A DNA stretch of 64,000 nt from Margaritifera margaritifera (taxonomy: Eukaryota; Mollusca; Bivalvia; Unionida; Margaritiferidae), in the NCBI GenBank assembly GCA_029931535.1, contig JAQPZY010001295.1:186001-250000 (forward strand), in the 5' to 3' direction. Made by a program: the position numbers and the translations under genes. Under the pieces are notes generated by a model. The model ran no database searches. It was not told the DNA's origin and saw only the letters and a list, made by a program, of their open reading frames with translations. This document shows, in pieces, positions 1 to 64,000 of the stretch. Positions within the stretch are counted from its first letter, which is position 1. Each line of letters opens with the position of its first letter.

Positions 1-540
1 CAAACCAAAAATGATTCACATGCTCACGTACCAAACTAATACAAAGCTTATAATTGTACGTACATATCTATTGTTCAAGACTCTAATTTCATCGACAGCT
101 ATGCTAGGAGAAGGTAGCAGCAATCCCCACCAACGTGCGAGCGCTAAGACTTTTATAGTTAAATTATCATTTCATCATAATCATTTTGTCGCCTCTAAAA
201 TACATTTGTTTATAAAATAATCAGCAGATGTTCCCATTCCCAAAGTAATCATCTAAATTGATATGAACGGTTGAAGAATTCATTGGAATATTAAAAACGA
301 ATTTTCCTCTGATTAGAATAAGAATTGTGATTGCAAAGAAAGTGGCATGCGGCTTGAAGAGAGAAGAAGTGGTGGGGAGTGGCCTTTCACAATTTTCATA
401 AAAAACTTAATGTGCTCAGCATACTCCGATTATGCGTTAATGAACTCTTTGGAAAATTATCAGAACTTCAGCGATAGCTAGGGCTTATTACGTTTAGAAT
501 AGAGGCTACTTTATATACTTTGTACACATTATTATGATTT
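1..540. other. 5' flank, no gene seen
   Basis: AT-rich sequence ahead of HSPA12-like copy 1. I see no recognisable gene. Any non-coding first exon of copy 1 would lie here or outside the window. Confidence 0.5.
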
Positions 541-574
541 CTTCTTCTTCTTATTATTATTATTATTATTATTA
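540..574. repeat. (TTC)n/(TTA)n microsatellite in 5' flank of copy 1
   Basis: A short TTC run passes into about eight TTA units. A related TTA/GTA array sits at the equivalent place ahead of copy 2 (49230-49274). The shared flank therefore shows that the gene duplication reached upstream of the start codon. Confidence 0.85.
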
Positions 575-630
575 ACTATGATTCTATGTTGTGGTATATA
601 TTTATTTAGAATTGTATATCTTTTCAACAC

Positions 631-638
631 TTTTGCAG
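631..638 (+). promoter_or_regulatory. Candidate 3' splice site in the 5' leader of copy 1
   Basis: A pyrimidine-rich stretch ending TTTTGCAG lies 62 bp ahead of the ATG. The aligned place in copy 2 is TTTTGTAG (ends 49344), also a usable AG acceptor. This fits a 5'UTR intron whose upstream exon is outside the window. Inference only; transcript data would decide. Confidence 0.3.
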
Positions 639-700
639 GGTTTATCTTACACTTTGAACTGCTATGAGGGAAATATTTACATATTGAGTGATCAGTCAAT

Positions 701-1009
701 ATGGCATTGCAACGGGATCAAGTCAATAGTCTAGTTATCGCCCTTGATATTGGTAGCACCTATTCGGGTTACGCATGTCAATATCAAGACGACTTCAAGA
801 ACAACAAGAGGGACATCTGGATGAATAATTGGTGGGGCACAACAAACAACACTAACAAAACTACCACCTGCGTTCTAATAACATTCAAGGAGAGGGAACT
901 GGTTGCCATAGGAGACATTGCAGAGGTGAAGTTCTCAAAGCTATACGATGAAAATAAAGCACGCGATTACTTCTTCTTCAAGAACTTCAAAATGGTTTTA
1001 TACAACGAG
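701..1009 (+). CDS. HSPA12-like copy 1, exon 1
   Basis: This exon has 103 codons and includes the Hsp70 phosphate-1 loop DIGSTYSGYA and the family signature FFKNFKM near its end. The donor GTTAGT follows codon NE in phase 0, exactly as in copy 2. The exon is undamaged. Confidence 0.85.
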
Positions 1010-1155
1010 GTTAGTTACACATAAACGCTAAATTTACAGAAATTATGAATCATAACAATGGTGAATAAATGGGAATCTCTCCAACAGTAGCTAATACGAA
1101 TTACACAAAATGCATGACATATACGCAAACATAATGTAATAAATAATCAATAAAA

Positions 1156-1157
<2 letters not shown>

Positions 1158-1218
<61 letters not shown>
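1158..1218. repeat. (TA)n microsatellite
   Basis: About 30 TA dinucleotides lie near the start of intron 1 of copy 1. Copy 2 also has a TA run near the start of its intron 1 (49781-49818). Confidence 0.95.
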
Positions 1219-1221
<3 letters not shown>

Positions 1222-1774
1222 TGTTGTAATCAATTGGCGATACCTCAGAAAGTTACAGTTCATTGCCTTCCCTTGGTACTCCACCTGGAGGACCACTCAA
1301 CTTCGCTATAAACAAACATTGCCTTAGTTTGCGACTAAGTTGTGTACGTTTTGTTTGTTCAAACTGTGTTTGAGAATATCAGATTCATATGTGTTTGTAC
1401 ACGTGGGTCCTAATAGCGCTGTCGACCTATACCAGCTATTATGCGTATTTTTTTGTAAGTTCTTTATGTAGTAGATGCAGTGTTAAGGGCTATTGGTAAT
1501 GCGAACAGGTGTTATATCGTGGGTGGGTTTGGTATAGCCAAATATCATGCACAGAACGTAATAAGTGAAATATGTTACATTATTTACTTAAAAAGCTGTC
1601 AATGGTTTGCGCAGGTACAACCTGTTTTGCAGAAAAGGTATATAAAGAGCTAGAATAGATAATTTGATAACGCATTTTACGCGCCATAGATAACGACATA
1701 CATATAGAATTGAGCGATTGCACTTATCGTGTTGCATAAAGACTAAACAAGATGATACGAGTGTTCATTTTCAT

Positions 1775-3621
1775 TCATTCATTTCTCCCGTAACCTTGCT
1801 GGTCGTGGGGGCGCCACTGATGACTTTGCGACAATCCCTCTCCATTTCGCCCTGTTTTCCACTGCTTTTGGGACTTTGCAAAGTCCATGCCTGTCCACTC
1901 TTTGATATTGTCTTCCCATCTTTTCTTCTGTCTGCCTCGTTTTCTCTTTCCTCTCACTGTGCCCTGTAGGATTGTCTTTGACATGCCAGTTGAGCGTGAG
2001 ACGTGACCATACCATCTTGGTTTGCGTTTCTTTACAGTGGTGAGCAGATCTTCATAAGGTCCTATTGCACCTTGGATTTTAGTGCGCACCTCCGCATTGG
2101 AGACGTGGTCTAAGTATGAGATTTTTAGGATCCTTCGATAACATCTCATCTCAAAGCATGGATTCTTCTCTCTAATTCTGCTGTTAGGGTCCATGTCTCA
2201 CATGCATATAGGAATATGGACATGACGAGGGAGCGCATACGTTTGATCTTGGACCAAAGCGTGATGTTACTGTCTTTCCAGATATGCTTCAGCCTAGCCA
2301 GAGCGGCTGTTGTCTGCGCAATCCTGGAAAGAACCTCAGGTTTTGAACCTTCATCAGAGGCGATAGCACCTAGGTACTTGAAGCTTGTTACTGTGCCCAG
2401 CTTGTGTCCATTCACCCTTTTTTCCTTTTGGATGCCACTCGGGTCGTTTGTCATTAGGTTTGTATTTTCAGCGTTGATCTCCATCCCATATCTTAGTGAT
2501 GCTTGATTGAGACGGTTCACTAAGGTTTCCATTTCTTCTTCATCTCCTGCTAAGCCATCGATATCATCAGCGAAGCGCAGGTTGGTGATTGTTCTGCATC
2601 CAACACTGACACTGCCCTCATGGTCTTCGAAGGCGTCGGACATGATCCTTTCCAGGTAGATGTTGAAGAGAGTGGGTGAGAGAAGGCACCCCTGTCTGAC
2701 TCCGACTGTGGTTCTGAACCAGTCTCCTATGTTGCCATTGACGAGAACTGTACTAGTCGCCTTGTTATACAGGGTTTCTATAGTGCGGATTAGTTTTGCG
2801 TTTATGTTGTATATCCGCATGGTGGCCCACAAGGCTGCATGCCATACCTTGTCCAAAGTCTTCTTGAAGTCAATGAAGACATGATAAAGGTTCTGTTGAT
2901 GCTGGAGATATTTTTCACAGAGGATTCTAAGATTGAAGATCTGTTCTGTAGTGCTACGTCCTGCTCTGAAACCTGCCTGTTCTTCTGCAATGATGTGCTC
3001 TGCTTGGGGGTTCAGTCTATTGTGGATGATCTTGAACATAACCTTGCTTGGGTGACTGATGAAACTGATTGTTCGGAAGTTCTGGCACAGTTTTAGATTC
3101 CCTTTTTTAGGAAGAGTCACGATTAGAGACTGTGTCCATGGGGTGGGCCATTCTCCTGTTTGCCAGATTTGGTTGCAGATTGTTGTGAGGACATCTATCA
3201 TGGAAGTTCCTCCTGCTTTAACAAGTTCTGCTGGTACATTGTCTACCCCAGCTGGCTTCCCCTTCTTTAGTACCTTTACTGCAGCATCTACTTCGTCCCT
3301 GAGGATCGGGTGCTCAACCTCTGTTGTGGTCAGTGGTACGTTTAGTACAGCTTGGTCTCCAGAAGTCTCCTGGTTGTAAAGCTCCGAACAGTATTCCGTC
3401 CATCTGTTAAGAATGTCTTGGTTTTCTGTCAGACTCTTACCAACCTTGTCCTGAATCGTATTAGATCTCCCCTGTTTGTCTGTTGTCATGTCTTTCACCA
3501 AATGGTATGCCCTTTTACTGTCATTCTGGTTCAGGCTTTTCTCGACTTCCTTGCATTGGTCCTCTAACCAGCTTTCTTTTGCTTTCTTTATGCTCTTCTT
3601 AATCTTGCTGCTAATCTCATT
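1775..3621 (-). pseudogene. LINE reverse transcriptase and C-terminal region (broken)
   Basis: The long open piece (2146-3501, 451 codons) carries the RT palm and fingers. It shows GKPAGVDNVP at the N-terminus, an AGFRAGRST motif, the block TVGVRQGCLLSPTLFN, and the catalytic box as RFADDIDGLAG with both aspartates intact. The C-terminal thumb and a basic tail (KRGRQKKRWEDN) continue in another frame (1775-2194) after a frameshift near 2150-2165. A second frame change near 1870 follows. The block running to 3621 is the linker between endonuclease and RT. Confidence 0.85.
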
Positions 3622-4858
3622 TTATTTTTGTGCTCCTTCATGGTCTCCTCGCTTACTCTTCAGTTTTCTATTCATATCGCAGAGGTCGAGGATATCTGCT
3701 GTAACCCAAGGCTTCTTTATTCTTCGATGCTTGCCAAGGATCTCTCCGGCTGTGTCTATTACTGCCTTGTTGAAGGTCATGATCAAGGAGTCTAGGTTTA
3801 TTTCTTCATGTCCCAGAATTGTGAGTGGTGCAAATTTGCCGCCTATCGATGCTTCAAATGCTTGTGCCACGCTTGGATTTTTAAGTTTTTCAAGGTCGAA
3901 CCTGATCCTAACTTGTCTTGGCTTATTGGTCTTCCTCAGACGAAGTTTGATAGTCATCATCAGCAAGTCATGGTCGCTTCCTATGTCGGCTCCTGGGAAG
4001 CTACGTGTTCTGCCAATGTTTACGCTAGACCAGAAGCGCTTTCTCACCAAGATGTAATCAATCTGGTTGTGATGTTTTCCGTCTGGGCTGTGCCAAGTCC
4101 ATCTTCTGGATAGTTTGTGGGGCCCAAGGGTGTTCGTTAGCACTTGGTTATTGTATGTGGCGAAGTCCAGGAGCTTGAGTCCTCTCTCATTGGTCTGCTT
4201 ATTACAGTATAAACCAGACTTCTCGCCAGTCCGCTTGTGCGTCTTCTCCTACCTTAGCATTCCAGTCTCCTTGAATAACCAGAGTATCCTTCTTGGGTGT
4301 CTGGTCGATGAGAGTTTGAAGCTGGTCGTAGAACTCATCCAGTTCATCGTCATCATGGTCAGATGTTGGGGCATAGACCTGTATGATAGTGATGTTAAAG
4401 GGAGATGCCCTCACGCGGATTGTAATCATCCTGTTAGACACTGGTCGACAACCCATGACTGCACTCACAATGTCCTTGTGTACCATAAACCCGACTCCAT
4501 GTTCATGCTTGTTCTCATGCATACTGCAGCAGATCATGTGGCCGTCATCTGTTGATCTCTCTCCAAAATTTTTCCAGCGCATCTCGCAGAGTCCAAGGAT
4601 GTGCCATTGGTATCTTCCCATCTCATGGATTAGCTCCTCGAGTTTCCCTGCTGGTCTTAATGTCCTGACATTCCATGTTCCAATGGTGATGTTATCTCTT
4701 GCCCGTACTTTGATGGTAGTTGCACCAGTAGCATACTTGTCACCTCCGTCCTGGTGTCCAGCGGATGGCGCGGTCATTGGTAACCCGGGCTGTGACCGAT
4801 CTGGTATGTGATCAAGTGTTACATTGTTTATATACGCGAGGCCTGATGTACACCGCAC
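3622..4858 (-). pseudogene. LINE AP endonuclease domain (broken)
   Basis: An exonuclease-endonuclease-phosphatase fold domain nicks target DNA for target-primed reverse transcription. Visible motifs are IGTWNVRTL near the N-terminus, IQGDWNAKVG (the GDxN active-site loop), HNQIDYILV and GSDHDLL (catalytic His). The first piece (4202-4858) and the second (3622-4143) are in different frames, so a frameshift lies near 4145-4200. A TAA at about 3622 then interrupts the linker toward the RT. The endonuclease resembles the CFDP2/BovB type. Confidence 0.8.
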
Positions 4859-4870
4859 GTGACAAACATC

Positions 4871-7020
4871 ACGATGCAGTGTAATGGAAGTTGCTACATT
4901 GGTCTTCTTCGAGTCAATATAGTCCCATGACTGAAAGTTATATTACACGCATATCTGTAACCCGAAGGATATGTACTGTTAAATAATAACGAAATTCTGA
5001 AGCATTTGTTGACATTTATTCTATCAACTGAGTTATTCCATTTTTACAATTCACTTGCTTGTCATCTTTCGATTCACCGCATACTGTTCTGTAAATATTA
5101 ATCCGCCTAACTTGATATCTTCTCGTATTATCAATCGTTCCTTCTTTATAGTCGTCTAAAGATAATGAAAACTACGTTAAATTTGCTATATATCGTAAAT
5201 ATGCATTATATTTCTTCGTAATACTTTTTCAAAAGGTCGTACCGTCAGATCTGAGGATGTTACAATTGTCACTAATCTTTAATTCTAAACGAAGTGTAGC
5301 GTAATATGGTCATAGACGGTTAGTTTGACATGTATACATGTTTATGTCCTCATGTTCTTCTACAGCTGAATTTGCGGTGTGTCAATTAGGCCATGCATAG
5401 GTTAAGAGTTTTAACTTATTTTTCGAATTACTTATATACATATTGGTAGTGTTGTATTAACATTTTCTATATTTGTTTTAAATATTGATTGGTTTTGTTT
5501 TGTGTGTGACAATTGAAGACTTTGGGTCAGTCAGGCTGTATCGTGCTACAGTGTAGTCATTTGCAAAGACATGGGAGGGGGATAATGTTTCCACCATATC
5601 ACTAGATAAAAATGAAAAAAATATTCGCTGAAGTGAAAGTTGCCAACATTTTTGTGCATCGCATTTCAGATCATTGTAATAGAAAGCTGCATGTGTTTCA
5701 TCACTATAGTAAAAATGCTACTTTTCAAATAAAACGGTCTGTAGATATTACATAATGATCAACTCAGAATGTCTGAAAGACATCTCAGCTCACTCTACTT
5801 TAAGTAAGGGAGCCCAGAAGATAGTAGAGAGTATAGTGGCATTCCTATAACCTTGCATACCGAAAGTCATAAATGGGGACTAGCGAGCATTTTATGGTGT
5901 ATTTGCCATAGTTGCGGTTCAAAATGTAAATTGAATTCAGACACACATGCACATAGATAAACACGCGTACATTATGTACAACCAGAAATACGAATTAAGA
6001 ATATTAAAATAGTGTCAAGTGTTAGGGATCATCATAATGTTTGTCACTGACATTATTCTCATTTTTGTTATTTCCAACATACGTGTACAGTTGTGTCACT
6101 GTGTTTATCATAAAATTTTGTTTATGGCCGGCACAGGCCTCTATACATTTCATTACGATATACTTTCCATATTTTCAGGACTGACTAAAATGTCTTTTAG
6201 TTGCAAATAGTTTATGCAGAAAAACAGCGTACAAATTCCATATAGAGGTACACTGTTTCAAGGTCTATCGACAAAAAGGTGGGGGTTTTTTTTCGGTAAG
6301 TTATTTTTTCATAAACTCAATGCTAAGTAATACAGGATACTTTATTAAACGAAAAGGATATCACTATTAAACAAATTCATAACCATTTCTTGATATTCAG
6401 AGTTCCCCCCCCCCCCAACCACCCGTCCAGAATTGTGCATTACCAAATGCCCGTAATTAAGTAGAAGAAGACTGTTTATTTATCGGTAGTTGACTGACAG
6501 ACTGAACTTAAATTTACATCGCCCTATTTAATACTCGTCATATGAGTTGCCGACTGCAAACCCATCTGACGCATTACTGCGTGCACGGCACGCTATTTAA
6601 TTAAATGTCTGTTTGGTAGGCTGCACGGACTCGGCAAGGGAGGCGCCAAGCGAAACGAAAGTACTGGAACGCCACGAACGAACGTTATCAAATTCTACCC
6701 AGTTAGATAAGTCGGTCTATCCCTAACAACCAATTATGTGTTATTCACATGTTTAATTATGACAATCTTATAAGTTCCAAATTTCTTTATTTATGAAATG
6801 TATCCATTCAGATATTAATTTTGCCTACGTAGTGTACATAATTTTTCCAAAAATAAATTGTACCAATCCGTGAGTACAAGTTACTCGTTTGCATTTAGTA
6901 TCCCGCACATGTCTTCTCACTTCACAGTTATATTTTTAGACGGTGGTTCTAAATCAATCAAATTTGTGCTTGAATAGAGTATAATCGAAAAGGGTTTTCC
7001 AAAATTCCAAAAGGAAAACC
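4871..7020. other. Intron 1 DNA of copy 1, nothing recognised
   Basis: AT-rich sequence with only short random ORFs and a C12 run at 6405-6416. I see no motif supporting a gene or a complete repeat. Confidence 0.5.
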
Positions 7021-7022
7021 CC

Positions 7023-7620
7023 ATAAAGTCAGGCAATTTTGATCAGCGGGTTCCTGGCGACATCTCCTGGAGGTGGGTGCGGTGCGAACGAAAGGCTCAT
7101 CCCTCATCAGTAGTCAGCACCGCACTATGGATCTCGGTAATCGTCTCCAGTTTCCGCTGATCTTTTTCCAGCTAACATTGTTATCTCTGTCTGGCCCCAG
7201 GTCTCCTGTTGGTAACTTGCTCATTGGCTGCTCCGGTTTATTTGTTTGTTCAGGTAGCTTCGATGGGCAGGGGGGTCGACTGACTGGCTGAAAGCACGGC
7301 AGACTAGCCCCCTAGACTGGCAGTCTCCCCCCTCCCCCTTCATCTACAGTGACTCTATCCTACAACCACCTGGTTCCTTCCGCGGTTATACTGGACGTCC
7401 CCTTCCCTGCTACTGTTGGATTGCTGGCCTCTCCATTTCTACATGGTGTGTCTCTCCACACGCGAGATGGGTTGGTCTGCACCAGCTTTACACCAAGGTT
7501 CCACCTCGCTGAAGCGGTGTCGTCTCTGTCTTCCCTGACCTTCTCTCCTCCAAGACTGGCACCTGACTGTATATCGGTAGCTCATATGCATTCTACTTCA
7601 AAACAAGAAGAAGAAGTCTT
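7023..7620 (+). repeat. GC-rich island ending in (GAA)n, probable non-autonomous retroelement or LINE fragment
   Basis: About 600 bp stand out by base composition (many CTCC, CCCC and CTGG blocks) from the AT-rich intron around them, and end in AAGAAGAAGAAG. The sharp composition change and short simple-repeat tail look like a retroposed copy. No protein domain is recognisable in either strand. The assignment is inference. Confidence 0.4.
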
Positions 7621-8110
7621 GTTTCGCATTATTCAATTCTCTATATATTTGATGACACACTGTTTAGTAACGCTAGTAAGTCCAAGTTCATATCAACAGG
7701 GACTCCAGTTGTGAAGAATGCCCATGATGTTTGCATAATAAATAGTCTGTGCACTCTATAGTAGCTTAACAGTATACTCTCTAGTAGCATAACCAGTCTA
7801 GGAGCAGTATACACGTGCAGCTCGCTTCCAATAATTCCACCACGGCTTCTCATTCTTGCATAATTGTATGTTGTCTTTGTAAATTGCATAATCGAAAGCA
7901 TAATCTGCTATAGCTAATGATACATTCGCGTCGAAAATCCATTATTCTGTTCTGTTACCTACGTGCATTTCAGGTTGTGGAAAGGAGGCTAAGACACAAG
8001 TATGGGAGCTAGCTCGTACAAAATGTTGGAGTAAAACAGAAGATTTGCTTTTGGGGTGGGAGAGGAAGCTACTATCACCATACTGTTACAGTATCTTGTT
8101 ATTCGCTGCT
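7621..8110. other. Intron 1 DNA of copy 1, nothing recognised
   Basis: AT-rich sequence between the GC-rich island and the TA array. No coding or repeat signal seen. Confidence 0.4.
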
Positions 8111-8117
8111 TATATAT

Positions 8118-8183
<66 letters not shown>
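8110..8183. repeat. (TA)n microsatellite
   Basis: An almost pure TA array with one interruption, ending about 50 bp before exon 2 of copy 1. Its closeness to the acceptor may affect splicing or assembly. Confidence 0.95.
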
Positions 8184-8186
<3 letters not shown>

Positions 8187-8233
8187 TGTATATTGTTTTC
8201 ACAATATAATGATCATGTATTTGATCCTTACAG

Positions 8234-8467
8234 GCCTTTCAAGAATATGGGGGTAAAATAGATAGTGCAGAGGATTATTTTGGAAGACATGAACCTATTA
8301 CATTCGTCATGTCAAAATTTATCGAGGGACTCAAGAAAGACTGCCTCCATAAATTCATGGAGAGTAGAAATCTGACGATACCAGAAGCAGAAATTAGGTG
8401 GGTGCTAACTATTCCTGCGATCTGGAATGATGATGCAAAGGATGCCATGCGAAAATCAGCGGTCAAG
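8234..8467 (+). CDS. HSPA12-like copy 1, exon 2
   Basis: This exon has 78 codons between the acceptor TTACAG and donor GTAATG, both phase 0. It contains the connect-1 region with PAIWNDDAKDAMRKSAVK, conserved in HSPA12 ATPase domains. Intact, same length as exon 2 of copy 2. Confidence 0.85.
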
Positions 8468-9266
8468 GTAATGTCATTATTTCTATATAAGCTTCTAAAT
8501 TTGTTAAAGAATCCAAATAATAAATAAGATACCTAACGTCTGTGTGAGAAGTTCCGCAACAATAATTTGCATTGCTCAGAAAAAAAGTAAACAGTAACAT
8601 AGTAATTACAGACATTGTTAATGATGGGAAATTAAATGTTCTCAACAACAACTGATACATCTGAGGACAGAATACAATGTCAATACATGGGCTGAGATTT
8701 AGTTCGTATCACAAGATATGTACAGTAATAGAAATTTGAGATTAAAATGTCGCATGGATTCTGGCAGGCGATTATTTGTGCGCGATAGATAATATAGCAT
8801 CAATCATTCATGAGTCGTAATGTCGCCACATATTTCATGTAAATGTTCGAAAATTAAATTATTAATAAGAGCAAGAAAGCAAAACGATTTCACATAAATA
8901 TTTCCAGGACTTTAAAGGGTGATTTTTTTTTATCTTTGATGAAATGCTTTAAAATAATGAACAAAGTACAAAAAAGAGGACCTCATGAAAAATATTAGTA
9001 CATCGATGCTAATTTCACACGAAGTGCTGCTTTTGAAACAAGGCCCCTAATTTTCCTATTGCTACCCACAGGTATGTTCATAATATCTATATAGCAAGAG
9101 CACAAGCAAGTAAATCAATGTAATTTGTTTGATCAGCTGCTGACACATTTGATATTTTAAATTTACAAACTTTATTTGTACACCTTTCACGGACTTTGAC
9201 GAAATTACTTGTGAAAAAAATCTTCAGACATTAAAGCACCTTCTTGTCCGATACTTTGACCTGCAG
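8468..9266. other. Intron 2 of copy 1
   Basis: 799 bp of AT-rich intron. Nothing else recognised. Confidence 0.7.
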
Positions 9267-9411
9267 GCCGGAATACCAGATAAACAGCTGATCTTGGCCC
9301 TAGAGCCTGAGCCTGCTGCAGTACACAGTCTGTATCTCTCTCCCCAAGAAAAGGCCGGTATGGATGGACTGGGTGATGTCGGAGATAAATTCATGGTGGT
9401 GGATTTGGGAG
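9267..9411 (+). CDS. HSPA12-like copy 1, exon 3
   Basis: 145 bp from acceptor CTGCAG to donor GTTGGT, ending in phase 1. It encodes the LALEPE(P)A segment and the first half of the phosphate-2 loop (VVDLGG), completed by exon 4. Confidence 0.85.
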
Positions 9412-9699
9412 GTTGGTCTTTCTTTATAACGCTAACGTAGGTAGCAGTGTGATACGTGTAACCGTAAGTTGTTTCCTGGTAAGTATAAGAATAATTTATA
9501 AAGCGATAATTTGAGCTATTATATGGTTAATTTCTGGTTAATTGTACACGGAACACTGAAAATACACTATATAGAGTACATTGAGACTAAACAACCATGG
9601 ATATTACATTTTTACAGGTAGTTAGGGTTAAATTCTTTTTAAGCGAACTTCTGTTTCACGTGGATAAAGTTTATCGCTGTTTTTGCCTAAATAAATAAC

Positions 9700-9960
9700 T
9701 TCCTTTGGTGAGACCTCAGTTGCTGGTTAACATACAATATCGACCACCCCACCCCCGCCCTTGCTACCTACCAAAATTACATATGGTTCAACTGGATCAG
9801 TCCATGCTAAATGTCCAGCTCAAGGGCACAGAAACGCTGACCACGACAGAACTCGTACTCATGACCTCCATATCGTTTGTGCGCGCTGCCAACGACTCTC
9901 GACCCTGCCTCACAGTGGTACTTTGGGTAAATGCCGATGCAGTTTTTACAGGGTATGGGA
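9700..9960 (-). repeat. Possible SINE-like fragment with a tRNA-type promoter
   Basis: On the minus strand, a segment near 9835-9905 resembles a tRNA-derived head, with an A-box-like GTTGGCAGCGCGC followed by a B-box-like GAGTACGAGTTC. Reading frames through it give the RTHDL-type peptides often mistranslated from dispersed repeats in marine invertebrates. It lies in intron 3 of copy 1. No intact tRNA cloverleaf can be folded by eye. Confidence 0.3.
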
Positions 9961-10074
9961 TAATGCTCTTTGTGGTATATTTTGTTAATAAAAGCTTTCG
10001 TTTCGCAGTAGGTAGCAGTACCATATAGAATGTAATGTCAGAATCGATGTTGCACGTGCTTCTTTTTATTAAAG

Positions 10075-11138
10075 GTGGGACAGTAGATATAACTGCTGCA
10101 GAAGTAACAGATGATGGTTATCTGTTGCAGATCTACAGAGCGAACTTCGGACCTTGGGGCGGACAGAGAATAAATGACTCCTTTTCACAACTGGTTCGAG
10201 ATGTCTTTCAGAGTAAAGATGGGAATTCAATTTTTGACACATGCAAACAAGGTGATCTGTTGAAAATGGAGCAAGAGTTCGAACAACAAAAAGTGAATAT
10301 ACAAGAAGAAACATCGATCGGTGAAGAATGGGTCAAACTTGCTCTGCCAGCCAATATCTGGGATGAAGTGAAATACAATATCAGAGTCAATCCGACTAAG
10401 TATTCACAGTACTTCAAAATCCTGCAGAGTGGCTTAGTATTACAACCAGAAGTTATTGCGAGAGAGCTTTTCGGAGAGACCATAAACTTGATAGTAGGAC
10501 ATCTCCAGTCGATATTTCGCTAGACATCTATCCAGGGTATTAAGAAAATCGTCTTGGTGGGAGGTTTTGCGGAGGCACCCATCGTACGTGAAAAGATTCG
10601 GAAAGCTCTGCCACGAAGTCGCATATATATACCAAGTAATCCATTCTATGCTGTTTTGAAAGGAGCCGTGCTGTATGGTCATAATCCTGACATCTTCAAG
10701 AACAGGATCTCTCACATATGGGATAGAAGTACGCAAATGTTTCGATTCTACATTACATGAAGGAAAAGAACAGTGAAGCACAGTGATGGAACAATTTGGT
10801 GTGATAATGTATTTGATGTTCACGTCAAAAGAGATCAAGTTCTGTCTTTAAATGAAGAACAGCCTTCTAAAATATACAATCCATGGAATGAAAATGATAC
10901 ATCTATCGAATTAAAAATCTATCAATCTGTGTCACAAAATCCAACATATGTCGATGAAAAAGGACGCAAGAAGCTGGGTATTCTGGTCGTTGAAATGCCA
11001 AAAAAGACAGGGGATGGAAAGAAGGAGGCTGAAGTCACCATGATTTATGGAGGGACGGAACTCCGTGTCAAAGGAGTCGATAAAGCCACAAGAAAAGAGT
11101 TCAAGACATCCATTGTTTACGAAAGATATGGATCCTGA
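10075..11138 (+). pseudogene. HSPA12-like copy 1, exon 4 (broken)
   Basis: The last exon starts after a CTTTTTATTAAAG acceptor and matches copy 2 through the ATPase domain (GGPWGGQR-type block, here GPWGGQRINDSF, and VLVGGFAEAPIV) to the C-terminal YGGTELRVKGVD. It carries TAG at 10521 and TGA at 10758, and is out of frame between about 10718 and 10772. No AATAAA lies close to the normal TGA at 11136, unlike copy 2. Confidence 0.85.
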
Positions 11139-12050
11139 TGTAAATGTAATTCAAACTCGATACTCGTGGAATCCAAAGGAAATACATATATTCGGTATTG
11201 GATTACGTATCAGATTTATTAGTTAATGAAAGATGATGGGTACTGCTTAATTAGAACAATTAGACAGAAATTCATTTTGCTATGCTCTAGCATCATACAA
11301 ATAATGCCAAGGAAATCTAGCTTTGATTCTCTTCATTAGTTTTATTTCCTGCTGCATTGATGTTTCGACATGCTACGTAAACGACCTGCTTGATACACAA
11401 TACCATACAGAAGTGTGTCATTGTAATTAGTGTTGTGATTGCTAGAAACCACATTTTCAAAGTTGAAATTAACAATGATCTTTCTGTGGAAGCAATAGGA
11501 ATCATTGTTTAATGACTGGATATAAGCACCGACGAAAATGTAATTTTTCTCAACCAAAAGAGAAAAAAAATGATACCCATGAAAACAAAAGATTTTACAC
11601 TACTTTAGGTTTTATGACGTAACTTTCTTTCAATTAGATTAACAGAATGACCACAAAAAAAATTTTTTTTTTTTTAACAAAAATGGGAAATTCCATCTTC
11701 ATTTTGAGTTGATCGCTCAAAGAACGTCTAGAATGCAAAACCGATTTGACCTTTTGACCTTGGCAGACTGAAATACTTGTAGAGGATACATGAGAAATAT
11801 CATGTGCAACTGAAGAGCGTGTGCTGCACTTAAAGTCATAAATGCACAAAATAGAATCTTCAGCACAACAGTAGCCCGAAATCCCTATGATATGACATAG
11901 ACCAGTCCTAAAGTGTAAATAAATACACAGAGTAATATTGGATCACAAAGCAAGAATAGTGATATAAGAGGATAAGTCGACAAACCTACCACATACAAAA
12001 TATATCGATAAACCATGGACAAGGTCTCTTATAACCAATAGGGGTACCAT
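11139..12050. other. 3' flank of copy 1, nothing recognised
   Basis: AT-rich DNA with short random ORFs only. No poly(A) signal close to the copy 1 stop codon and no gene. Confidence 0.5.
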
Positions 12051-12059
12051 TTTTATTTG

Positions 12060-12770
12060 ATTTCCTCCTGACCCAATCCTGTCAAATATGTGCATATTAA
12101 TGGCAACTAAAATGTAAAAAAATTTCAGGTAATATATATTTCTCTAAGATAATCCTGGTTTATCAGGCAGGTATCACTATATTACTACGACCTAATTAGA
12201 ATTACTTTTAAGTAACCATATATTACCGGAATGCTTTGAAATTGCAGCAGGTATTATGAATTGCCTCATATAAATTTGATTTCAGGTAGGTAATACTAAA
12301 ATACAGACGCAAGCGAAATTCACATGATTACAAATTAAATGACACTAATGCGCATTTTCTGCACGTATATTACCTGTACGAGTTACCTCAGAAACATTAA
12401 GTTTCACCCTAGGCAATGCTAACTAAGACGCAATCGAATTCACAAAAAGTTATGCAATATTTAATAACCTCAGGTAAGCCTTGTTTATCTGCCAGGTATC
12501 CCTATATTATCTATAACAAAAAAGCATTATCTCCATATATTGAATTACCTGATGCCAATGCTAAGCATAGCTCGCGAAAGGCACAAAACATTAAGGTAAT
12601 ACATAGTTACCTGAGATAACATCGTCTATGCTAATCTGCCAGGTCTCTATACATGCCTGGCACTAATTCACATTATATAAAGTTACTATATATTACCTGA
12701 ATTTGTGTGAATTTTGTCGCAAGTATGTATAAAATACATCAGACGATGCAAATTATCTGCTACATGTTCC
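12060..12770. repeat. Cluster of degenerate AGGTAA/TTACCT repeats
   Basis: Many short blocks recur in both orientations: CAGGTAAT and ATTACCTGA, CTGCCAGGTATC, GCGAAATTCACA, and TATATTA spacers. The pattern suggests nested, diverged copies of a palindromic non-autonomous element. A related cluster lies at 29630-30200, with the CTGGCAGAT motif in the opposite orientation. Confidence 0.5.
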
Positions 12771-13479
12771 CGTTTCGCCTGATCATGAATTATGATTACT
12801 TGACAGCCAATTGCATTCAAATACTAAATCATATTTAACCTGCAGTTTCAAAAGTTAATTGTTTTAGCTGCAGAACTTGAATCCCTCACATCACCCATTT
12901 GTATAATGTATTTTCAAGTGCAGTGTTAAGAGTAAATTGTAATTTGTATGTACATTTCAATTCATCTTGAGTGCAATAATAAACATCTCGATCGCCATTC
13001 CGAAATTGAAGAAAGTGGTATTGAGAAGCGGAGGGGATTAGATTTGGTTTTTGGCATCAAAGTGTTTTGGGGCTGTTTTTACCTCTTAAGTAGAAGAGTA
13101 TTTCCTTTGTTAGACTGTCTGTCTCATACTTTCACAAAAAGATGCAATGTAATAATTGAATACTGTACCCGTCAGACACTTTGTAAATTGAGTAGAGTAG
13201 CCTACAGATATAGAACAGCTCATCTCCCAGGGTGTAAAGCAACCGAATTCCCTTCAGCTTTCTTTGCTGATTGCGAAATGCTGAGCATGCGCTGCACTGC
13301 ATTTAGTGAGCTGAGGCGTCTCGTTCAAATTGAAAGTAAAACTATACCCGAAAAAAGAGCGGTGTAGATAGATGCAAGTTCTTCTTATTTATTGGTAGAA
13401 TATATATAAAGAAATAGAGACAAAACGTCTTTTTTCCCCTTTTAAATATATTTAATTGATTAAATATTATGAATTTATC
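12771..13479. other. No recognised gene
   Basis: A 139-codon open frame is present (12948-13367), but it has no recognisable domain, signal or conserved-looking segment. I take it as chance. Confidence 0.4.
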
Positions 13480-14530
13480 AATGAAGATTATAAATAATCT
13501 TATAGTTAGAACTTTTTAGATATGTCTGATAGTATCTAAATGGTGAATCCAAATGTTTCCTTTCATAGACGTCCCATTTCAGAATTGATATTGAATAATG
13601 CCCCTTTGTACAGTTATTGTACAAAGTTTTTAAGATTATATAATGTTATAATATCAGATTTTAAAATTAAGAATGTGAAATTCTTTTTCATTATTTTGAT
13701 CAATAAATAGTTCTAAAGTAGCACCATAGAAAGGATTGTGCATTTTTAAATTGCACAATATATTTTATTGATATTTTTGTAAGTTTTCTACAATTAGTAA
13801 ATACAATTTTAAAAAATCATTTCCATGGTTATGGGTTAGGCAATTTTTATTATATATACAGAGTAGGGAAATGCAGTTGTTTTGTATTTAATCATATATC
13901 ATGTATATATTATTGTGGATATTTTTTTGTATCTTTTTTGGTGTAAATTTGTAGGCAAAATACTTTAAATACTTTAAAGCGGATTCATCCAAACTAAACC
14001 AGTTATTGAAGCATGTGTTTCTGACCCACATCAATAACAATAGAAGTCACCAAATAGAATACATTTATCAATCAAGTTCATATAAAATCTTAGAATTAAA
14101 CCTATTGGATAGATATTATCCAAACGGTGAATCCAATATGTCTATTTTAACAGACCTTCCATTTTCAAATTAACAATATCAATTGCCTTAGATGAAAAAT
14201 CTTGTAAATTATGGAGACCATCGAGATTAAAAAGATGCATTGATAAAGTTATTTATGTCAAATCTATGTTTGTTCATGCGTTTTGATACTTGCTTACGGG
14301 TTTGTCCAACATATTTCTTTTTCCAAGTTATCAAATAAATAACATTAGATGTTGACAATTAGTATCATAACGCATTTTAAAAGTTTCTTTGGTATTACTG
14401 GTACTGAAATATGTATTTTTATTAATGAAATAACAGTGCGAACATCTGGGTCTATTATATTTAATTGATGAACCATGACTTTTAAACATTTTAACAACTC
14501 TAGCTCACTTAATATTGAGATATGCTGAAA
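13480..14530 (-). mobile_element. Penelope-like element remains (GIY-YIG endonuclease end), two degenerate pieces
   Basis: Read on the minus strand, 14090-14520 gives a Cys pair (RCSHC, about 14433-14447), then after a frameshift a GIY-YIG-like core (VIYLI, then KKYVGQTRK at about 14299-14313, then RMNKHR), and further on a degraded stretch ending WIHRL. This order is typical of the C-terminal GIY-YIG domain of Penelope-like retroelements. A second, more decayed copy of the terminal part lies near 13500-13640, sharing the TGGATTCACC-like block. The reverse transcriptase is not seen. Many stops and frameshifts make this an old fossil. Confidence 0.5.
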
Positions 14531-14649
14531 TTGTGAAATCTGAGTCAACATGCCCTACTCTCCAGTTATATTTTTCGTACTTAATAGACATACTTATATT
14601 TCATCTTGCCTTCTATTATTATTTATGCTTATGTACATATGTTAAGTTC

Positions 14650-17100
14650 TTCCATTCAGCTTTATTTCATCACAGGGTTCCATGTGGAATATGGATAGAC
14701 TTAGTTTAAACAATATTGTATTTGCTAAATTATGCAAAAGGGGTCGGCTACACGTTCTCACAACATTAAATAAGCCCTTCTCCATACAACTATAGTGGTA
14801 CAAATTAATCAAACATGACAAGCGGCAGAAGAAAGGAAAATAACCAAAGAAAAACAAACAAACAAAAAAATAAAATAAAAAAAACATATAAAAAAAGAAG
14901 AAGAAGAACAACAAGTTAGGTGTGCTGATAATTAAAAGATAAAGCTTCGAAAAAGGAAAAAAGAAGAGATATCCAAGGCAAGTAAACAATGATGTTACCA
15001 AACTTTGGAAGGAATGCATTTAGTATGTAATGCACCTACATCACTATCAATTGGTCATTATACAGTCTGAGAAAGAGTAATATTACTAATAACAAGAATC
15101 CCTTTATATTTAGAATCTAAGGAAGAAGCATTAGCTAAAGCGCCCCGTATCCTTAATGTACTTTTAAAAGAACTTACAGACATTCAAAGTTTGCTCAGTT
15201 GCAATTTCAGGTGTGCCAAATTGAAGAGTGTTTGTAAAGATTGGTACTGGCATTTCTTTAAGACTAAGCATTAGATTTTGCCTTTGAACTGTGTATTGAG
15301 TGCAAATAAAAAGATATTGATATGCACTTTCTGCTTCTGTCCCACAGTGTCATAAGGTCATTGTCATACTGATCTTTTTGAGGTCTCTACATTTGTTTCT
15401 GATCAAAGTATGAATAATAGAGTATTAGCAATAACCAGAACGATAATAATAAGGAACGATACTGCTTAGCGGGGTAATATACTTTTTAAATTTTAAGAAA
15501 TCGCTTTCAACTTTGACATTTTCAGGTAGGCTATTCCAGATGAGAATAGAAGAGTTACGGAAAGATTTGTTTAGTTATTTCAAGTCTGGCATTTACTATA
15601 GAGAAGTTTTATCGATTACGTAAATTGTATCTTGACGTTTCTCCCACCAAATGAGGAAGGAGTTCATTTAAATAACTTGGCGAATCATTATAAATAATTA
15701 TATGAAAAGTGCAGAGTTTGTGAGATTTTCTTCTTTCTGAGAGCAGAGGCCAGCCGCATTCCTATTAAATATTGCGTGCGTGGGCATTTCTGGTTAGACC
15801 CGTGACTATCCTAGCAGCCTCTAACTGAAATCTCTCTAATCTATCTGAGTCTGCTTTTGAACATCCATCTCAAATGACATCTGCATATTCTAATATAGGC
15901 CTAATGTATGATAAGTAAAATATATCTAAGAATTTTCAACTCAGATTGTATTTGAGGGATCTTAAAATATTTAGCAATTTAGATGCTTTTTAAAGTATAT
16001 TTTCAATATGTAGACTCCAAGTGCATGTATTACTAAGTGTAAAGCCCGAATGTTTATGATTGTCAACAAAAGCAAGTGATTCGTTTTGGAACTTCAAGTT
16101 GGGAAAGAGTGGGTTATTCTTTTTGCTGGAAACATGACTTCGCTTTTTGTTGGGTTGAAGCTTACTAACCATTGATTTGACCAGTCATGTAGAGTTTGAG
16201 TATATATTGGATATCTTGCATACTTCTATAAGCGTAAGAGAGAGAACTGTCGTCGGCAAAAGGTCTGTTGAGACTAAGGAGATCATCAGCAATATCATTG
16301 ATATATGCACGAAACAATAACGGTCCTAGAACCGAACCCTGAGGCACCCCAACTGAAACAGACTGAATTGTAGATTATGTGGTTTTCACAACAACAGTTT
16401 GTGTTCTATCGGAGAGATAGTTGGTGAATCAATTAATCAGATCTGACTCTGTTTCATAGCTTTTTAGTTTACGGATATGACCTTTATGCCAAACTCGGTC
16501 GAATGCCTTCAATACATCGCAAAATATAACTCTTCTCCAAAATCGAGTGCTTCGCAAATACTATGATATATATCTATCAGTTGGTAAACGGTTGAGTGAT
16601 TTGGGAGAAAGCCTGATTGATATTTGTAAATAAAATCATTTTCATGCAAGAAATTTTATACAAGTTTGACAATGACCTTTTCCATGATTTTGCTAAGTAA
16701 AGAAATGAGTTTGTAAATGGTGGGATCATTTTTGCTATCTTTCTTGTGTATTGGTAATTCTACCGCTTTTCCTAAAGAACGGGAAATATTTTCTCAATAA
16801 GAATATTGCTGAATAAAATACATAGAGGTCCCATAATTGCTAGTGCTGAACCCTTTAGAAGATCGTGACTTATCAAAGCCACAAGTTTTATTTAGAGGAA
16901 TTGTTCTTATAAAGTCTAGAATTTCCTGTTCATTTATTACAATCATTAACGGATTCTTAATTGTGCGAAGTGGTAATTTCGGAAGAGTTACATTGGTATC
17001 ATTAATTTGAGAGACAGATGTGAAAAACGAATTTAAACACAAGGCCTTCTCTAAATCGGAGAATGCAGTGTTTAATGTGCCATCATATTTATACACTTAC
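14650..17100 (-). mobile_element. Old LINE remnant (RT), minus strand, in duplication copy 1
   Basis: Minus-strand fragments line up as a decayed non-LTR RT. An N-terminal block (EKALCLNSFFTSV, about 17050) is followed by MPQGSVLGPLLF (about 16347), the catalytic box as RPFADDSSL (about 16260) and SLAFVDNHKHSGFTLS (about 16080). Further fragments with SYIRPILEYADV and LEAARIVTGLTR (about 15800-15930) and a 3'UTR follow, ending near an AATAAA (minus strand) at about 14660. Numerous stops and frame changes show age. The left edge of the 4.5-kb duplication (14709) cuts through this 3'UTR, so the second copy lacks the terminal ~60 bp. Confidence 0.7.
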
Positions 17101-18300
17101 AAAGCAACATACATAATAGTTACCTATCCATTCTGTAATTACATTTTTCCTTTTATTTTTGCTTCCGTGATACTCTTCTTTATGCGGTTATAAAACTTTC
17201 TCGTATGTGCTACCAAATATATGACTTTTCTGTCCAACACCAAACAGCGCCGTCACTTCATATATAAAATAGTATGTTAAAAAATACCCTTAAAAACAAA
17301 CCACGCAACAGAAAATTATATGCAACAAACAAAATAAATTCCTTCCTTTTCACACTTGTCAAGCATATTAACCTCAGTTACAGCTTTGCTACATGCCATT
17401 ACTCTGGCGTCCTCTCTTGGTACTTTTCTCTAGTACCAATCTTATTTCTTGTTTACTTAATAAAAGGAGCAGTACTTTGCCGGTGCATCCAGAGATATCT
17501 ACGATCGCCGCTGATTACATGCAATGTAATAATTGAGACACCCCATAAAATTGCGCTGTAAGCAGTTTATTATATGGTTCCAGTATGACATTTAATGATT
17601 ATATTACCTAAAATCATCTGAGTTGGCAAGATGAATACGGTCCTATTGTGAGTGCGAGCTTCATCGTTGATAAATATATTTCCGCCGACCCTAGTGTGGT
17701 GCTCGTATTGAAGATACTCGATTCGAAAAACTATGTCGATTAGTCAAAGCGTAGACGAAACCCAGAGCTTTAAACTTTAAAAGAAATTTTGAGATTTAAA
17801 TTGCTAGTTTTGTTTCATTTTTGGCGTCGTAATATCGCCCTGATTGTATAGTTCTGCGATTTGGTTTCATTTAGGTGAATCTAAACTTTTTAATTAATTA
17901 ATCACAAGCTATATGTGTCGACTTATTTCGCTAAGTTTATGACTCTCATAATGGTAAAAAATATGTTGATAATATAAAAGAAACAATTATTTTATCCCTC
18001 TCAAGATATATTTGAATATTTTTTTGAATATCAAATGACTCGGAGAAATGATTAAAATATATACGCAAAGAGAGACTGAATGGATACGTGGTTATATCAA
18101 AGACCAAAGGATAATTTATGATGCAAAACCCAGAAGATATTATTGAAGTTAACAGAAGGGAAATTATATTAGCAAAACTATAACAAAAGCCTAAATAAGT
18201 CAGCGAAAATAATAAGTGATCAACTGAAGATATTCGAGGACATTTACATATTTTTTGAGCGGTCATATAGTGTTAACATTTTCATCCGTCACCTCATTAA
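17100..18300. other. Duplicated segment, no gene recognised
   Basis: AT-rich DNA with open frames of 95 codons (17274-17561, plus) and 106 codons (17946-18266, minus) that show no domain. Both recur unchanged in the second copy because of the duplication, not because of selection. Confidence 0.5.
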
Positions 18301-18850
18301 TTGTGTTTCCGCTCAATAACCTTTAAATGCCTTTTGACTTTGAACTATACCATTCTACTGCATCATGATTCCGTTCCTGGTTAATACATTTAAGATGGAC
18401 TTCATGGATTCAAATAAAATTTGATATGAGGTTTTACATCAAGAAGACCTAGGTCAAGTTAAATTCTCACCACTTTAAAACAAAATATTAATGGACTCAT
18501 GGTCCCTGTTTGACTTTGAACTTTTCACATTCATTGGATTATAACTTTGTTTCCACTCAATACCTTTTATAGGGCTTCATGAATTCAAACCAAATTTGGT
18601 ATGAAACTTTACACTTAGAAGATCTAGGTCAAATGTGATTTTCACTATGTTTCAACACAATTTGACTGTGTTATTGCCCCTGTTTGGCATGCATATTGTC
18701 ATTCAATGACATCATTATCTTCTTTCTGCTTAATTCAAGAACTTAATGAAATCAAAATTGGGTTTGACATTACACTACAAAGACCAAATTCAATTTCGAT
18801 TTTTACTTATTTCTAACAAAATATTTTACAAAGATTTGTCTCCTGTGCGT
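18300..18850 (+). repeat. Imperfect ~170-bp tandem repeat, three units
   Basis: Phrases such as TTCATGGATTCAAA, GAAGACCTAGGTCAA and CTGTTTGACTTTGAA recur. The ATG inside the first phrase falls at 18404, 18579 and 18746, giving periods of 175 and 167 bp. The units are diverged, so this is an old satellite-like block or repeat-rich element. Its duplicate is at 28714-29264. Confidence 0.6.
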
Positions 18851-19229
18851 TTACTTTATTTTGTTCTACAATGCTATCAAGCTAGCAGGGGCATCTGTAT
18901 TGTATTGTATAAAGCAGAGATGATTTATTTATTGATGTCAAGTTTAGAAATTTATTTAAACTAAAAATGTATCTTCTACACGAGTTCTTGTCTAAAACGC
19001 CACTGTCGGCCTTTTTACAATGCTGAACAATGAATTTACACCTTTCGCTGTTGCAATATGCGCACGTTTTGAACGACTCGTGTTTAGTTCTAATATGGCT
19101 GGTTCAAGTTGCGGCTATGATTTGTCGGCACCGAGTTCCAGTCTCTAAGATCAATTCTGACTGGATTAATTAGATAATGATAGTTACATCGGCCAGGTAA
19201 GTAAACTGACGCATCGCTCTGAAAACTGT

Positions 19230-21158
19230 GTGCAATCTGAAAGCTATAGCGATATTAACGGGTGTTTAATACATGAATTAAGTCCAGGAAGATTTCCATT
19301 GCTAAACGCTGCAAAGAATTTCATGTCAGTGAATACCAGTGATGGATATCAGTCGTCTTCTCCATGTGCTCGTGGATCACCCACATCATCCCCTGCTAGC
19401 CACCATTGCCTGCACCTACTCCCGACGTCCAACAGCACGGATGATGCTCCCTTCTCTCAAAATTATACACAAGATGATATTGCGTACTATGATCTTGATT
19501 CTCGTCCTGAGGATACTGATAACCCGCAAGTATCACAGATTCCTAATCAGGAATATATAGACATGTTGGACAAATTCTTTAATGGAGAGCCAGCGGGTGT
19601 ATATGTGGGTAAGCTCGTAAACTTTACAAACAACAAAGAAAACCTTATAAACTGGTACAGGACTATTTTAATAAGTCGGGCGCAATTGTTGCCAAACTGT
19701 CCACATGGTGCGCCAATTATTAGACGCAATTCAACAAAATTCAGTGCATCATATAAATATGCAAAGGATTGTTACAATTGTTACAATTTACAGCTTTTTA
19801 TTCATGGAGAACAACCCGATGTTATAGAGGAATTATTCAATGGTCGGATGACACGTAGTCACAACAGATTAGAAAATGTCTCCACACATGAAAACTACTC
19901 ACTGAATAATAGAGTGGAAACAGCAGAACTTAAAGCAATCGTACACAGCTGTAAGAGTGACTTGAACTCAGTGCAACACGAACTTAATAAAATAATAGGT
20001 CATTTGAACAATCGGATTGGCATCCTTGAAAAGCAAAACAAAGAACTCTCTACCGACAACATACATCTTAAGCATGCCTTACTCAGACTAGAGACCTTAG
20101 TAACAACTAAGTTTCAGCAATATGACAGCACAATGAAACACTCTCTTAATACAAATGTATCTTCTGTTGTTACCGGTAAAATTTCAGATGGCAATCACAG
20201 TGCAAATCAGACAGCACGTGACCATCTACAAAATCAACACACGGGAAGCAACGGGCAACAGCAATCTCAACACCAAATGAATTCAGACCCAGTAGCATCA
20301 TCTACAAGGTCAACTCCTAACTCACTACCACGTGTTCAAGTACAACCAGTGTGTAATGTTCCACCAGAGGATATTACGATTAACCCCACACGAGGCGATC
20401 TCCAGACGTCAACATGCATGAGATACTCTGATGCCCTGAATGCGACTCTGAGGCCATCAGAGACAATCAACTCAGTCACACAAACTCGCCGCACAGTATC
20501 TACTTCTGATGATGATGAAAACACTTCTCCCAAACGGAGTGCACCTTCTCTCAGCATAATCTCAAGTACTGATATTGCAAATGAAGCACATGATCAGCGG
20601 ACTCAGTCTCTTGCCATTGATGGACAATCTCAAACAAGAGCAAGTTTAAAGGATATTAATGTATGTATGAAAACCAATCATGTACAAACAAACAAAATGT
20701 CAATCCAAGAAAAACTATCTAACTTAGCGCATGGAAATAATTCTTCGAATAATTCTTCAAGTAATTCAGCATCCCCAAACACAGTAAAATCTCACCCACT
20801 ATCAACAACAACAGGTCACAATCTATTAGACCAGGAGGAACAAAACTTTGAAAATCCCGGTGAAGTTTTCATAGGGGTATATAGGAAAAGAAATGTCAGC
20901 TATTTTATTTGGGGAATTGATAATTCATCCACTAGGGCGGGCATCTATGCTCATTTCCAAAAAAATGGCGCAAAAATAAGCTCTCTGGCCTTGTACCGCA
21001 GCAAATCTGGAACCTTATATGCACGTATAAATGTTAATTCACAATATGCACAAATAGTAGAATCGGAAGATTTCTCCTGGCCCGATGGTATCATTTGCAC
21101 TCACTGGAAATCTCCTGCTAAAAGGGTCAAATCACCTGTTAAAAACTACAATAATTGA
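19230..21158 (+). CDS. LINE ORF1 protein
   Basis: ORF1 proteins of two-ORF LINEs bind the element RNA as a chaperone. This frame is open from 19209. The first ATG in frame is at 19323, giving 612 residues; 19230 is only a GTG. Seen in order: a Ser/Pro-rich N-terminus; a region with CPHG and CYNCY cysteines (about residues 150-185 of the open frame); a predicted coiled coil at about 225-300 with Leu/Ile heptads; a long Ser/Thr/Asn/Gln-rich linker; and a C-terminal globular part of about 85 residues with alternating beta/alpha character, ending DFSWPDGIICTHW. The last part is RRM-like in length and pattern, which is inference. No RNA-binding zinc knuckle of the CCHC type is seen in ORF1. It lies 43 bp upstream of the ORF2 open frame. 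Confidence 0.75.
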   Translation: MQSESYSDINGCLIHELSPGRFPLLNAAKNFMSVNTSDGYQSSSPCARGSPTSSPASHHCLHLLPTSNSTDDAPFSQNYTQDDIAYYDLDSRPEDTDNPQVSQIPNQEYIDMLDKFFNGEPAGVYVGKLVNFTNNKENLINWYRTILISRAQLLPNCPHGAPIIRRNSTKFSASYKYAKDCYNCYNLQLFIHGEQPDVIEELFNGRMTRSHNRLENVSTHENYSLNNRVETAELKAIVHSCKSDLNSVQHELNKIIGHLNNRIGILEKQNKELSTDNIHLKHALLRLETLVTTKFQQYDSTMKHSLNTNVSSVVTGKISDGNHSANQTARDHLQNQHTGSNGQQQSQHQMNSDPVASSTRSTPNSLPRVQVQPVCNVPPEDITINPTRGDLQTSTCMRYSDALNATLRPSETINSVTQTRRTVSTSDDDENTSPKRSAPSLSIISSTDIANEAHDQRTQSLAIDGQSQTRASLKDINVCMKTNHVQTNKMSIQEKLSNLAHGNNSSNNSSSNSASPNTVKSHPLSTTTGHNLLDQEEQNFENPGEVFIGVYRKRNVSYFIWGIDNSSTRAGIYAHFQKNGAKISSLALYRSKSGTLYARINVNSQYAQIVESEDFSWPDGIICTHWKSPAKRVKSPVKNYNN

Positions 21159-21261
21159 TAACATATTCTGTTTTATTATATCTCACTAACCTATTCCTTA
21201 TATGATTTTTGAAACTACAATGTCAATTTTATTTCTTTACATATGTAAACTAAGTGTAACA

Positions 21262-24200
21262 ATGGCTTTAAATTTACTTTTATGGAATGTCAGAGGCATA
21301 ATGTCATCGACAATATGTCTCGGCAATTTATTGGATCAGTATGACTGTGACATTGCATTCATAAATGAACACAAGCTTCGTCCACAAAATGCATCGTTTA
21401 TGGATTCCATACATTCCAAATATGCAACTTTCACCTGTTGCCAGGAGACATCAGATCCCTTCGGGCCAATCAATTGTGGCAAATCAGGGGTCTCAATTAT
21501 GTTCAAAAAACAACTGGAACAAAAAATTGTACCAATGGAAAACATAAACGACAGAATTATAGGTGCAAAGCTTGTTGGTCTCTCTCACAAACCTCTATAC
21601 TTAATTTGTGTCTACATGCCCTCAGAGAACGATATTAAGCACTACCGTGAAATAATTGAGATTCTTGATGACTTGTACGAGCACCTCTCGGAAGAGGGGC
21701 ATGTCATTATTGCAGGTGACATGAACGCAAGTTTGATAGACTGCTCTAGAGTTAACGCCCGTAAATGTAAAGAATTAAAGGACTTCGTGGGCCGAAATCA
21801 GATAAAGGCGATAAATACTGCACCAAACTGTATCGGTCCAAAATATTCATATGCCCCTTTTCAAACCATGCTCGATTACATATTGACTGACAGCATCGTT
21901 AGTTCCAATGTTAAACGTTGTGAAATAATCCAGGAAGGTAAAATTTCTACAACATCAGACCACTTACCTGTATTCTGTTCAGTTCCGATCCAAAACAATA
22001 TAATCCCAAAGGTATCGAAACTGCACGACCTAACGGCATGGCACAAAGTCGGCAACAACGAGATTTGTCACTATCAAAACGCACTAGCACGTAACTTACA
22101 AGACCGCCTAACAAGAGAGATTAACGGTCCGCACGAAATAGACCGACTGTGTACTGATATAACTGAATGCATGCTACAAGCTGCACGAGACGCGCTTCCC
22201 ATTAAGCGTTTTAACCCACACACAAAGCCATACTGGAATGAAACATTAAAGCGGAGTCATAAAATAGAACGTGAAGCACGCATAGTCTGGGTGAAACAAG
22301 GCAGACCAAGAGGCTTGCAGCACGAAACATATGCTCTATATAAAAAAGCAAAGCGTGAATTCAGGAACGCTCAACGAATAGCTAGTGAATCTTTTCTGAA
22401 TAACTCCCTGAATGAAATTCAAGAAGCGGCCGAATGCGATTTACGCCTTTTTTGGCATCTAATTAAAAAGAGCAAACCGAACAAACACAAATCTTGTGTT
22501 GAAATTTTTTATGGTGGTAAGACCTATTCTGACCCATCTTCGGTAGCTGGTGCTTTTGCAGATTTTTTTTTCTGAATTGTACACACCGAAAGATTATGAT
22601 ATTTATGACAAAGACTTTTATAACTCAGTAGAGAAAACAATCTGTGATCTCAAACATTATTCTAAGAAGCACGTACATAGACAAGAAACTTTAGATGATG
22701 AAATCTCTGATCAAGAACTATGCAGCGCACTTCGTACGTTAAAAAAGTCGAAAGCTCCAAGTCATGATCACCTTCAAAATGAGCACCTTATCTATGGTGG
22801 TCCTCAGCTAAATAAAACAATCTTAAAATTGTTCAACTCGATATTAAAGCATGAATATATACCAAGTACATGGAGAAGAGGTCTTACCGTGCCTATCTAC
22901 AAAGGTAATGGGAAAAGCAGAGCTGATCCCGATAGTTATCGGCCAATATCCTTGTTACCAGTGCTGTACAAATTATTTGAAAAAATTATGCAAGCAAAGA
23001 TTAATAACTTCTTGGTGACGAAGGAAACCATATTCCCTAATCCACAACAACGAGGCTTTCAAAAGAATCTAAGCTGCCTCACGGCCTCTTTTAATCTTCA
23101 AGAGGTCATTAATTATAACTCTGACTGCGGTAGCCCTACCTATGCTGCCTTTCTCGATACTCAAAAAGCCTTTGACACCGTTTGGCACGCTGCTCTACTC
23201 TTGAAACTATATAATTTGGGAATTCGGGGGAAAATCTGGAGAATAATAGGGAATACATATCAAAGTGTACAAAGTGCAGTCGTAGTTAGCAAATACCAGT
23301 CTAGATGGTTCGATATCAAGCGAGGCGTTAGACAAGGAGGCGTCCTGTCCTCATTTTTGTATCTGGTATTTATAGACGAGTTGCTACAGCAATTAGTAAA
23401 AAGCACACTGGGATGTAAAATTGGAAGTTTAGAGTGCTGCTGCCCTACGCTTGCAGATGATCTCACGTGCCTGTCAAATTCTCCAGATAACTTAGCTAAA
23501 ATGCTAGAAATTGTTCTCAAATATTCTAAAAAATGGAACTACAAACTAAACTCTACAAAGTCATATATTATAATATTTGGCAAGAAAAGAAATTCTAACT
23601 ATAAGCTGTCTCTAACACTTGACGAAGAAATAATTACTGAAACTGACTCCGTCACTCACCTAGGAATACTACAGGATAAATCACGTCGTTCCATCAACCG
23701 CACCCGCAACGCTTGTAGAAGAGCAAGGCAGGTCTTTTTTAGTCTTGCAAACGTTGGGATGGGTACCCCAAACCTAAACCCCAAAACATCCGCGAGTTTA
23801 TATAAGAAAATCGTGATTCCAACCTTACTATATGGCTGCGAACTTTGGAATGAGCTTCAAAAATGCGATCTACTGGAGCTCAACAAATTGCAACATTTTA
23901 CAGCAAAAAGAATTCAGGGATTTTCTGAACAAACGCGGTCAGATATGTGTGAGTCAATGCTGGGACTAATAAGAATCACAACCGAAATTGATCGACGTAA
24001 ACTTCTCTTCCTAGGTAAACTCTGCACCCTGTCCAATAACACCATCTCCAAACAAATATTCCTCATACGTCTTCACATGTATTTTGATAGCACCCAATCT
24101 GTACAATCTGGTTTTATTCCAGATATTTGGAATTTACTTCAGAAGTATGAGCTTACAGATTTCCTCCTGAACTTCATTAATCAATCAATTTTCCCTAACA

Positions 24201-24703
24201 AATCTCAGTGGAAACAATTGGTCAACATGACTTTACTTGAAAAGGAAGAGACTACCTGGCGCGACAGAATCAATAGACATCCTGATTTTTCTAGATTCCA
24301 ACACTTACAAACACAAATCCGCCCTTCCACTCTGTACTATATTGCGAGGAATAATTATGAACGCAAATTAACCAGGTTTATAGCATCCCTGTGGGTATTA
24401 AAGCCAGGCCATGACGTTACTCACTGTCAAAAATGTGGTCAACAGTATACCGACCTCCTTCAGCATGTGGTCACATCATGTATATTAACAAGACAAATTG
24501 CCGACGACTTTCACTGGTATGTGTTGGACAAGTTTGGACTTGAACTCCACATAGAACTTACCCAAAGTAACGACGAATCACAGTTGCTAAAACTGTTAAG
24601 AACTGACATTGAAAGTAGACTTGACAAAACACGATTTCACCATTTTCAGATCTGTTCATTCCAATTTCTCGTCCTTGTATCACGAGTCTACTTCATAGCC
24701 TGA
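21262..24703 (+). CDS. LINE ORF2: AP endonuclease + reverse transcriptase (one frameshift)
   Basis: The frame opens at 21202, but the ATG at 21262 directly precedes the endonuclease start LNLLLWNVRG, so I prefer it. Endonuclease motifs in the first ~240 residues are WNVRG, NEHKL (catalytic Glu), IIAGDMNAS, MLDYIL and TTSDHLPV (catalytic His). The RT shows KAPSHDHLQNE, YRPISLLPVLYK, DTQKAFDTVWH (first catalytic Asp), GVRQGGVLSS and the catalytic box TLADDLTCL, where Leu replaces the usual Tyr/Phe (bases 23450-23461). A C-terminal CCHC knuckle begins at 24425 (CQKCGQ, then H and C). At 22563-22571 a run of nine Ts shifts the frame: the first part stops at 22575 and the rest continues in the +1 frame. 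An eight-T run would restore one frame of about 1,147 codons. Confidence 0.9.
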
Positions 24704-24835
24704 AGATCAAACATGTGTCAAAAGCAAAAATTCCCAATTCAGCTCCTGCCAAAACTCTCTACCTATATGACCTTACTTTAAAAACAAAGTCATTATCATT
24801 AATGGATCAGTACCGTAATAAAAAGTTTATTTTTT

Positions 24836-24837
<2 letters not shown>

Positions 24838-24873
<36 letters not shown>

Positions 24874-24882
24874 GGGGGGGGG
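24838..24882 (+). repeat. T35-G10 homopolymer tract in LINE 3'UTR
   Basis: Thirty-five Ts are followed immediately by ten Gs, about 130 bp downstream of the ORF2 stop. Such a tract is prone to slippage and to sequencing error. Confidence 0.95.
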
Positions 24883-25100
24883 TTCCCTATAGATTTATGT
24901 ACAAAGATTATGTGCTATTTTGTATGTTTGCATGTATTTCCTAACTATTGATATTGTATTTGTTTCTTCCTCGTCTGTATTAGTGTAATATGTATCACTG
25001 ACTTTCTGGAATGTTTTCCGTAATCTTCAATGTAAATTGTTAAATGTATCTCTCTCTGTTCTATTTTCTATGTTTGTAAATGAACTCTCCTTATGGAGGA

Positions 25101-25122
25101 AATAAAGATTGATTGATTGATT
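25101..25122 (+). terminator. LINE 3' terminus: AATAAA plus (GATT)n
   Basis: An AATAAA hexamer is followed by GATT repeats that run straight into the duplicated flank at 25123. Short tandem repeats at the 3' end are typical of LINEs without poly(A) tails and mark the point where reverse transcription was primed. Confidence 0.8.
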
Positions 25123-27514
25123 AACAATATTGTATTTGCTAAATTATGCAAAAGGGGTCGGCTACACGTTCTCACAACATTAAATAAGCCCTTCTCCATA
25201 CAACTATAGTGGTACAAATTAATCAAACATGACAAGCGGCAGAAGAAAGGAAAATAACCAAAGAAAAACAAACAAACAAAAAAATAAAATAAAAAAAACA
25301 TATAAAAAAAGAAGAAGAAGAACAACAAGTTAGGTGTGCTGATAATTAAAAGATAAAGCTTCGAAAAAGGAAAAAAGAAGAGATATCCAAGGCAAGTAAA
25401 CAATGATGTTACCAAACTTTGGAAGGAATGCATTTAGTATGTAATGCACCTACATCACTATCAATTGGTCATTATACAGTCTGAGAAAGAGTAATATTAC
25501 TAATAACAAGAATCCCTTTATATTTAGAATCTAAGGAAGAAGCATTAGCTAAAGCGCCCCGTATCCTTAATGTACTTTTAAAAGAACTTACAGACATTCA
25601 AAGTTTGCTCAGTTGCAATTTCAGGTGTGCCAAATTGAAGAGTGTTTGTAAAGATTGGTACTGGCATTTCTTTAAGACTAAGCATTAGATTTTGCCTTTG
25701 AACTGTGTATTGAGTGCAAATAAAAAGATATTGATATGCACTTTCTGCTTCTGTCCCACAGTGTCATAAGGTCATTGTCATACTGATCTTTTTGAGGTCT
25801 CTACATTTGTTTCTGATCAAAGTATGAATAATAGAGTATTAGCAATAACCAGAACGATAATAATAAGGAACGATACTGCTTAGCGGGGTAATATACTTTT
25901 TAAATTTTAAGAAATCGCTTTCAACTTTGACATTTTCAGGTAGGCTATTCCAGATGAGAATAGAAGAGTTACGGAAAGATTTGTTTAGTTATTTCAAGTC
26001 TGGCATTTACTATAGAGAAGTTTTATCGATTACGTAAATTGTATCTTGACGTTTCTCCCACCAAATGAGGAAGGAGTTCATTTAAATAACTTGGCGAATC
26101 ATTATAAATAATTATATGAAAAGTGCAGAGTTTGTGAGATTTTCTTCTTTCTGAGAGCAGAGGCCAGCCGCATTCCTATTAAATATTGCGTGCGTGGGCA
26201 TTTCTGGTTAGACCCGTGACTATCCTAGCAGCCTCTAACTGAAATCTCTCTAATCTATCTGAGTCTGCTTTTGAACATCCATCTCAAATGACATCTGCAT
26301 ATTCTAATATAGGCCTAATGTATGATAAGTAAAATATATCTAAGAATTTTCAACTCAGATTGTATTTGAGGGATCTTAAAATATTTAGCAATTTAGATGC
26401 TTTTTAAAGTATATTTTCAATATGTAGACTCCAAGTGCATGTATTACTAAGTGTAAAGCCCGAATGTTTATGATTGTCAACAAAAGCAAGTGATTCGTTT
26501 TGGAACTTCAAGTTGGGAAAGAGTGGGTTATTCTTTTTGCTGGAAACATGACTTCGCTTTTTGTTGGGTTGAAGCTTACTAACCATTGATTTGACCAGTC
26601 ATGTAGAGTTTGAGTATATATTGGATATCTTGCATACTTCTATAAGCGTAAGAGAGAGAACTGTCGTCGGCAAAAGGTCTGTTGAGACTAAGGAGATCAT
26701 CAGCAATATCATTGATATATGCACGAAACAATAACGGTCCTAGAACCGAACCCTGAGGCACCCCAACTGAAACAGACTGAATTGTAGATTATGTGGTTTT
26801 CACAACAACAGTTTGTGTTCTATCGGAGAGATAGTTGGTGAATCAATTAATCAGATCTGACTCTGTTTCATAGCTTTTTAGTTTACGGATATGACCTTTA
26901 TGCCAAACTCGGTCGAATGCCTTCAATACATCGCAAAATATAACTCTTCTCCAAAATCGAGTGCTTCGCAAATACTATGATATATATCTATCAGTTGGTA
27001 AACGGTTGAGTGATTTGGGAGAAAGCCTGATTGATATTTGTAAATAAAATCATTTTCATGCAAGAAATTTTATACAAGTTTGACAATGACCTTTTCCATG
27101 ATTTTGCTAAGTAAAGAAATGAGTTTGTAAATGGTGGGATCATTTTTGCTATCTTTCTTGTGTATTGGTAATTCTACCGCTTTTCCTAAAGAACGGGAAA
27201 TATTTTCTCAATAAGAATATTGCTGAATAAAATACATAGAGGTCCCATAATTGCTAGTGCTGAACCCTTTAGAAGATCGTGACTTATCAAAGCCACAAGT
27301 TTTATTTAGAGGAATTGTTCTTATAAAGTCTAGAATTTCCTGTTCATTTATTACAATCATTAACGGATTCTTAATTGTGCGAAGTGGTAATTTCGGAAGA
27401 GTTACATTGGTATCATTAATTTGAGAGACAGATGTGAAAAACGAATTTAAACACAAGGCCTTCTCTAAATCGGAGAATGCAGTGTTTAATGTGCCATCAT
27501 ATTTATACACTTAC
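25123..27514 (-). mobile_element. Old LINE remnant (RT), minus strand, in duplication copy 2
   Basis: Same decayed minus-strand RT as at 14650-17100, with MPQGSVLGPLLF at about 26761 and the FADD box at about 26674. Its extreme 3' end is missing because the younger LINE meets the duplicate at 25123. Confidence 0.7.
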
Positions 27515-28714
27515 AAAGCAACATACATAATAGTTACCTATCCATTCTGTAATTACATTTTTCCTTTTATTTTTGCTTCCGTGATACTCTTCTTTATGCG
27601 GTTATAAAACTTTCTCGTATGTGCTACCAAATATATGACTTTTCTGTCCAACACCAAACAGCGCCGTCACTTCATATATAAAATAGTATGTTAAAAAATA
27701 CCCTTAAAAACAAACCACGCAACAGAAAATTATATGCAACAAACAAAATAAATTCCTTCCTTTTCACACTTGTCAAGCATATTAACCTCAGTTACAGCTT
27801 TGCTACATGCCATTACTCTGGCGTCCTCTCTTGGTACTTTTCTCTAGTACCAATCTTATTTCTTGTTTACTTAATAAAAGGAGCAGTACTTTGCCGGTGC
27901 ATCCAGAGATATCTACGATCGCCGCTGATTACATGCAATGTAATAATTGAGACACCCCATAAAATTGCGCTGTAAGCAGTTTATTATATGGTTCCAGTAT
28001 GACATTTAATGATTATATTACCTAAAATCATCTGAGTTGGCAAGATGAATACGGTCCTATTGTGAGTGCGAGCTTCATCGTTGATAAATATATTTCCGCC
28101 GACCCTAGTGTGGTGCTCGTATTGAAGATACTCGATTCGAAAAACTATGTCGATTAGTCAAAGCGTAGACGAAACCCAGAGCTTTAAACTTTAAAAGAAA
28201 TTTTGAGATTTAAATTGCTAGTTTTGTTTCATTTTTGGCGTCGTAATATCGCCCTGATTGTATAGTTCTGCGATTTGGTTTCATTTAGGTGAATCTAAAC
28301 TTTTTAATTAATTAATCACAAGCTATATGTGTCGACTTATTTCGCTAAGTTTATGACTCTCATAATGGTAAAAAATATGTTGATAATATAAAAGAAACAA
28401 TTATTTTATCCCTCTCAAGATATATTTGAATATTTTTTTGAATATCAAATGACTCGGAGAAATGATTAAAATATATACGCAAAGAGAGACTGAATGGATA
28501 CGTGGTTATATCAAAGACCAAAGGATAATTTATGATGCAAAACCCAGAAGATATTATTGAAGTTAACAGAAGGGAAATTATATTAGCAAAACTATAACAA
28601 AAGCCTAAATAAGTCAGCGAAAATAATAAGTGATCAACTGAAGATATTCGAGGACATTTACATATTTTTTGAGCGGTCATATAGTGTTAACATTTTCATC
28701 CGTCACCTCATTAA
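27514..28714. other. Duplicated segment, no gene recognised
   Basis: Second copy of 17100-18300. Contains the same two domain-less frames (27688-27975 plus, 28360-28680 minus). Confidence 0.5.
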
Positions 28715-29264
28715 TTGTGTTTCCGCTCAATAACCTTTAAATGCCTTTTGACTTTGAACTATACCATTCTACTGCATCATGATTCCGTTCCTGGTTAATA
28801 CATTTAAGATGGACTTCATGGATTCAAATAAAATTTGATATGAGGTTTTACATCAAGAAGACCTAGGTCAAGTTAAATTCTCACCACTTTAAAACAAAAT
28901 ATTAATGGACTCATGGTCCCTGTTTGACTTTGAACTTTTCACATTCATTGGATTATAACTTTGTTTCCACTCAATACCTTTTATAGGGCTTCATGAATTC
29001 AAACCAAATTTGGTATGAAACTTTACACTTAGAAGATCTAGGTCAAATGTGATTTTCACTATGTTTCAACACAATTTGACTGTGTTATTGCCCCTGTTTG
29101 GCATGCATATTGTCATTCAATGACATCATTATCTTCTTTCTGCTTAATTCAAGAACTTAATGAAATCAAAATTGGGTTTGACATTACACTACAAAGACCA
29201 AATTCAATTTCGATTTTTACTTATTTCTAACAAAATATTTTACAAAGATTTGTCTCCTGTGCGT
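28714..29264 (+). repeat. Imperfect ~170-bp tandem repeat, second copy
   Basis: Same three-unit block as at 18300-18850, carried along in the 4.5-kb duplication. Confidence 0.6.
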
Positions 29265-29629
29265 TTACTTTATTTTGTTCTACAATGCTATCAAGCTAGC
29301 AGGGGCATCTGTATTGTATTGTATAAAGCAGAGATGATTTATTTATTGATGTCAAGTTTAGAAATTTATTTAAACTAAAAATGTATCTTCTACACGAGTT
29401 CTTGTCTAAAACGCCACTGTCGGCCTTTTTACAATGCTGAACAATGAATTTACACCTTTCGCTGTTGCAATATGCGCACGTTTTGAACGACTCGTGTTTA
29501 GTTCTAATATGGCTGGTTCAAGTTGCGGCTATGATTTGTCGGCACCGAGTTCCAGTCTCTAAGATCAATTCTGACTGGATTAATTAGATAATGATAGTTA
29601 CATCGGCCAGGTAAGTAAACTTCTGTGCT

Positions 29630-29808
29630 AACTATATATTATCTGGGTTTTTTTGTAAACTTCTCTTGCGTGTTAAATAGGATTACCTACAGAAACATAA
29701 TTTATCTAAGTTAATTCATAGATACTTGACGCAAAATGTATAAAATAAACATTTTACAAAAATCAGGCAATATGTCGTTATCTGTAGATAATCCGAATTA
29801 AGTCCAGG

Positions 29809-29889
<81 letters not shown>

Positions 29890-30200
29890 CTGGCAGATAA
29901 ATATCCTTATTTGATGTAACTATATATCACATAGATTGTTCTGATATTGCTTAAGTTTCCATTAGCATTATCTACTCTGAAACATAGCTGTTCGAAGCGA
30001 GTTCATATATACTTTCTGAGAAATTCACAACAATTTAGGTACTGTATATTCACCTGGTGACAGCGTGAATTAGCATCAGATAAAACACATACACCTGGCA
30101 GATTAATGTACTTTAGCTGCTGTATCAGTATGTTACCTGAATTGTTTTAAGTTTCGTGTATCAAATTTGGCATTTGGATCAGGAAATGCCAATTCTCAGA
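29630..30200. repeat. Degenerate repeat cluster related to 12060-12770, with (TA)n
   Basis: Contains CTGGCAGATAAAT and CTGGCAGATTAAT, GTTACCTGAATT, GAAATTCACA and TTACCTACAG blocks, like the 12-kb cluster but mostly in reverse orientation. A TA array occupies 29811-29887. Probably diverged copies of one non-autonomous element family. Confidence 0.45.
29811..29887. repeat. (TA)n microsatellite
   Basis: About 38 TA dinucleotides between two blocks of the CTGGCAGAT repeat cluster. Confidence 0.95.
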
Positions 30201-31490
30201 AAAAGATAGCTAAAGTACCGGATAATTTTCACAGTGGCTAGTATTGTTGCTTACAACTTATCTATCAGTCATACATGTACTATATAATACTACAAGGGAG
30301 GACACTTCTTTCCTTTCTGACGCGACCTATTTAAGAATCGACGCTGATATTTCGAGCTATACTTTGCATAGCATAATAAATTTGGTACCGTTGTTTAGCT
30401 CAGACATTATGCCTACACAAAATTTGACTTACTACCACACCTTTAAGGAATGCCAGACCATTTTCCCACGCTACCGGTCGACGTGGCCATGATCGCGCCC
30501 GCTTAATATGCAGCTACAACGCACTGAATGGAATTCTGCCCCCTTATTGGTTGACTGAAAATCAGATAATCAGTAGGCATAGTTCGTACTTTTCAGTCGA
30601 TCAATGAGAAGGCCGTATTGCATTCAGCTCGTTGCACTTGCAATTTCATTGGTCGCAAATGGTAAATTTCTATTGACGAATATAATACTTAGAAATGTTG
30701 CCCTCAATACAGGTACATTTCTTACCACTGAGTCTTAAAATCGGCTGCTAGTGACTTTACTTACAATGCTCTATAGTTGGAACTTTAGAACCAAAATGAA
30801 ATACTAAAAATAGAGTCAGTTTTAGTTCACAAGTTCATGTTTTTTTTTTTTGTTTTTTTTTTTCACAATACAACCAAATTATCCGTTAACGCTCATTTTT
30901 AAAACATCGTTCTATCGCAGTGTTACGCAAAGGGGTAAAAACTGCGATATGGAAATTTATTTGAGGAAAGGGCTATGACAACCGCCTAATGAAAAAGAAC
31001 ACAAAGCATCGTTTACATTGCAAATTGATAAAAACTTGATATTTTTCCTACAATATTATTTTTACCGATATGATAACTTTAAACTTGCAATTACTAACAC
31101 TTTGATTACGGGCATTGGTCTAAATAAATAAAAGATTATATTCAACACTCAGATATTTGCTTTCTTCGCAAGAGTTGGATCAAATTCAGATCTTGTTCTA
31201 TCGTGTCTGTCCGATTCGATATTAAGACTGGGACCTGAATATTTACTCATCGTTTAAACTCTTGGTAAATAAATAAAAATAAATAAATACATAAATTGCG
31301 AGGCAAAAATTAATTATAACAAATTTGAATGAGTTTTTAAAAGAAATCACTTTAGTCAAACCCAAAATTGTAACTGAATTTCTTCAGAATTTTATTACGT
31401 TAGTAGATATGTAAGTGGCAGTTCTGGACCATTAGTTGTTGTGCACCGGGTAGACCTTCTGTTATCTCGCTAGACAAGGAACACCATAGT
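30201..31490. other. No recognised gene
   Basis: AT-rich DNA with T runs near 30840-30865. An 82-codon open frame (30244-30492) shows no domain. Confidence 0.4.
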
Positions 31491-31499
31491 TTCTGTAAG

Positions 31500-32210
31500 G
31501 AAGATGCTAACTTGTGTAATTAGAAATCTCTTTGTATCAGAGATTTTTAAAACTATTTTGGTAACATTGGCACTATAGATATTACATCTGTTATTTCTCA
31601 AATAGCCAAAGCTTCCGGCAGATTTGTTGATATCAAACAAGTAATTCCTGAATGTATCAAACGCAATAAGTATGTTAACAACATAACGCTTAATACCTTA
31701 GCAGCTTTTGGACATTCTCTTCATCATGTTAAAATGTATGTAGTTTGCTATTTAAGCCGACAAATTCAGTTTTTGGTTTCCCGGGAAACTCACCTTTGAA
31801 TGAACCAAGTATCTTCTTATTCCTCAATGCTTTGTTATATCTATTGTTAGTAGGGTAATCTGAAGTATCAAACAAATGAATGTTAGATTTTATCACCTCG
31901 AATTAATCTTCATTGTAACATATAAACTAATATCTGTGTAAACTACTACCATAGATGGAACTATATGTTTAAGATGAAGGTGATATATTTCGTGGATAAG
32001 TAATTTACTTATCTCAGGTACAACAAATCCAACCTATGTAGGTTCTTATAACTAGCGCAGAGTTACTCATGCTAAATAATGCAAGATCTTCATCAATTAT
32101 AACTCTGTCTCTGTAACTAACGTTTATGTTTAATGCTAATAATCTTGATGCAATCGTTATTATATTTACCTTCTTTCCCTTCCTCACTGACTTGAACTAT
32201 TTACCACTGA
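31500..32210 (-). pseudogene. Family-B DNA polymerase fragment (viral/Polinton type), degraded
   Basis: On the minus strand, several frames give pieces of a protein-primed type B DNA polymerase C-terminal half in the correct order. First comes VGFVVPEISKLLIHE (about 32010-32050), then VVVYTDISLYV at the place of the YxDTDS catalytic box (second Asp lost). Next is HLFDTSDYP with [16 protein letters not shown] and [12 protein letters not shown] (about 31740-31880), then TFRNYLFDINK and KRFLIT (about 31520-31650). Stops and frame changes separate the pieces. It is clearly different in sequence from the polymerase fragment at 44255-44760, so it came from another element. No other gene of that element is recognisable nearby. 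Family assignment is from memory of motif order; a profile search would settle it. Confidence 0.6.
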
Positions 32211-34800
32211 CACTGTTATTCACCAATTTTAGAAATCTTGGTCAGACTTGTAACTATCGAGTTCTCTATTCAGTGTTATATGCATTAGACCACTAATTAT
32301 TTTACAGTCAGAGAACTAGTCTACTGGTGGGGGAATAAAAAATAGAACAATAAATATTTTGAGATGCACCCATTGGCTAGTAAATGAATTTAATTTCTTT
32401 TATTATATATTTTGTAAACTTTAATATATCTACTATCGTTGACAATAAAATATTTACGTTTATTTTGATATCCTGTATTTAATTTCTTACTGACAAAATA
32501 GCATATGGACTCTCGGTGCGAGGCTATGTAATTAGGTATAGACCAGGGAATCGCTCTGTTAAACATCACATGGCTGAAAAAATATTGAAACAAAATTCTC
32601 TAACTCTAATAAATGGAAGCATGTGTAGTTTGTATGCCATTCTAATGTATAAATGTTGGTATTTTTAAGATATTAAAATTAAGTTGTATGGAAAATGAAT
32701 TAGTGGTCCGATCCGTATAACTGAACATTTACCTTTGTTTCAAATTTTGTGTTATCTTTTAGCATTGGGCAAATTTCTACGGCTGACATAGTGTTTCATT
32801 CCAAATCAAGACTTTAATTTGTGGATAAATATACAAGGGTCTAGTAGCTCCTACCGTTGTCAATATTTTTACTACTAACTGTCAAGCCCTGAAAAGTAGG
32901 ACGAAGTGACGCGGCAAAGAAGATTATTACTTCAGAAATCAAAGACCAACAAAAATCATAATCGTTTATCTAACGCAATTCTGGTCTCCATCCCATTTAT
33001 AATATATGGGAATTATTTCACTAAGTACGCATATTTAGAGTATTACGCTGAGAAAATAAGTAAATACACAAATATAGATAGATAAATGACTACAAATATA
33101 AGTAAATAAGTGAAGGCAATGATATTAAATTTAACCATAAGGAATGACAATGGTTTTAAGCTCTGATATAGCATGTGTTGGTATTAACATCATAGGTAAT
33201 CAGCGTCTCGTGTGACTTCGTCGCAAAAACAAACGAGAACAAAAACTTACATAATATAGCAAGTTGTATTTTAATTTGACACCAATATTTCCTGATCCAT
33301 CTTTTATATCAAGTGCTTTTTATTGTTCAATAATTTCCTTTCTGTTCCTGTGAGTGTACTTGCACTGGAAGGCTATACATTGGAGGTTACCAAAAGGTAA
33401 ATAGTAGATTTCAGAAGCTTATCTTCACTAGCTCGCAATGGCATTGAATCCAGTATTCAACTGCTAAATTATCAATGCCTATATCTTATTCGTTGGCAAG
33501 TGAATCCTCTGACTCCTCTGACTGTCAATGTCCCTTCCAGTGGAAGATCATCGTCACAATGTGGAGACGCAGGTGTTTGTGTGTTTGTGTTTGTGTGTGT
33601 GTGTAAGAGTGAGAGAGAATGTGAGAAGTGCATTGCTATGAAGTTTGAACAAAACATGGTTAAATACAAAACTCACTTATACACACTGGACTATGTGTCC
33701 CAAAACTGTGCTAGCAGCATTCTCCCCACTGCCTCCAAAGCCACCCCAACTCAATTTTAGGTTGGGATCTTTACCTATGGAGTAGTTGTAGGTACATAGA
33801 CGATGGCGGTTCCAGGGGTAATGGGTCCAAAATCCAGCCGCATAACTCAGGGCTGGAAACTTAAAAACAGGACAAATTACATGAAACAAGCGTCTGCCCC
33901 AACCCGTGACCACCAGCCACATATTCCACTGCAATATACTTTATGCTATTGCGAAAAAAAAAAGAAAAAAAAACGAGAGCAGAGAAGGCATATGGCGACA
34001 AAAAACTTTAGCACCCAGGAAGCTGTCCACGCCCTACGTCTTCCAGGGTGATATATCACGTTTTACAAAGATGATCGATTACTAATAGATCTCCACGAGT
34101 CGTATCAAAGCGTATTGATTTGATTTGTAAGTGCGTTGGACAGTCCATTAAGCTCTATCAGTTGATGGATAAGCACATCGAGTATGTCTGTAATCTTTTC
34201 GGGCTGTTTGCCAGACGATTAGCGTGATTTCGTTAATTATTTAAGTCATTCAATTAGTGAGTTGATTTTGTCTTTAAGCTTTTGGATTTGTTCGGTAAAC
34301 GCTCTAAGTAGTTCGTTGGGCACTTTAGCGCAGTTTGGTTTTCTTGGGTTTTCAATGCTTCTGCTATGGCTAGATGCTGTTTTAATGCAACAGGATTACT
34401 GTCTCTTGAAAATGAAAAATTGTGTACTTCTGAAAAGTGCTTAACAGCTGTGTGCGATTTTAAACTGAACTGTGACAAATATGCAAGATATGTTATAAAA
34501 AGTCACATTTGCAGTTTTTAGTTACTATTGCCTCAAGTATTACTATCTTGCGTCCTATGGTCTCTATGGCTAGCCCGTGAACCGTATTAAGCGGGAAGCG
34601 ATATAAGCGCTAGAAAAGTGGAGAAAAACTACTCCACCCATAGGTTTCATACGGTAAGAAACATTGACTTACCTTAACTTGCTTTATCAATCATGACAGT
34701 TTTGCTATCCGGCTAACTCTAGTCCATTGTTAGCCACCGAAAGCTTAACATAAGCAAGCGATGGAATAAAATTGGACTTTGAGCCACTCATTTTGAAAAC
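32211..34800. other. AT-rich intergenic DNA, no gene recognised
   Basis: Contains a short GT-rich run near 33575-33605 and an A-rich run near 33955-33973. Minus-strand frames at 32390-32593 and 34254-34478 have no domain I know; the latter could belong to the Polinton end. Confidence 0.4.
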
Positions 34801-34810
34801 AAGCCTGTTA

Positions 34811-34910
34811 AGCTGAAGAGAAAGTTGTCACATTGAAGAGAAAGTCGTTACGCTGAAAAGAAAATTGTCACACTGAAGTGAAAATCGTCACACTGAAGAG
34901 AAAGTTGTCA
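34811..34910. repeat. 20-bp minisatellite, five units
   Basis: Five consecutive 20-bp units of the type CACTGAAGAGAAAGTTGTCA, each with one to four substitutions and no indel, lie just outside the GC-richer Polinton block. Confidence 0.85.
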
Positions 34911-35589
34911 CGCGGAGAAAACTGTCGGGCTCAAGATGAAATTGTTAAATTCAGAAAATCTGCCAAAGTAAATGTGAAAATAAAAATCAAGCAGCCAATT
35001 TATACTACGCAGTTTTGGATGGGTATAGAGAACATTCGATTTGCGCACATCCGCATCAGCATTATCAGATAGCTGTCTACAACCCACCGCACAAGCACTT
35101 AAGGTATAGCAGGCAAATAGTATTTACAAACCAAGACGGCTGTGCCTTATTAAGCATGAGTGCTTTTCCTTAAGATCAAAATAAGCTTTGTGTAATAACA
35201 TTGTCATTTGCATGATGCTGTTCGGTTATAAACAGCAATTACTTGGGCCCGAAATAAAGTATTACTCACTTATAAAGAACCACAAACGAGAGTGGATTTG
35301 TTGGTGTTAAAAAGTTGGCATAATGAGCGTTTAGTGAAGATTTTAACTTTTAAGATATCAAACTACGAAATTTGCAAATATCAATGGTGTTGTTGAGGGT
35401 TTAACAGAGAAATTTATTAAAATTCATAAGGTGGTGCGCTAGAACTCGTATATAACGGGAGTGCGTGATGAAAGGGCCGAAACTCCACTGTGGATCTCCA
35501 GCGAGCTTTTGAATGAAAGCACCATGGCCATCATCTAAACTGGAATAGTTCTTTTTTGCTATTCATTTCGGCTTTCATCTGGTGGTATT

Positions 35590-36105
35590 TTTTAAAACTC
35601 ATCCAGAATTAGCAGAAACTCGTCATCGGATATGTGCCCATTACTTAAGGCCCTAGAGGTGTGGTCTGAGGTGGTATTCAGATAGGCCTCTGCTAGTAAA
35701 CGAATCTCTTCGTGGGTTTTTTTTTTTTTTTCCTATACCTGTATATACCGGCTAATCGACTTGCCTGCAATCCAAGTCAATCCGCAGGATTGAGTGGCTG
35801 CCTCAAGCCCCTTGACGACACGGGCGGCAATAATGGTAGAGAGTTGGCCTAGACCACAGGCTCCCATACCGAGGTCGGTTATAATATGGGTGATGTCAGT
35901 GCTTTTGATAACATTGACTGTTCGGTAGTACTCTTTGCACAGCGCATCCCTCGTATCCCGTTCTTGCTCAAGTCAAGTTCGGAAAGCGCTGATTTGTTGC
36001 AATCTGTAATTTCCACCCGCGCTCGCAGCTGGGACAACTGGTAGCTCTGAATACCTTCCCATCTTTGGAATTCCCTCACTTGCCGCAGCTGCATCGTTAA
36101 AATGC
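35590..36105 (-). pseudogene. Polinton-associated protein with hydrophobic segment (broken)
   Basis: Minus-strand pieces read GRYSELPVVPAASAGGNYRL, then a hydrophobic Gly/Ala stretch (LGMGACGLGQLSTIIAARVV) that could span a membrane, then after an A-run frameshift a helical part with HISDDEFLLILDE. I associate this arrangement with a conserved protein of unknown function in invertebrate Polintons, from memory. A stop in place of one residue (about 36010) and the A-rich insertion (35720-35733) break it. Confidence 0.45.
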
Positions 36106-36439
36106 AAGTGCTTCATTTGTCGTTGCACTTGTCATAAACAATCTGTGGGAGGTGTATAAATCTACTGGATAAACCATTCACCGTCACGCTGATTTTCTTT
36201 TTTTGCTAGGGTATATTTATGTTAAGGGGTTCTTTTCCTTTTTTATGTTTCGCCATGAAGTAGAAAGTTTTGATTTTCTTTAGCATTGATAATAGTTGTG
36301 TGTGATAATTATCGTTATGATTCCCACCGATGAACCCACACTCATAATCGGGTTGAAGATAAATTTCGCCGCTGTATTTAGTATCTTGTGTTCCATCTAC
36401 CTGTCAGGAGAATAGTGTAGAGTCATATTGGTATGATCA

Positions 36440-36900
36440 TATGGTTTGCATCTGTGATGGTTACGCTGCTATCCGCCTCTTTCATCTCAGTGTTAAACGC
36501 TGTTACTGATGTTTCGAGCCTAGCAAACTTTCCAGATTGCTTTCACATGCAGCACATTGTGTTGGTGAATCGGTTAACATAGGCCTTCGTAACAGCACGC
36601 TGGTCATATGCAGGGTCCGGCACATTAATGATATAGTGGCTATTCATGCTGAAGTGACAGTCATTGACTGGGTGCCGTCGCGAAGAACAGCCGCTTCTTG
36701 AGTCGTACGGTTTTCAATAATAACAAACTTTGTAGGCATCATTAATATGCATGGAAAAAATTACACATTTTGTACTATGTAATCCGCCATGATGAGGTCT
36801 TTACTCATGATCCCGTGTGACCCCGATGCATTGGCGGCCACTAGGGTGTCAACATATGACTTTTTAGTTTCCCTTTTTGCCACGGTAGCTTCCCCCTAGG
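36440..36900 (-). pseudogene. Unidentified Polinton protein fragments
   Basis: Minus-strand frames give PDPAYDQRAVTKAYVNRFTN followed by a helical stretch (KFARLETSVTAFNTEMKEAD). The phrase type AVTKAYV with a following coiled coil recalls trimeric fibre or tail proteins, but no family can be named. Several stops interrupt it. Confidence 0.3.
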
Positions 36901-36921
36901 CCGAAAAGGTTCATTGTGGTT

Positions 36922-37440
36922 TTAATCTTGATGTATATCAAGGATTATTGTTACAGGCAGTCCATTTTTGTCGATGGTTCGTCGTTCTTCATCAGTGACA
37001 CGAATCGTTCCAACTTGCAGTCGCTTAAAGTCACAGCGAGAGTATAGTACTTTCGTGGCTAAACCAAACTCGGACCTGGGTGCGAGAACTATTTCTTGAA
37101 GTGTGGAGGAAGCGCCATCGACAACAATGTCTCTCGTGGAAAATTTGTCCTGATTGAGAAAGAGGGTCTTTTGCACGGTAAAGTCAACTGGTCAGTCTCC
37201 GGCATAACGGGTAACACTAAGCCACTCATAATCATATAGTCGCAGGGGCTGGGGGTGGGGGTTGGCAAGCCAGGGATAAGTTGCACTTAATAATCGGTCG
37301 GACACCCATTGTTATCATCCCGTTGGGATTGGAAATCTCTAGCAACAGATCTGAAAGTACCCCGGTTATCTGTTTTTCTAGCATGTCAAGGCCATAGAGG
37401 CCTGGCTCAATTTTTGACAACGCACTCTCCAACACGCTAG
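36922..37440 (-). pseudogene. Unidentified Polinton protein, beta-rich, possible minor structural protein
   Basis: Two overlapping minus-strand frames (36922-37176 and 37232-37435) appear to be one protein broken by frameshifts near a C-rich run at 37245-37262. Segments such as VLSDLLLEISNPNGMITMG and RCDFKRLQVGTIRVTDEERR are rich in predicted strands, and the C-terminus ends VTIILDIHQD. Position beside other structural genes suggests a virion component. I do not recognise the family. Confidence 0.35.
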
Positions 37441-38329
37441 TAGGTCACAATTGAAAGAACTAACCAGCCGCCTTAATATTGTGCCAGCCAACCCAGTAGG
37501 TGATAGATCGAACGCCAGCCATAAGAAACTCCTAAAGATTGTAAATGTACTGCTGCAGAGGTATTGCCTCCCCGTTCTGTATACTCGTTAGTGTGATAAA
37601 CATGATGCTAAGCTAAAATATAGCACTAAACGCCTTTGCCTGTAATATTTTAATACAGATGCTGTATATCAGGCCTGAGGGTTGTACAAGACAGTACTGA
37701 TGGGAAGTGACTTCACACAGGGTACTATACAGGTGGGGATCACAAAATCACACAGCTTTACTCACAGCTTTCCTGACATTTTCATTAAGTTCAAAATCCC
37801 GACTATTTGCGACCATCAACTGATACAAAATATGCGAAACACACCAATTATAGTGTTAGAGAACCAGTGAAACTTAACAGTTTAATGTGCAACGACCGGC
37901 TGTGGTGTATCGGTACAGGACCATCTTAGTGGAAACACAAGGAGCTACTAACTATTTGCTTTTTATCTATCACGTATAAAGAGAATCTTCCCAGAGTTCA
38001 AGTGTCCCCTTCGAAAGGATACGGCCTGGAACGCCATTAGCAACTCGTCCGACTCGTACTACGCTGATTTTTGGGGTTTCTACCCAATCAGAATGGGGGA
38101 AGAAAAATAGCAAGAACGTGGCTCTCAACAAGGCTTACTACGACGACTCCCCGTGTTGGGAACATAGAACGGTACATCTTAGTTTTGCAGAGCTTACAGC
38201 TGCTATTTTATTAAATGCCAACAAATGTAATTATAATTATGTAGCATGTACAGTCGAATACTGCACAAAATTATCATCCGACAAAATTAAATCAAAGGAA
38301 AGTTCCTGGGTAGACTCCAGTTGGTTTAT

Positions 38330-38620
38330 CTTTTCCTTGACAAATCATAGGGCTTTACCTAGACCGGGGTTGAGTGGATTAATGAGAGCATCCAGACGTA
38401 TATACGGGCTATCCTTGGCTCACAGGCGCAGACTCGGACGTCAATTGTTGGAACCGGCACGGCTTTTGACGCACAGAAGTAATTCCTGTTTAACGACGAA
38501 GATGCCATCCATAACCCATTCGATATGCCAAGTAGCATGAGCTGCTACGAGAATGTGCGTCGTATCGTTTGTTCCAAACTCAATTACATGTTTGGCATAC
38601 GGTTGTTCAAGTGACATGCA
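38330..38620 (+). pseudogene. Unidentified Polinton protein fragment
   Basis: A plus-strand frame reads QTYIRAILGSQAQTRTSIVG, TGTAF, then after a stop FLFNDEDAIHNPFDMP and YENVRRIVCSKLNYMFG. It looks like real, once-conserved protein sequence, but no domain is known to me. A second open frame through the same bases (38118-38540) is the likely shadow. Confidence 0.35.
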
Positions 38621-38823
38621 GCTTCATAGTTTTAACATCATCGAAAACTACAACAACGAAACTGTTGTTGCAACGCAGAAGCACCAGCTACGACGATGTT
38701 TCCTTGATCCAAGTCCCGCCACCCATCCATAATGGAAAAAGGGTCTTGTACTGTCGATGGGAAAGCCTCGAGTCAGCACAGTTGTTCCAAAAGCAGACGC
38801 AGAGCTTCACGCCGACAATCATG

Positions 38824-39660
38824 CTACTCTAATTTTTGGATCTCCATCTCTTCAGGGCCTATTCCAAAAAAGTTTCCAAGGGTATTATTGAATGATTTCA
38901 ATTGCATTTGTATCCATTCCTTGGCCCCATCCTTGTCAGTTGGAGGCTTTGTGTGTGTACCGCCGCATACACCACCAGTAACTGCTAGCATCATGGTACT
39001 AATAATCATACCCAGTGCTGTCTGAATGCTTGAGATGGTGGTGCCATGCTCAATGAAGAGTGTGAGGAAGTGCTTGCTTAGAGTCGTGTCCTCGTTCAAA
39101 ATGCGGTTGTTGTTCTCGCGGATTCTGTTAATCTGCCCAACAGACCCTAGCTATTAGTATTGGCGCACTCCGCATGTGTACAGTGTTCTAGCATCTCTTT
39201 TCGATTAGTTTTCCCCGAAATTGATCGCGATTCTTGGCGTCTTCTTCAATATCTATACACTATCTATAATATTTTTTATTAATTCAATGTGTCCTTGTCG
39301 AGCTCAGTGAGCTTTGCTAGATTGTTCACCAACCCACTCGCCTCTCTGGGTCTGCATAACCTCGTCCAGCCCTTGCAGCTCTCACAAAGACAGCTCTTGT
39401 GGGTCGCCTATCTCCTTTCCAGTAACATATTAATATTAGCTTCAACATCCTGAAGGTCAGTATCGCCTGACTTGACGGTAATGTCGGTCTTACACGTGAT
39501 ATTCGTGAAGTCTTGGAGTGGAATGGCTTCCATATGTTGGCCGGTTGGCAGCTCATTAACTCTCTGTAGCGAAGCCCCCGTCTTTTTGGAGAAACCTTTC
39601 TAGCCGGTGGTACAGTTTGTAAGATATAGCTGGTCTCTGACCATCCCCTAGCCAGATATA
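38824..39660 (-). pseudogene. Polinton-associated coiled-coil and membrane protein (broken)
   Basis: The minus-strand frame 38824-39099 reads a helical start (LNEDTTLSKHFLTLFIEHG), then a hydrophobic Gly-rich segment (ALGMIISTMMLAVTGG) and a charged tail. Upstream on the same strand, another frame (about 39300-39400) gives LQGLDEVMQTQRGEWV, which belongs to the same kind of protein: a long coiled coil followed by a membrane segment. I recall this architecture in invertebrate Polintons. The middle is lost or scrambled. Confidence 0.45.
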
Positions 39661-40178
39661 GCTGGTCTCTGACCATCCACTAGCCACAATTACTAGTGAG
39701 GCTAGTGAGTGCATTAAAGAGCGGAGAATTCGTTTTATACGTCAACCGCACACCCTCTTTCGTAAACAGGCTTAAATGGTCACTTCCAAACCTAAAGTTT
39801 TTTGTAATCAACATTTATGGGTCTTAAATCCTTTTTCCCTTCTCCACATCCTTACATCCAAAACCTCTTTGCGCCAGATGCTCTTTTTGAAGTTTTTCTG
39901 TTTGTTCCTGGTGCCGAATCTCCCGGACCGCACTTAACAGCCTTGATTATTACTTGAGCCCATATCAATGACCATCGCGTTTTCATTCATCGTTAGTTCT
40001 TCATCCGGAGGATCTGATAGGAATTACGTCCATCTCCTTCCTAGCTACGTCATCGTGCTTGTAGGACTGATTTTCAATTTCTCCTTTTGCAATTGTAATT
40101 CAAACCATCCAATACATATGCATGACTTCAATATATCGACCGAAACTTAATAATTACCGCCGCCTTTGGAAGCCTTCG

Positions 40179-41210
40179 GTGTGGAAGGGCATCCGCCAAT
40201 CAGTCGTCATCACCAGTAATCCAAGTAAGATTGGCCGAGCCAGAATCGTCGGGTAAGCCAGAGTGTCTGGCCAGTAAGACACCATTGTCCCCTGCACCGT
40301 CCGTCTGACTTTCATGATTACACTTAAATCAACCGACCTCTAAAAGACGACCCGAGAACTTCTGAGTATGGCCTACCAGGGCATAGACGAGTCTTCTGCG
40401 CAGTAGGTGCCGAAAATAATAATGCCATTGCTGGCGAATATATTATATGTGCCTTTGGACTTCGAACTCCTTCAGTCACACATGCAATACTACCAGTCAG
40501 TCCTGCACGTAAAAACTGGTGTATGAAATCATCTTCAACAACTACTCTCCAATGTAATCAATGTCGCCGGAAAATTAAACGCCAGCAACACCATCTCTCT
40601 GGAATATACAATGGTGACGCATATCGAGCTCGCACGCATGATCCGACAGCTGTACGAGGCGGGGCTGATCATTCTGTACGTGCTCCGCAACTCACTATCC
40701 ATGCTTGACTAGAGCGAACCTTGTGGGACATCAATCTCAACACCCTTATAGGAGAATGAAGGACATCCTGATGCTGTTCGAAGATCCAGCCGCCGCATTT
40801 GCCAAGGACACTGAAACGTTTCACAACTTAAAATACAAAAGGTCAAAGTTACTATCGAGAATGTCCCTAACGAACTGTATATCAAAGGTCTCAGACCCTA
40901 CCAAAAGTAGGACAAGGTCAGGAAACACTTTTAAGGTGTCAGGCTTTGAGTCACTCATGGTCGCAAAAACCTACATTTAAGCGACTTTACACTCGGAAAG
41001 GACCTCAATGACAAGTACATCCTGTGGCTGGACATGCTCACCAGGAATGATGCCTCTCTCCTCGGCAATGGAAGAAGCGTTAAGAAAGTCAGTCAGATCA
41101 CAAAGAAATAATAATAATAATAATAAAAATGAACACACGGCGAGTCAATTGTACATGTATATTTTCGTCATTACATACACACAGCTCAACATTTAAAATG
41201 GTAGGTTTTT
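40179..41210 (+). pseudogene. Polinton major capsid protein (double jelly-roll), broken
   Basis: Segments in the right order for a Polinton/adintovirus capsid are KGIRQSVVITSNPSKIG, TVRLTFMITLKSTD (about 40300), YVPLDFELLQSH (about 40450), ISLEYTMVTHIELARMI (about 40600), MKDILMLFEDPAAAFAKDTE (about 40760), VTIENVPNELYIKGLRPYQ (about 40850), LGKDLNDKYILWLDM (about 41000) and a C-terminal AQLNI-stop-NGRF (about 41185-41208). At least five stops and several frameshifts separate them. The protein forms the icosahedral shell in the virus-like elements; this copy is not expressible. No restored sequence is given. Confidence 0.75.
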
Positions 41211-41241
41211 CGAAGCTCTCTACTAAAATGCTTCCCACGGA

Positions 41242-41452
41242 TTCCAACATATAATATGTGGACAAGCTGACTGCGGCAAGGCACTCTTTGTACTCGACGT
41301 CCTTGAAGGATATTATCAAGGCGTGTTTCGACATATAGTCATAATCTGCCCAAATATCCTCTAGAGCAAGGCATACAGAGCACGAAACTGGATTTGGATA
41401 GACCCCAAAATGTATATCATCAACCGGGACAAACATCATGAATTTAGTTAAG
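41242..41452 (+). pseudogene. Polinton genome-packaging ATPase, N-terminal fragment
   Basis: A FtsK/HerA-type (A32-like) packaging ATPase pumps DNA into the capsid. The fragment carries the P-loop region as CGQADCGKALFVLD (about 41257-41298), where the usual Thr after GK is Ala, then HIVIICPNIL and WIWIDPKMYIIN. One TAG interrupts it at about 41370. The frame ends at 41452, and Walker B and everything after are gone. It follows the capsid remains at once, the usual neighbourhood of these two genes in Polintons. Confidence 0.7.
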
Positions 41453-41459
41453 CACGGCT

Positions 41460-42060
41460 AATTTAAACATCGATGTCCGCAAAACAGTTACTTCTAAGAA
41501 GAACACGAAGGACGCGAAGAAGATGGATGCGAATCATGTAACAAACCCGACTTTCGAGACAACTGCTACCAAGACGTCTAAAGCCGTCCGGCCAGAAGAG
41601 AATCCGACCAGAGTAACAAGGAAGACTCGTGTGAAAGATCTTAAAAAGGTCCAGGTAGGGTGAAATAGTGCAGAGCCCAGGAAAAAAAGAAAAAAAAAAA
41701 AAAAAAACTCAGGCGGAGGTGTTCCTCGCCAAGCTATACAAAGCTAAGGAAAATAACCATTCGTAAAGTACTGGGGAAATATCTTTTACAATTGTCTTTC
41801 AGACTCTGTCCGACAGTGCAGAGCATAGCAACAAGTGCGCAACAGTTCTGTGTACGGCAACTGACATGCATACGCCGATATTGGGACAGTTCTCCTCGGC
41901 GCTGCTATAGTGCTAATAGGGCAAAAGGTAGTGGAAACTGCTGTAACAGCTGCACAAACATCTAAGCAAATATGTATTCCTGCCGTCATTATGTCAGCCA
42001 GAACGGCGATCCTAACTGTTCAGAGCGAAGGCATCAAATTAAACAACAAACCAGACGCAT
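41460..42060 (+). pseudogene. Lys/Thr-rich and membrane protein fragments
   Basis: A plus-strand frame from about 41473 gives a Lys/Thr-rich basic stretch (TSKKNTKDAKKMDANHV), and after an A-rich tract (41690-41707) further frames give AEVFLAKLYKAKEN. A single hydrophobic segment (DIGTVLLGAAIVLIGQKV, about 41875-41930) follows, with an Ala/Thr-rich tail. These fit a small virion membrane or core protein. Function unknown. Confidence 0.35.
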
Positions 42061-42119
42061 ATATTATCCATTAATAGCAACACCTTCGACGACATATTAA
42101 AAACGTTTTCAGCATAAGT

Positions 42120-42850
42120 TCTAACCATGTGCAAATGGCCTACCATGGTGATGTGGTCGCTTGTCTGGCCATTGACTACGTGAAGCTGACCAAGACGCTT
42201 TCAAGAGAAAAACCTCATAGCTTCACTTCACCCCCTACGATATGGGTATATTTATTCTCGACGTGTCAGAAGTCATTGCCACAAAGGATGTGTTCATTAA
42301 ACAGGACGTCATCCTGGCGGACAAATTGAAGTAGGGGCTCCTTTGTAAAAATGACTGCTGTGGCAATGATGATCTGCAGAGCAGTAGTTAATACGCTAAC
42401 CCTTTCCGGTCAAACTATCTATTTTCAACGCTACAAAGCAATGAAGAGCGCGGGCTGTAGAAGAACCTCGGGCCGCCCAAGCTGAGTGGTCAAGCAAAAA
42501 TACAGAACACCTGGACTGGGTCAACGAGGAGCTCCGCCGCGAACAACATGCCGACCGCACGCTCATGGACGTTGATGAAGCAATGAGGCAGTACAATTTG
42601 GTCACCGGCAAAAATCTAGAGTTACTAGAGCGCAAAACTATCCTATCTAACTTTTACGTTCCCAATCAAGATCAAAAAAGCCACAAGATAGTCGTTGTTG
42701 TCCTTCGAATGGCTGTTACAGCCCTTGTCATCTACAAGCTCGCCAAGTACATTTTGCTATGTAAGCTGAGCCGCACCAGCGACGGCACGGCGACCAGCCT
42801 TTTGACAAATTTTTCGTAGGCTTTTTTGCTGCCTTTGTATATATAACACT
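42120..42850 (+). pseudogene. Unidentified Polinton protein fragments with a membrane segment
   Basis: Frames give MAYHGDVVACLAIDYVKLTK, then in another frame GIFILDVSEVIATKDVFIKQ (about 42245-42305). Later comes a helical part (42480-42650) ending in a hydrophobic segment (VVVVLRMAVTALVIYKLAK, about 42685-42745). Several frames are needed, so one or two broken genes are present. The well-formed segments suggest former conserved proteins; I cannot name them. Confidence 0.35.
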
Positions 42851-42897
42851 TGTTTTAAAAGCACCTTTTTTAACACTGCAAGCACGACAATAACAAC

Positions 42898-43220
42898 ATG
42901 GATTTCGCTGAAGAGTTGTGGGTATACATGCACGGCGTATCAAGTGTTGCGTTCAGGGAAGGGATTCCGAGTCCCCTGCGTGAGCTAAAACACTGTGTTG
43001 ATTGTATGTTGGAAGCACGGCGCAGCTCTATTTGGGCACCATTCAATTCTGCAACACATAAATCGGGTAACAGCAATCCGAGAGATGAAAAACAATAGGC
43101 GTCCACAAACCTCCGAAGCACTCGAATGTTTTTACTTATTATGCGAATACCTTCCCTGCGCTTGTGCGGTGGCCCCTTACGACGCGGAAAACGCCATCAA
43201 GTTGGAGCGTTAGTTCGTAG
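42898..43220 (+). pseudogene. Small unidentified Polinton protein
   Basis: A frame opens at ATG 42898 and runs 66 codons. A later frame continues with LCEYLPCACAVAPYDAENAI and ends in a basic LKRKRDGK, just before the integrase start. It may be one small helical protein broken by a stop at 43096. No family recognised. Confidence 0.35.
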
Positions 43221-43238
43221 GTCTCAAACGCAAGCGCG

Positions 43239-44189
43239 ATGGAAAGTAAAATGTCTGCATCATATTATATCCCAAAAGGCTATTGAAGCGGTATTAGAGC
43301 AATCAAAACTTTCAGAAAGCGGCCAAGGTCTTCCAAGACGTTGCCATGGCATGGCTGAAAAAGCAGGCCGTCTAGCAGTTCTACCTTCCAGACTCAAGAC
43401 ATGTCTTGAGGGCGCTATTTAATGTTTGCACGCCCAACAATGTCCACCAGTCCGACTTGCTTTGTCGCCCAACGATAAGATTGGTCGCAAGACATATAAG
43501 TACGTGCTTGTCGTGGTCGACGTTTCCAGCCGCTACTACTAAGACGGATCACTAACCTAAAAGGAGATGGCAGAGTTTGGTAATGTCTTGATGCGCATCT
43601 ATCAACTCAGACCTCTGCAGTGGACCAAGCTGGTTTATGTTGACCCCGAGCGCGAGTTTATGGCTTCTGTGTTGCAACTCCTGGCCAAGCAGGGGATTCA
43701 GTTGAGACGGGGCGAAACTGGTAACCACCGGGCACATGTCATTCTCGAGCTTTTTGACTGAACTGGGGCCTAGCGTCTCTTTGGCCATCAGTATACCCAA
43801 AAAATGAAACTTCCTTCTGGAGTACCATGCACTGAGTGGGTGCGGCAGTTACCATCTGTAATTGCCATTTTGAATTTTCAGGTCACTTGGTTGACACGAA
43901 AAAAGTCGTCTGATCCCATTAAAGCAAGCGCGACAATGGCAACATGAGTTCTCGCAGTCAGCTTTGAGAAACGGCGGTTGCCCTCAAATGCAGTCGTCCG
44001 CTATCGATTTGCGCTGAGAGAACTTGAAGGTACAGACCCAGTGTGGTTCCTGGACATCTGCTGGCTATAGCGGTCAGTTGTACAAACTGGGAGTCCGCAC
44101 TTTATTATTTGATGGACTGGTCCAAACGCAGTTTCTTGCGCGATGAGATACAGATTGTGTCATCAGACACACAGCTGCCTCCTAATTGA
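43239..44189 (+). pseudogene. Polinton DDE (retroviral-type, rve) integrase, broken
   Basis: The integrase joins the linear element to host DNA. The ATG at 43239 starts a frame with SASYYIPKGY. Further on KYVLVVVDVSSRYY holds the first catalytic Asp (43519), VYVDPEREFM the second (43642), and VILELFD the catalytic Glu (43747), 35 codons after the second Asp and in the same frame. LFGHQYTQKMKLPSG and an RYRFALRELEG C-terminal block follow, with a last frame ending IQIVSSDTQLPPN. Stops at 43540, 43558 and 43759 and several frameshifts break it. It ends 66 bp from the convergent polymerase remnant. Confidence 0.75.
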
Positions 44190-44254
44190 GTTCTCAAAAG
44201 CCAAGCAGTGTGTCAATACTATCGTGAAACTCTCCTCGTGCATGTCGCCCCGGC

Positions 44255-44760
44255 TGAGTGTCTATATGCCCATATGCCAGTGTTGCTATGCCGTTTTGCA
44301 CTATGCACCGTTTTGTGTCCATCGGGTCAAGACTTACCTTGATCATGTGTATCCCATACATTTGGTTCCCAAAGAGAGTCTATTTATATTGCTTGTAGCG
44401 TATTAGCTTCTTTACAACGCACTTCTTCACGCGCTTGGCCTTGCATAGCTCGCTGTTGTCTGCACGCAGTATGTAGTATATCTTATGCCATAACCCTACA
44501 GACTCGGCAATAGGGGCGCCGGTGTACACGTCTTTCATCTTGATGAGCACTTTATTGTTTACAGTACTGTAAAGCATATGATCTTTCGAGTAGTTCCTAG
44601 TGTCGTGAAGGCCCATGTCCTCGTGTACGTCATCAGCTCTTTTACACTGACACCGACTTAGCAGCAGCAATTCGATGTCAGCGTATAAGAGCTCCAATCG
44701 GCTTCCATATACTCTCACAAGGTGGTTACATTCGAAACATCTCGTCTCTTTCCTATGCGA
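44255..44760 (-). pseudogene. Polinton protein-primed family-B DNA polymerase, C-terminal fragment
   Basis: The minus-strand frame 44380-44718 begins RLELLYADIELLLL, where the catalytic YxDTDS box has become ADIEL. It continues with DMGLHDTRNYSKDHMLYST, KVLIKMKD and PIAESVGLWHKIYYILRAD to VKKCVVKKLIRYKQY and a stop. After the stop GNQMYGIHMIKVSLDPMDTK and TLAYGH follow in frame to about 44262. These are the palm and C-terminal thumb blocks of polymerases that replicate Polintons from a terminal protein. All upstream exonuclease and palm parts are missing. Confidence 0.75.
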
Positions 44761-45139
44761 GACGAATAAAAGAGACTAAAAGATAATCGTAGTGATACTT
44801 CCCAAACTGGTAAGTTTTTTGGCGGAGGAACATTTGGCTAGATGTGCGAAGAACAGAGTCTTATAACAAGATAGGTCGTGAAAATAGCACTCAGCAACGT
44901 TTGAACAATCAATGAAATACCTGTACATTTAATTTGTAATGTTATTCCTGCAACTTTATGATGAAAACAATGAAGAAAATCATTCGGTTTCAATTGGTTA
45001 CAACTATTGCTTGCGTTGCGACGTTATGAAGTTATTATGATGTAATAACGATCACGAGCTTGAGAGGAGTTCAAAATGGCCAGTATTTACATCCGAGGTT
45101 TTTTTCTAGCATGAGATGGAATAAGTTGTGGAAGTTCCG

Positions 45140-45380
45140 ATTAAAGGTGGTTATAGTAAAAGTTGTACATGAGAATCTTAAAGAGCTCGAGGTGCTCATT
45201 CCGACGAAGACCGACTAGTTCAGGTACAGCTGACCCATGTGCATGTGCAGGGCAGCCAGGTCTTTGTCAAAGATTTTAGCTTGTTTAAAGGCACGAGGTA
45301 CTAGCAGGCCGGTGCAGCTTATCCTCCTCAGCGATGCGCACAACTTTACATCGGCGTAGTATAAGTACTACAATTAAGTC
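45140..45380 (+). pseudogene. Possible Polinton protein fragment near the right edge
   Basis: A plus-strand frame reads VQVQLTHVHVQGSQVFVKDF, then LFKGTRY, a TAG, and QAGAAYPPQRCAQLYIGVV. It looks like protein rather than random sequence, with two strands and a loop, but I cannot name it. The equivalent minus-strand frame is also open for part of the way, so strand is uncertain. Confidence 0.25.
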
Positions 45381-45400
45381 TAATAATAATAATACAATAA

Positions 45401-46600
45401 AGGTCACGCGCGAGCTCTTTTTTCACATATTTTCCTTTGACTAAAACATTAATAAAGTTATAGTAGGCATGTAGTGCTTCGACCCGACCCCTAGATTTCA
45501 AGTGCACTTTAACAGCATGAATTTCATATTTCGAGGTACTTGAAGTAAATCCCCTATATCAGTTGAGATTAACTTGCCCGCGTTTATAAAATGGGCAATA
45601 ACGGCAGTTTCTATGCTTTCTTTGAACGGCGAGACATAATTATCACTTTGCCGCTGTCGACGGCAACCCTGCGGTGTCAACAATGTTAACATGCTATGTC
45701 ATACAGTTTTTGAAAGTCACATATATTCAACGTTAGTGGGTGTATTCAACTGCAGCTTGTGTAGAATATTACTATATGCCCAAAGTTCGTACCTTGATAT
45801 GCTATAAGGGTTCCTGTCTCACCCGCATTCATAGAATCATAACGACATTCACAAGAGAGACGCCGTGTTCCACGGAACAGTTGTATATTTATCGTCGTGA
45901 GCGTGCATTATCAATATTATTAGCGATATTCGTGTTCATTTGTAAAACGAATGAGGTAATTCAAACTCATTTCATCATATCAAAAGGGAACTAGTTCATA
46001 GACAGGTTCAAGCTTTTTGACAAATTATGAATAATAGTTTCAAATCCCATTTTGGAAAAACCAAGATTTAGTTGCAGAGAGGAAACAAATAGCGCAGCGT
46101 AAACGTATGGACGGAAAAGTATCAGAGAACACCATCTACTTTAAAGATATCAAAAGACTTTTTAAATTCAAAGTTTTGTTAAAGCTTCATCTTTTCTAGA
46201 ACATTATATACATGCAAGTGATGTCTTTGTGAGGTCACTATATTTAGCTTGCGAGCATCGATCAAAATAAATAAATAAATAAATGCAATTCAAACGTGGA
46301 CACTGGACCAAATCCTTGTTTTCATACAAAGTAAATTTGAAGAACAAAAAAAACAAAAAAAAAAAAAAAAAAAAAACCCTAGTCTAATTAATCTAGTATA
46401 TTCAATATCCACATTGTTTCTGTGATCATTTTATTTGCACAAATTTTGAATGTCATCCGTATCTGAGGAATAAAAAAATAAATGAACAAATAGCGAAAAC
46501 ATTTTAATCGAACGGCAAAATTAACTGTCACCACCTACATAATCGGAGTATGTTTAAGTTGGAAAAAAAAAAAGATTTGTTTTCCACGTGTCATGCAATT
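45401..46600. other. AT-rich intergenic DNA, no gene recognised
   Basis: Contains A-rich runs near 46345-46376 and a short AAATAAAT array near 46268-46282. No coding signal. Confidence 0.45.
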
Positions 46601-46629
46601 TTCTTCCTTTTTCGTTTTCTATTTAAATT

Positions 46630-46748
46630 CGACACCTGTATTTCGTTACAGTCGTTGTTTCATACCTTGTCATGTGACTGTTCCATACGGAGACAGTTTA
46701 CTTCCTAGTGGGTGCATCGAACTAGAACAAGAAAGACGTATATTCAAG
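46630..46748 (+). promoter_or_regulatory. Candidate non-coding first exon of HSPA12-like copy 2
   Basis: A strong donor (TTCAAG|GTAAGTAA, cut after 46748) has no open frame before it. It lies 2.6 kb ahead of the candidate acceptor at 49344 in the leader of copy 2. A TATTTAAA-like box (about 46620) lies just upstream. A spliced 5'UTR would explain both signals. This is inference from two splice motifs only. Confidence 0.25.
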
Positions 46749-47186
46749 GTAAGTAATAGGTAATTAGAATAATTTCCATCAGTTTCCCTCTCGCCCTGTG
46801 GTACTATATCTCATATTTTAATTGTTATTTATTAATACTTTATTCCCCTTTGCCAGGGAATTAATCATTCGACCGCTTATGACTTGTGCCACAGACGATT
46901 TCCTCAGTCCTCGCGAGTCAGTGAGACAGTTTGCGGACACATTGTCCTGTCGAACAGCCGGTGCTAATCAGATTATTTCTTATCTTTTATTTTTAGTGCT
47001 TTTTCCCTTAACCACCTTTCAGAACTTTAGCTTGATAAATTTATTACATTTTAGTTTGGTTTATTTTTCCTTTTGTGTATGGTGTTGCTGTTCCTGTATT
47101 CTATATGCGGTAAAAATGTCAATATACCCACTGTGATTTGCAGGTGTGAATGTATACAACACAACAGTCGATATGTGTACATGCGT

Positions 47187-47187
<1 letters not shown>

Positions 47188-47222
<35 letters not shown>
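47188..47222. repeat. (CA)n microsatellite
   Basis: About 17 CA dinucleotides. Confidence 0.95.
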
Positions 47223-47224
<2 letters not shown>

Positions 47225-47351
47225 GTATTCGTTGTCAGTGGCCTTTTTTACTCTTTGTTATGTAATAATCTAGCAAGGATGCAAATAAATCACGTGTTTA
47301 TGTCTATTTTCAAATTTCTAAAGACGCAGATAACATTGTGAATCATATACA

Positions 47352-47426
47352 CACACAATTCAGTGTCATAGTACATACACAATTCAGTGTCATAGTACAT
47401 ACAAAATTCAGTGTCATAGTACATAC
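47352..47426. repeat. 24-bp tandem repeat, three units
   Basis: CAGTGTCATAGTACATAC recurs at 47361, 47385 and 47409 with a strict 24-bp period and one variable base in the spacer. Confidence 0.9.
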
Positions 47427-47940
47427 TTCCTTTCAACAGTCCTGCATAAATCTATGTTGCACCTTGTCTGAACTTTCAAGGGGACAATATAATGATCAAA
47501 ATAAGGGGATTTGTTAAATTTAGGGATACACTGACACTTTGGGGTGAGAAATAGTCTCAGGGTTCGTTCAAAGTGCAACAGCCGCACATATAGATATGTC
47601 AGTTGAACAGACAGAGCGACATATAGTTTATTAGTCTTACTTCAGTTATATTTAGAGCTATAAAATGATCAAAGGAACTAAATAATGAAACAATCGAAAA
47701 ACCACTTTCTTTATAGTTATGACTGACTTCTGTTGGTCTAATATCTATACACATACAAAATGAATATTGATCTAGTAGCTACCATCCCTAGCACACAATG
47801 AAAATTGTACATATATTGAAGCAAATATGAAGAAAAAAAGTGTTTGCACGAATAAGAACAAACATGAACCGATCAATACAACTTTAGCACTTATAGGCCG
47901 GTAGCCACGATGCAGTCTTATTTATAAATTGGGAAACTTA

Positions 47941-47944
47941 TTGT

Positions 47945-47990
<46 letters not shown>
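47941..47990. repeat. (TG)n microsatellite
   Basis: About 24 TG dinucleotides with one TTTG interruption. Confidence 0.95.
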
Positions 47991-48351
47991 ATAAAAAGGG
48001 AGGGATAATGATGAAGACTGCACAGCGACTGGGGTGGACAATACTCGATATATTTAGAATCGTCGAAATAAATGGGTGGGGCCTTTGTTGCGGTCTTAAT
48101 CCCAGTATGTACACAAAACACACTTGTCCGCTTTACACCGAGAACCTATTTTTTTCGAAAAGTATACTGTCCAATTCTGCATTTATTGGTTATACTTAAA
48201 GATTATATTTATTAAAGTTCCTGATGATTGAGTTGTTTGCATTGTTGATTAAATTTTTAGTATTGTTTCTGAAATTATCGTTATAGGTTTTAGTATTTGA
48301 TTATTAATAGTCCGTATTACGTAATTAAGAAAATCCTGTTATAGCACACTT

Positions 48352-48383
<32 letters not shown>
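48352..48383. repeat. (ATT)n microsatellite
   Basis: About ten ATT units. Confidence 0.9.
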
Positions 48384-48384
<1 letters not shown>

Positions 48385-49229
48385 TTCTTGTTGTTATTAT
48401 TGTTATTGGGGGTAAACGATAAGATAAAAATACAATAATGTGAAATATAACAAAATTCTTTAAAACTTAGAATTATTTTGAAAAGCAGGTATTACTTTTA
48501 TAAATGTAATAAAGATTACAATAATAAAGAAATATTATATGTATATCAGTAAAATAGTTTTCTTTTTTGTACAGAAGTAAGATTGATATTTTGAGTGGCA
48601 TACAGAGTTAAAGCTATGGCGATATTAGTCTAATATGATTATAAAAATCACTGAGATGACATCAGGGCATATGAAACTCATGTGTCGAGCATTGTTTTGA
48701 TCGAATTACATTCTTGTTTTTAAAACTTTCAAAGACAAAATGCTTCTCACGTTCATGAACGGAACTTACAACAAACCTAATACTTATGTTGATGTATCAA
48801 GCTCAAAAGTTTATTTCTTCTGTCACGCACATGTATGCTATGAGAAAATAGTAGTTGATAAACTTAGATGAGAAAGCATTTTATTGTGTTGAACAATCTG
48901 CATAATCGTATTTGTTTTGACTTTATTGCCTCAGAAATATATTTGTTCCTGAATTTACCGCTATATTTTCGAATCTACAAAGTCATAATTTACATATATC
49001 TATGAACACTTGGGAAAGATTAGATGAATATTGAACGTGGATTTCGTTCTGGTTATAAGAAATTGGCATACTGTTGCATGGAGCGTGACCTTTCACTATT
49101 ACGAAAAAATGTTAAGTGCTTAGCCCACTCCAATAAGGTATCAATACATTATTTGGACATATATCAAAACGTAAATATCGAACAAGGCTTGTCATATCTA
49201 GGATGTACACCGCTTTATTGTCTTCATGC

Positions 49230-49274
49230 TATTATTATTATTATTAGTAGTAGTAGTAGTAGTAGTAGTAGTAT
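49230..49274. repeat. (TTA)n/(GTA)n microsatellite in 5' flank of copy 2
   Basis: Five TTA units pass into about nine TAG/GTA units. It is positional kin of the array at 540-574. The sequence after it (TATGATTC, ATGTTGTGGTATA) also matches copy 1. Confidence 0.9.
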
Positions 49275-49435
49275 TTTTGAAATATGATTCAATGTTGTGG
49301 TATAGATTAATTTACAATTTCATGTCGTTTCAGCACTTTTGTAGGCTCTTTTTCACATTTCCAACTGACATGAAGTCAATATTTACATTTCGAGGAATCA
49401 GTCAATCTTGTAACTCGAGAATCAGATAGTATGCG

Positions 49436-49729
49436 ATGGATCCGGACATAGTTATCGCCCTTGATATTGGTAGTACCTATTCGGGTTACGCATGCCAGTA
49501 TCGGGACGACTTCAAAAACAACCCTAGGGATATCTGGATGAATAATAGATGGGGAATCAACACCAACACCAACAAAACAACTACCTGCGTTCTGATCAGG
49601 GTTCAAGACAGGGAGCTGGATGCCATTGGAAATATTGCAGAGATGAAGTTCTCAAAGTTAGTTGATGAAGATAAAGAAGCAAAGGATTATTTATTCTTCA
49701 AGAACTTCAAAATGATCTTATACAATGAG
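49436..49729 (+). CDS. HSPA12: HSPA12-like copy 2, exon 1
   Basis: 98 codons with the phosphate-1 loop, ending ...MILYNE before donor GTCAGT, phase 0. An upstream ATG at 49431 opens a six-codon frame that overlaps this start and ends at TAG 49449-49451. Confidence 0.9.
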
Positions 49730-49748
49730 GTCAGTGATGCATTTACAG

Positions 49749-49795
<47 letters not shown>

Positions 49796-52700
49796 CTATC
49801 TATAAATATATATATATAATAAAATTCATAAAAGGTAGAAAATGGAAATATGTGCAGCAGTAACATTTTGGAATTGCATATCCTCTTCGCAAAGGTTAGG
49901 TTCGTACAAGATAAATGTGATGAATGTGATGAATCATGAATTAAAATGGGATTATTTTAACTGATTCCCACATACATCTAGTTATTATCCACTGGTAACC
50001 ACTCAAAAATGCTACAATTAATCGCTTACCCCGGGTATTCCACCATTTTCGAGTACTTATCAGCTTCGTTATTAACAAACATCGTTATTGTGGCCCATCC
50101 AGGAACACGAATTTTGAACAGTTTGCTTTAAAATGGACATCTGGCACGACCGTCATTAGCTCTTTGTTAATGTCAGAAATATGTTACACGCATTCAATGG
50201 CTACTGCAAGACATTTTATCTGCAAATTAATTGTATATGATACATTATATGTTTAGCCTGTTTACCCCATCTAACTCGTAACCCCAATGCTTGTTTACAT
50301 CATCTCATCTGTATTTGTACACGTGGGTCATAATAGTGTTTTCGAATTATACCAGCCATTGTGAGTACGTTCGAAAGTTTCTTCTGCAGTTAATGCTATA
50401 TACATATTTTTTTAACCGGTTATTCATCGGTAAGTCTTAATTATGTCTACTTAAATACGAGAAGAAGAGGAAGAAGAAAAAAAGGAGGCATGTCTCGGTT
50501 CTAGTTTTTATTCTTATCCCAATATCTAGTCTCCTTTGATCCTTTAATCAAGGGTTTCCATACCTGGATAACTTAATATTCTCTGTTAGTAATATGATTG
50601 TTTGAATACATAGACCACTATAGCTAACAACAAAAGAAGCGCGTCTATCATAAATGCATTTGTTTCCTGCTATTGTCTGGTAATCGATAGACGGCTTAGT
50701 CAAGTGTGGAGGAGCTAAGTTGAGCAACATATTGATATACAACAAGAAAACAAATTCAATTTGAGGGTAGGGGAAACTATAACCCTCCTAATATCTAACA
50801 TCTCGTTTAAGGTGTATTAAAAAAATAAAAAAAAAAAAAAAAAAAAAGGTTTCCGCAAAACGTGGTTTGTTGACCGCTATGATTTACTCCACCCCCACCC
50901 CCAATATTATTCTAATTTGCCAAAACTTTAACACAAAACTTTAACATATAATCTTAATGTTGATGCCACCTCCCCAGGAAAAGTGATAGCTCTATATCGC
51001 CATGTTTGCATAGACGAGAAAATAAATATTGCCCTCGCTGTTAATGTTCATTTATTCGATCTTTGTGGGGAAGATTAGTTGAATTGAGAAACTATGATCA
51101 GCAGAATATTAAAGTTTAGATAATAAATGTTACTGGACGGGGAAGATGGGTATAGGTTTCCTCTGCATGTCCATACCACAAAAGGCGAAATCCACCACAT
51201 TCGGTTACGCAAAATTTGTCATCTTTTGCAAGGTTCGAATATTAAATTTTTCCAGGCCTTCCAAGATGATGGGGGAAAACCATGTACTCCAGAGGACTAT
51301 TTTGGAAGGCATGAATCTATTACATTCGTCATGTCAAAATTTATCGAGGGGCTAAAAAAAGATTGCCTGTACAGATTCAAAGAGAGTAGAAACCTAACGA
51401 TTCCAGAAGCAAACATTAGATGGGTGCTAACTACCCCTGCAATATGGAATGATGACGCAAAGGACGTCATGCGAAAATCAGCAGTCAAGGTAATTTAATC
51501 ATTTTTCTATCAGCTACTAGACTTGTTAATTGATCTAAATATTAAATTAGTATCCTCACAAACATTGACCAGGAAGGAAAATTAAAATTTCATCAACAAA
51601 GAGTGATACCTTTAATGAGATATAATAAAATTGCGACACTCGGGCTGAGATTTAGTTGTCAAATTATATGTCCTGGAGTGTAAGTATGATTTACAAAAAA
51701 CAAAACAAAACAAAAAAATAATGATAATAATAATATATTATGTTTGGTGGCTACATGAATAAGGTTGGAAGCAGCGCGATCAATTCGTCAGTCATGATTT
51801 CATCATATATTTACTTCTAAGTTTAGCAAAATCTTAAAAAGAGTAGGAAAGCAAATTTATTTCACACAAGCGTTCTCCATATGTTTTTAACTATGATTTC
51901 AAAGGACACAAATCTCAGATACAATGCTAAGAAATATTGAACGAAGGACAAGAAACATAGCTTTATGCATATGTTCAGTCTGACGTGGGTGCTCATTTCT
52001 CACCAAGTGCCATTTTTTAAACGAGTCCTTACTTTTTCTTGTGCTACACATGGCAAAGCAAAGATGGAAAATACAAGTATTGTTTTCAAAACTTTTATAT
52101 AACAAGGGTACACATAATGGAATAAAGGGATTATGTTTGATCAGCTTTCAGTAAATATAATATTATGACCGTAGAACGCCACAAACGTAAAGTATTCATA
52201 GAGTGTGACGTCAGAACGTACTATTATATGTCATATATTGATAAGACAATGTCTTTCTCTTGTAAACGTACACCTGTATGAAATAAATAAAAATGGTAAT
52301 TTCCATTTTAAACGAATTCAGTGTTTTAGAATGGTGTTATGGTTTTAAAAAATGCTGTGTCAGCAAATAATTACTTCGCGGATGTATCTGCTAAAATATA
52401 CTGGGGTCAGCGGGAACTATATACATGTGTATGCTGGAAGAAGACATTATCCACTTACTTCTACTTGATTATTACATGCAGGCCGGAATCCCAGACAATC
52501 AGCTGATCTTGGCGCTAGAACCCGAAGCCGTCGCTGTACACTGTATGTATCTGTCTCCACAGGAAAGGTTAAGCATGGAAGGCCTCGGGGATGTTGGAGA
52601 TAAATTCATGGTCGTGGACTTGGGAGGTTGGTGTATCTAAATAGCATCCATTTAGTTCGTGTGGCACACGTAATCATACGCTGTGAACTGGTCGGTGTAA

Positions 52701-55700
52701 GAAATTTTTTAAATGTGATAATATTATTTATATAGGGTGACATGAGGATGATACGGGTGAATATCACAGCGCATACGGCCCAGGGTATATAAAATACAGG
52801 CGGACGATACGTACTCATCTCACTCGCCTTCAGATCATTTTGGAAAATAAAAATACAGTAACAAGTTGACTGCTAAAAAATCATCAAATTGGTGATAAAT
52901 GTATGTATGTGGTTTAATAGCACGTCTGCACTATCCTTGCCATATAGTGCCGATTAAATGTTAAGGTCTAAAAATGTAATGTTAAAAGTTGTTATACCTA
53001 ATGTGGCAATGGGCGTTATCCGAAACTATGGCGACGGCATCTCACTTTACATCTAGGGATTACCCATGGGTACGGTAGATACATATAGTACGTTAATGAC
53101 GGTCATTGTGTATTAGTTAAAGAAACAATTGATGAAAAAATTAGATTTTGTTTTTTGTAAGCACTGAATGAAGAAAGGGTGTTATTTCAAATATTTGCAA
53201 ATAATACCTATCTAAGTATTGCTTATAAAACAAGCAAATAAAATTAGGTTAAAGGCAGAACCCAAAAATGAAACGAATTAGGACAGATATAATTGATAAT
53301 CTTGATCAGAAAGATTGGGATATGTAAACATAATCTTTACAAATAATATGAAACCAGAGTTACAACTTTCTTAACGTTGAAATTAAAGTTTTTTGCTTTG
53401 AAAATAAAACCCTGCGCATTATGAAAATATTTTCATCAAGAACATTTAACGATTTACGCGCACGGTGGCCTACGTCACGGGGAAAGAGTTTATCTATCGT
53501 CAAGACAATGGATACATATATGATGTTATCTTGGTCAAGATGGCCGCTATAGCTTAACAGGCTTGAGATAGCTGCTCCAGATTTTTGTGCCGTTTTTCTT
53601 GATTTATGTGCTTGTTGTCTGTCTTCGTCTACGTTATTGTGTTCATCATGCATTGGTTGTTCTGTTGGAATGTGTTTCATCATCTTCTTTTTTTGGAAAC
53701 GAGAACTATTAGACTTTTTCTCAGCCGTCTTGCTCCACTGCTACAACTACCTTTGTTGTTAGACATACCGCCATCACGTGATACTCGCCAGTCCACCCGT
53801 TTATGCTATGATGGGCCCTCATTAATTGCTTTAAACGACCACTCCTTGACTCTCCACACAACATTGTGCACTAGACTAAACGACCTGGGACTACATTCAT
53901 CATTACTTAAATGTAAACTGAACCGAAAAAAGAAACGTTGTTTCAAAGCTGGCCGGCGTAGAACAGGAAGAAGAATTCCAGTTATCTCCCTTTCGCCATT
54001 TCCGGCACGACAATTTGAAAACTTGGCCGTTAATTTCAATAACGTAATTCAAATTCCTCTGAAATCGTCAACCTTTGTGTCAACTATCCAAGAGATACCA
54101 CTGCGCATCGCATTATTCAATGCCCAATCAGTAGGACCACCGGACAAGCGCACAGAAATAGTTAATGTTATCAACGATCAGAATATCGACATCTTTTTCC
54201 TGACAGAAACATGGCTAAAAACATCAGGCGATGAGCCCAAGTGCGAGGATCTAACATCCCCCGGTTACTCCATCAAGTCGTTCCCCCGCCACTCCCGCGG
54301 AGGTGGAATTGCTGTCATCGCAAAGAACTCCATGATCAACCGTCTTAATCACACTGCAACCTTCAATTTCAACCACACATCGTTTGAACTAGTGCAAACC
54401 ACACTCACACCGGAAAAAGGTCAGTCCATTTTTTCTGCCTCTACCGCCCTCCTCCTAGTAGAAAAAAACAAGCTGACTGAATCTCTCTTTTTGGAGCAGT
54501 TTCCGAATCTCTTGGAGTATGGAAATTCGATAGGTGGCAACCTGATTATTCTTGTAGATTTCAACTTTCACTTTGACTGTCCTGGAAACCCATACACATC
54601 AAAACTCCTAGATTCCATTCACGTTTTCAACCTCAAACAGTCAGTTAGCCAACCCACCCATAAACATGGTCACATTTTAGACTGGATTCTTCATAGACCT
54701 GATGATAATATTCTACAGTCCTCCCTGGTGTCCCTCGAACTTGCATCAGATCACTTCTGCATTATATGCCATTTTGACGTATCAGTCCCTAACCCTCCAC
54801 CTTTATTTGCTACTAAAAGAAACCTCCGTATGATAAATAGAACCCAACTAATGCACGACATTCAAGCAATCCTAACAACTTTGTTACCTCCTACAGCAGA
54901 ACAACTTGATAACTGCCTGTGTTCATTGCTTGACAAACATGCCCCAGCAACCAAGTGCAGAGTATCAATTCAAAAGTGTTCTCCGTGGTATAGTAGTGTT
55001 AGGGACCATCTTCGCCGTGCTAAAAGAGACCACCGTAAGGCTGAGAGTCTTTGGCTTTCCACCAGACTCACTATTCATAAGCAAATATATGAAGCATCTA
55101 AGAAGAATGTTACAAACACAGTCCATGCAGCGAAATCAGCCCACTACAGTACTAAGATCACTGAAAGTTCCAGCTGCAAGGAGCTCTTCGAGATTACTAA
55201 CAAGCTAATGTCAAGGAACAAATGTACACCACTTCCAACTACCTTCTCTCCAGTCGACCTTCCCGACCACTTTGCAAATGTATTCCGTGACAAAGTACAA
55301 ACCATTAGAGATAAGCTTTTCAACACAATTTCAACTGACTCATCGTCGCCATACAATTGCGATACAGAATTTCAGCGGCAACCGTTAGTAGCATTTGAAC
55401 CGGTCTCTATGGATTTAGTACGTACAATCATGATGAAGAGTGCCCCAAAGTCATGTGAACTTGATCCGATTTCGACATCACTGCTGCTTGAGTGCTTAGA
55501 TCCAATATTGCCTTCACTAACTGATGTTATTAATACTTCTCTCTCATCCGGGGAATTCACATCATTTTTCAAAACTGCCATTGTAAAGCCTCTGCTGAAG
55601 AAACCAACACTTGACCATAACGATTTAAAGAACTACCGCCCAGTTTTCTAACCTCCCATTCATGTCAAAAATCTTAGAAAAAGTTGTTCTATCCCAACTT

Positions 55701-57141
55701 GTATCTCATCTGAATTCAAACAGTCTTTTTAGCAATGTACAGTCTGCATATCGCCCTCGCCACAGTACCGAAACTACCCTTCTAAAAGTAGTTAACGACC
55801 TTCTCTCTGCTTTGGATAGTGGAAAGATTATAGTCCTCACCCTCCTTGACTTGTCTGCAGCATTTGACACAATAGACCATGATATATTACTTCACCATCT
55901 CCATCATGTATTTGGCATTCACGATACAGCCTTACTATGGTTCAAGTTCTACTTGGTCAACATGACACAAATTGTGTCCGCAAATGGAAAACACTCAAGC
56001 CCAGTTGATCTATGTTTTGGTGTTTCACAAGGTTCTGTTCTTGGACCTGTTCTCTTCATTCTATACACTCAGCCGCTCTCAAGTGTCATAGATAGTCATC
56101 AAGTGTCTCACCAATTGTACGCTGTTGACACCCAAATATACAAATCGAGCCACCCAACTGAAGTTGATGCTACCATCCAAGGTGTAGAGAGGTGCATTTC
56201 CGATGTGAAATCATGGATGACATGTAACAAGCTGCAGATGAATGATGATAAAACTGAAGCCATACTGATTACAACACAAATACTTTCTCATTCACATCCT
56301 TTACCTCAAACAATAAATATCAGCAGCACTAACATTAAATTCACACAGTCAGTACGAAACCTAGATGTTACTCTAGACAGTACTCTCTCATTGCACCAGC
56401 AAGTCATGAACATATGCAAGGCTGCATATCTTGAGCTGAGACGCATCAGCTCCATTCGCAATTATCCTTCAGTTGATGCCACTAAAACACTTGTGTGTTC
56501 CTTAGTACTTTCAAGACTGGACTATTGTAACTCAATTCTATCTGGTTCGTCTCAGTGTCTACTCCAGAAACTTCAAAAAGTTCAAAACACAGCTGCTCGG
56601 ATCATTCTTAGAGTATCACGAACAGAGCACACCGCCCCCCCCCTGCTCTGTACCCTACACTGGCTACCCATTAGATCCAGAATCAAACATAAAATTTGTT
56701 CTCTGTGCTACGTTTCATTGACTGGCTCCAGTCCAACATACCTATCTCACCTCACCCATGTGTACACACCAGCAAGATACTTACGCTCCTCTTCCAACAC
56801 TCGTATTCTCATTATTCCCACTATCAAAATGAAGTCATACGGACAACGTTCTTTTGCATACCAGGGCCCAACTTAGATACAAAGACACAGTGATCTCATT
56901 CAAGAGTGCTCTTAAAACTCACCTATTTCGACTGCAAGAATAGACCTAAAGACTTAATAATGTTTCCTTACCTTAACTATTTTCAGCATGTTTTTGTTTT
57001 CTAATTTCATGGTGTTTGTTGTTTCGTAATCATATCATTATATATGTTTTTAGGTGTTATCTAATGTTGTAAAGCGCTTAGAGCTTCTAAAGATTAGGCG
57101 CTATACAAAGTCCTCATTATTATTATTATTATTATTATTAC

Positions 57142-57204
<63 letters not shown>

Positions 57205-60200
57205 GCGTGAACATTATTAACTTACTATATTAAATGATTATCATCAGACTAGCAAATGGATAGCAAAAATAAGAATTCCCGTCGCATTGTGGATGTGAAT
57301 GACCCCGTTACCTCCATTTTCCAACATTTCTTTACCTTACCAGCTATTATTTTCAGTAACAGTAAGTTAGGTGAGTTTTACTAACGCCTTGCACAGTCTC
57401 TGTCATTTTGGCTTTCTTAATTTTTTGATGATAAACATATGTTTCCCAGCTTTGCATTTAGTAACACCAAATTAGCATTATTTTTCATAAGGCTGCCATT
57501 ATCTTGTACATATAAGTAATGCACGGATGTGTAGTGTGTGATGTCACGCCATCTTTTCTGATAACAGTCGTTGATCATGGCCAATATACCCTTCCACTTG
57601 CAAGTCACGATACAGTCTAAAAGTGCATCCACATGTCTCCTTGGCATGTAATTTGCCGAATTAGTGCCATGATGTAAAGATAGAAAAACGACCAATGCGA
57701 CAGTCGTACACTAAAGAGACAAAAACGCTTGACCTCTGATGGTAATAACCTAAAATACCAAACATCGTTTTTTATTTTTGTTTGTATACTTATTTGTTTG
57801 TATTTCTTTTAAAAGTCATTACATGATCCAGAGTTTCATAAGTGGGCCTGTTGTTATTATGGAAGAGCAGTGGCGGAACAAAATCAAAAAAGCAATAAAA
57901 CACACTCGTAATATAAACAGAAAGAGCAGCGAAGAGTTTTCAAACGACTGCTATTAATTGTTATTAATAACAGAACATAAAAAATATGCATATTGTATTG
58001 ATCTAAAGGCGTGAATATACCATAACGCATGTTCGTTCGTCCTGGGAGCTTCCAAAATTGGGTTTATTCAGTACAGATTATACAACAGTACTGTAAAAAT
58101 TAAAATTGAAATGTATTGTCATTTAATATATACTAAGGATAACACACACTAAATGTACTGTCATTAATATATACTAAGGATAACACACAGTAAATGTACT
58201 GTCATTAATATATACTAAGGATAACACATAGTAAATGTACTGTCATTAATATATACTAAGGATAACACACACTAAATGTACTGTCATTAATATATACTAA
58301 GGATAACACACAGTAAATTTACTGTCATTAATATATACTAAGGATAACACACAGTAAATGTACTCTCATTAATATATACTAAGGATAACACACAATAAAT
58401 GTACTGTCATTTAATACATACCAAGGATAATACACAGTAAATGAGTATTTGTGGTTAATTTCCAATGTGGTTTTTACTGATCACGTGACTCAATGCAAGT
58501 ATTAACAATAGAAATATGCAAAACTCCATGAGATTAATGTGGGAAAGTGACACGTGTTTGCAACACCGTATGAAGCTGGAGATCGTCTGTATTTAGACTT
58601 GTTCAATAAGACCCTCACGTTACTTCGAGAGATGTAACCGAGAGTCTGTAAAAGGTATGTACAATTCATTGTTACAGACGGATGTTACTCATTTCTAGTT
58701 TCTTTCTTGTTTTAATTCTGTCCAAAAATACATAAACTATACCGTAAAGCCCATAGCATTAATTGTGCGTAAGCGATAAGTGCTAGTTTATTTATAATGT
58801 ATTTTATGTGAGGCGTTCTTATGAGTGAGTGTGAATGCCACAGTATGTTGGTGTACAGCTGTGGCAAGAAAGAAAGAGTGTATGCCGCGAAGGGTCTGTA
58901 GAGATTGTATGTAAGGGAGATAAATACAGATACGAACTATATTTAAAGGTTACAATATAGGATATACAGATGGAAAAACGGAGTGTAGGAAGAAAGTATT
59001 GAAAAGGAGGTAACAACAGATGGGCAGTACAGTATTATTATTTATGATGAGACTGAGGGAAGAATAGAAAACTGCAAGCACAAAAACACACACTATAACA
59101 TAAATGATTGAGAATTTCCACGCATAAAATCATTCACACCAAAAATATAAAGTAAAAAAAAAAAAAAAAAAAAAAAAACCAACCAGCACGCTCGAATAAA
59201 TACAACAACGTCACAAATGTGTTTGATGTTGGTCAATTTCATGACTTTGCATTGATTTCAGAGGCATTATATTAGGACATTAATTTAAAATGCAATTATA
59301 TTACATAACATAATTGTGTCTACAATGCATATTTAAGTAAATATGCTAAAGTTGAGCATTGAATCATGCAGTATATTAAGGAACCTTTTAGGGTGAAATC
59401 GCCATAACATAAATGTGTCGACAATGCATTTAAGTAAACATGCTTAACGTTGAAAACTGAATGATATAGCGACATTACATGCAGTTGTTTGAATCTGACA
59501 GTTTACTGTATGGCTCATTAAATCTCAGCTTGGTTTACTGTATTTGTATTGCAAGATAAATTAATCGAAATATGCTAATTGAATTATATAACAATAAGAG
59601 TAATAATTGTGATTTTTGTTTAATTCTATTAAATCCTTCATTACAGGACAAGACTAAAACCTGAACAAATATGAATAAAATCATATAATTCACGAACAAG
59701 ATTATGTGCCAGATATTCTGTACAAGGAGATATGATGGGTCGGAAGAGGGAACACTTTTCGGAGTGCTAACAAAACTTCTCTTCACTTAAAACAAAATTA
59801 GACTAACTGACCCTAAAACTTCATTTAGGAGTAGATCCTTCCACACGATGAAATCGCGAAGGAAAGCTGATTGGTTCAACTGATCACATGACTTAATACC
59901 TTTAAAATATTTGACCCTGAATCGACGCCTGTGGATGTGTGTGCAGTTTACTAATAGGAGTTTCCGGAATTACTTCTTTGACGTCATAAACCCAACTCCC
60001 AAGCCAGACTTGAATTTTGACCTAGCAGATCATTGGTTTTCAGACTTAAGTTTAACTTCTGTTGGTGAAATCCAGGCCTTCAATGACACAACAGTTATAA
60101 TAACGTCAGGATGTGAACTCAGGACTCCCCAAGCCTAAGACAAACCTGCCAACAAATACATAACACTGCTTTGCAATGGTACATATATGTAGAGTAAAGT

Positions 60201-61418
60201 TTTATTGAAAATGCTTCGGGTAATGTATGATATTTGTTTATATTTAGTGTTCATAGAGGTAAAAGAAGGCATGTTTTGCAGTAGGTAGTAATATTATTAA
60301 ATTGAATATATTGTAACTATCAATCTTGAACCTCCTCTTCTATTCCAGGTGGCACCGTTGATATAACTGCTGTAGAAGTTACAGCTGATGGTTGTCTGAA
60401 GCAGATCTGCAGATCCAACGGCGGACCTTGGGGTGGACAGAGAATAAATGACTCTTTTTCACAGTTGATTCGAGATGTATTTCAGACTGAAGATGGGAAT
60501 TCAGTTTTTGCCAGATGCAAACAGGCTGATTTCCTAAAAATGGAACAAGAGTTTGAACAACAGAAAGTTAATATTCAGGATGATACACCAATTGGTGAAG
60601 AATGGATCAGACTTCCCCTGCCAGACGACATCTGGGATGAAGTAAAGGAAAATATCAAAGTGAATCCAAACAAATATTCACAATACTTCAAAAAACTGAG
60701 GTTTGGATTATTATTCAAACCAGAAGTAATTGTGAGAGAGCTTTTTGGAGAGACCCTGCGCTTGATAGGAAGACATCTCCAGTCGATATGTGGTGAGACG
60801 TCAATACAGGGTATTGAGAAAGTCGTCTTGGTGGGAGGTTTTGCGGAGGCACTTATTGTACGTGAGAAGATACGGGAGATCCTGCCGGGAAAGCGCATAT
60901 TTGTACCAAGTAATCCTTTCTATGCCGTCTTGAAAGGAGCCGTGTTGTATGGTCACAATCCGAACATCTTCAAGAGCAGGATGTCTCGCTTCACCTACGG
61001 GATTAAAACAAAATCACACTTTGATCCTAAAAGGCACGATGAGAAAAGAAAGGTACAACACAGTGATGGAATATATTGGTGTAAAGATATCTTCAGTGTT
61101 CATGTCAGAAGAGATCAGATTGTATCTTTAAATGAGGAACAGCCGAAACATACATACCATCTAATCAAGAAAGACCAAACCATAGTTAATTTGGAAATCT
61201 ATCAGTCTGACTCACATGATCCCATGTATATCACAGACGACAGGTGCAAGAAAATCGGGAACCTCACTGTTCATATGCCTGACACCACTGGCGGGTGTAA
61301 TAGAAACGTTGAAGTGATTATGATATATGGAGGTACGGAATTGGGCGTCAAAGCTGTCGATACAAACACGGGAATGGAGTTCAAGACATCAATTGTGTAT
61401 GATGGATATTCATCTTGA
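49436..61418 (+). CDS. HSPA12: HSPA12-like protein (Hsp70 superfamily), copy 2, intact
   Basis: Four exons: 49436-49729, 51256-51489, 52482-52626 and 60349-61418. All have GT/AG borders, phases are 0, 0 and 1, and the product has 580 residues. HSPA12 proteins bind and hydrolyse ATP with an Hsp70-like actin fold and lack a standard peptide-binding domain. Human members have about 675-690 residues; shorter forms are usual in bivalves. Motifs: phosphate-1 DIGSTYSGYA (from residue 10), PAIWNDDAKDVM (connect-1), LALEPEA, phosphate-2 DLGGGTVDIT rebuilt across the exon 3/4 junction (residues 222-231), GGPWGGQR, and adenosine motif VVLVGGFAEA (383-392). No signal peptide or membrane segment, so cytosolic. 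The start at 49436 has G at -3 and +4. A/B subtype is not resolved. Confidence 0.9.
49750..49818. repeat. (CA)n(TA)n compound microsatellite
   Basis: About 15 CA followed by a TA-rich run, starting 20 bp after the exon 1 donor of copy 2. Confidence 0.95.
49820..51255. other. Intron 1 of copy 2
   Basis: The rest of a 1.5-kb AT-rich intron with a long A run near 50821-50847. No inserted element recognised, unlike intron 1 of copy 1. Confidence 0.7.
51256..51489 (+). CDS. HSPA12: HSPA12-like copy 2, exon 2
   Basis: 78 codons from acceptor TTTTTCCAG to donor GTAATT, both phase 0. An open frame extends upstream to 51127, but the acceptor, the phase and identity with copy 1 fix the border at 51256. 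Confidence 0.9.
51490..52481. other. Intron 2 of copy 2
   Basis: 992 bp, AT-rich. Nothing else recognised. Confidence 0.7.
52482..52626 (+). CDS. HSPA12: HSPA12-like copy 2, exon 3
   Basis: 145 bp from acceptor ACATGCAG to donor GTTGGT, same length as exon 3 of copy 1. Carries LILALEPEAVAV and the first half of the phosphate-2 loop; ends in phase 1. Confidence 0.9.
52627..53450. other. Intron 3 of copy 2, left part
   Basis: AT-rich intron DNA before the LINE. Nothing recognised. Confidence 0.6.
53606..55651 (+). pseudogene. L2-type LINE endonuclease and start of RT
   Basis: The open frame has 681 codons. The endonuclease begins at about residue 165 with LRIALFNAQSVG, then DIFFLTETWL (catalytic Glu), RGGGIAVIAK, LVDFNFHFD (a GDFN-type loop with changed residues), GHILDWILHR and ELASDHFCI (catalytic His). 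The RT N-terminus follows (MKSAPKSCELDPISTSLLLE, KTAIVKPLLKKP) up to NYRPVF-stop. An extra T in the GTTTTC at about 55644 shifts the frame; the RT continues at 55662. No separate ORF1 is seen. The N-terminal 160 residues show no domain. Confidence 0.85.
55662..56876 (+). pseudogene. L2-type LINE reverse transcriptase, continued
   Basis: 404 codons: SKILEKVVLSQL, SAYRPRHSTET, LLDLSAAFDTIDHDILL (first catalytic Asp present), GVSQGSVLGPVLFILYT, then LYAVDTQIY where the usual YADD has become YAVD (56118-56129). KLQMNDDKTE, LDYCNSILSG and an AARIILRV block follow. It ends early at 56876 after a small deletion, and the final SFKSALKTHLF block lies in another frame at about 56897-56940. Catalytically dead. 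Confidence 0.85.
57116..57202. repeat. (ATT)n tail of the L2-type LINE
   Basis: About 28 ATT units with one ACT, joined directly to the LINE 3' terminus. Confidence 0.95.
57203..58110. other. Intron 3 of copy 2, middle part
   Basis: AT-rich DNA. A 92-codon minus-strand frame (57417-57695) shows no domain. Confidence 0.5.
58111..58443. repeat. 41-bp minisatellite, about eight units
   Basis: The unit contains AATATATACTAAGGATAACA and CAGTAAATGTACTGTC. Units start near 58121, 58163, 58204, 58245, 58286, 58327, 58368 and 58409; the first is 42 bp, the next six are 41 bp and the last is incomplete. Inner units differ by one to three bases; outer ones are more diverged. Confidence 0.95.
58444..60348. 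other. Intron 3 of copy 2, right part
   Basis: AT-rich DNA with an A run near 59155-59178 and a donor-like AAAAG|GTATGT at about 58653. The 75-codon frame at 59911-60138 shows no domain. Confidence 0.5.
60349..61418 (+). CDS. HSPA12: HSPA12-like copy 2, exon 4
   Basis: 1,070 bp after the strong acceptor CCTCCTCTTCTATTCCAG. It completes the phosphate-2 loop and carries most of the ATPase domain, the adenosine motif and the C-terminus (MIYGGTELGVKAVD). It ends at TGA 61416-61418. No stop or frameshift, in contrast to copy 1. Confidence 0.9.
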
Positions 61419-61474
61419 GGACAAGACTGTTTCATACACAACAACTCTATGGATTCAGTGTTATAGGATCATCT

Positions 61475-61480
61475 AATAAA
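61475..61480 (+). terminator. Polyadenylation signal of copy 2
   Basis: AATAAA lies 57 bp after the stop codon, followed within 30 bp by a GT/T-rich stretch. Confidence 0.65.
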
Positions 61481-63055
61481 GTATAGGCCAGCGTTTTTAC
61501 TGTATTATTTTAAAAAACAGACACTCATTCGTTGTACTCTGCACCTGATGTGATATAAATAGTGCCAAAGAAATATGTTTAAACTGTTTATTCAATATTG
61601 TTTCACGGATGGTTTTTTTTCCATTACAAAGAATTACAAGATAGGTAGCATCACAGAAATCGTTCCAAATAATAAAACTCTTTGTTACGTTCTTACAGCT
61701 ATCTTATATTCATCACTTATATTTATTAAAATATACCAAGAGTGCGATGTATTATTCTCGCAAAATTATTCAGGGATCAAGGCCTCCAATATCTATAACG
61801 TAACTTGATATGTAGGCCGTAGGAAGAGCATGCGTGTTCTTATAAACTGTGGCATTGCACCAAGCTTGTTTTTCGTATGAAAATGTTAGATTTTGTTATT
61901 TGCTTGATTTATTTATTTATTTTTGTACATTCAAGGCACAGGTGCTTATTACCTATATATATGAAAAACATAAACAGTTTTATCCCCTTATTATTTATAT
62001 CTGTATAATCTCATGTTATTGTCCAATACTTTCTGATCCATTTTACAGTAAAGATTCTTTACAAATGTAAAATACGAGGGGACAATTCAGTCTCTTGTTG
62101 TATCAAACAATACATTTCCGGATTCCTTACCATGATTCTTCAGACTAATGCCATTATAAGGTTAAATTGAGAGATGGGAAACACTAATGGTAAAATGGCT
62201 TAGTGCTACGGAGAGGGATCTATTTTATGTTCAAACTTGATGAGATCCAAAAAAGTTAACTGTACCAAGCCACACTACAAAAGCTCAGCACAGTATTGTT
62301 CAAGATTTTATACTGTTGTTGATATTTTTGTGAGAATCTTGTTTCTTGGAGGGGAATAATACAGTCGTGAACATACTTTCATAGTTCCTCGATTATTTTG
62401 TTTGGATCACCAAATTACTGGGTGATTCAGTTTCAAACAGTTTCCCAACAAGCAGATATCGATCATCCTCGTGTTGTGATAAGAATCAATAAATAAACTT
62501 GTCTCCTCATTATTGAGTTTACGTTTCTCTGAATCCGGATGAGTCATTGCTTGTTGCGATAGTACGAGCGATGATTTCGATATTGTTGCGGCGTTCCAAT
62601 TTGAGCTGAAGATAACATTATCTGTGTGCCCCTCTACATTGAATTTTCATGTCAGAAATATGGAATGTACTTAGACACATCTAAATATATGAAAACAGGT
62701 TTTATTTCTGATGCTTTGTTCTCAAGAAAAAATACCATACAGTTGTAAATTTGCAATGTTACAGAGGACAAAGAAAGCACAGTTTACACAGAGAAGAACT
62801 CAATAATGTCGTCACGTGGAGGCTAATTCTTTTAGGAACATAAACAGACGTTACACACAATATTGCATCTAGAAGTGCACATCAGTGTATCTGGAAATTG
62901 AGTCGGCTGAGTGTGGTACACTTAAGTGTTGATTTAAAAACAAAAACAAAACACCTCGTCTTTTGTGATTATTGTTCTTTTTTTATTCTTAGTAACAATA
63001 CCACGATGAAAATATTATGATCTCTCTTTCTCTCTCTCCATCCCTCCTCCCTCCC

Positions 63056-63057
<2 letters not shown>
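61481..63057. other. 3' flank of copy 2, no gene recognised
   Basis: AT-rich DNA; open frames of 73-77 codons (61575-61808, 61849-62070) show no domain. Confidence 0.5.

Positions 63058-63128
<71 letters not shown>
63058..63128. repeat. (TC)n microsatellite
   Basis: About 35 TC dinucleotides preceded by a C/T-rich stretch from 63020. Confidence 0.95.
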
Positions 63129-63131
<3 letters not shown>

Positions 63132-64000
63132 AATAATAATAACACTATGAATATTATGAATATAGCTAAAGGAGACTGGGCGCCTGCTTTTTATTTTGAA
63201 ACAATTGATACAATATTGCAGTCGCGTTCCAGGAATGAGGTCAACCTCCCTATCGGTCTGTAAAAATAGAGTCGGAATTTCCATGGTAATTTCCAAGTTC
63301 TAAAAATACACCTAAACAAAATAATTTCTCTGAATTTGTATTATTTTGTAGTTCTACAAAGTGTGTATTTGTCTGTCATTAGGTTAATTTATCCGTCTCT
63401 CCATCATGTTGCATTCCAACAGAGAACTATAACATCCCGTCATGTTAAAATCAGTGTTAACGTACTTGAACATTTTTGTACGAGGTCAACCTGAATGTGT
63501 TATCCAGTACAAAGCAGATTGAATGTCGTCGTTTTGATGTTACAGTGAAAACTGCACATGTTAAAAAATTCGTACTATCCTGTTATTTGTTTTGAAAAAC
63601 CGATGCCCTCTTTACTTGACCCAGTTTTGTATCTGACTACCTTTGTAAAAGTTCATAGCAATCAATAATTTTCGTCTTGAAGTGTTTTGGCTACAGTTAA
63701 GGTGCAGAGCATTCAACAATCAAGATTGAATAGACTTTGGTTAAACTATATTAGTATTAAGTTTTAGAATAACAAATAATATTACTCTTTAAGAAGAGTA
63801 AATGCGCCTACATGATCACGTTGACAAATACTTTATTGCACCAGCTGACAAAGTAATAGCAGCTGAATTTTAAAAAAATATAGAGATATAATACACAGAA
63901 AACGACTATTTTTAATAAAATCAATTAGATATTTTTGATAGTTACACTTTAAAATTTGATAGTGATGATCCCGTGAACAGATACTGAGCACAGTGTGATA
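63129..64000. other. No recognised gene
   Basis: AT-rich DNA to the window end. Nothing supported. Confidence 0.5.

Follow-up and report, generated by a model that had tools for sequence, protein, structure and literature searches.

Kilobase direct duplications flank insertions of a recently active LINE family in the mussel Margaritifera margaritifera

Target-primed reverse transcription (TPRT) inserts LINE elements into the genome, and the completion of the second end of the insertion has long been an open step of this process. In an ordinary insertion the element comes to lie between two copies of its target, one before the 5′ end and the other after the 3′ tail, and for human L1 this target-site duplication is reported to be usually 5-30 bp long (PMC5223499). 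Far longer duplications have been described in human cells deficient in nucleotide excision repair (NER), where engineered L1 is reported to give target duplications of 5 bp to 5.3 kb with a median of 1,495 bp, inserts above 100 bp accounting for 78.6 % in XPD-deficient and 91.3 % in XPC-deficient cells (PMC5223499). A single L1 event in a tumour is reported to have led to a tandem duplication of 22.6 Mb, and the model proposed there has the sister chromatid capture the cDNA at a point downstream of the initial nick (PMC7058536).

Here we describe a LINE family of Margaritifera margaritifera that, judging from the sequence of the assembly, is recently active and likely often duplicates hundreds to thousands of base pairs of host sequence as it inserts. 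With ordinary LINE insertions the mussel copies share the placement of the two target copies, a variable 5′ truncation and a simple-repeat tail, but their median duplication is about 100 times longer than the range reported for L1 (PMC5223499). As in NER-deficient cells, the direct target duplications reach several kb (292-6,087 bp in the mussel); the system described in PMC5223499 is an engineered L1 in repair-deficient human cells, whereas the mussel case concerns a different LINE, a natural family resident in the germline, whose host genome contains XPA and XPC domains. The tumour case likewise has one LINE event at the duplication junction, but it is somatic, of megabase size and reported as one of several aberrant outcomes (PMC7058536), while the mussel duplications measure 0.3-6 kb, are germline and are frequent in the family. 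A search of the open-licence literature by title or abstract start found no natural LINE with kilobase target duplications, and such duplication looks new as something that a natural LINE family does habitually in the germline.

The LINE and the duplicated segment in the window

The window, the whole stretch of 64,000 nt that was analysed, holds a 14.9-kb unit in which a LINE stands between two copies of a host segment, X, with L and R as the outer flanks (Table 1). Direct comparison bears out the preliminary description, which had reported no difference between the two copies of X in any stretch compared; mismatch begins at 14708 and 19208. L finishes GTTTA and X opens AACAAT, the letters that the LINE tail joins at copy 2. 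GTAAACT closes copy 1 before the LINE and copy 2 before TCTGTG, and the letters TA/AAC are common to both X edges. Self-comparisons found no second duplication like this one within the window.

Table 1. Coordinates of the LINE, the duplicated segment and their junctions in the window
Feature	Position	Strand	Remarks
X copy 1 (left host segment, adjoins LINE 5′ end)	14709..19207	+	4,499 bp, 0 differences from copy 2
X copy 2 (right host segment)	25123..29621	+	identical to copy 1
L-X junction	14708..14709	.	putative first-nick site, from TPRT geometry
X-R junction	29621..29622	.	putative point of second-end capture
LINE insertion, slightly 5′-truncated, recently active family	19208..25122	+	fills the 5,915-bp gap between the X copies exactly
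LINE ORF1, 611 aa	19323..21155	+	no Pfam match
LINE ORF2, endonuclease part (Exo_endo_phos)	21262..22572	+	PF03372, E 3.3e-11; frame broken downstream in window copy
LINE ORF2, reverse transcriptase part (RVT_1)	22547..24700	+	PF00078, E 7.1e-34
(GATT)4 tail, LINE 3′ end	25107..25122	+	joins X copy 2 directly

The LINE 5′ end adjoins the end of X, and its (GATT)n 3′ end adjoins the start of the second X. That one LINE fills the gap had been described before and stands, but 19208, which had been taken for its base 1, is not the true first base. At least 27 additional bp 5′ of this position are common to ten other full-length copies, and the window LINE is therefore slightly 5′-truncated. Its 3′ terminus reads AATAAA(GATT)4. 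ORF2 is a single 1,170-aa frame in six of eight copies examined; the two exceptions, C1471 and the window copy, have an interrupted frame. ORF2 carries both an APE-type endonuclease and a reverse transcriptase, which makes the element an APE-type non-LTR retrotransposon. Database relatives of bivalve type, for example in Pinctada, Mytilus and Magallana, show 31-48 % identity, and those with both domains have them in the same order. Within the family, eight copies differ by 3-12 substitutions over ~5.88 kb, and the 26 long copies scored in the assembly (the best 26 of 833 candidates) are 98-100 % identical.

One line of support given earlier did not survive. An old LINE 3′UTR had been said to run unbroken over the left edge of X. 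When 14509-14908 was searched and the best 40 of 945 candidates were scored, two matches were the locus itself and the other 38 were relatives of the left repeat; none of the 38 extends beyond 14703, a position 5 bp from the edge, and no repeat relative among them crosses 14708/14709.

Insertions of the family across the assembly

We surveyed the window's own 2.45-Gb assembly, where the 26 long copies lie at 23 loci. A direct duplication adjoins both element ends at 15 of the 23, a count that describes the best-matching copies and not the whole family, and in which older duplications may be missed because each search scored at most 40 candidates. One of the 15 sits within a local tandem array; five loci are without duplication and three could not be scored. 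At these 15 loci the direct repeat adjoins both ends and is specific to its locus, as in a TPRT target-site duplication, but it is not short: at the 14 loci measured its length is 292-6,087 bp (median 3,036 bp), the 292-bp case being C1196. Both the sequence and the length of X vary from locus to locus. Long-flank reading gave exact adjoining duplications at 8 of 11 loci, and reading or searching the flanks added seven further duplicated loci (C413, C822, C1196, C329, C523, C851 and C1404). Three of these (C523, C851 and C1404) have the arrangement X-LINE-X-LINE-X. The 5′-truncated copies C413, C822, C851 and C1404 are duplicated too, and the length of the (GATT)n tail varies among copies. Where targets lie in tandem repeats (C54, C1471 and C600) the alignment is ambiguous. 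By eye, a minisatellite was seen at the 3′ junction in 9 of 43 loci inspected.

The preliminary description had proposed that the LINE insertion and the duplication in the window arose together, their arrangement being that of a giant target-site duplication. This now has stronger support than a single locus allowed, because 15 of 23 loci, with differing sequences and lengths, show the same pattern. An adjoining duplication was found in none of 110 pairs of the cross-locus control and in 2 of 110 of the arbitrary-point control. Since the flanking X differs between loci, with none of the 110 cross-locus pairs sharing it in adjoining position, the LINE has no long terminal repeats and an LTR-like or composite-transposon reading fails. 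A second LINE family had no adjacent duplication at any of the three loci searched, a small sample of older copies. Young control LINEs were sought in the flanks among four long ORFs run against Pfam, and none was found: two are LTR-type polyproteins, one is a frame without match and one is an IBR/RING protein.

At the five loci that lack a large duplication, a short one was sought. Only C913 gave a candidate, 8 bp adjoining both ends, a length also reached by 1 of 20 mismatched pairs. In the flank search of the 23-locus sample, the C913 flank is a dispersed repeat that crowds the matches, so that its own match is weak and less identical second copies of other loci may be missed. A second sample was drawn by a 3′-end search (the best 40 of 464 candidates), which yielded 20 further 3′ ends. 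Of these, 14 were taken, and C1280, C806, C36, C287, C1383 and C1287 were left out, their flanks looking repetitive or low in complexity. Five of the 14 copies have a duplication and seven have none, a result in which less identical second copies at other loci may be missed because the flank of C364, a dispersed repeat whose own match is weak, crowds the matches. In the other two the second copy is inverted (C173) or lies 97 kb downstream (C1546); these cases, like the loci with no duplication, count against duplication as part of the insertion event.

The X copies of seven fully compared loci show 7 differences over 20,197 bp, with 1-3 substitutions at three loci and small gaps at three, and eight LINE copies carry 13 private changes. 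Because these numbers resemble each other, insertion and duplication look about equally old. Wherever junctions were read, their orientation agrees with TPRT, and at the seven junction-resolved loci the joins coincide with the element's own ends, with differing lengths of X. Between element and right flank, 1-4 bp are shared at C822, C130 and C413, and no base is shared at others.

Alternative origins of the duplication

A host cause, in which defective NER or another host step lets the LINE take a distant second end, would fit the sizes reported for NER-deficient human cells, which are the same (PMC5223499). We nevertheless consider it unlikely. The assembly contains an XPA_C domain (E 2.0e-21) and, passing the cut-off, two matches to Rad4/XPC domains; the presence of domains is not proof of function, but at this level a host that has lost NER finds no support. 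The second LINE family, small and older as that control sample is, also lacks the feature at all three loci.

An assembly artefact, in which a heterozygous LINE insertion was misjoined and its flank shown twice, is very unlikely. It would account for the complete identity of the X copies in the window, where the assembly is likely of PacBio CLR type and the stated library insert size (14.3 kb) is shorter than the X-LINE-X unit; allelic copies could moreover look alike because the stated heterozygosity is low, about 0.163 %. Against it, the 292 bp of C1196 lie well inside one long read, and the substitutions and gaps noted above distinguish X copies elsewhere. An artefact also sits badly with joins that fall at the element's own ends with differing lengths at seven loci, and with the absence of the pattern from the second LINE family (three of three loci searched).

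The TA/AAC letters at both window edges at first made attractive a third reading, in which two nearby family insertions on homologous chromosomes recombine unequally within the LINE to leave X-LINE-X. It was dropped as scarcely credible: among the seven junction-resolved loci the window is alone in having the motif at both edges, and the numbers are implausible, since two close insertions in the same orientation would be needed at each of about 15 loci by a family whose copies are sparse in the 2.45-Gb assembly (long copies, 26 scored among 833 candidates; 3′ end, 40 of 464). A preference of the family for junctions of pre-existing tandem duplications, with which the 3′-junction minisatellites (9 of 43 loci, by eye) would agree, is hardly tenable either, as every insertion would have to land precisely where the two units of a kilobase-sized tandem pair meet, and X and LINE copies are of about equal age.

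Proposed capture of a distant second end

If duplication is part of the insertion event, as we favour, the endonuclease would nick a single strand at X's left edge, and ordinary TPRT starting from this nick would reverse-transcribe the RNA of the LINE. The free cDNA end would then join a DNA 3′ end 0.3-6 kb downstream instead of the opposite strand at a distance of only a few bases, with L-X-LINE-X-R as the product. X-LINE-X-LINE-X would arise later by unequal recombination between X copies. The captured end is probably one that is nascent or made by repair synthesis, lying either on the same duplex or on the sister chromatid and reached by template switching or by synthesis-dependent repair. 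A second nick, for which the kilobases between it and the first would have to melt, is conceivable but somewhat doubtful, and of the two the nascent or repair end is more likely. The preliminary description had considered nicks 4.5 kb apart. That the duplication was made together with the insertion is supported; such nicks are not established, because second-end capture coupled to replication or repair gives the same anatomy. Competing routes, sister-chromatid bridging included, give the same final anatomy, and the junction features do not separate them. Second-end capture is probably coupled to replication or repair.

We suggest, tentatively, that capture of the cDNA by replication or repair synthesis kilobases past the nick could be element-encoded, with a kilobase tandem duplication as its normal product. 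The family would then keep producing segmental duplications in the germline, and some of these would grow further. A natural family in which distant ends are often captured would offer many sequenced products of the second-end step for study. It would also link retrotransposition directly to duplications of kilobase size and to local triplications, structural variation that is otherwise credited to repair or recombination. In this mussel, it seems that genome segments become duplicated through the insertion itself.

The LINE of the window and its duplicated flanks

The direct duplication reported in the preliminary description is real. Its two copies are without a single difference over their full length, the outer neighbouring base differs on each side, and self-comparisons of the window gave no further pair comparable to this one. 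We refer to the duplicated host segment as X, the product being L-X-LINE-X-R with L and R the outer flanks. The 3' end of the LINE adjoins copy 2 directly, as described, with the terminal sequence AATAAA(GATT)4, and its ORF1 has no match in Pfam. The base that directly follows copy 1 had been taken as base 1 of the element but is not its true start: ten other full-length copies have in common at least 27 bp further 5' which are absent from the window copy. The ORF2 frame is broken in the window copy and in the copy on contig C1471 of the same assembly, while six of eight copies have a single 1,170-aa frame. Nor do the matches listed support an old repeat running across the left edge of copy 1, as had been proposed: of the best 40 of 945 candidates for the stretch 14509-14908, two are the window locus itself and 38 are relatives of the repeat on the left, and each of these 38 ends at or before 14703.

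The reverse transcriptase motif (window:22547-24700) reads LADD, where YADD is the usual spelling, and LADD is the most frequent form among 120 listed relatives (59 with LADD alone). In the LINE 3'UTR, 35 consecutive T run directly into 10 G (24838-24882), which is unusual in an animal transcript. At C107, C1242 and C600 the start of the full-length copy lies further upstream, in the 5' flank; the extensions at C107 and C1242 contain tandem repeats of ~45 bp resembling 5' promoter monomers. Other copies begin near CAAGATGGC, which is similar to a YY1 site. An HSP70-12-like (HSPA12) gene copy lies on either side of the insertion region; the two share one orientation and their exon DNA is 74-82% alike. 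The best matches of one HSP70-12-like exon of the window are from the freshwater mussels Potamilus streckersoni (73%) and then Sinanodonta woodiana (57%). The window also holds a tandem array of 41-bp units, the inner copies of which are 96-98% alike.

Duplication across copies of the family

We searched an assembly of 2,453,371,941 bases in 1,696 contigs, of which the window is C1152:186001-250000; M. margaritifera V2 is described as ~2.45 Gb in 1,700 sequences, obtained from PacBio CLR and Illumina data, with a heterozygosity of ~0.163% (PMC10189783, PMC10329264). The best 26 of 833 candidates are long copies of 98-100% identity at 23 loci, three pairs being in tandem. For the ten other full-length copies ~9.5 kb per side was taken and the 5' flank compared with the 3' flank, a duplication being scored when direct, at least 250 bp long, at least 95% identical, ending near the element 5' end and starting at the tail. 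With the window counted, 8 of 11 loci with long flanks carry such a duplication (C1152, C1242, C937, C1402, C1471, C600, C130 and C54). None was found at C372 and C678 inside 9.5 kb of either flank, and C107, located within an old array, was left unscored. As controls, the 5' flank of one locus against the 3' flank of another gave 0/110 duplications and arbitrary points within flanks gave 2/110.

The remaining 15 copies (12 loci) were assessed from short junction reads, three longer 3' flanks and a genome search with twelve 5' flanks, which yielded duplications at C413, C822, C1196 and C329. At the three tandem-pair loci one 5' flank is present three times. The 5' flanks of both LINEs differ 0-1 times over 297-365 bp and the 3' flanks start in the same way, identically at C523 and with repeat-length differences at C851 and C1404. 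No second 5'-flank copy was among the best 40 of 3,390 candidates for C591, C1343, C913, C372 and C678; since the flank of C913 is itself a repeat dispersed in the genome and takes up much of this list, an older duplication might escape notice. C57 and C234, within satellites, were left unscored. Over the 23 loci of the best 26 of 833 candidates, 15 have a duplication, 5 have none and 3 are not scorable, and the length at 14 measured loci ranges from 292 to 6,087 bp (median 3,036 bp).

Window features and loci with a duplicated flank; second-copy distances take in the element remnant
Locus or feature	Position or arrangement	Length or distance	Remark
C1152 (window), copies 1 and 2	14709-19207; 25123-29621	X 4,499 bp	
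Window LINE	19208..25122 (+)	5,915 bp	ORF1 611 aa, APE-type endonuclease, reverse transcriptase
HSP70-12-like copies	692-11138; 49430-61418		
Second LINE family	53700-56870		(ATT)n tail
41-bp-unit array	58082-58450		
C1242		X 2,330 bp	
C937		X 1,163 bp	
C1402		X 3,173 bp	
C1471		X 1,310 bp	
C600		X 4,096 bp	
C130		X 3,626 bp	
C54		X ~2,389 bp	96.8% identity, within local tandem array
C413		X 2,900 bp	5'-truncated LINE copy
C822		X 2,738 bp	5'-truncated LINE copy
C1196		X 292 bp	
C329		X 1,254 bp	
C523	X-LINE-X-LINE-X	X ~6.09 kb	
C851	X-LINE-X-LINE-X	X ~3.60 kb	
C1404	X-LINE-X-LINE-X	X ~6.08 kb	
C1102	second copy upstream	5.72 kb	
C558	second copy upstream	8.46 kb	
C1218	second copy upstream	7.45 kb	
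C551	second copy upstream	3.04 kb	
C364	second copy upstream	0.66 kb	dispersed repeat, weak

A search with 3' ends (best 40 of 464 candidates) provided 20 copies at new places, 14 of which were queried with their 3' flanks, scoring the best 40 of 1,863 candidates. At 5 of the 14, the 3' flank recurs upstream in direct orientation. At C173, in contrast to the direct copies elsewhere, a near-identical second copy 5.6 kb away (C173:5707984-5708131) is inverted; it may reflect the same kind of event in a variant that involved the sister chromatid or an inversion. The second copy at C1546 lies 97 kb downstream, and C1469, C183, C1446, C1425, C709, C37 and C94 have none among the best 40 of 1,863 candidates. 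Duplication is therefore rarer in this second sample, which probably consists mostly of truncated copies.

Inspected by eye, the LINE tail adjoins a minisatellite or satellite at 9/43 loci (C1471, C600, C1343, C57, C234, C1280, C806, C36, C287) and a kilobase tandem array at C54. The family may prefer tandem repeats as targets.

Age, cause and proposed mechanism

Between the X copies of seven fully compared loci we counted 7 substitutions in 20,197 bp (0.035%), with small gaps at C1242, C937 and C600, versus 13 private substitutions in eight LINE copies of ~5.88 kb each (0.028%). Insertion and duplication are therefore of about equal youth, as expected if they were one event.

The second LINE family, present in many copies of 93-96% identity (best 40 of 3,355 candidates), was used as a control. 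Six 5'-truncated copies showed no junction duplication of useful length within ~300 bp of 3' flank, except for a partial match of 30 bp at C178. Genome-wide searches with the 5' flanks of C807, C279 and C1354, three of these copies, gave no adjacent second copy; the single other match of the C1354 flank is 186 kb off at 86%. The lack of an adjacent copy at these three loci and the XPA and XPC domains encoded in the assembly both suggest a cause in the element and not in the host, with a control sample that is small and older.

The orientation of the junctions is compatible with target-primed reverse transcription (TPRT): the tail meets the start of X and the 5' end meets its end. This places the first nick at the left edge of X, where TPRT would begin. 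The only odd feature is where the second end was taken. We favour a second end derived from replication or repair synthesis several kb beyond the nick, because a distant strand end would arise in this way without melting kilobases of DNA. At the X|5' junction, element and right-hand flank have 1 bp in common at C822, 2 bp at C130, 4 bp at C413 and none at others, a degree of sharing that does not discriminate between the routes.

Large target duplications are already known for L1 in cells deficient in nucleotide excision repair (NER) and in tumours. In NER-deficient human cells their median length is reported as 1,495 bp, within a range from 5 bp to 5.3 kb; as possible sources the authors name an unrelated nick some distance away or ends that become exposed during replication or repair (PMC5223499). 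A 22.6-Mb tandem duplication in a tumour has one L1 event at it, explained by capture of a sister-chromatid break downstream of the first nick (PMC7058536). Our literature search, judged mostly by title and abstract, found no natural LINE family with large duplications at many germline loci. What thus appears new here is a natural family with large target duplications at 15 of the 23 loci of its long germline copies.
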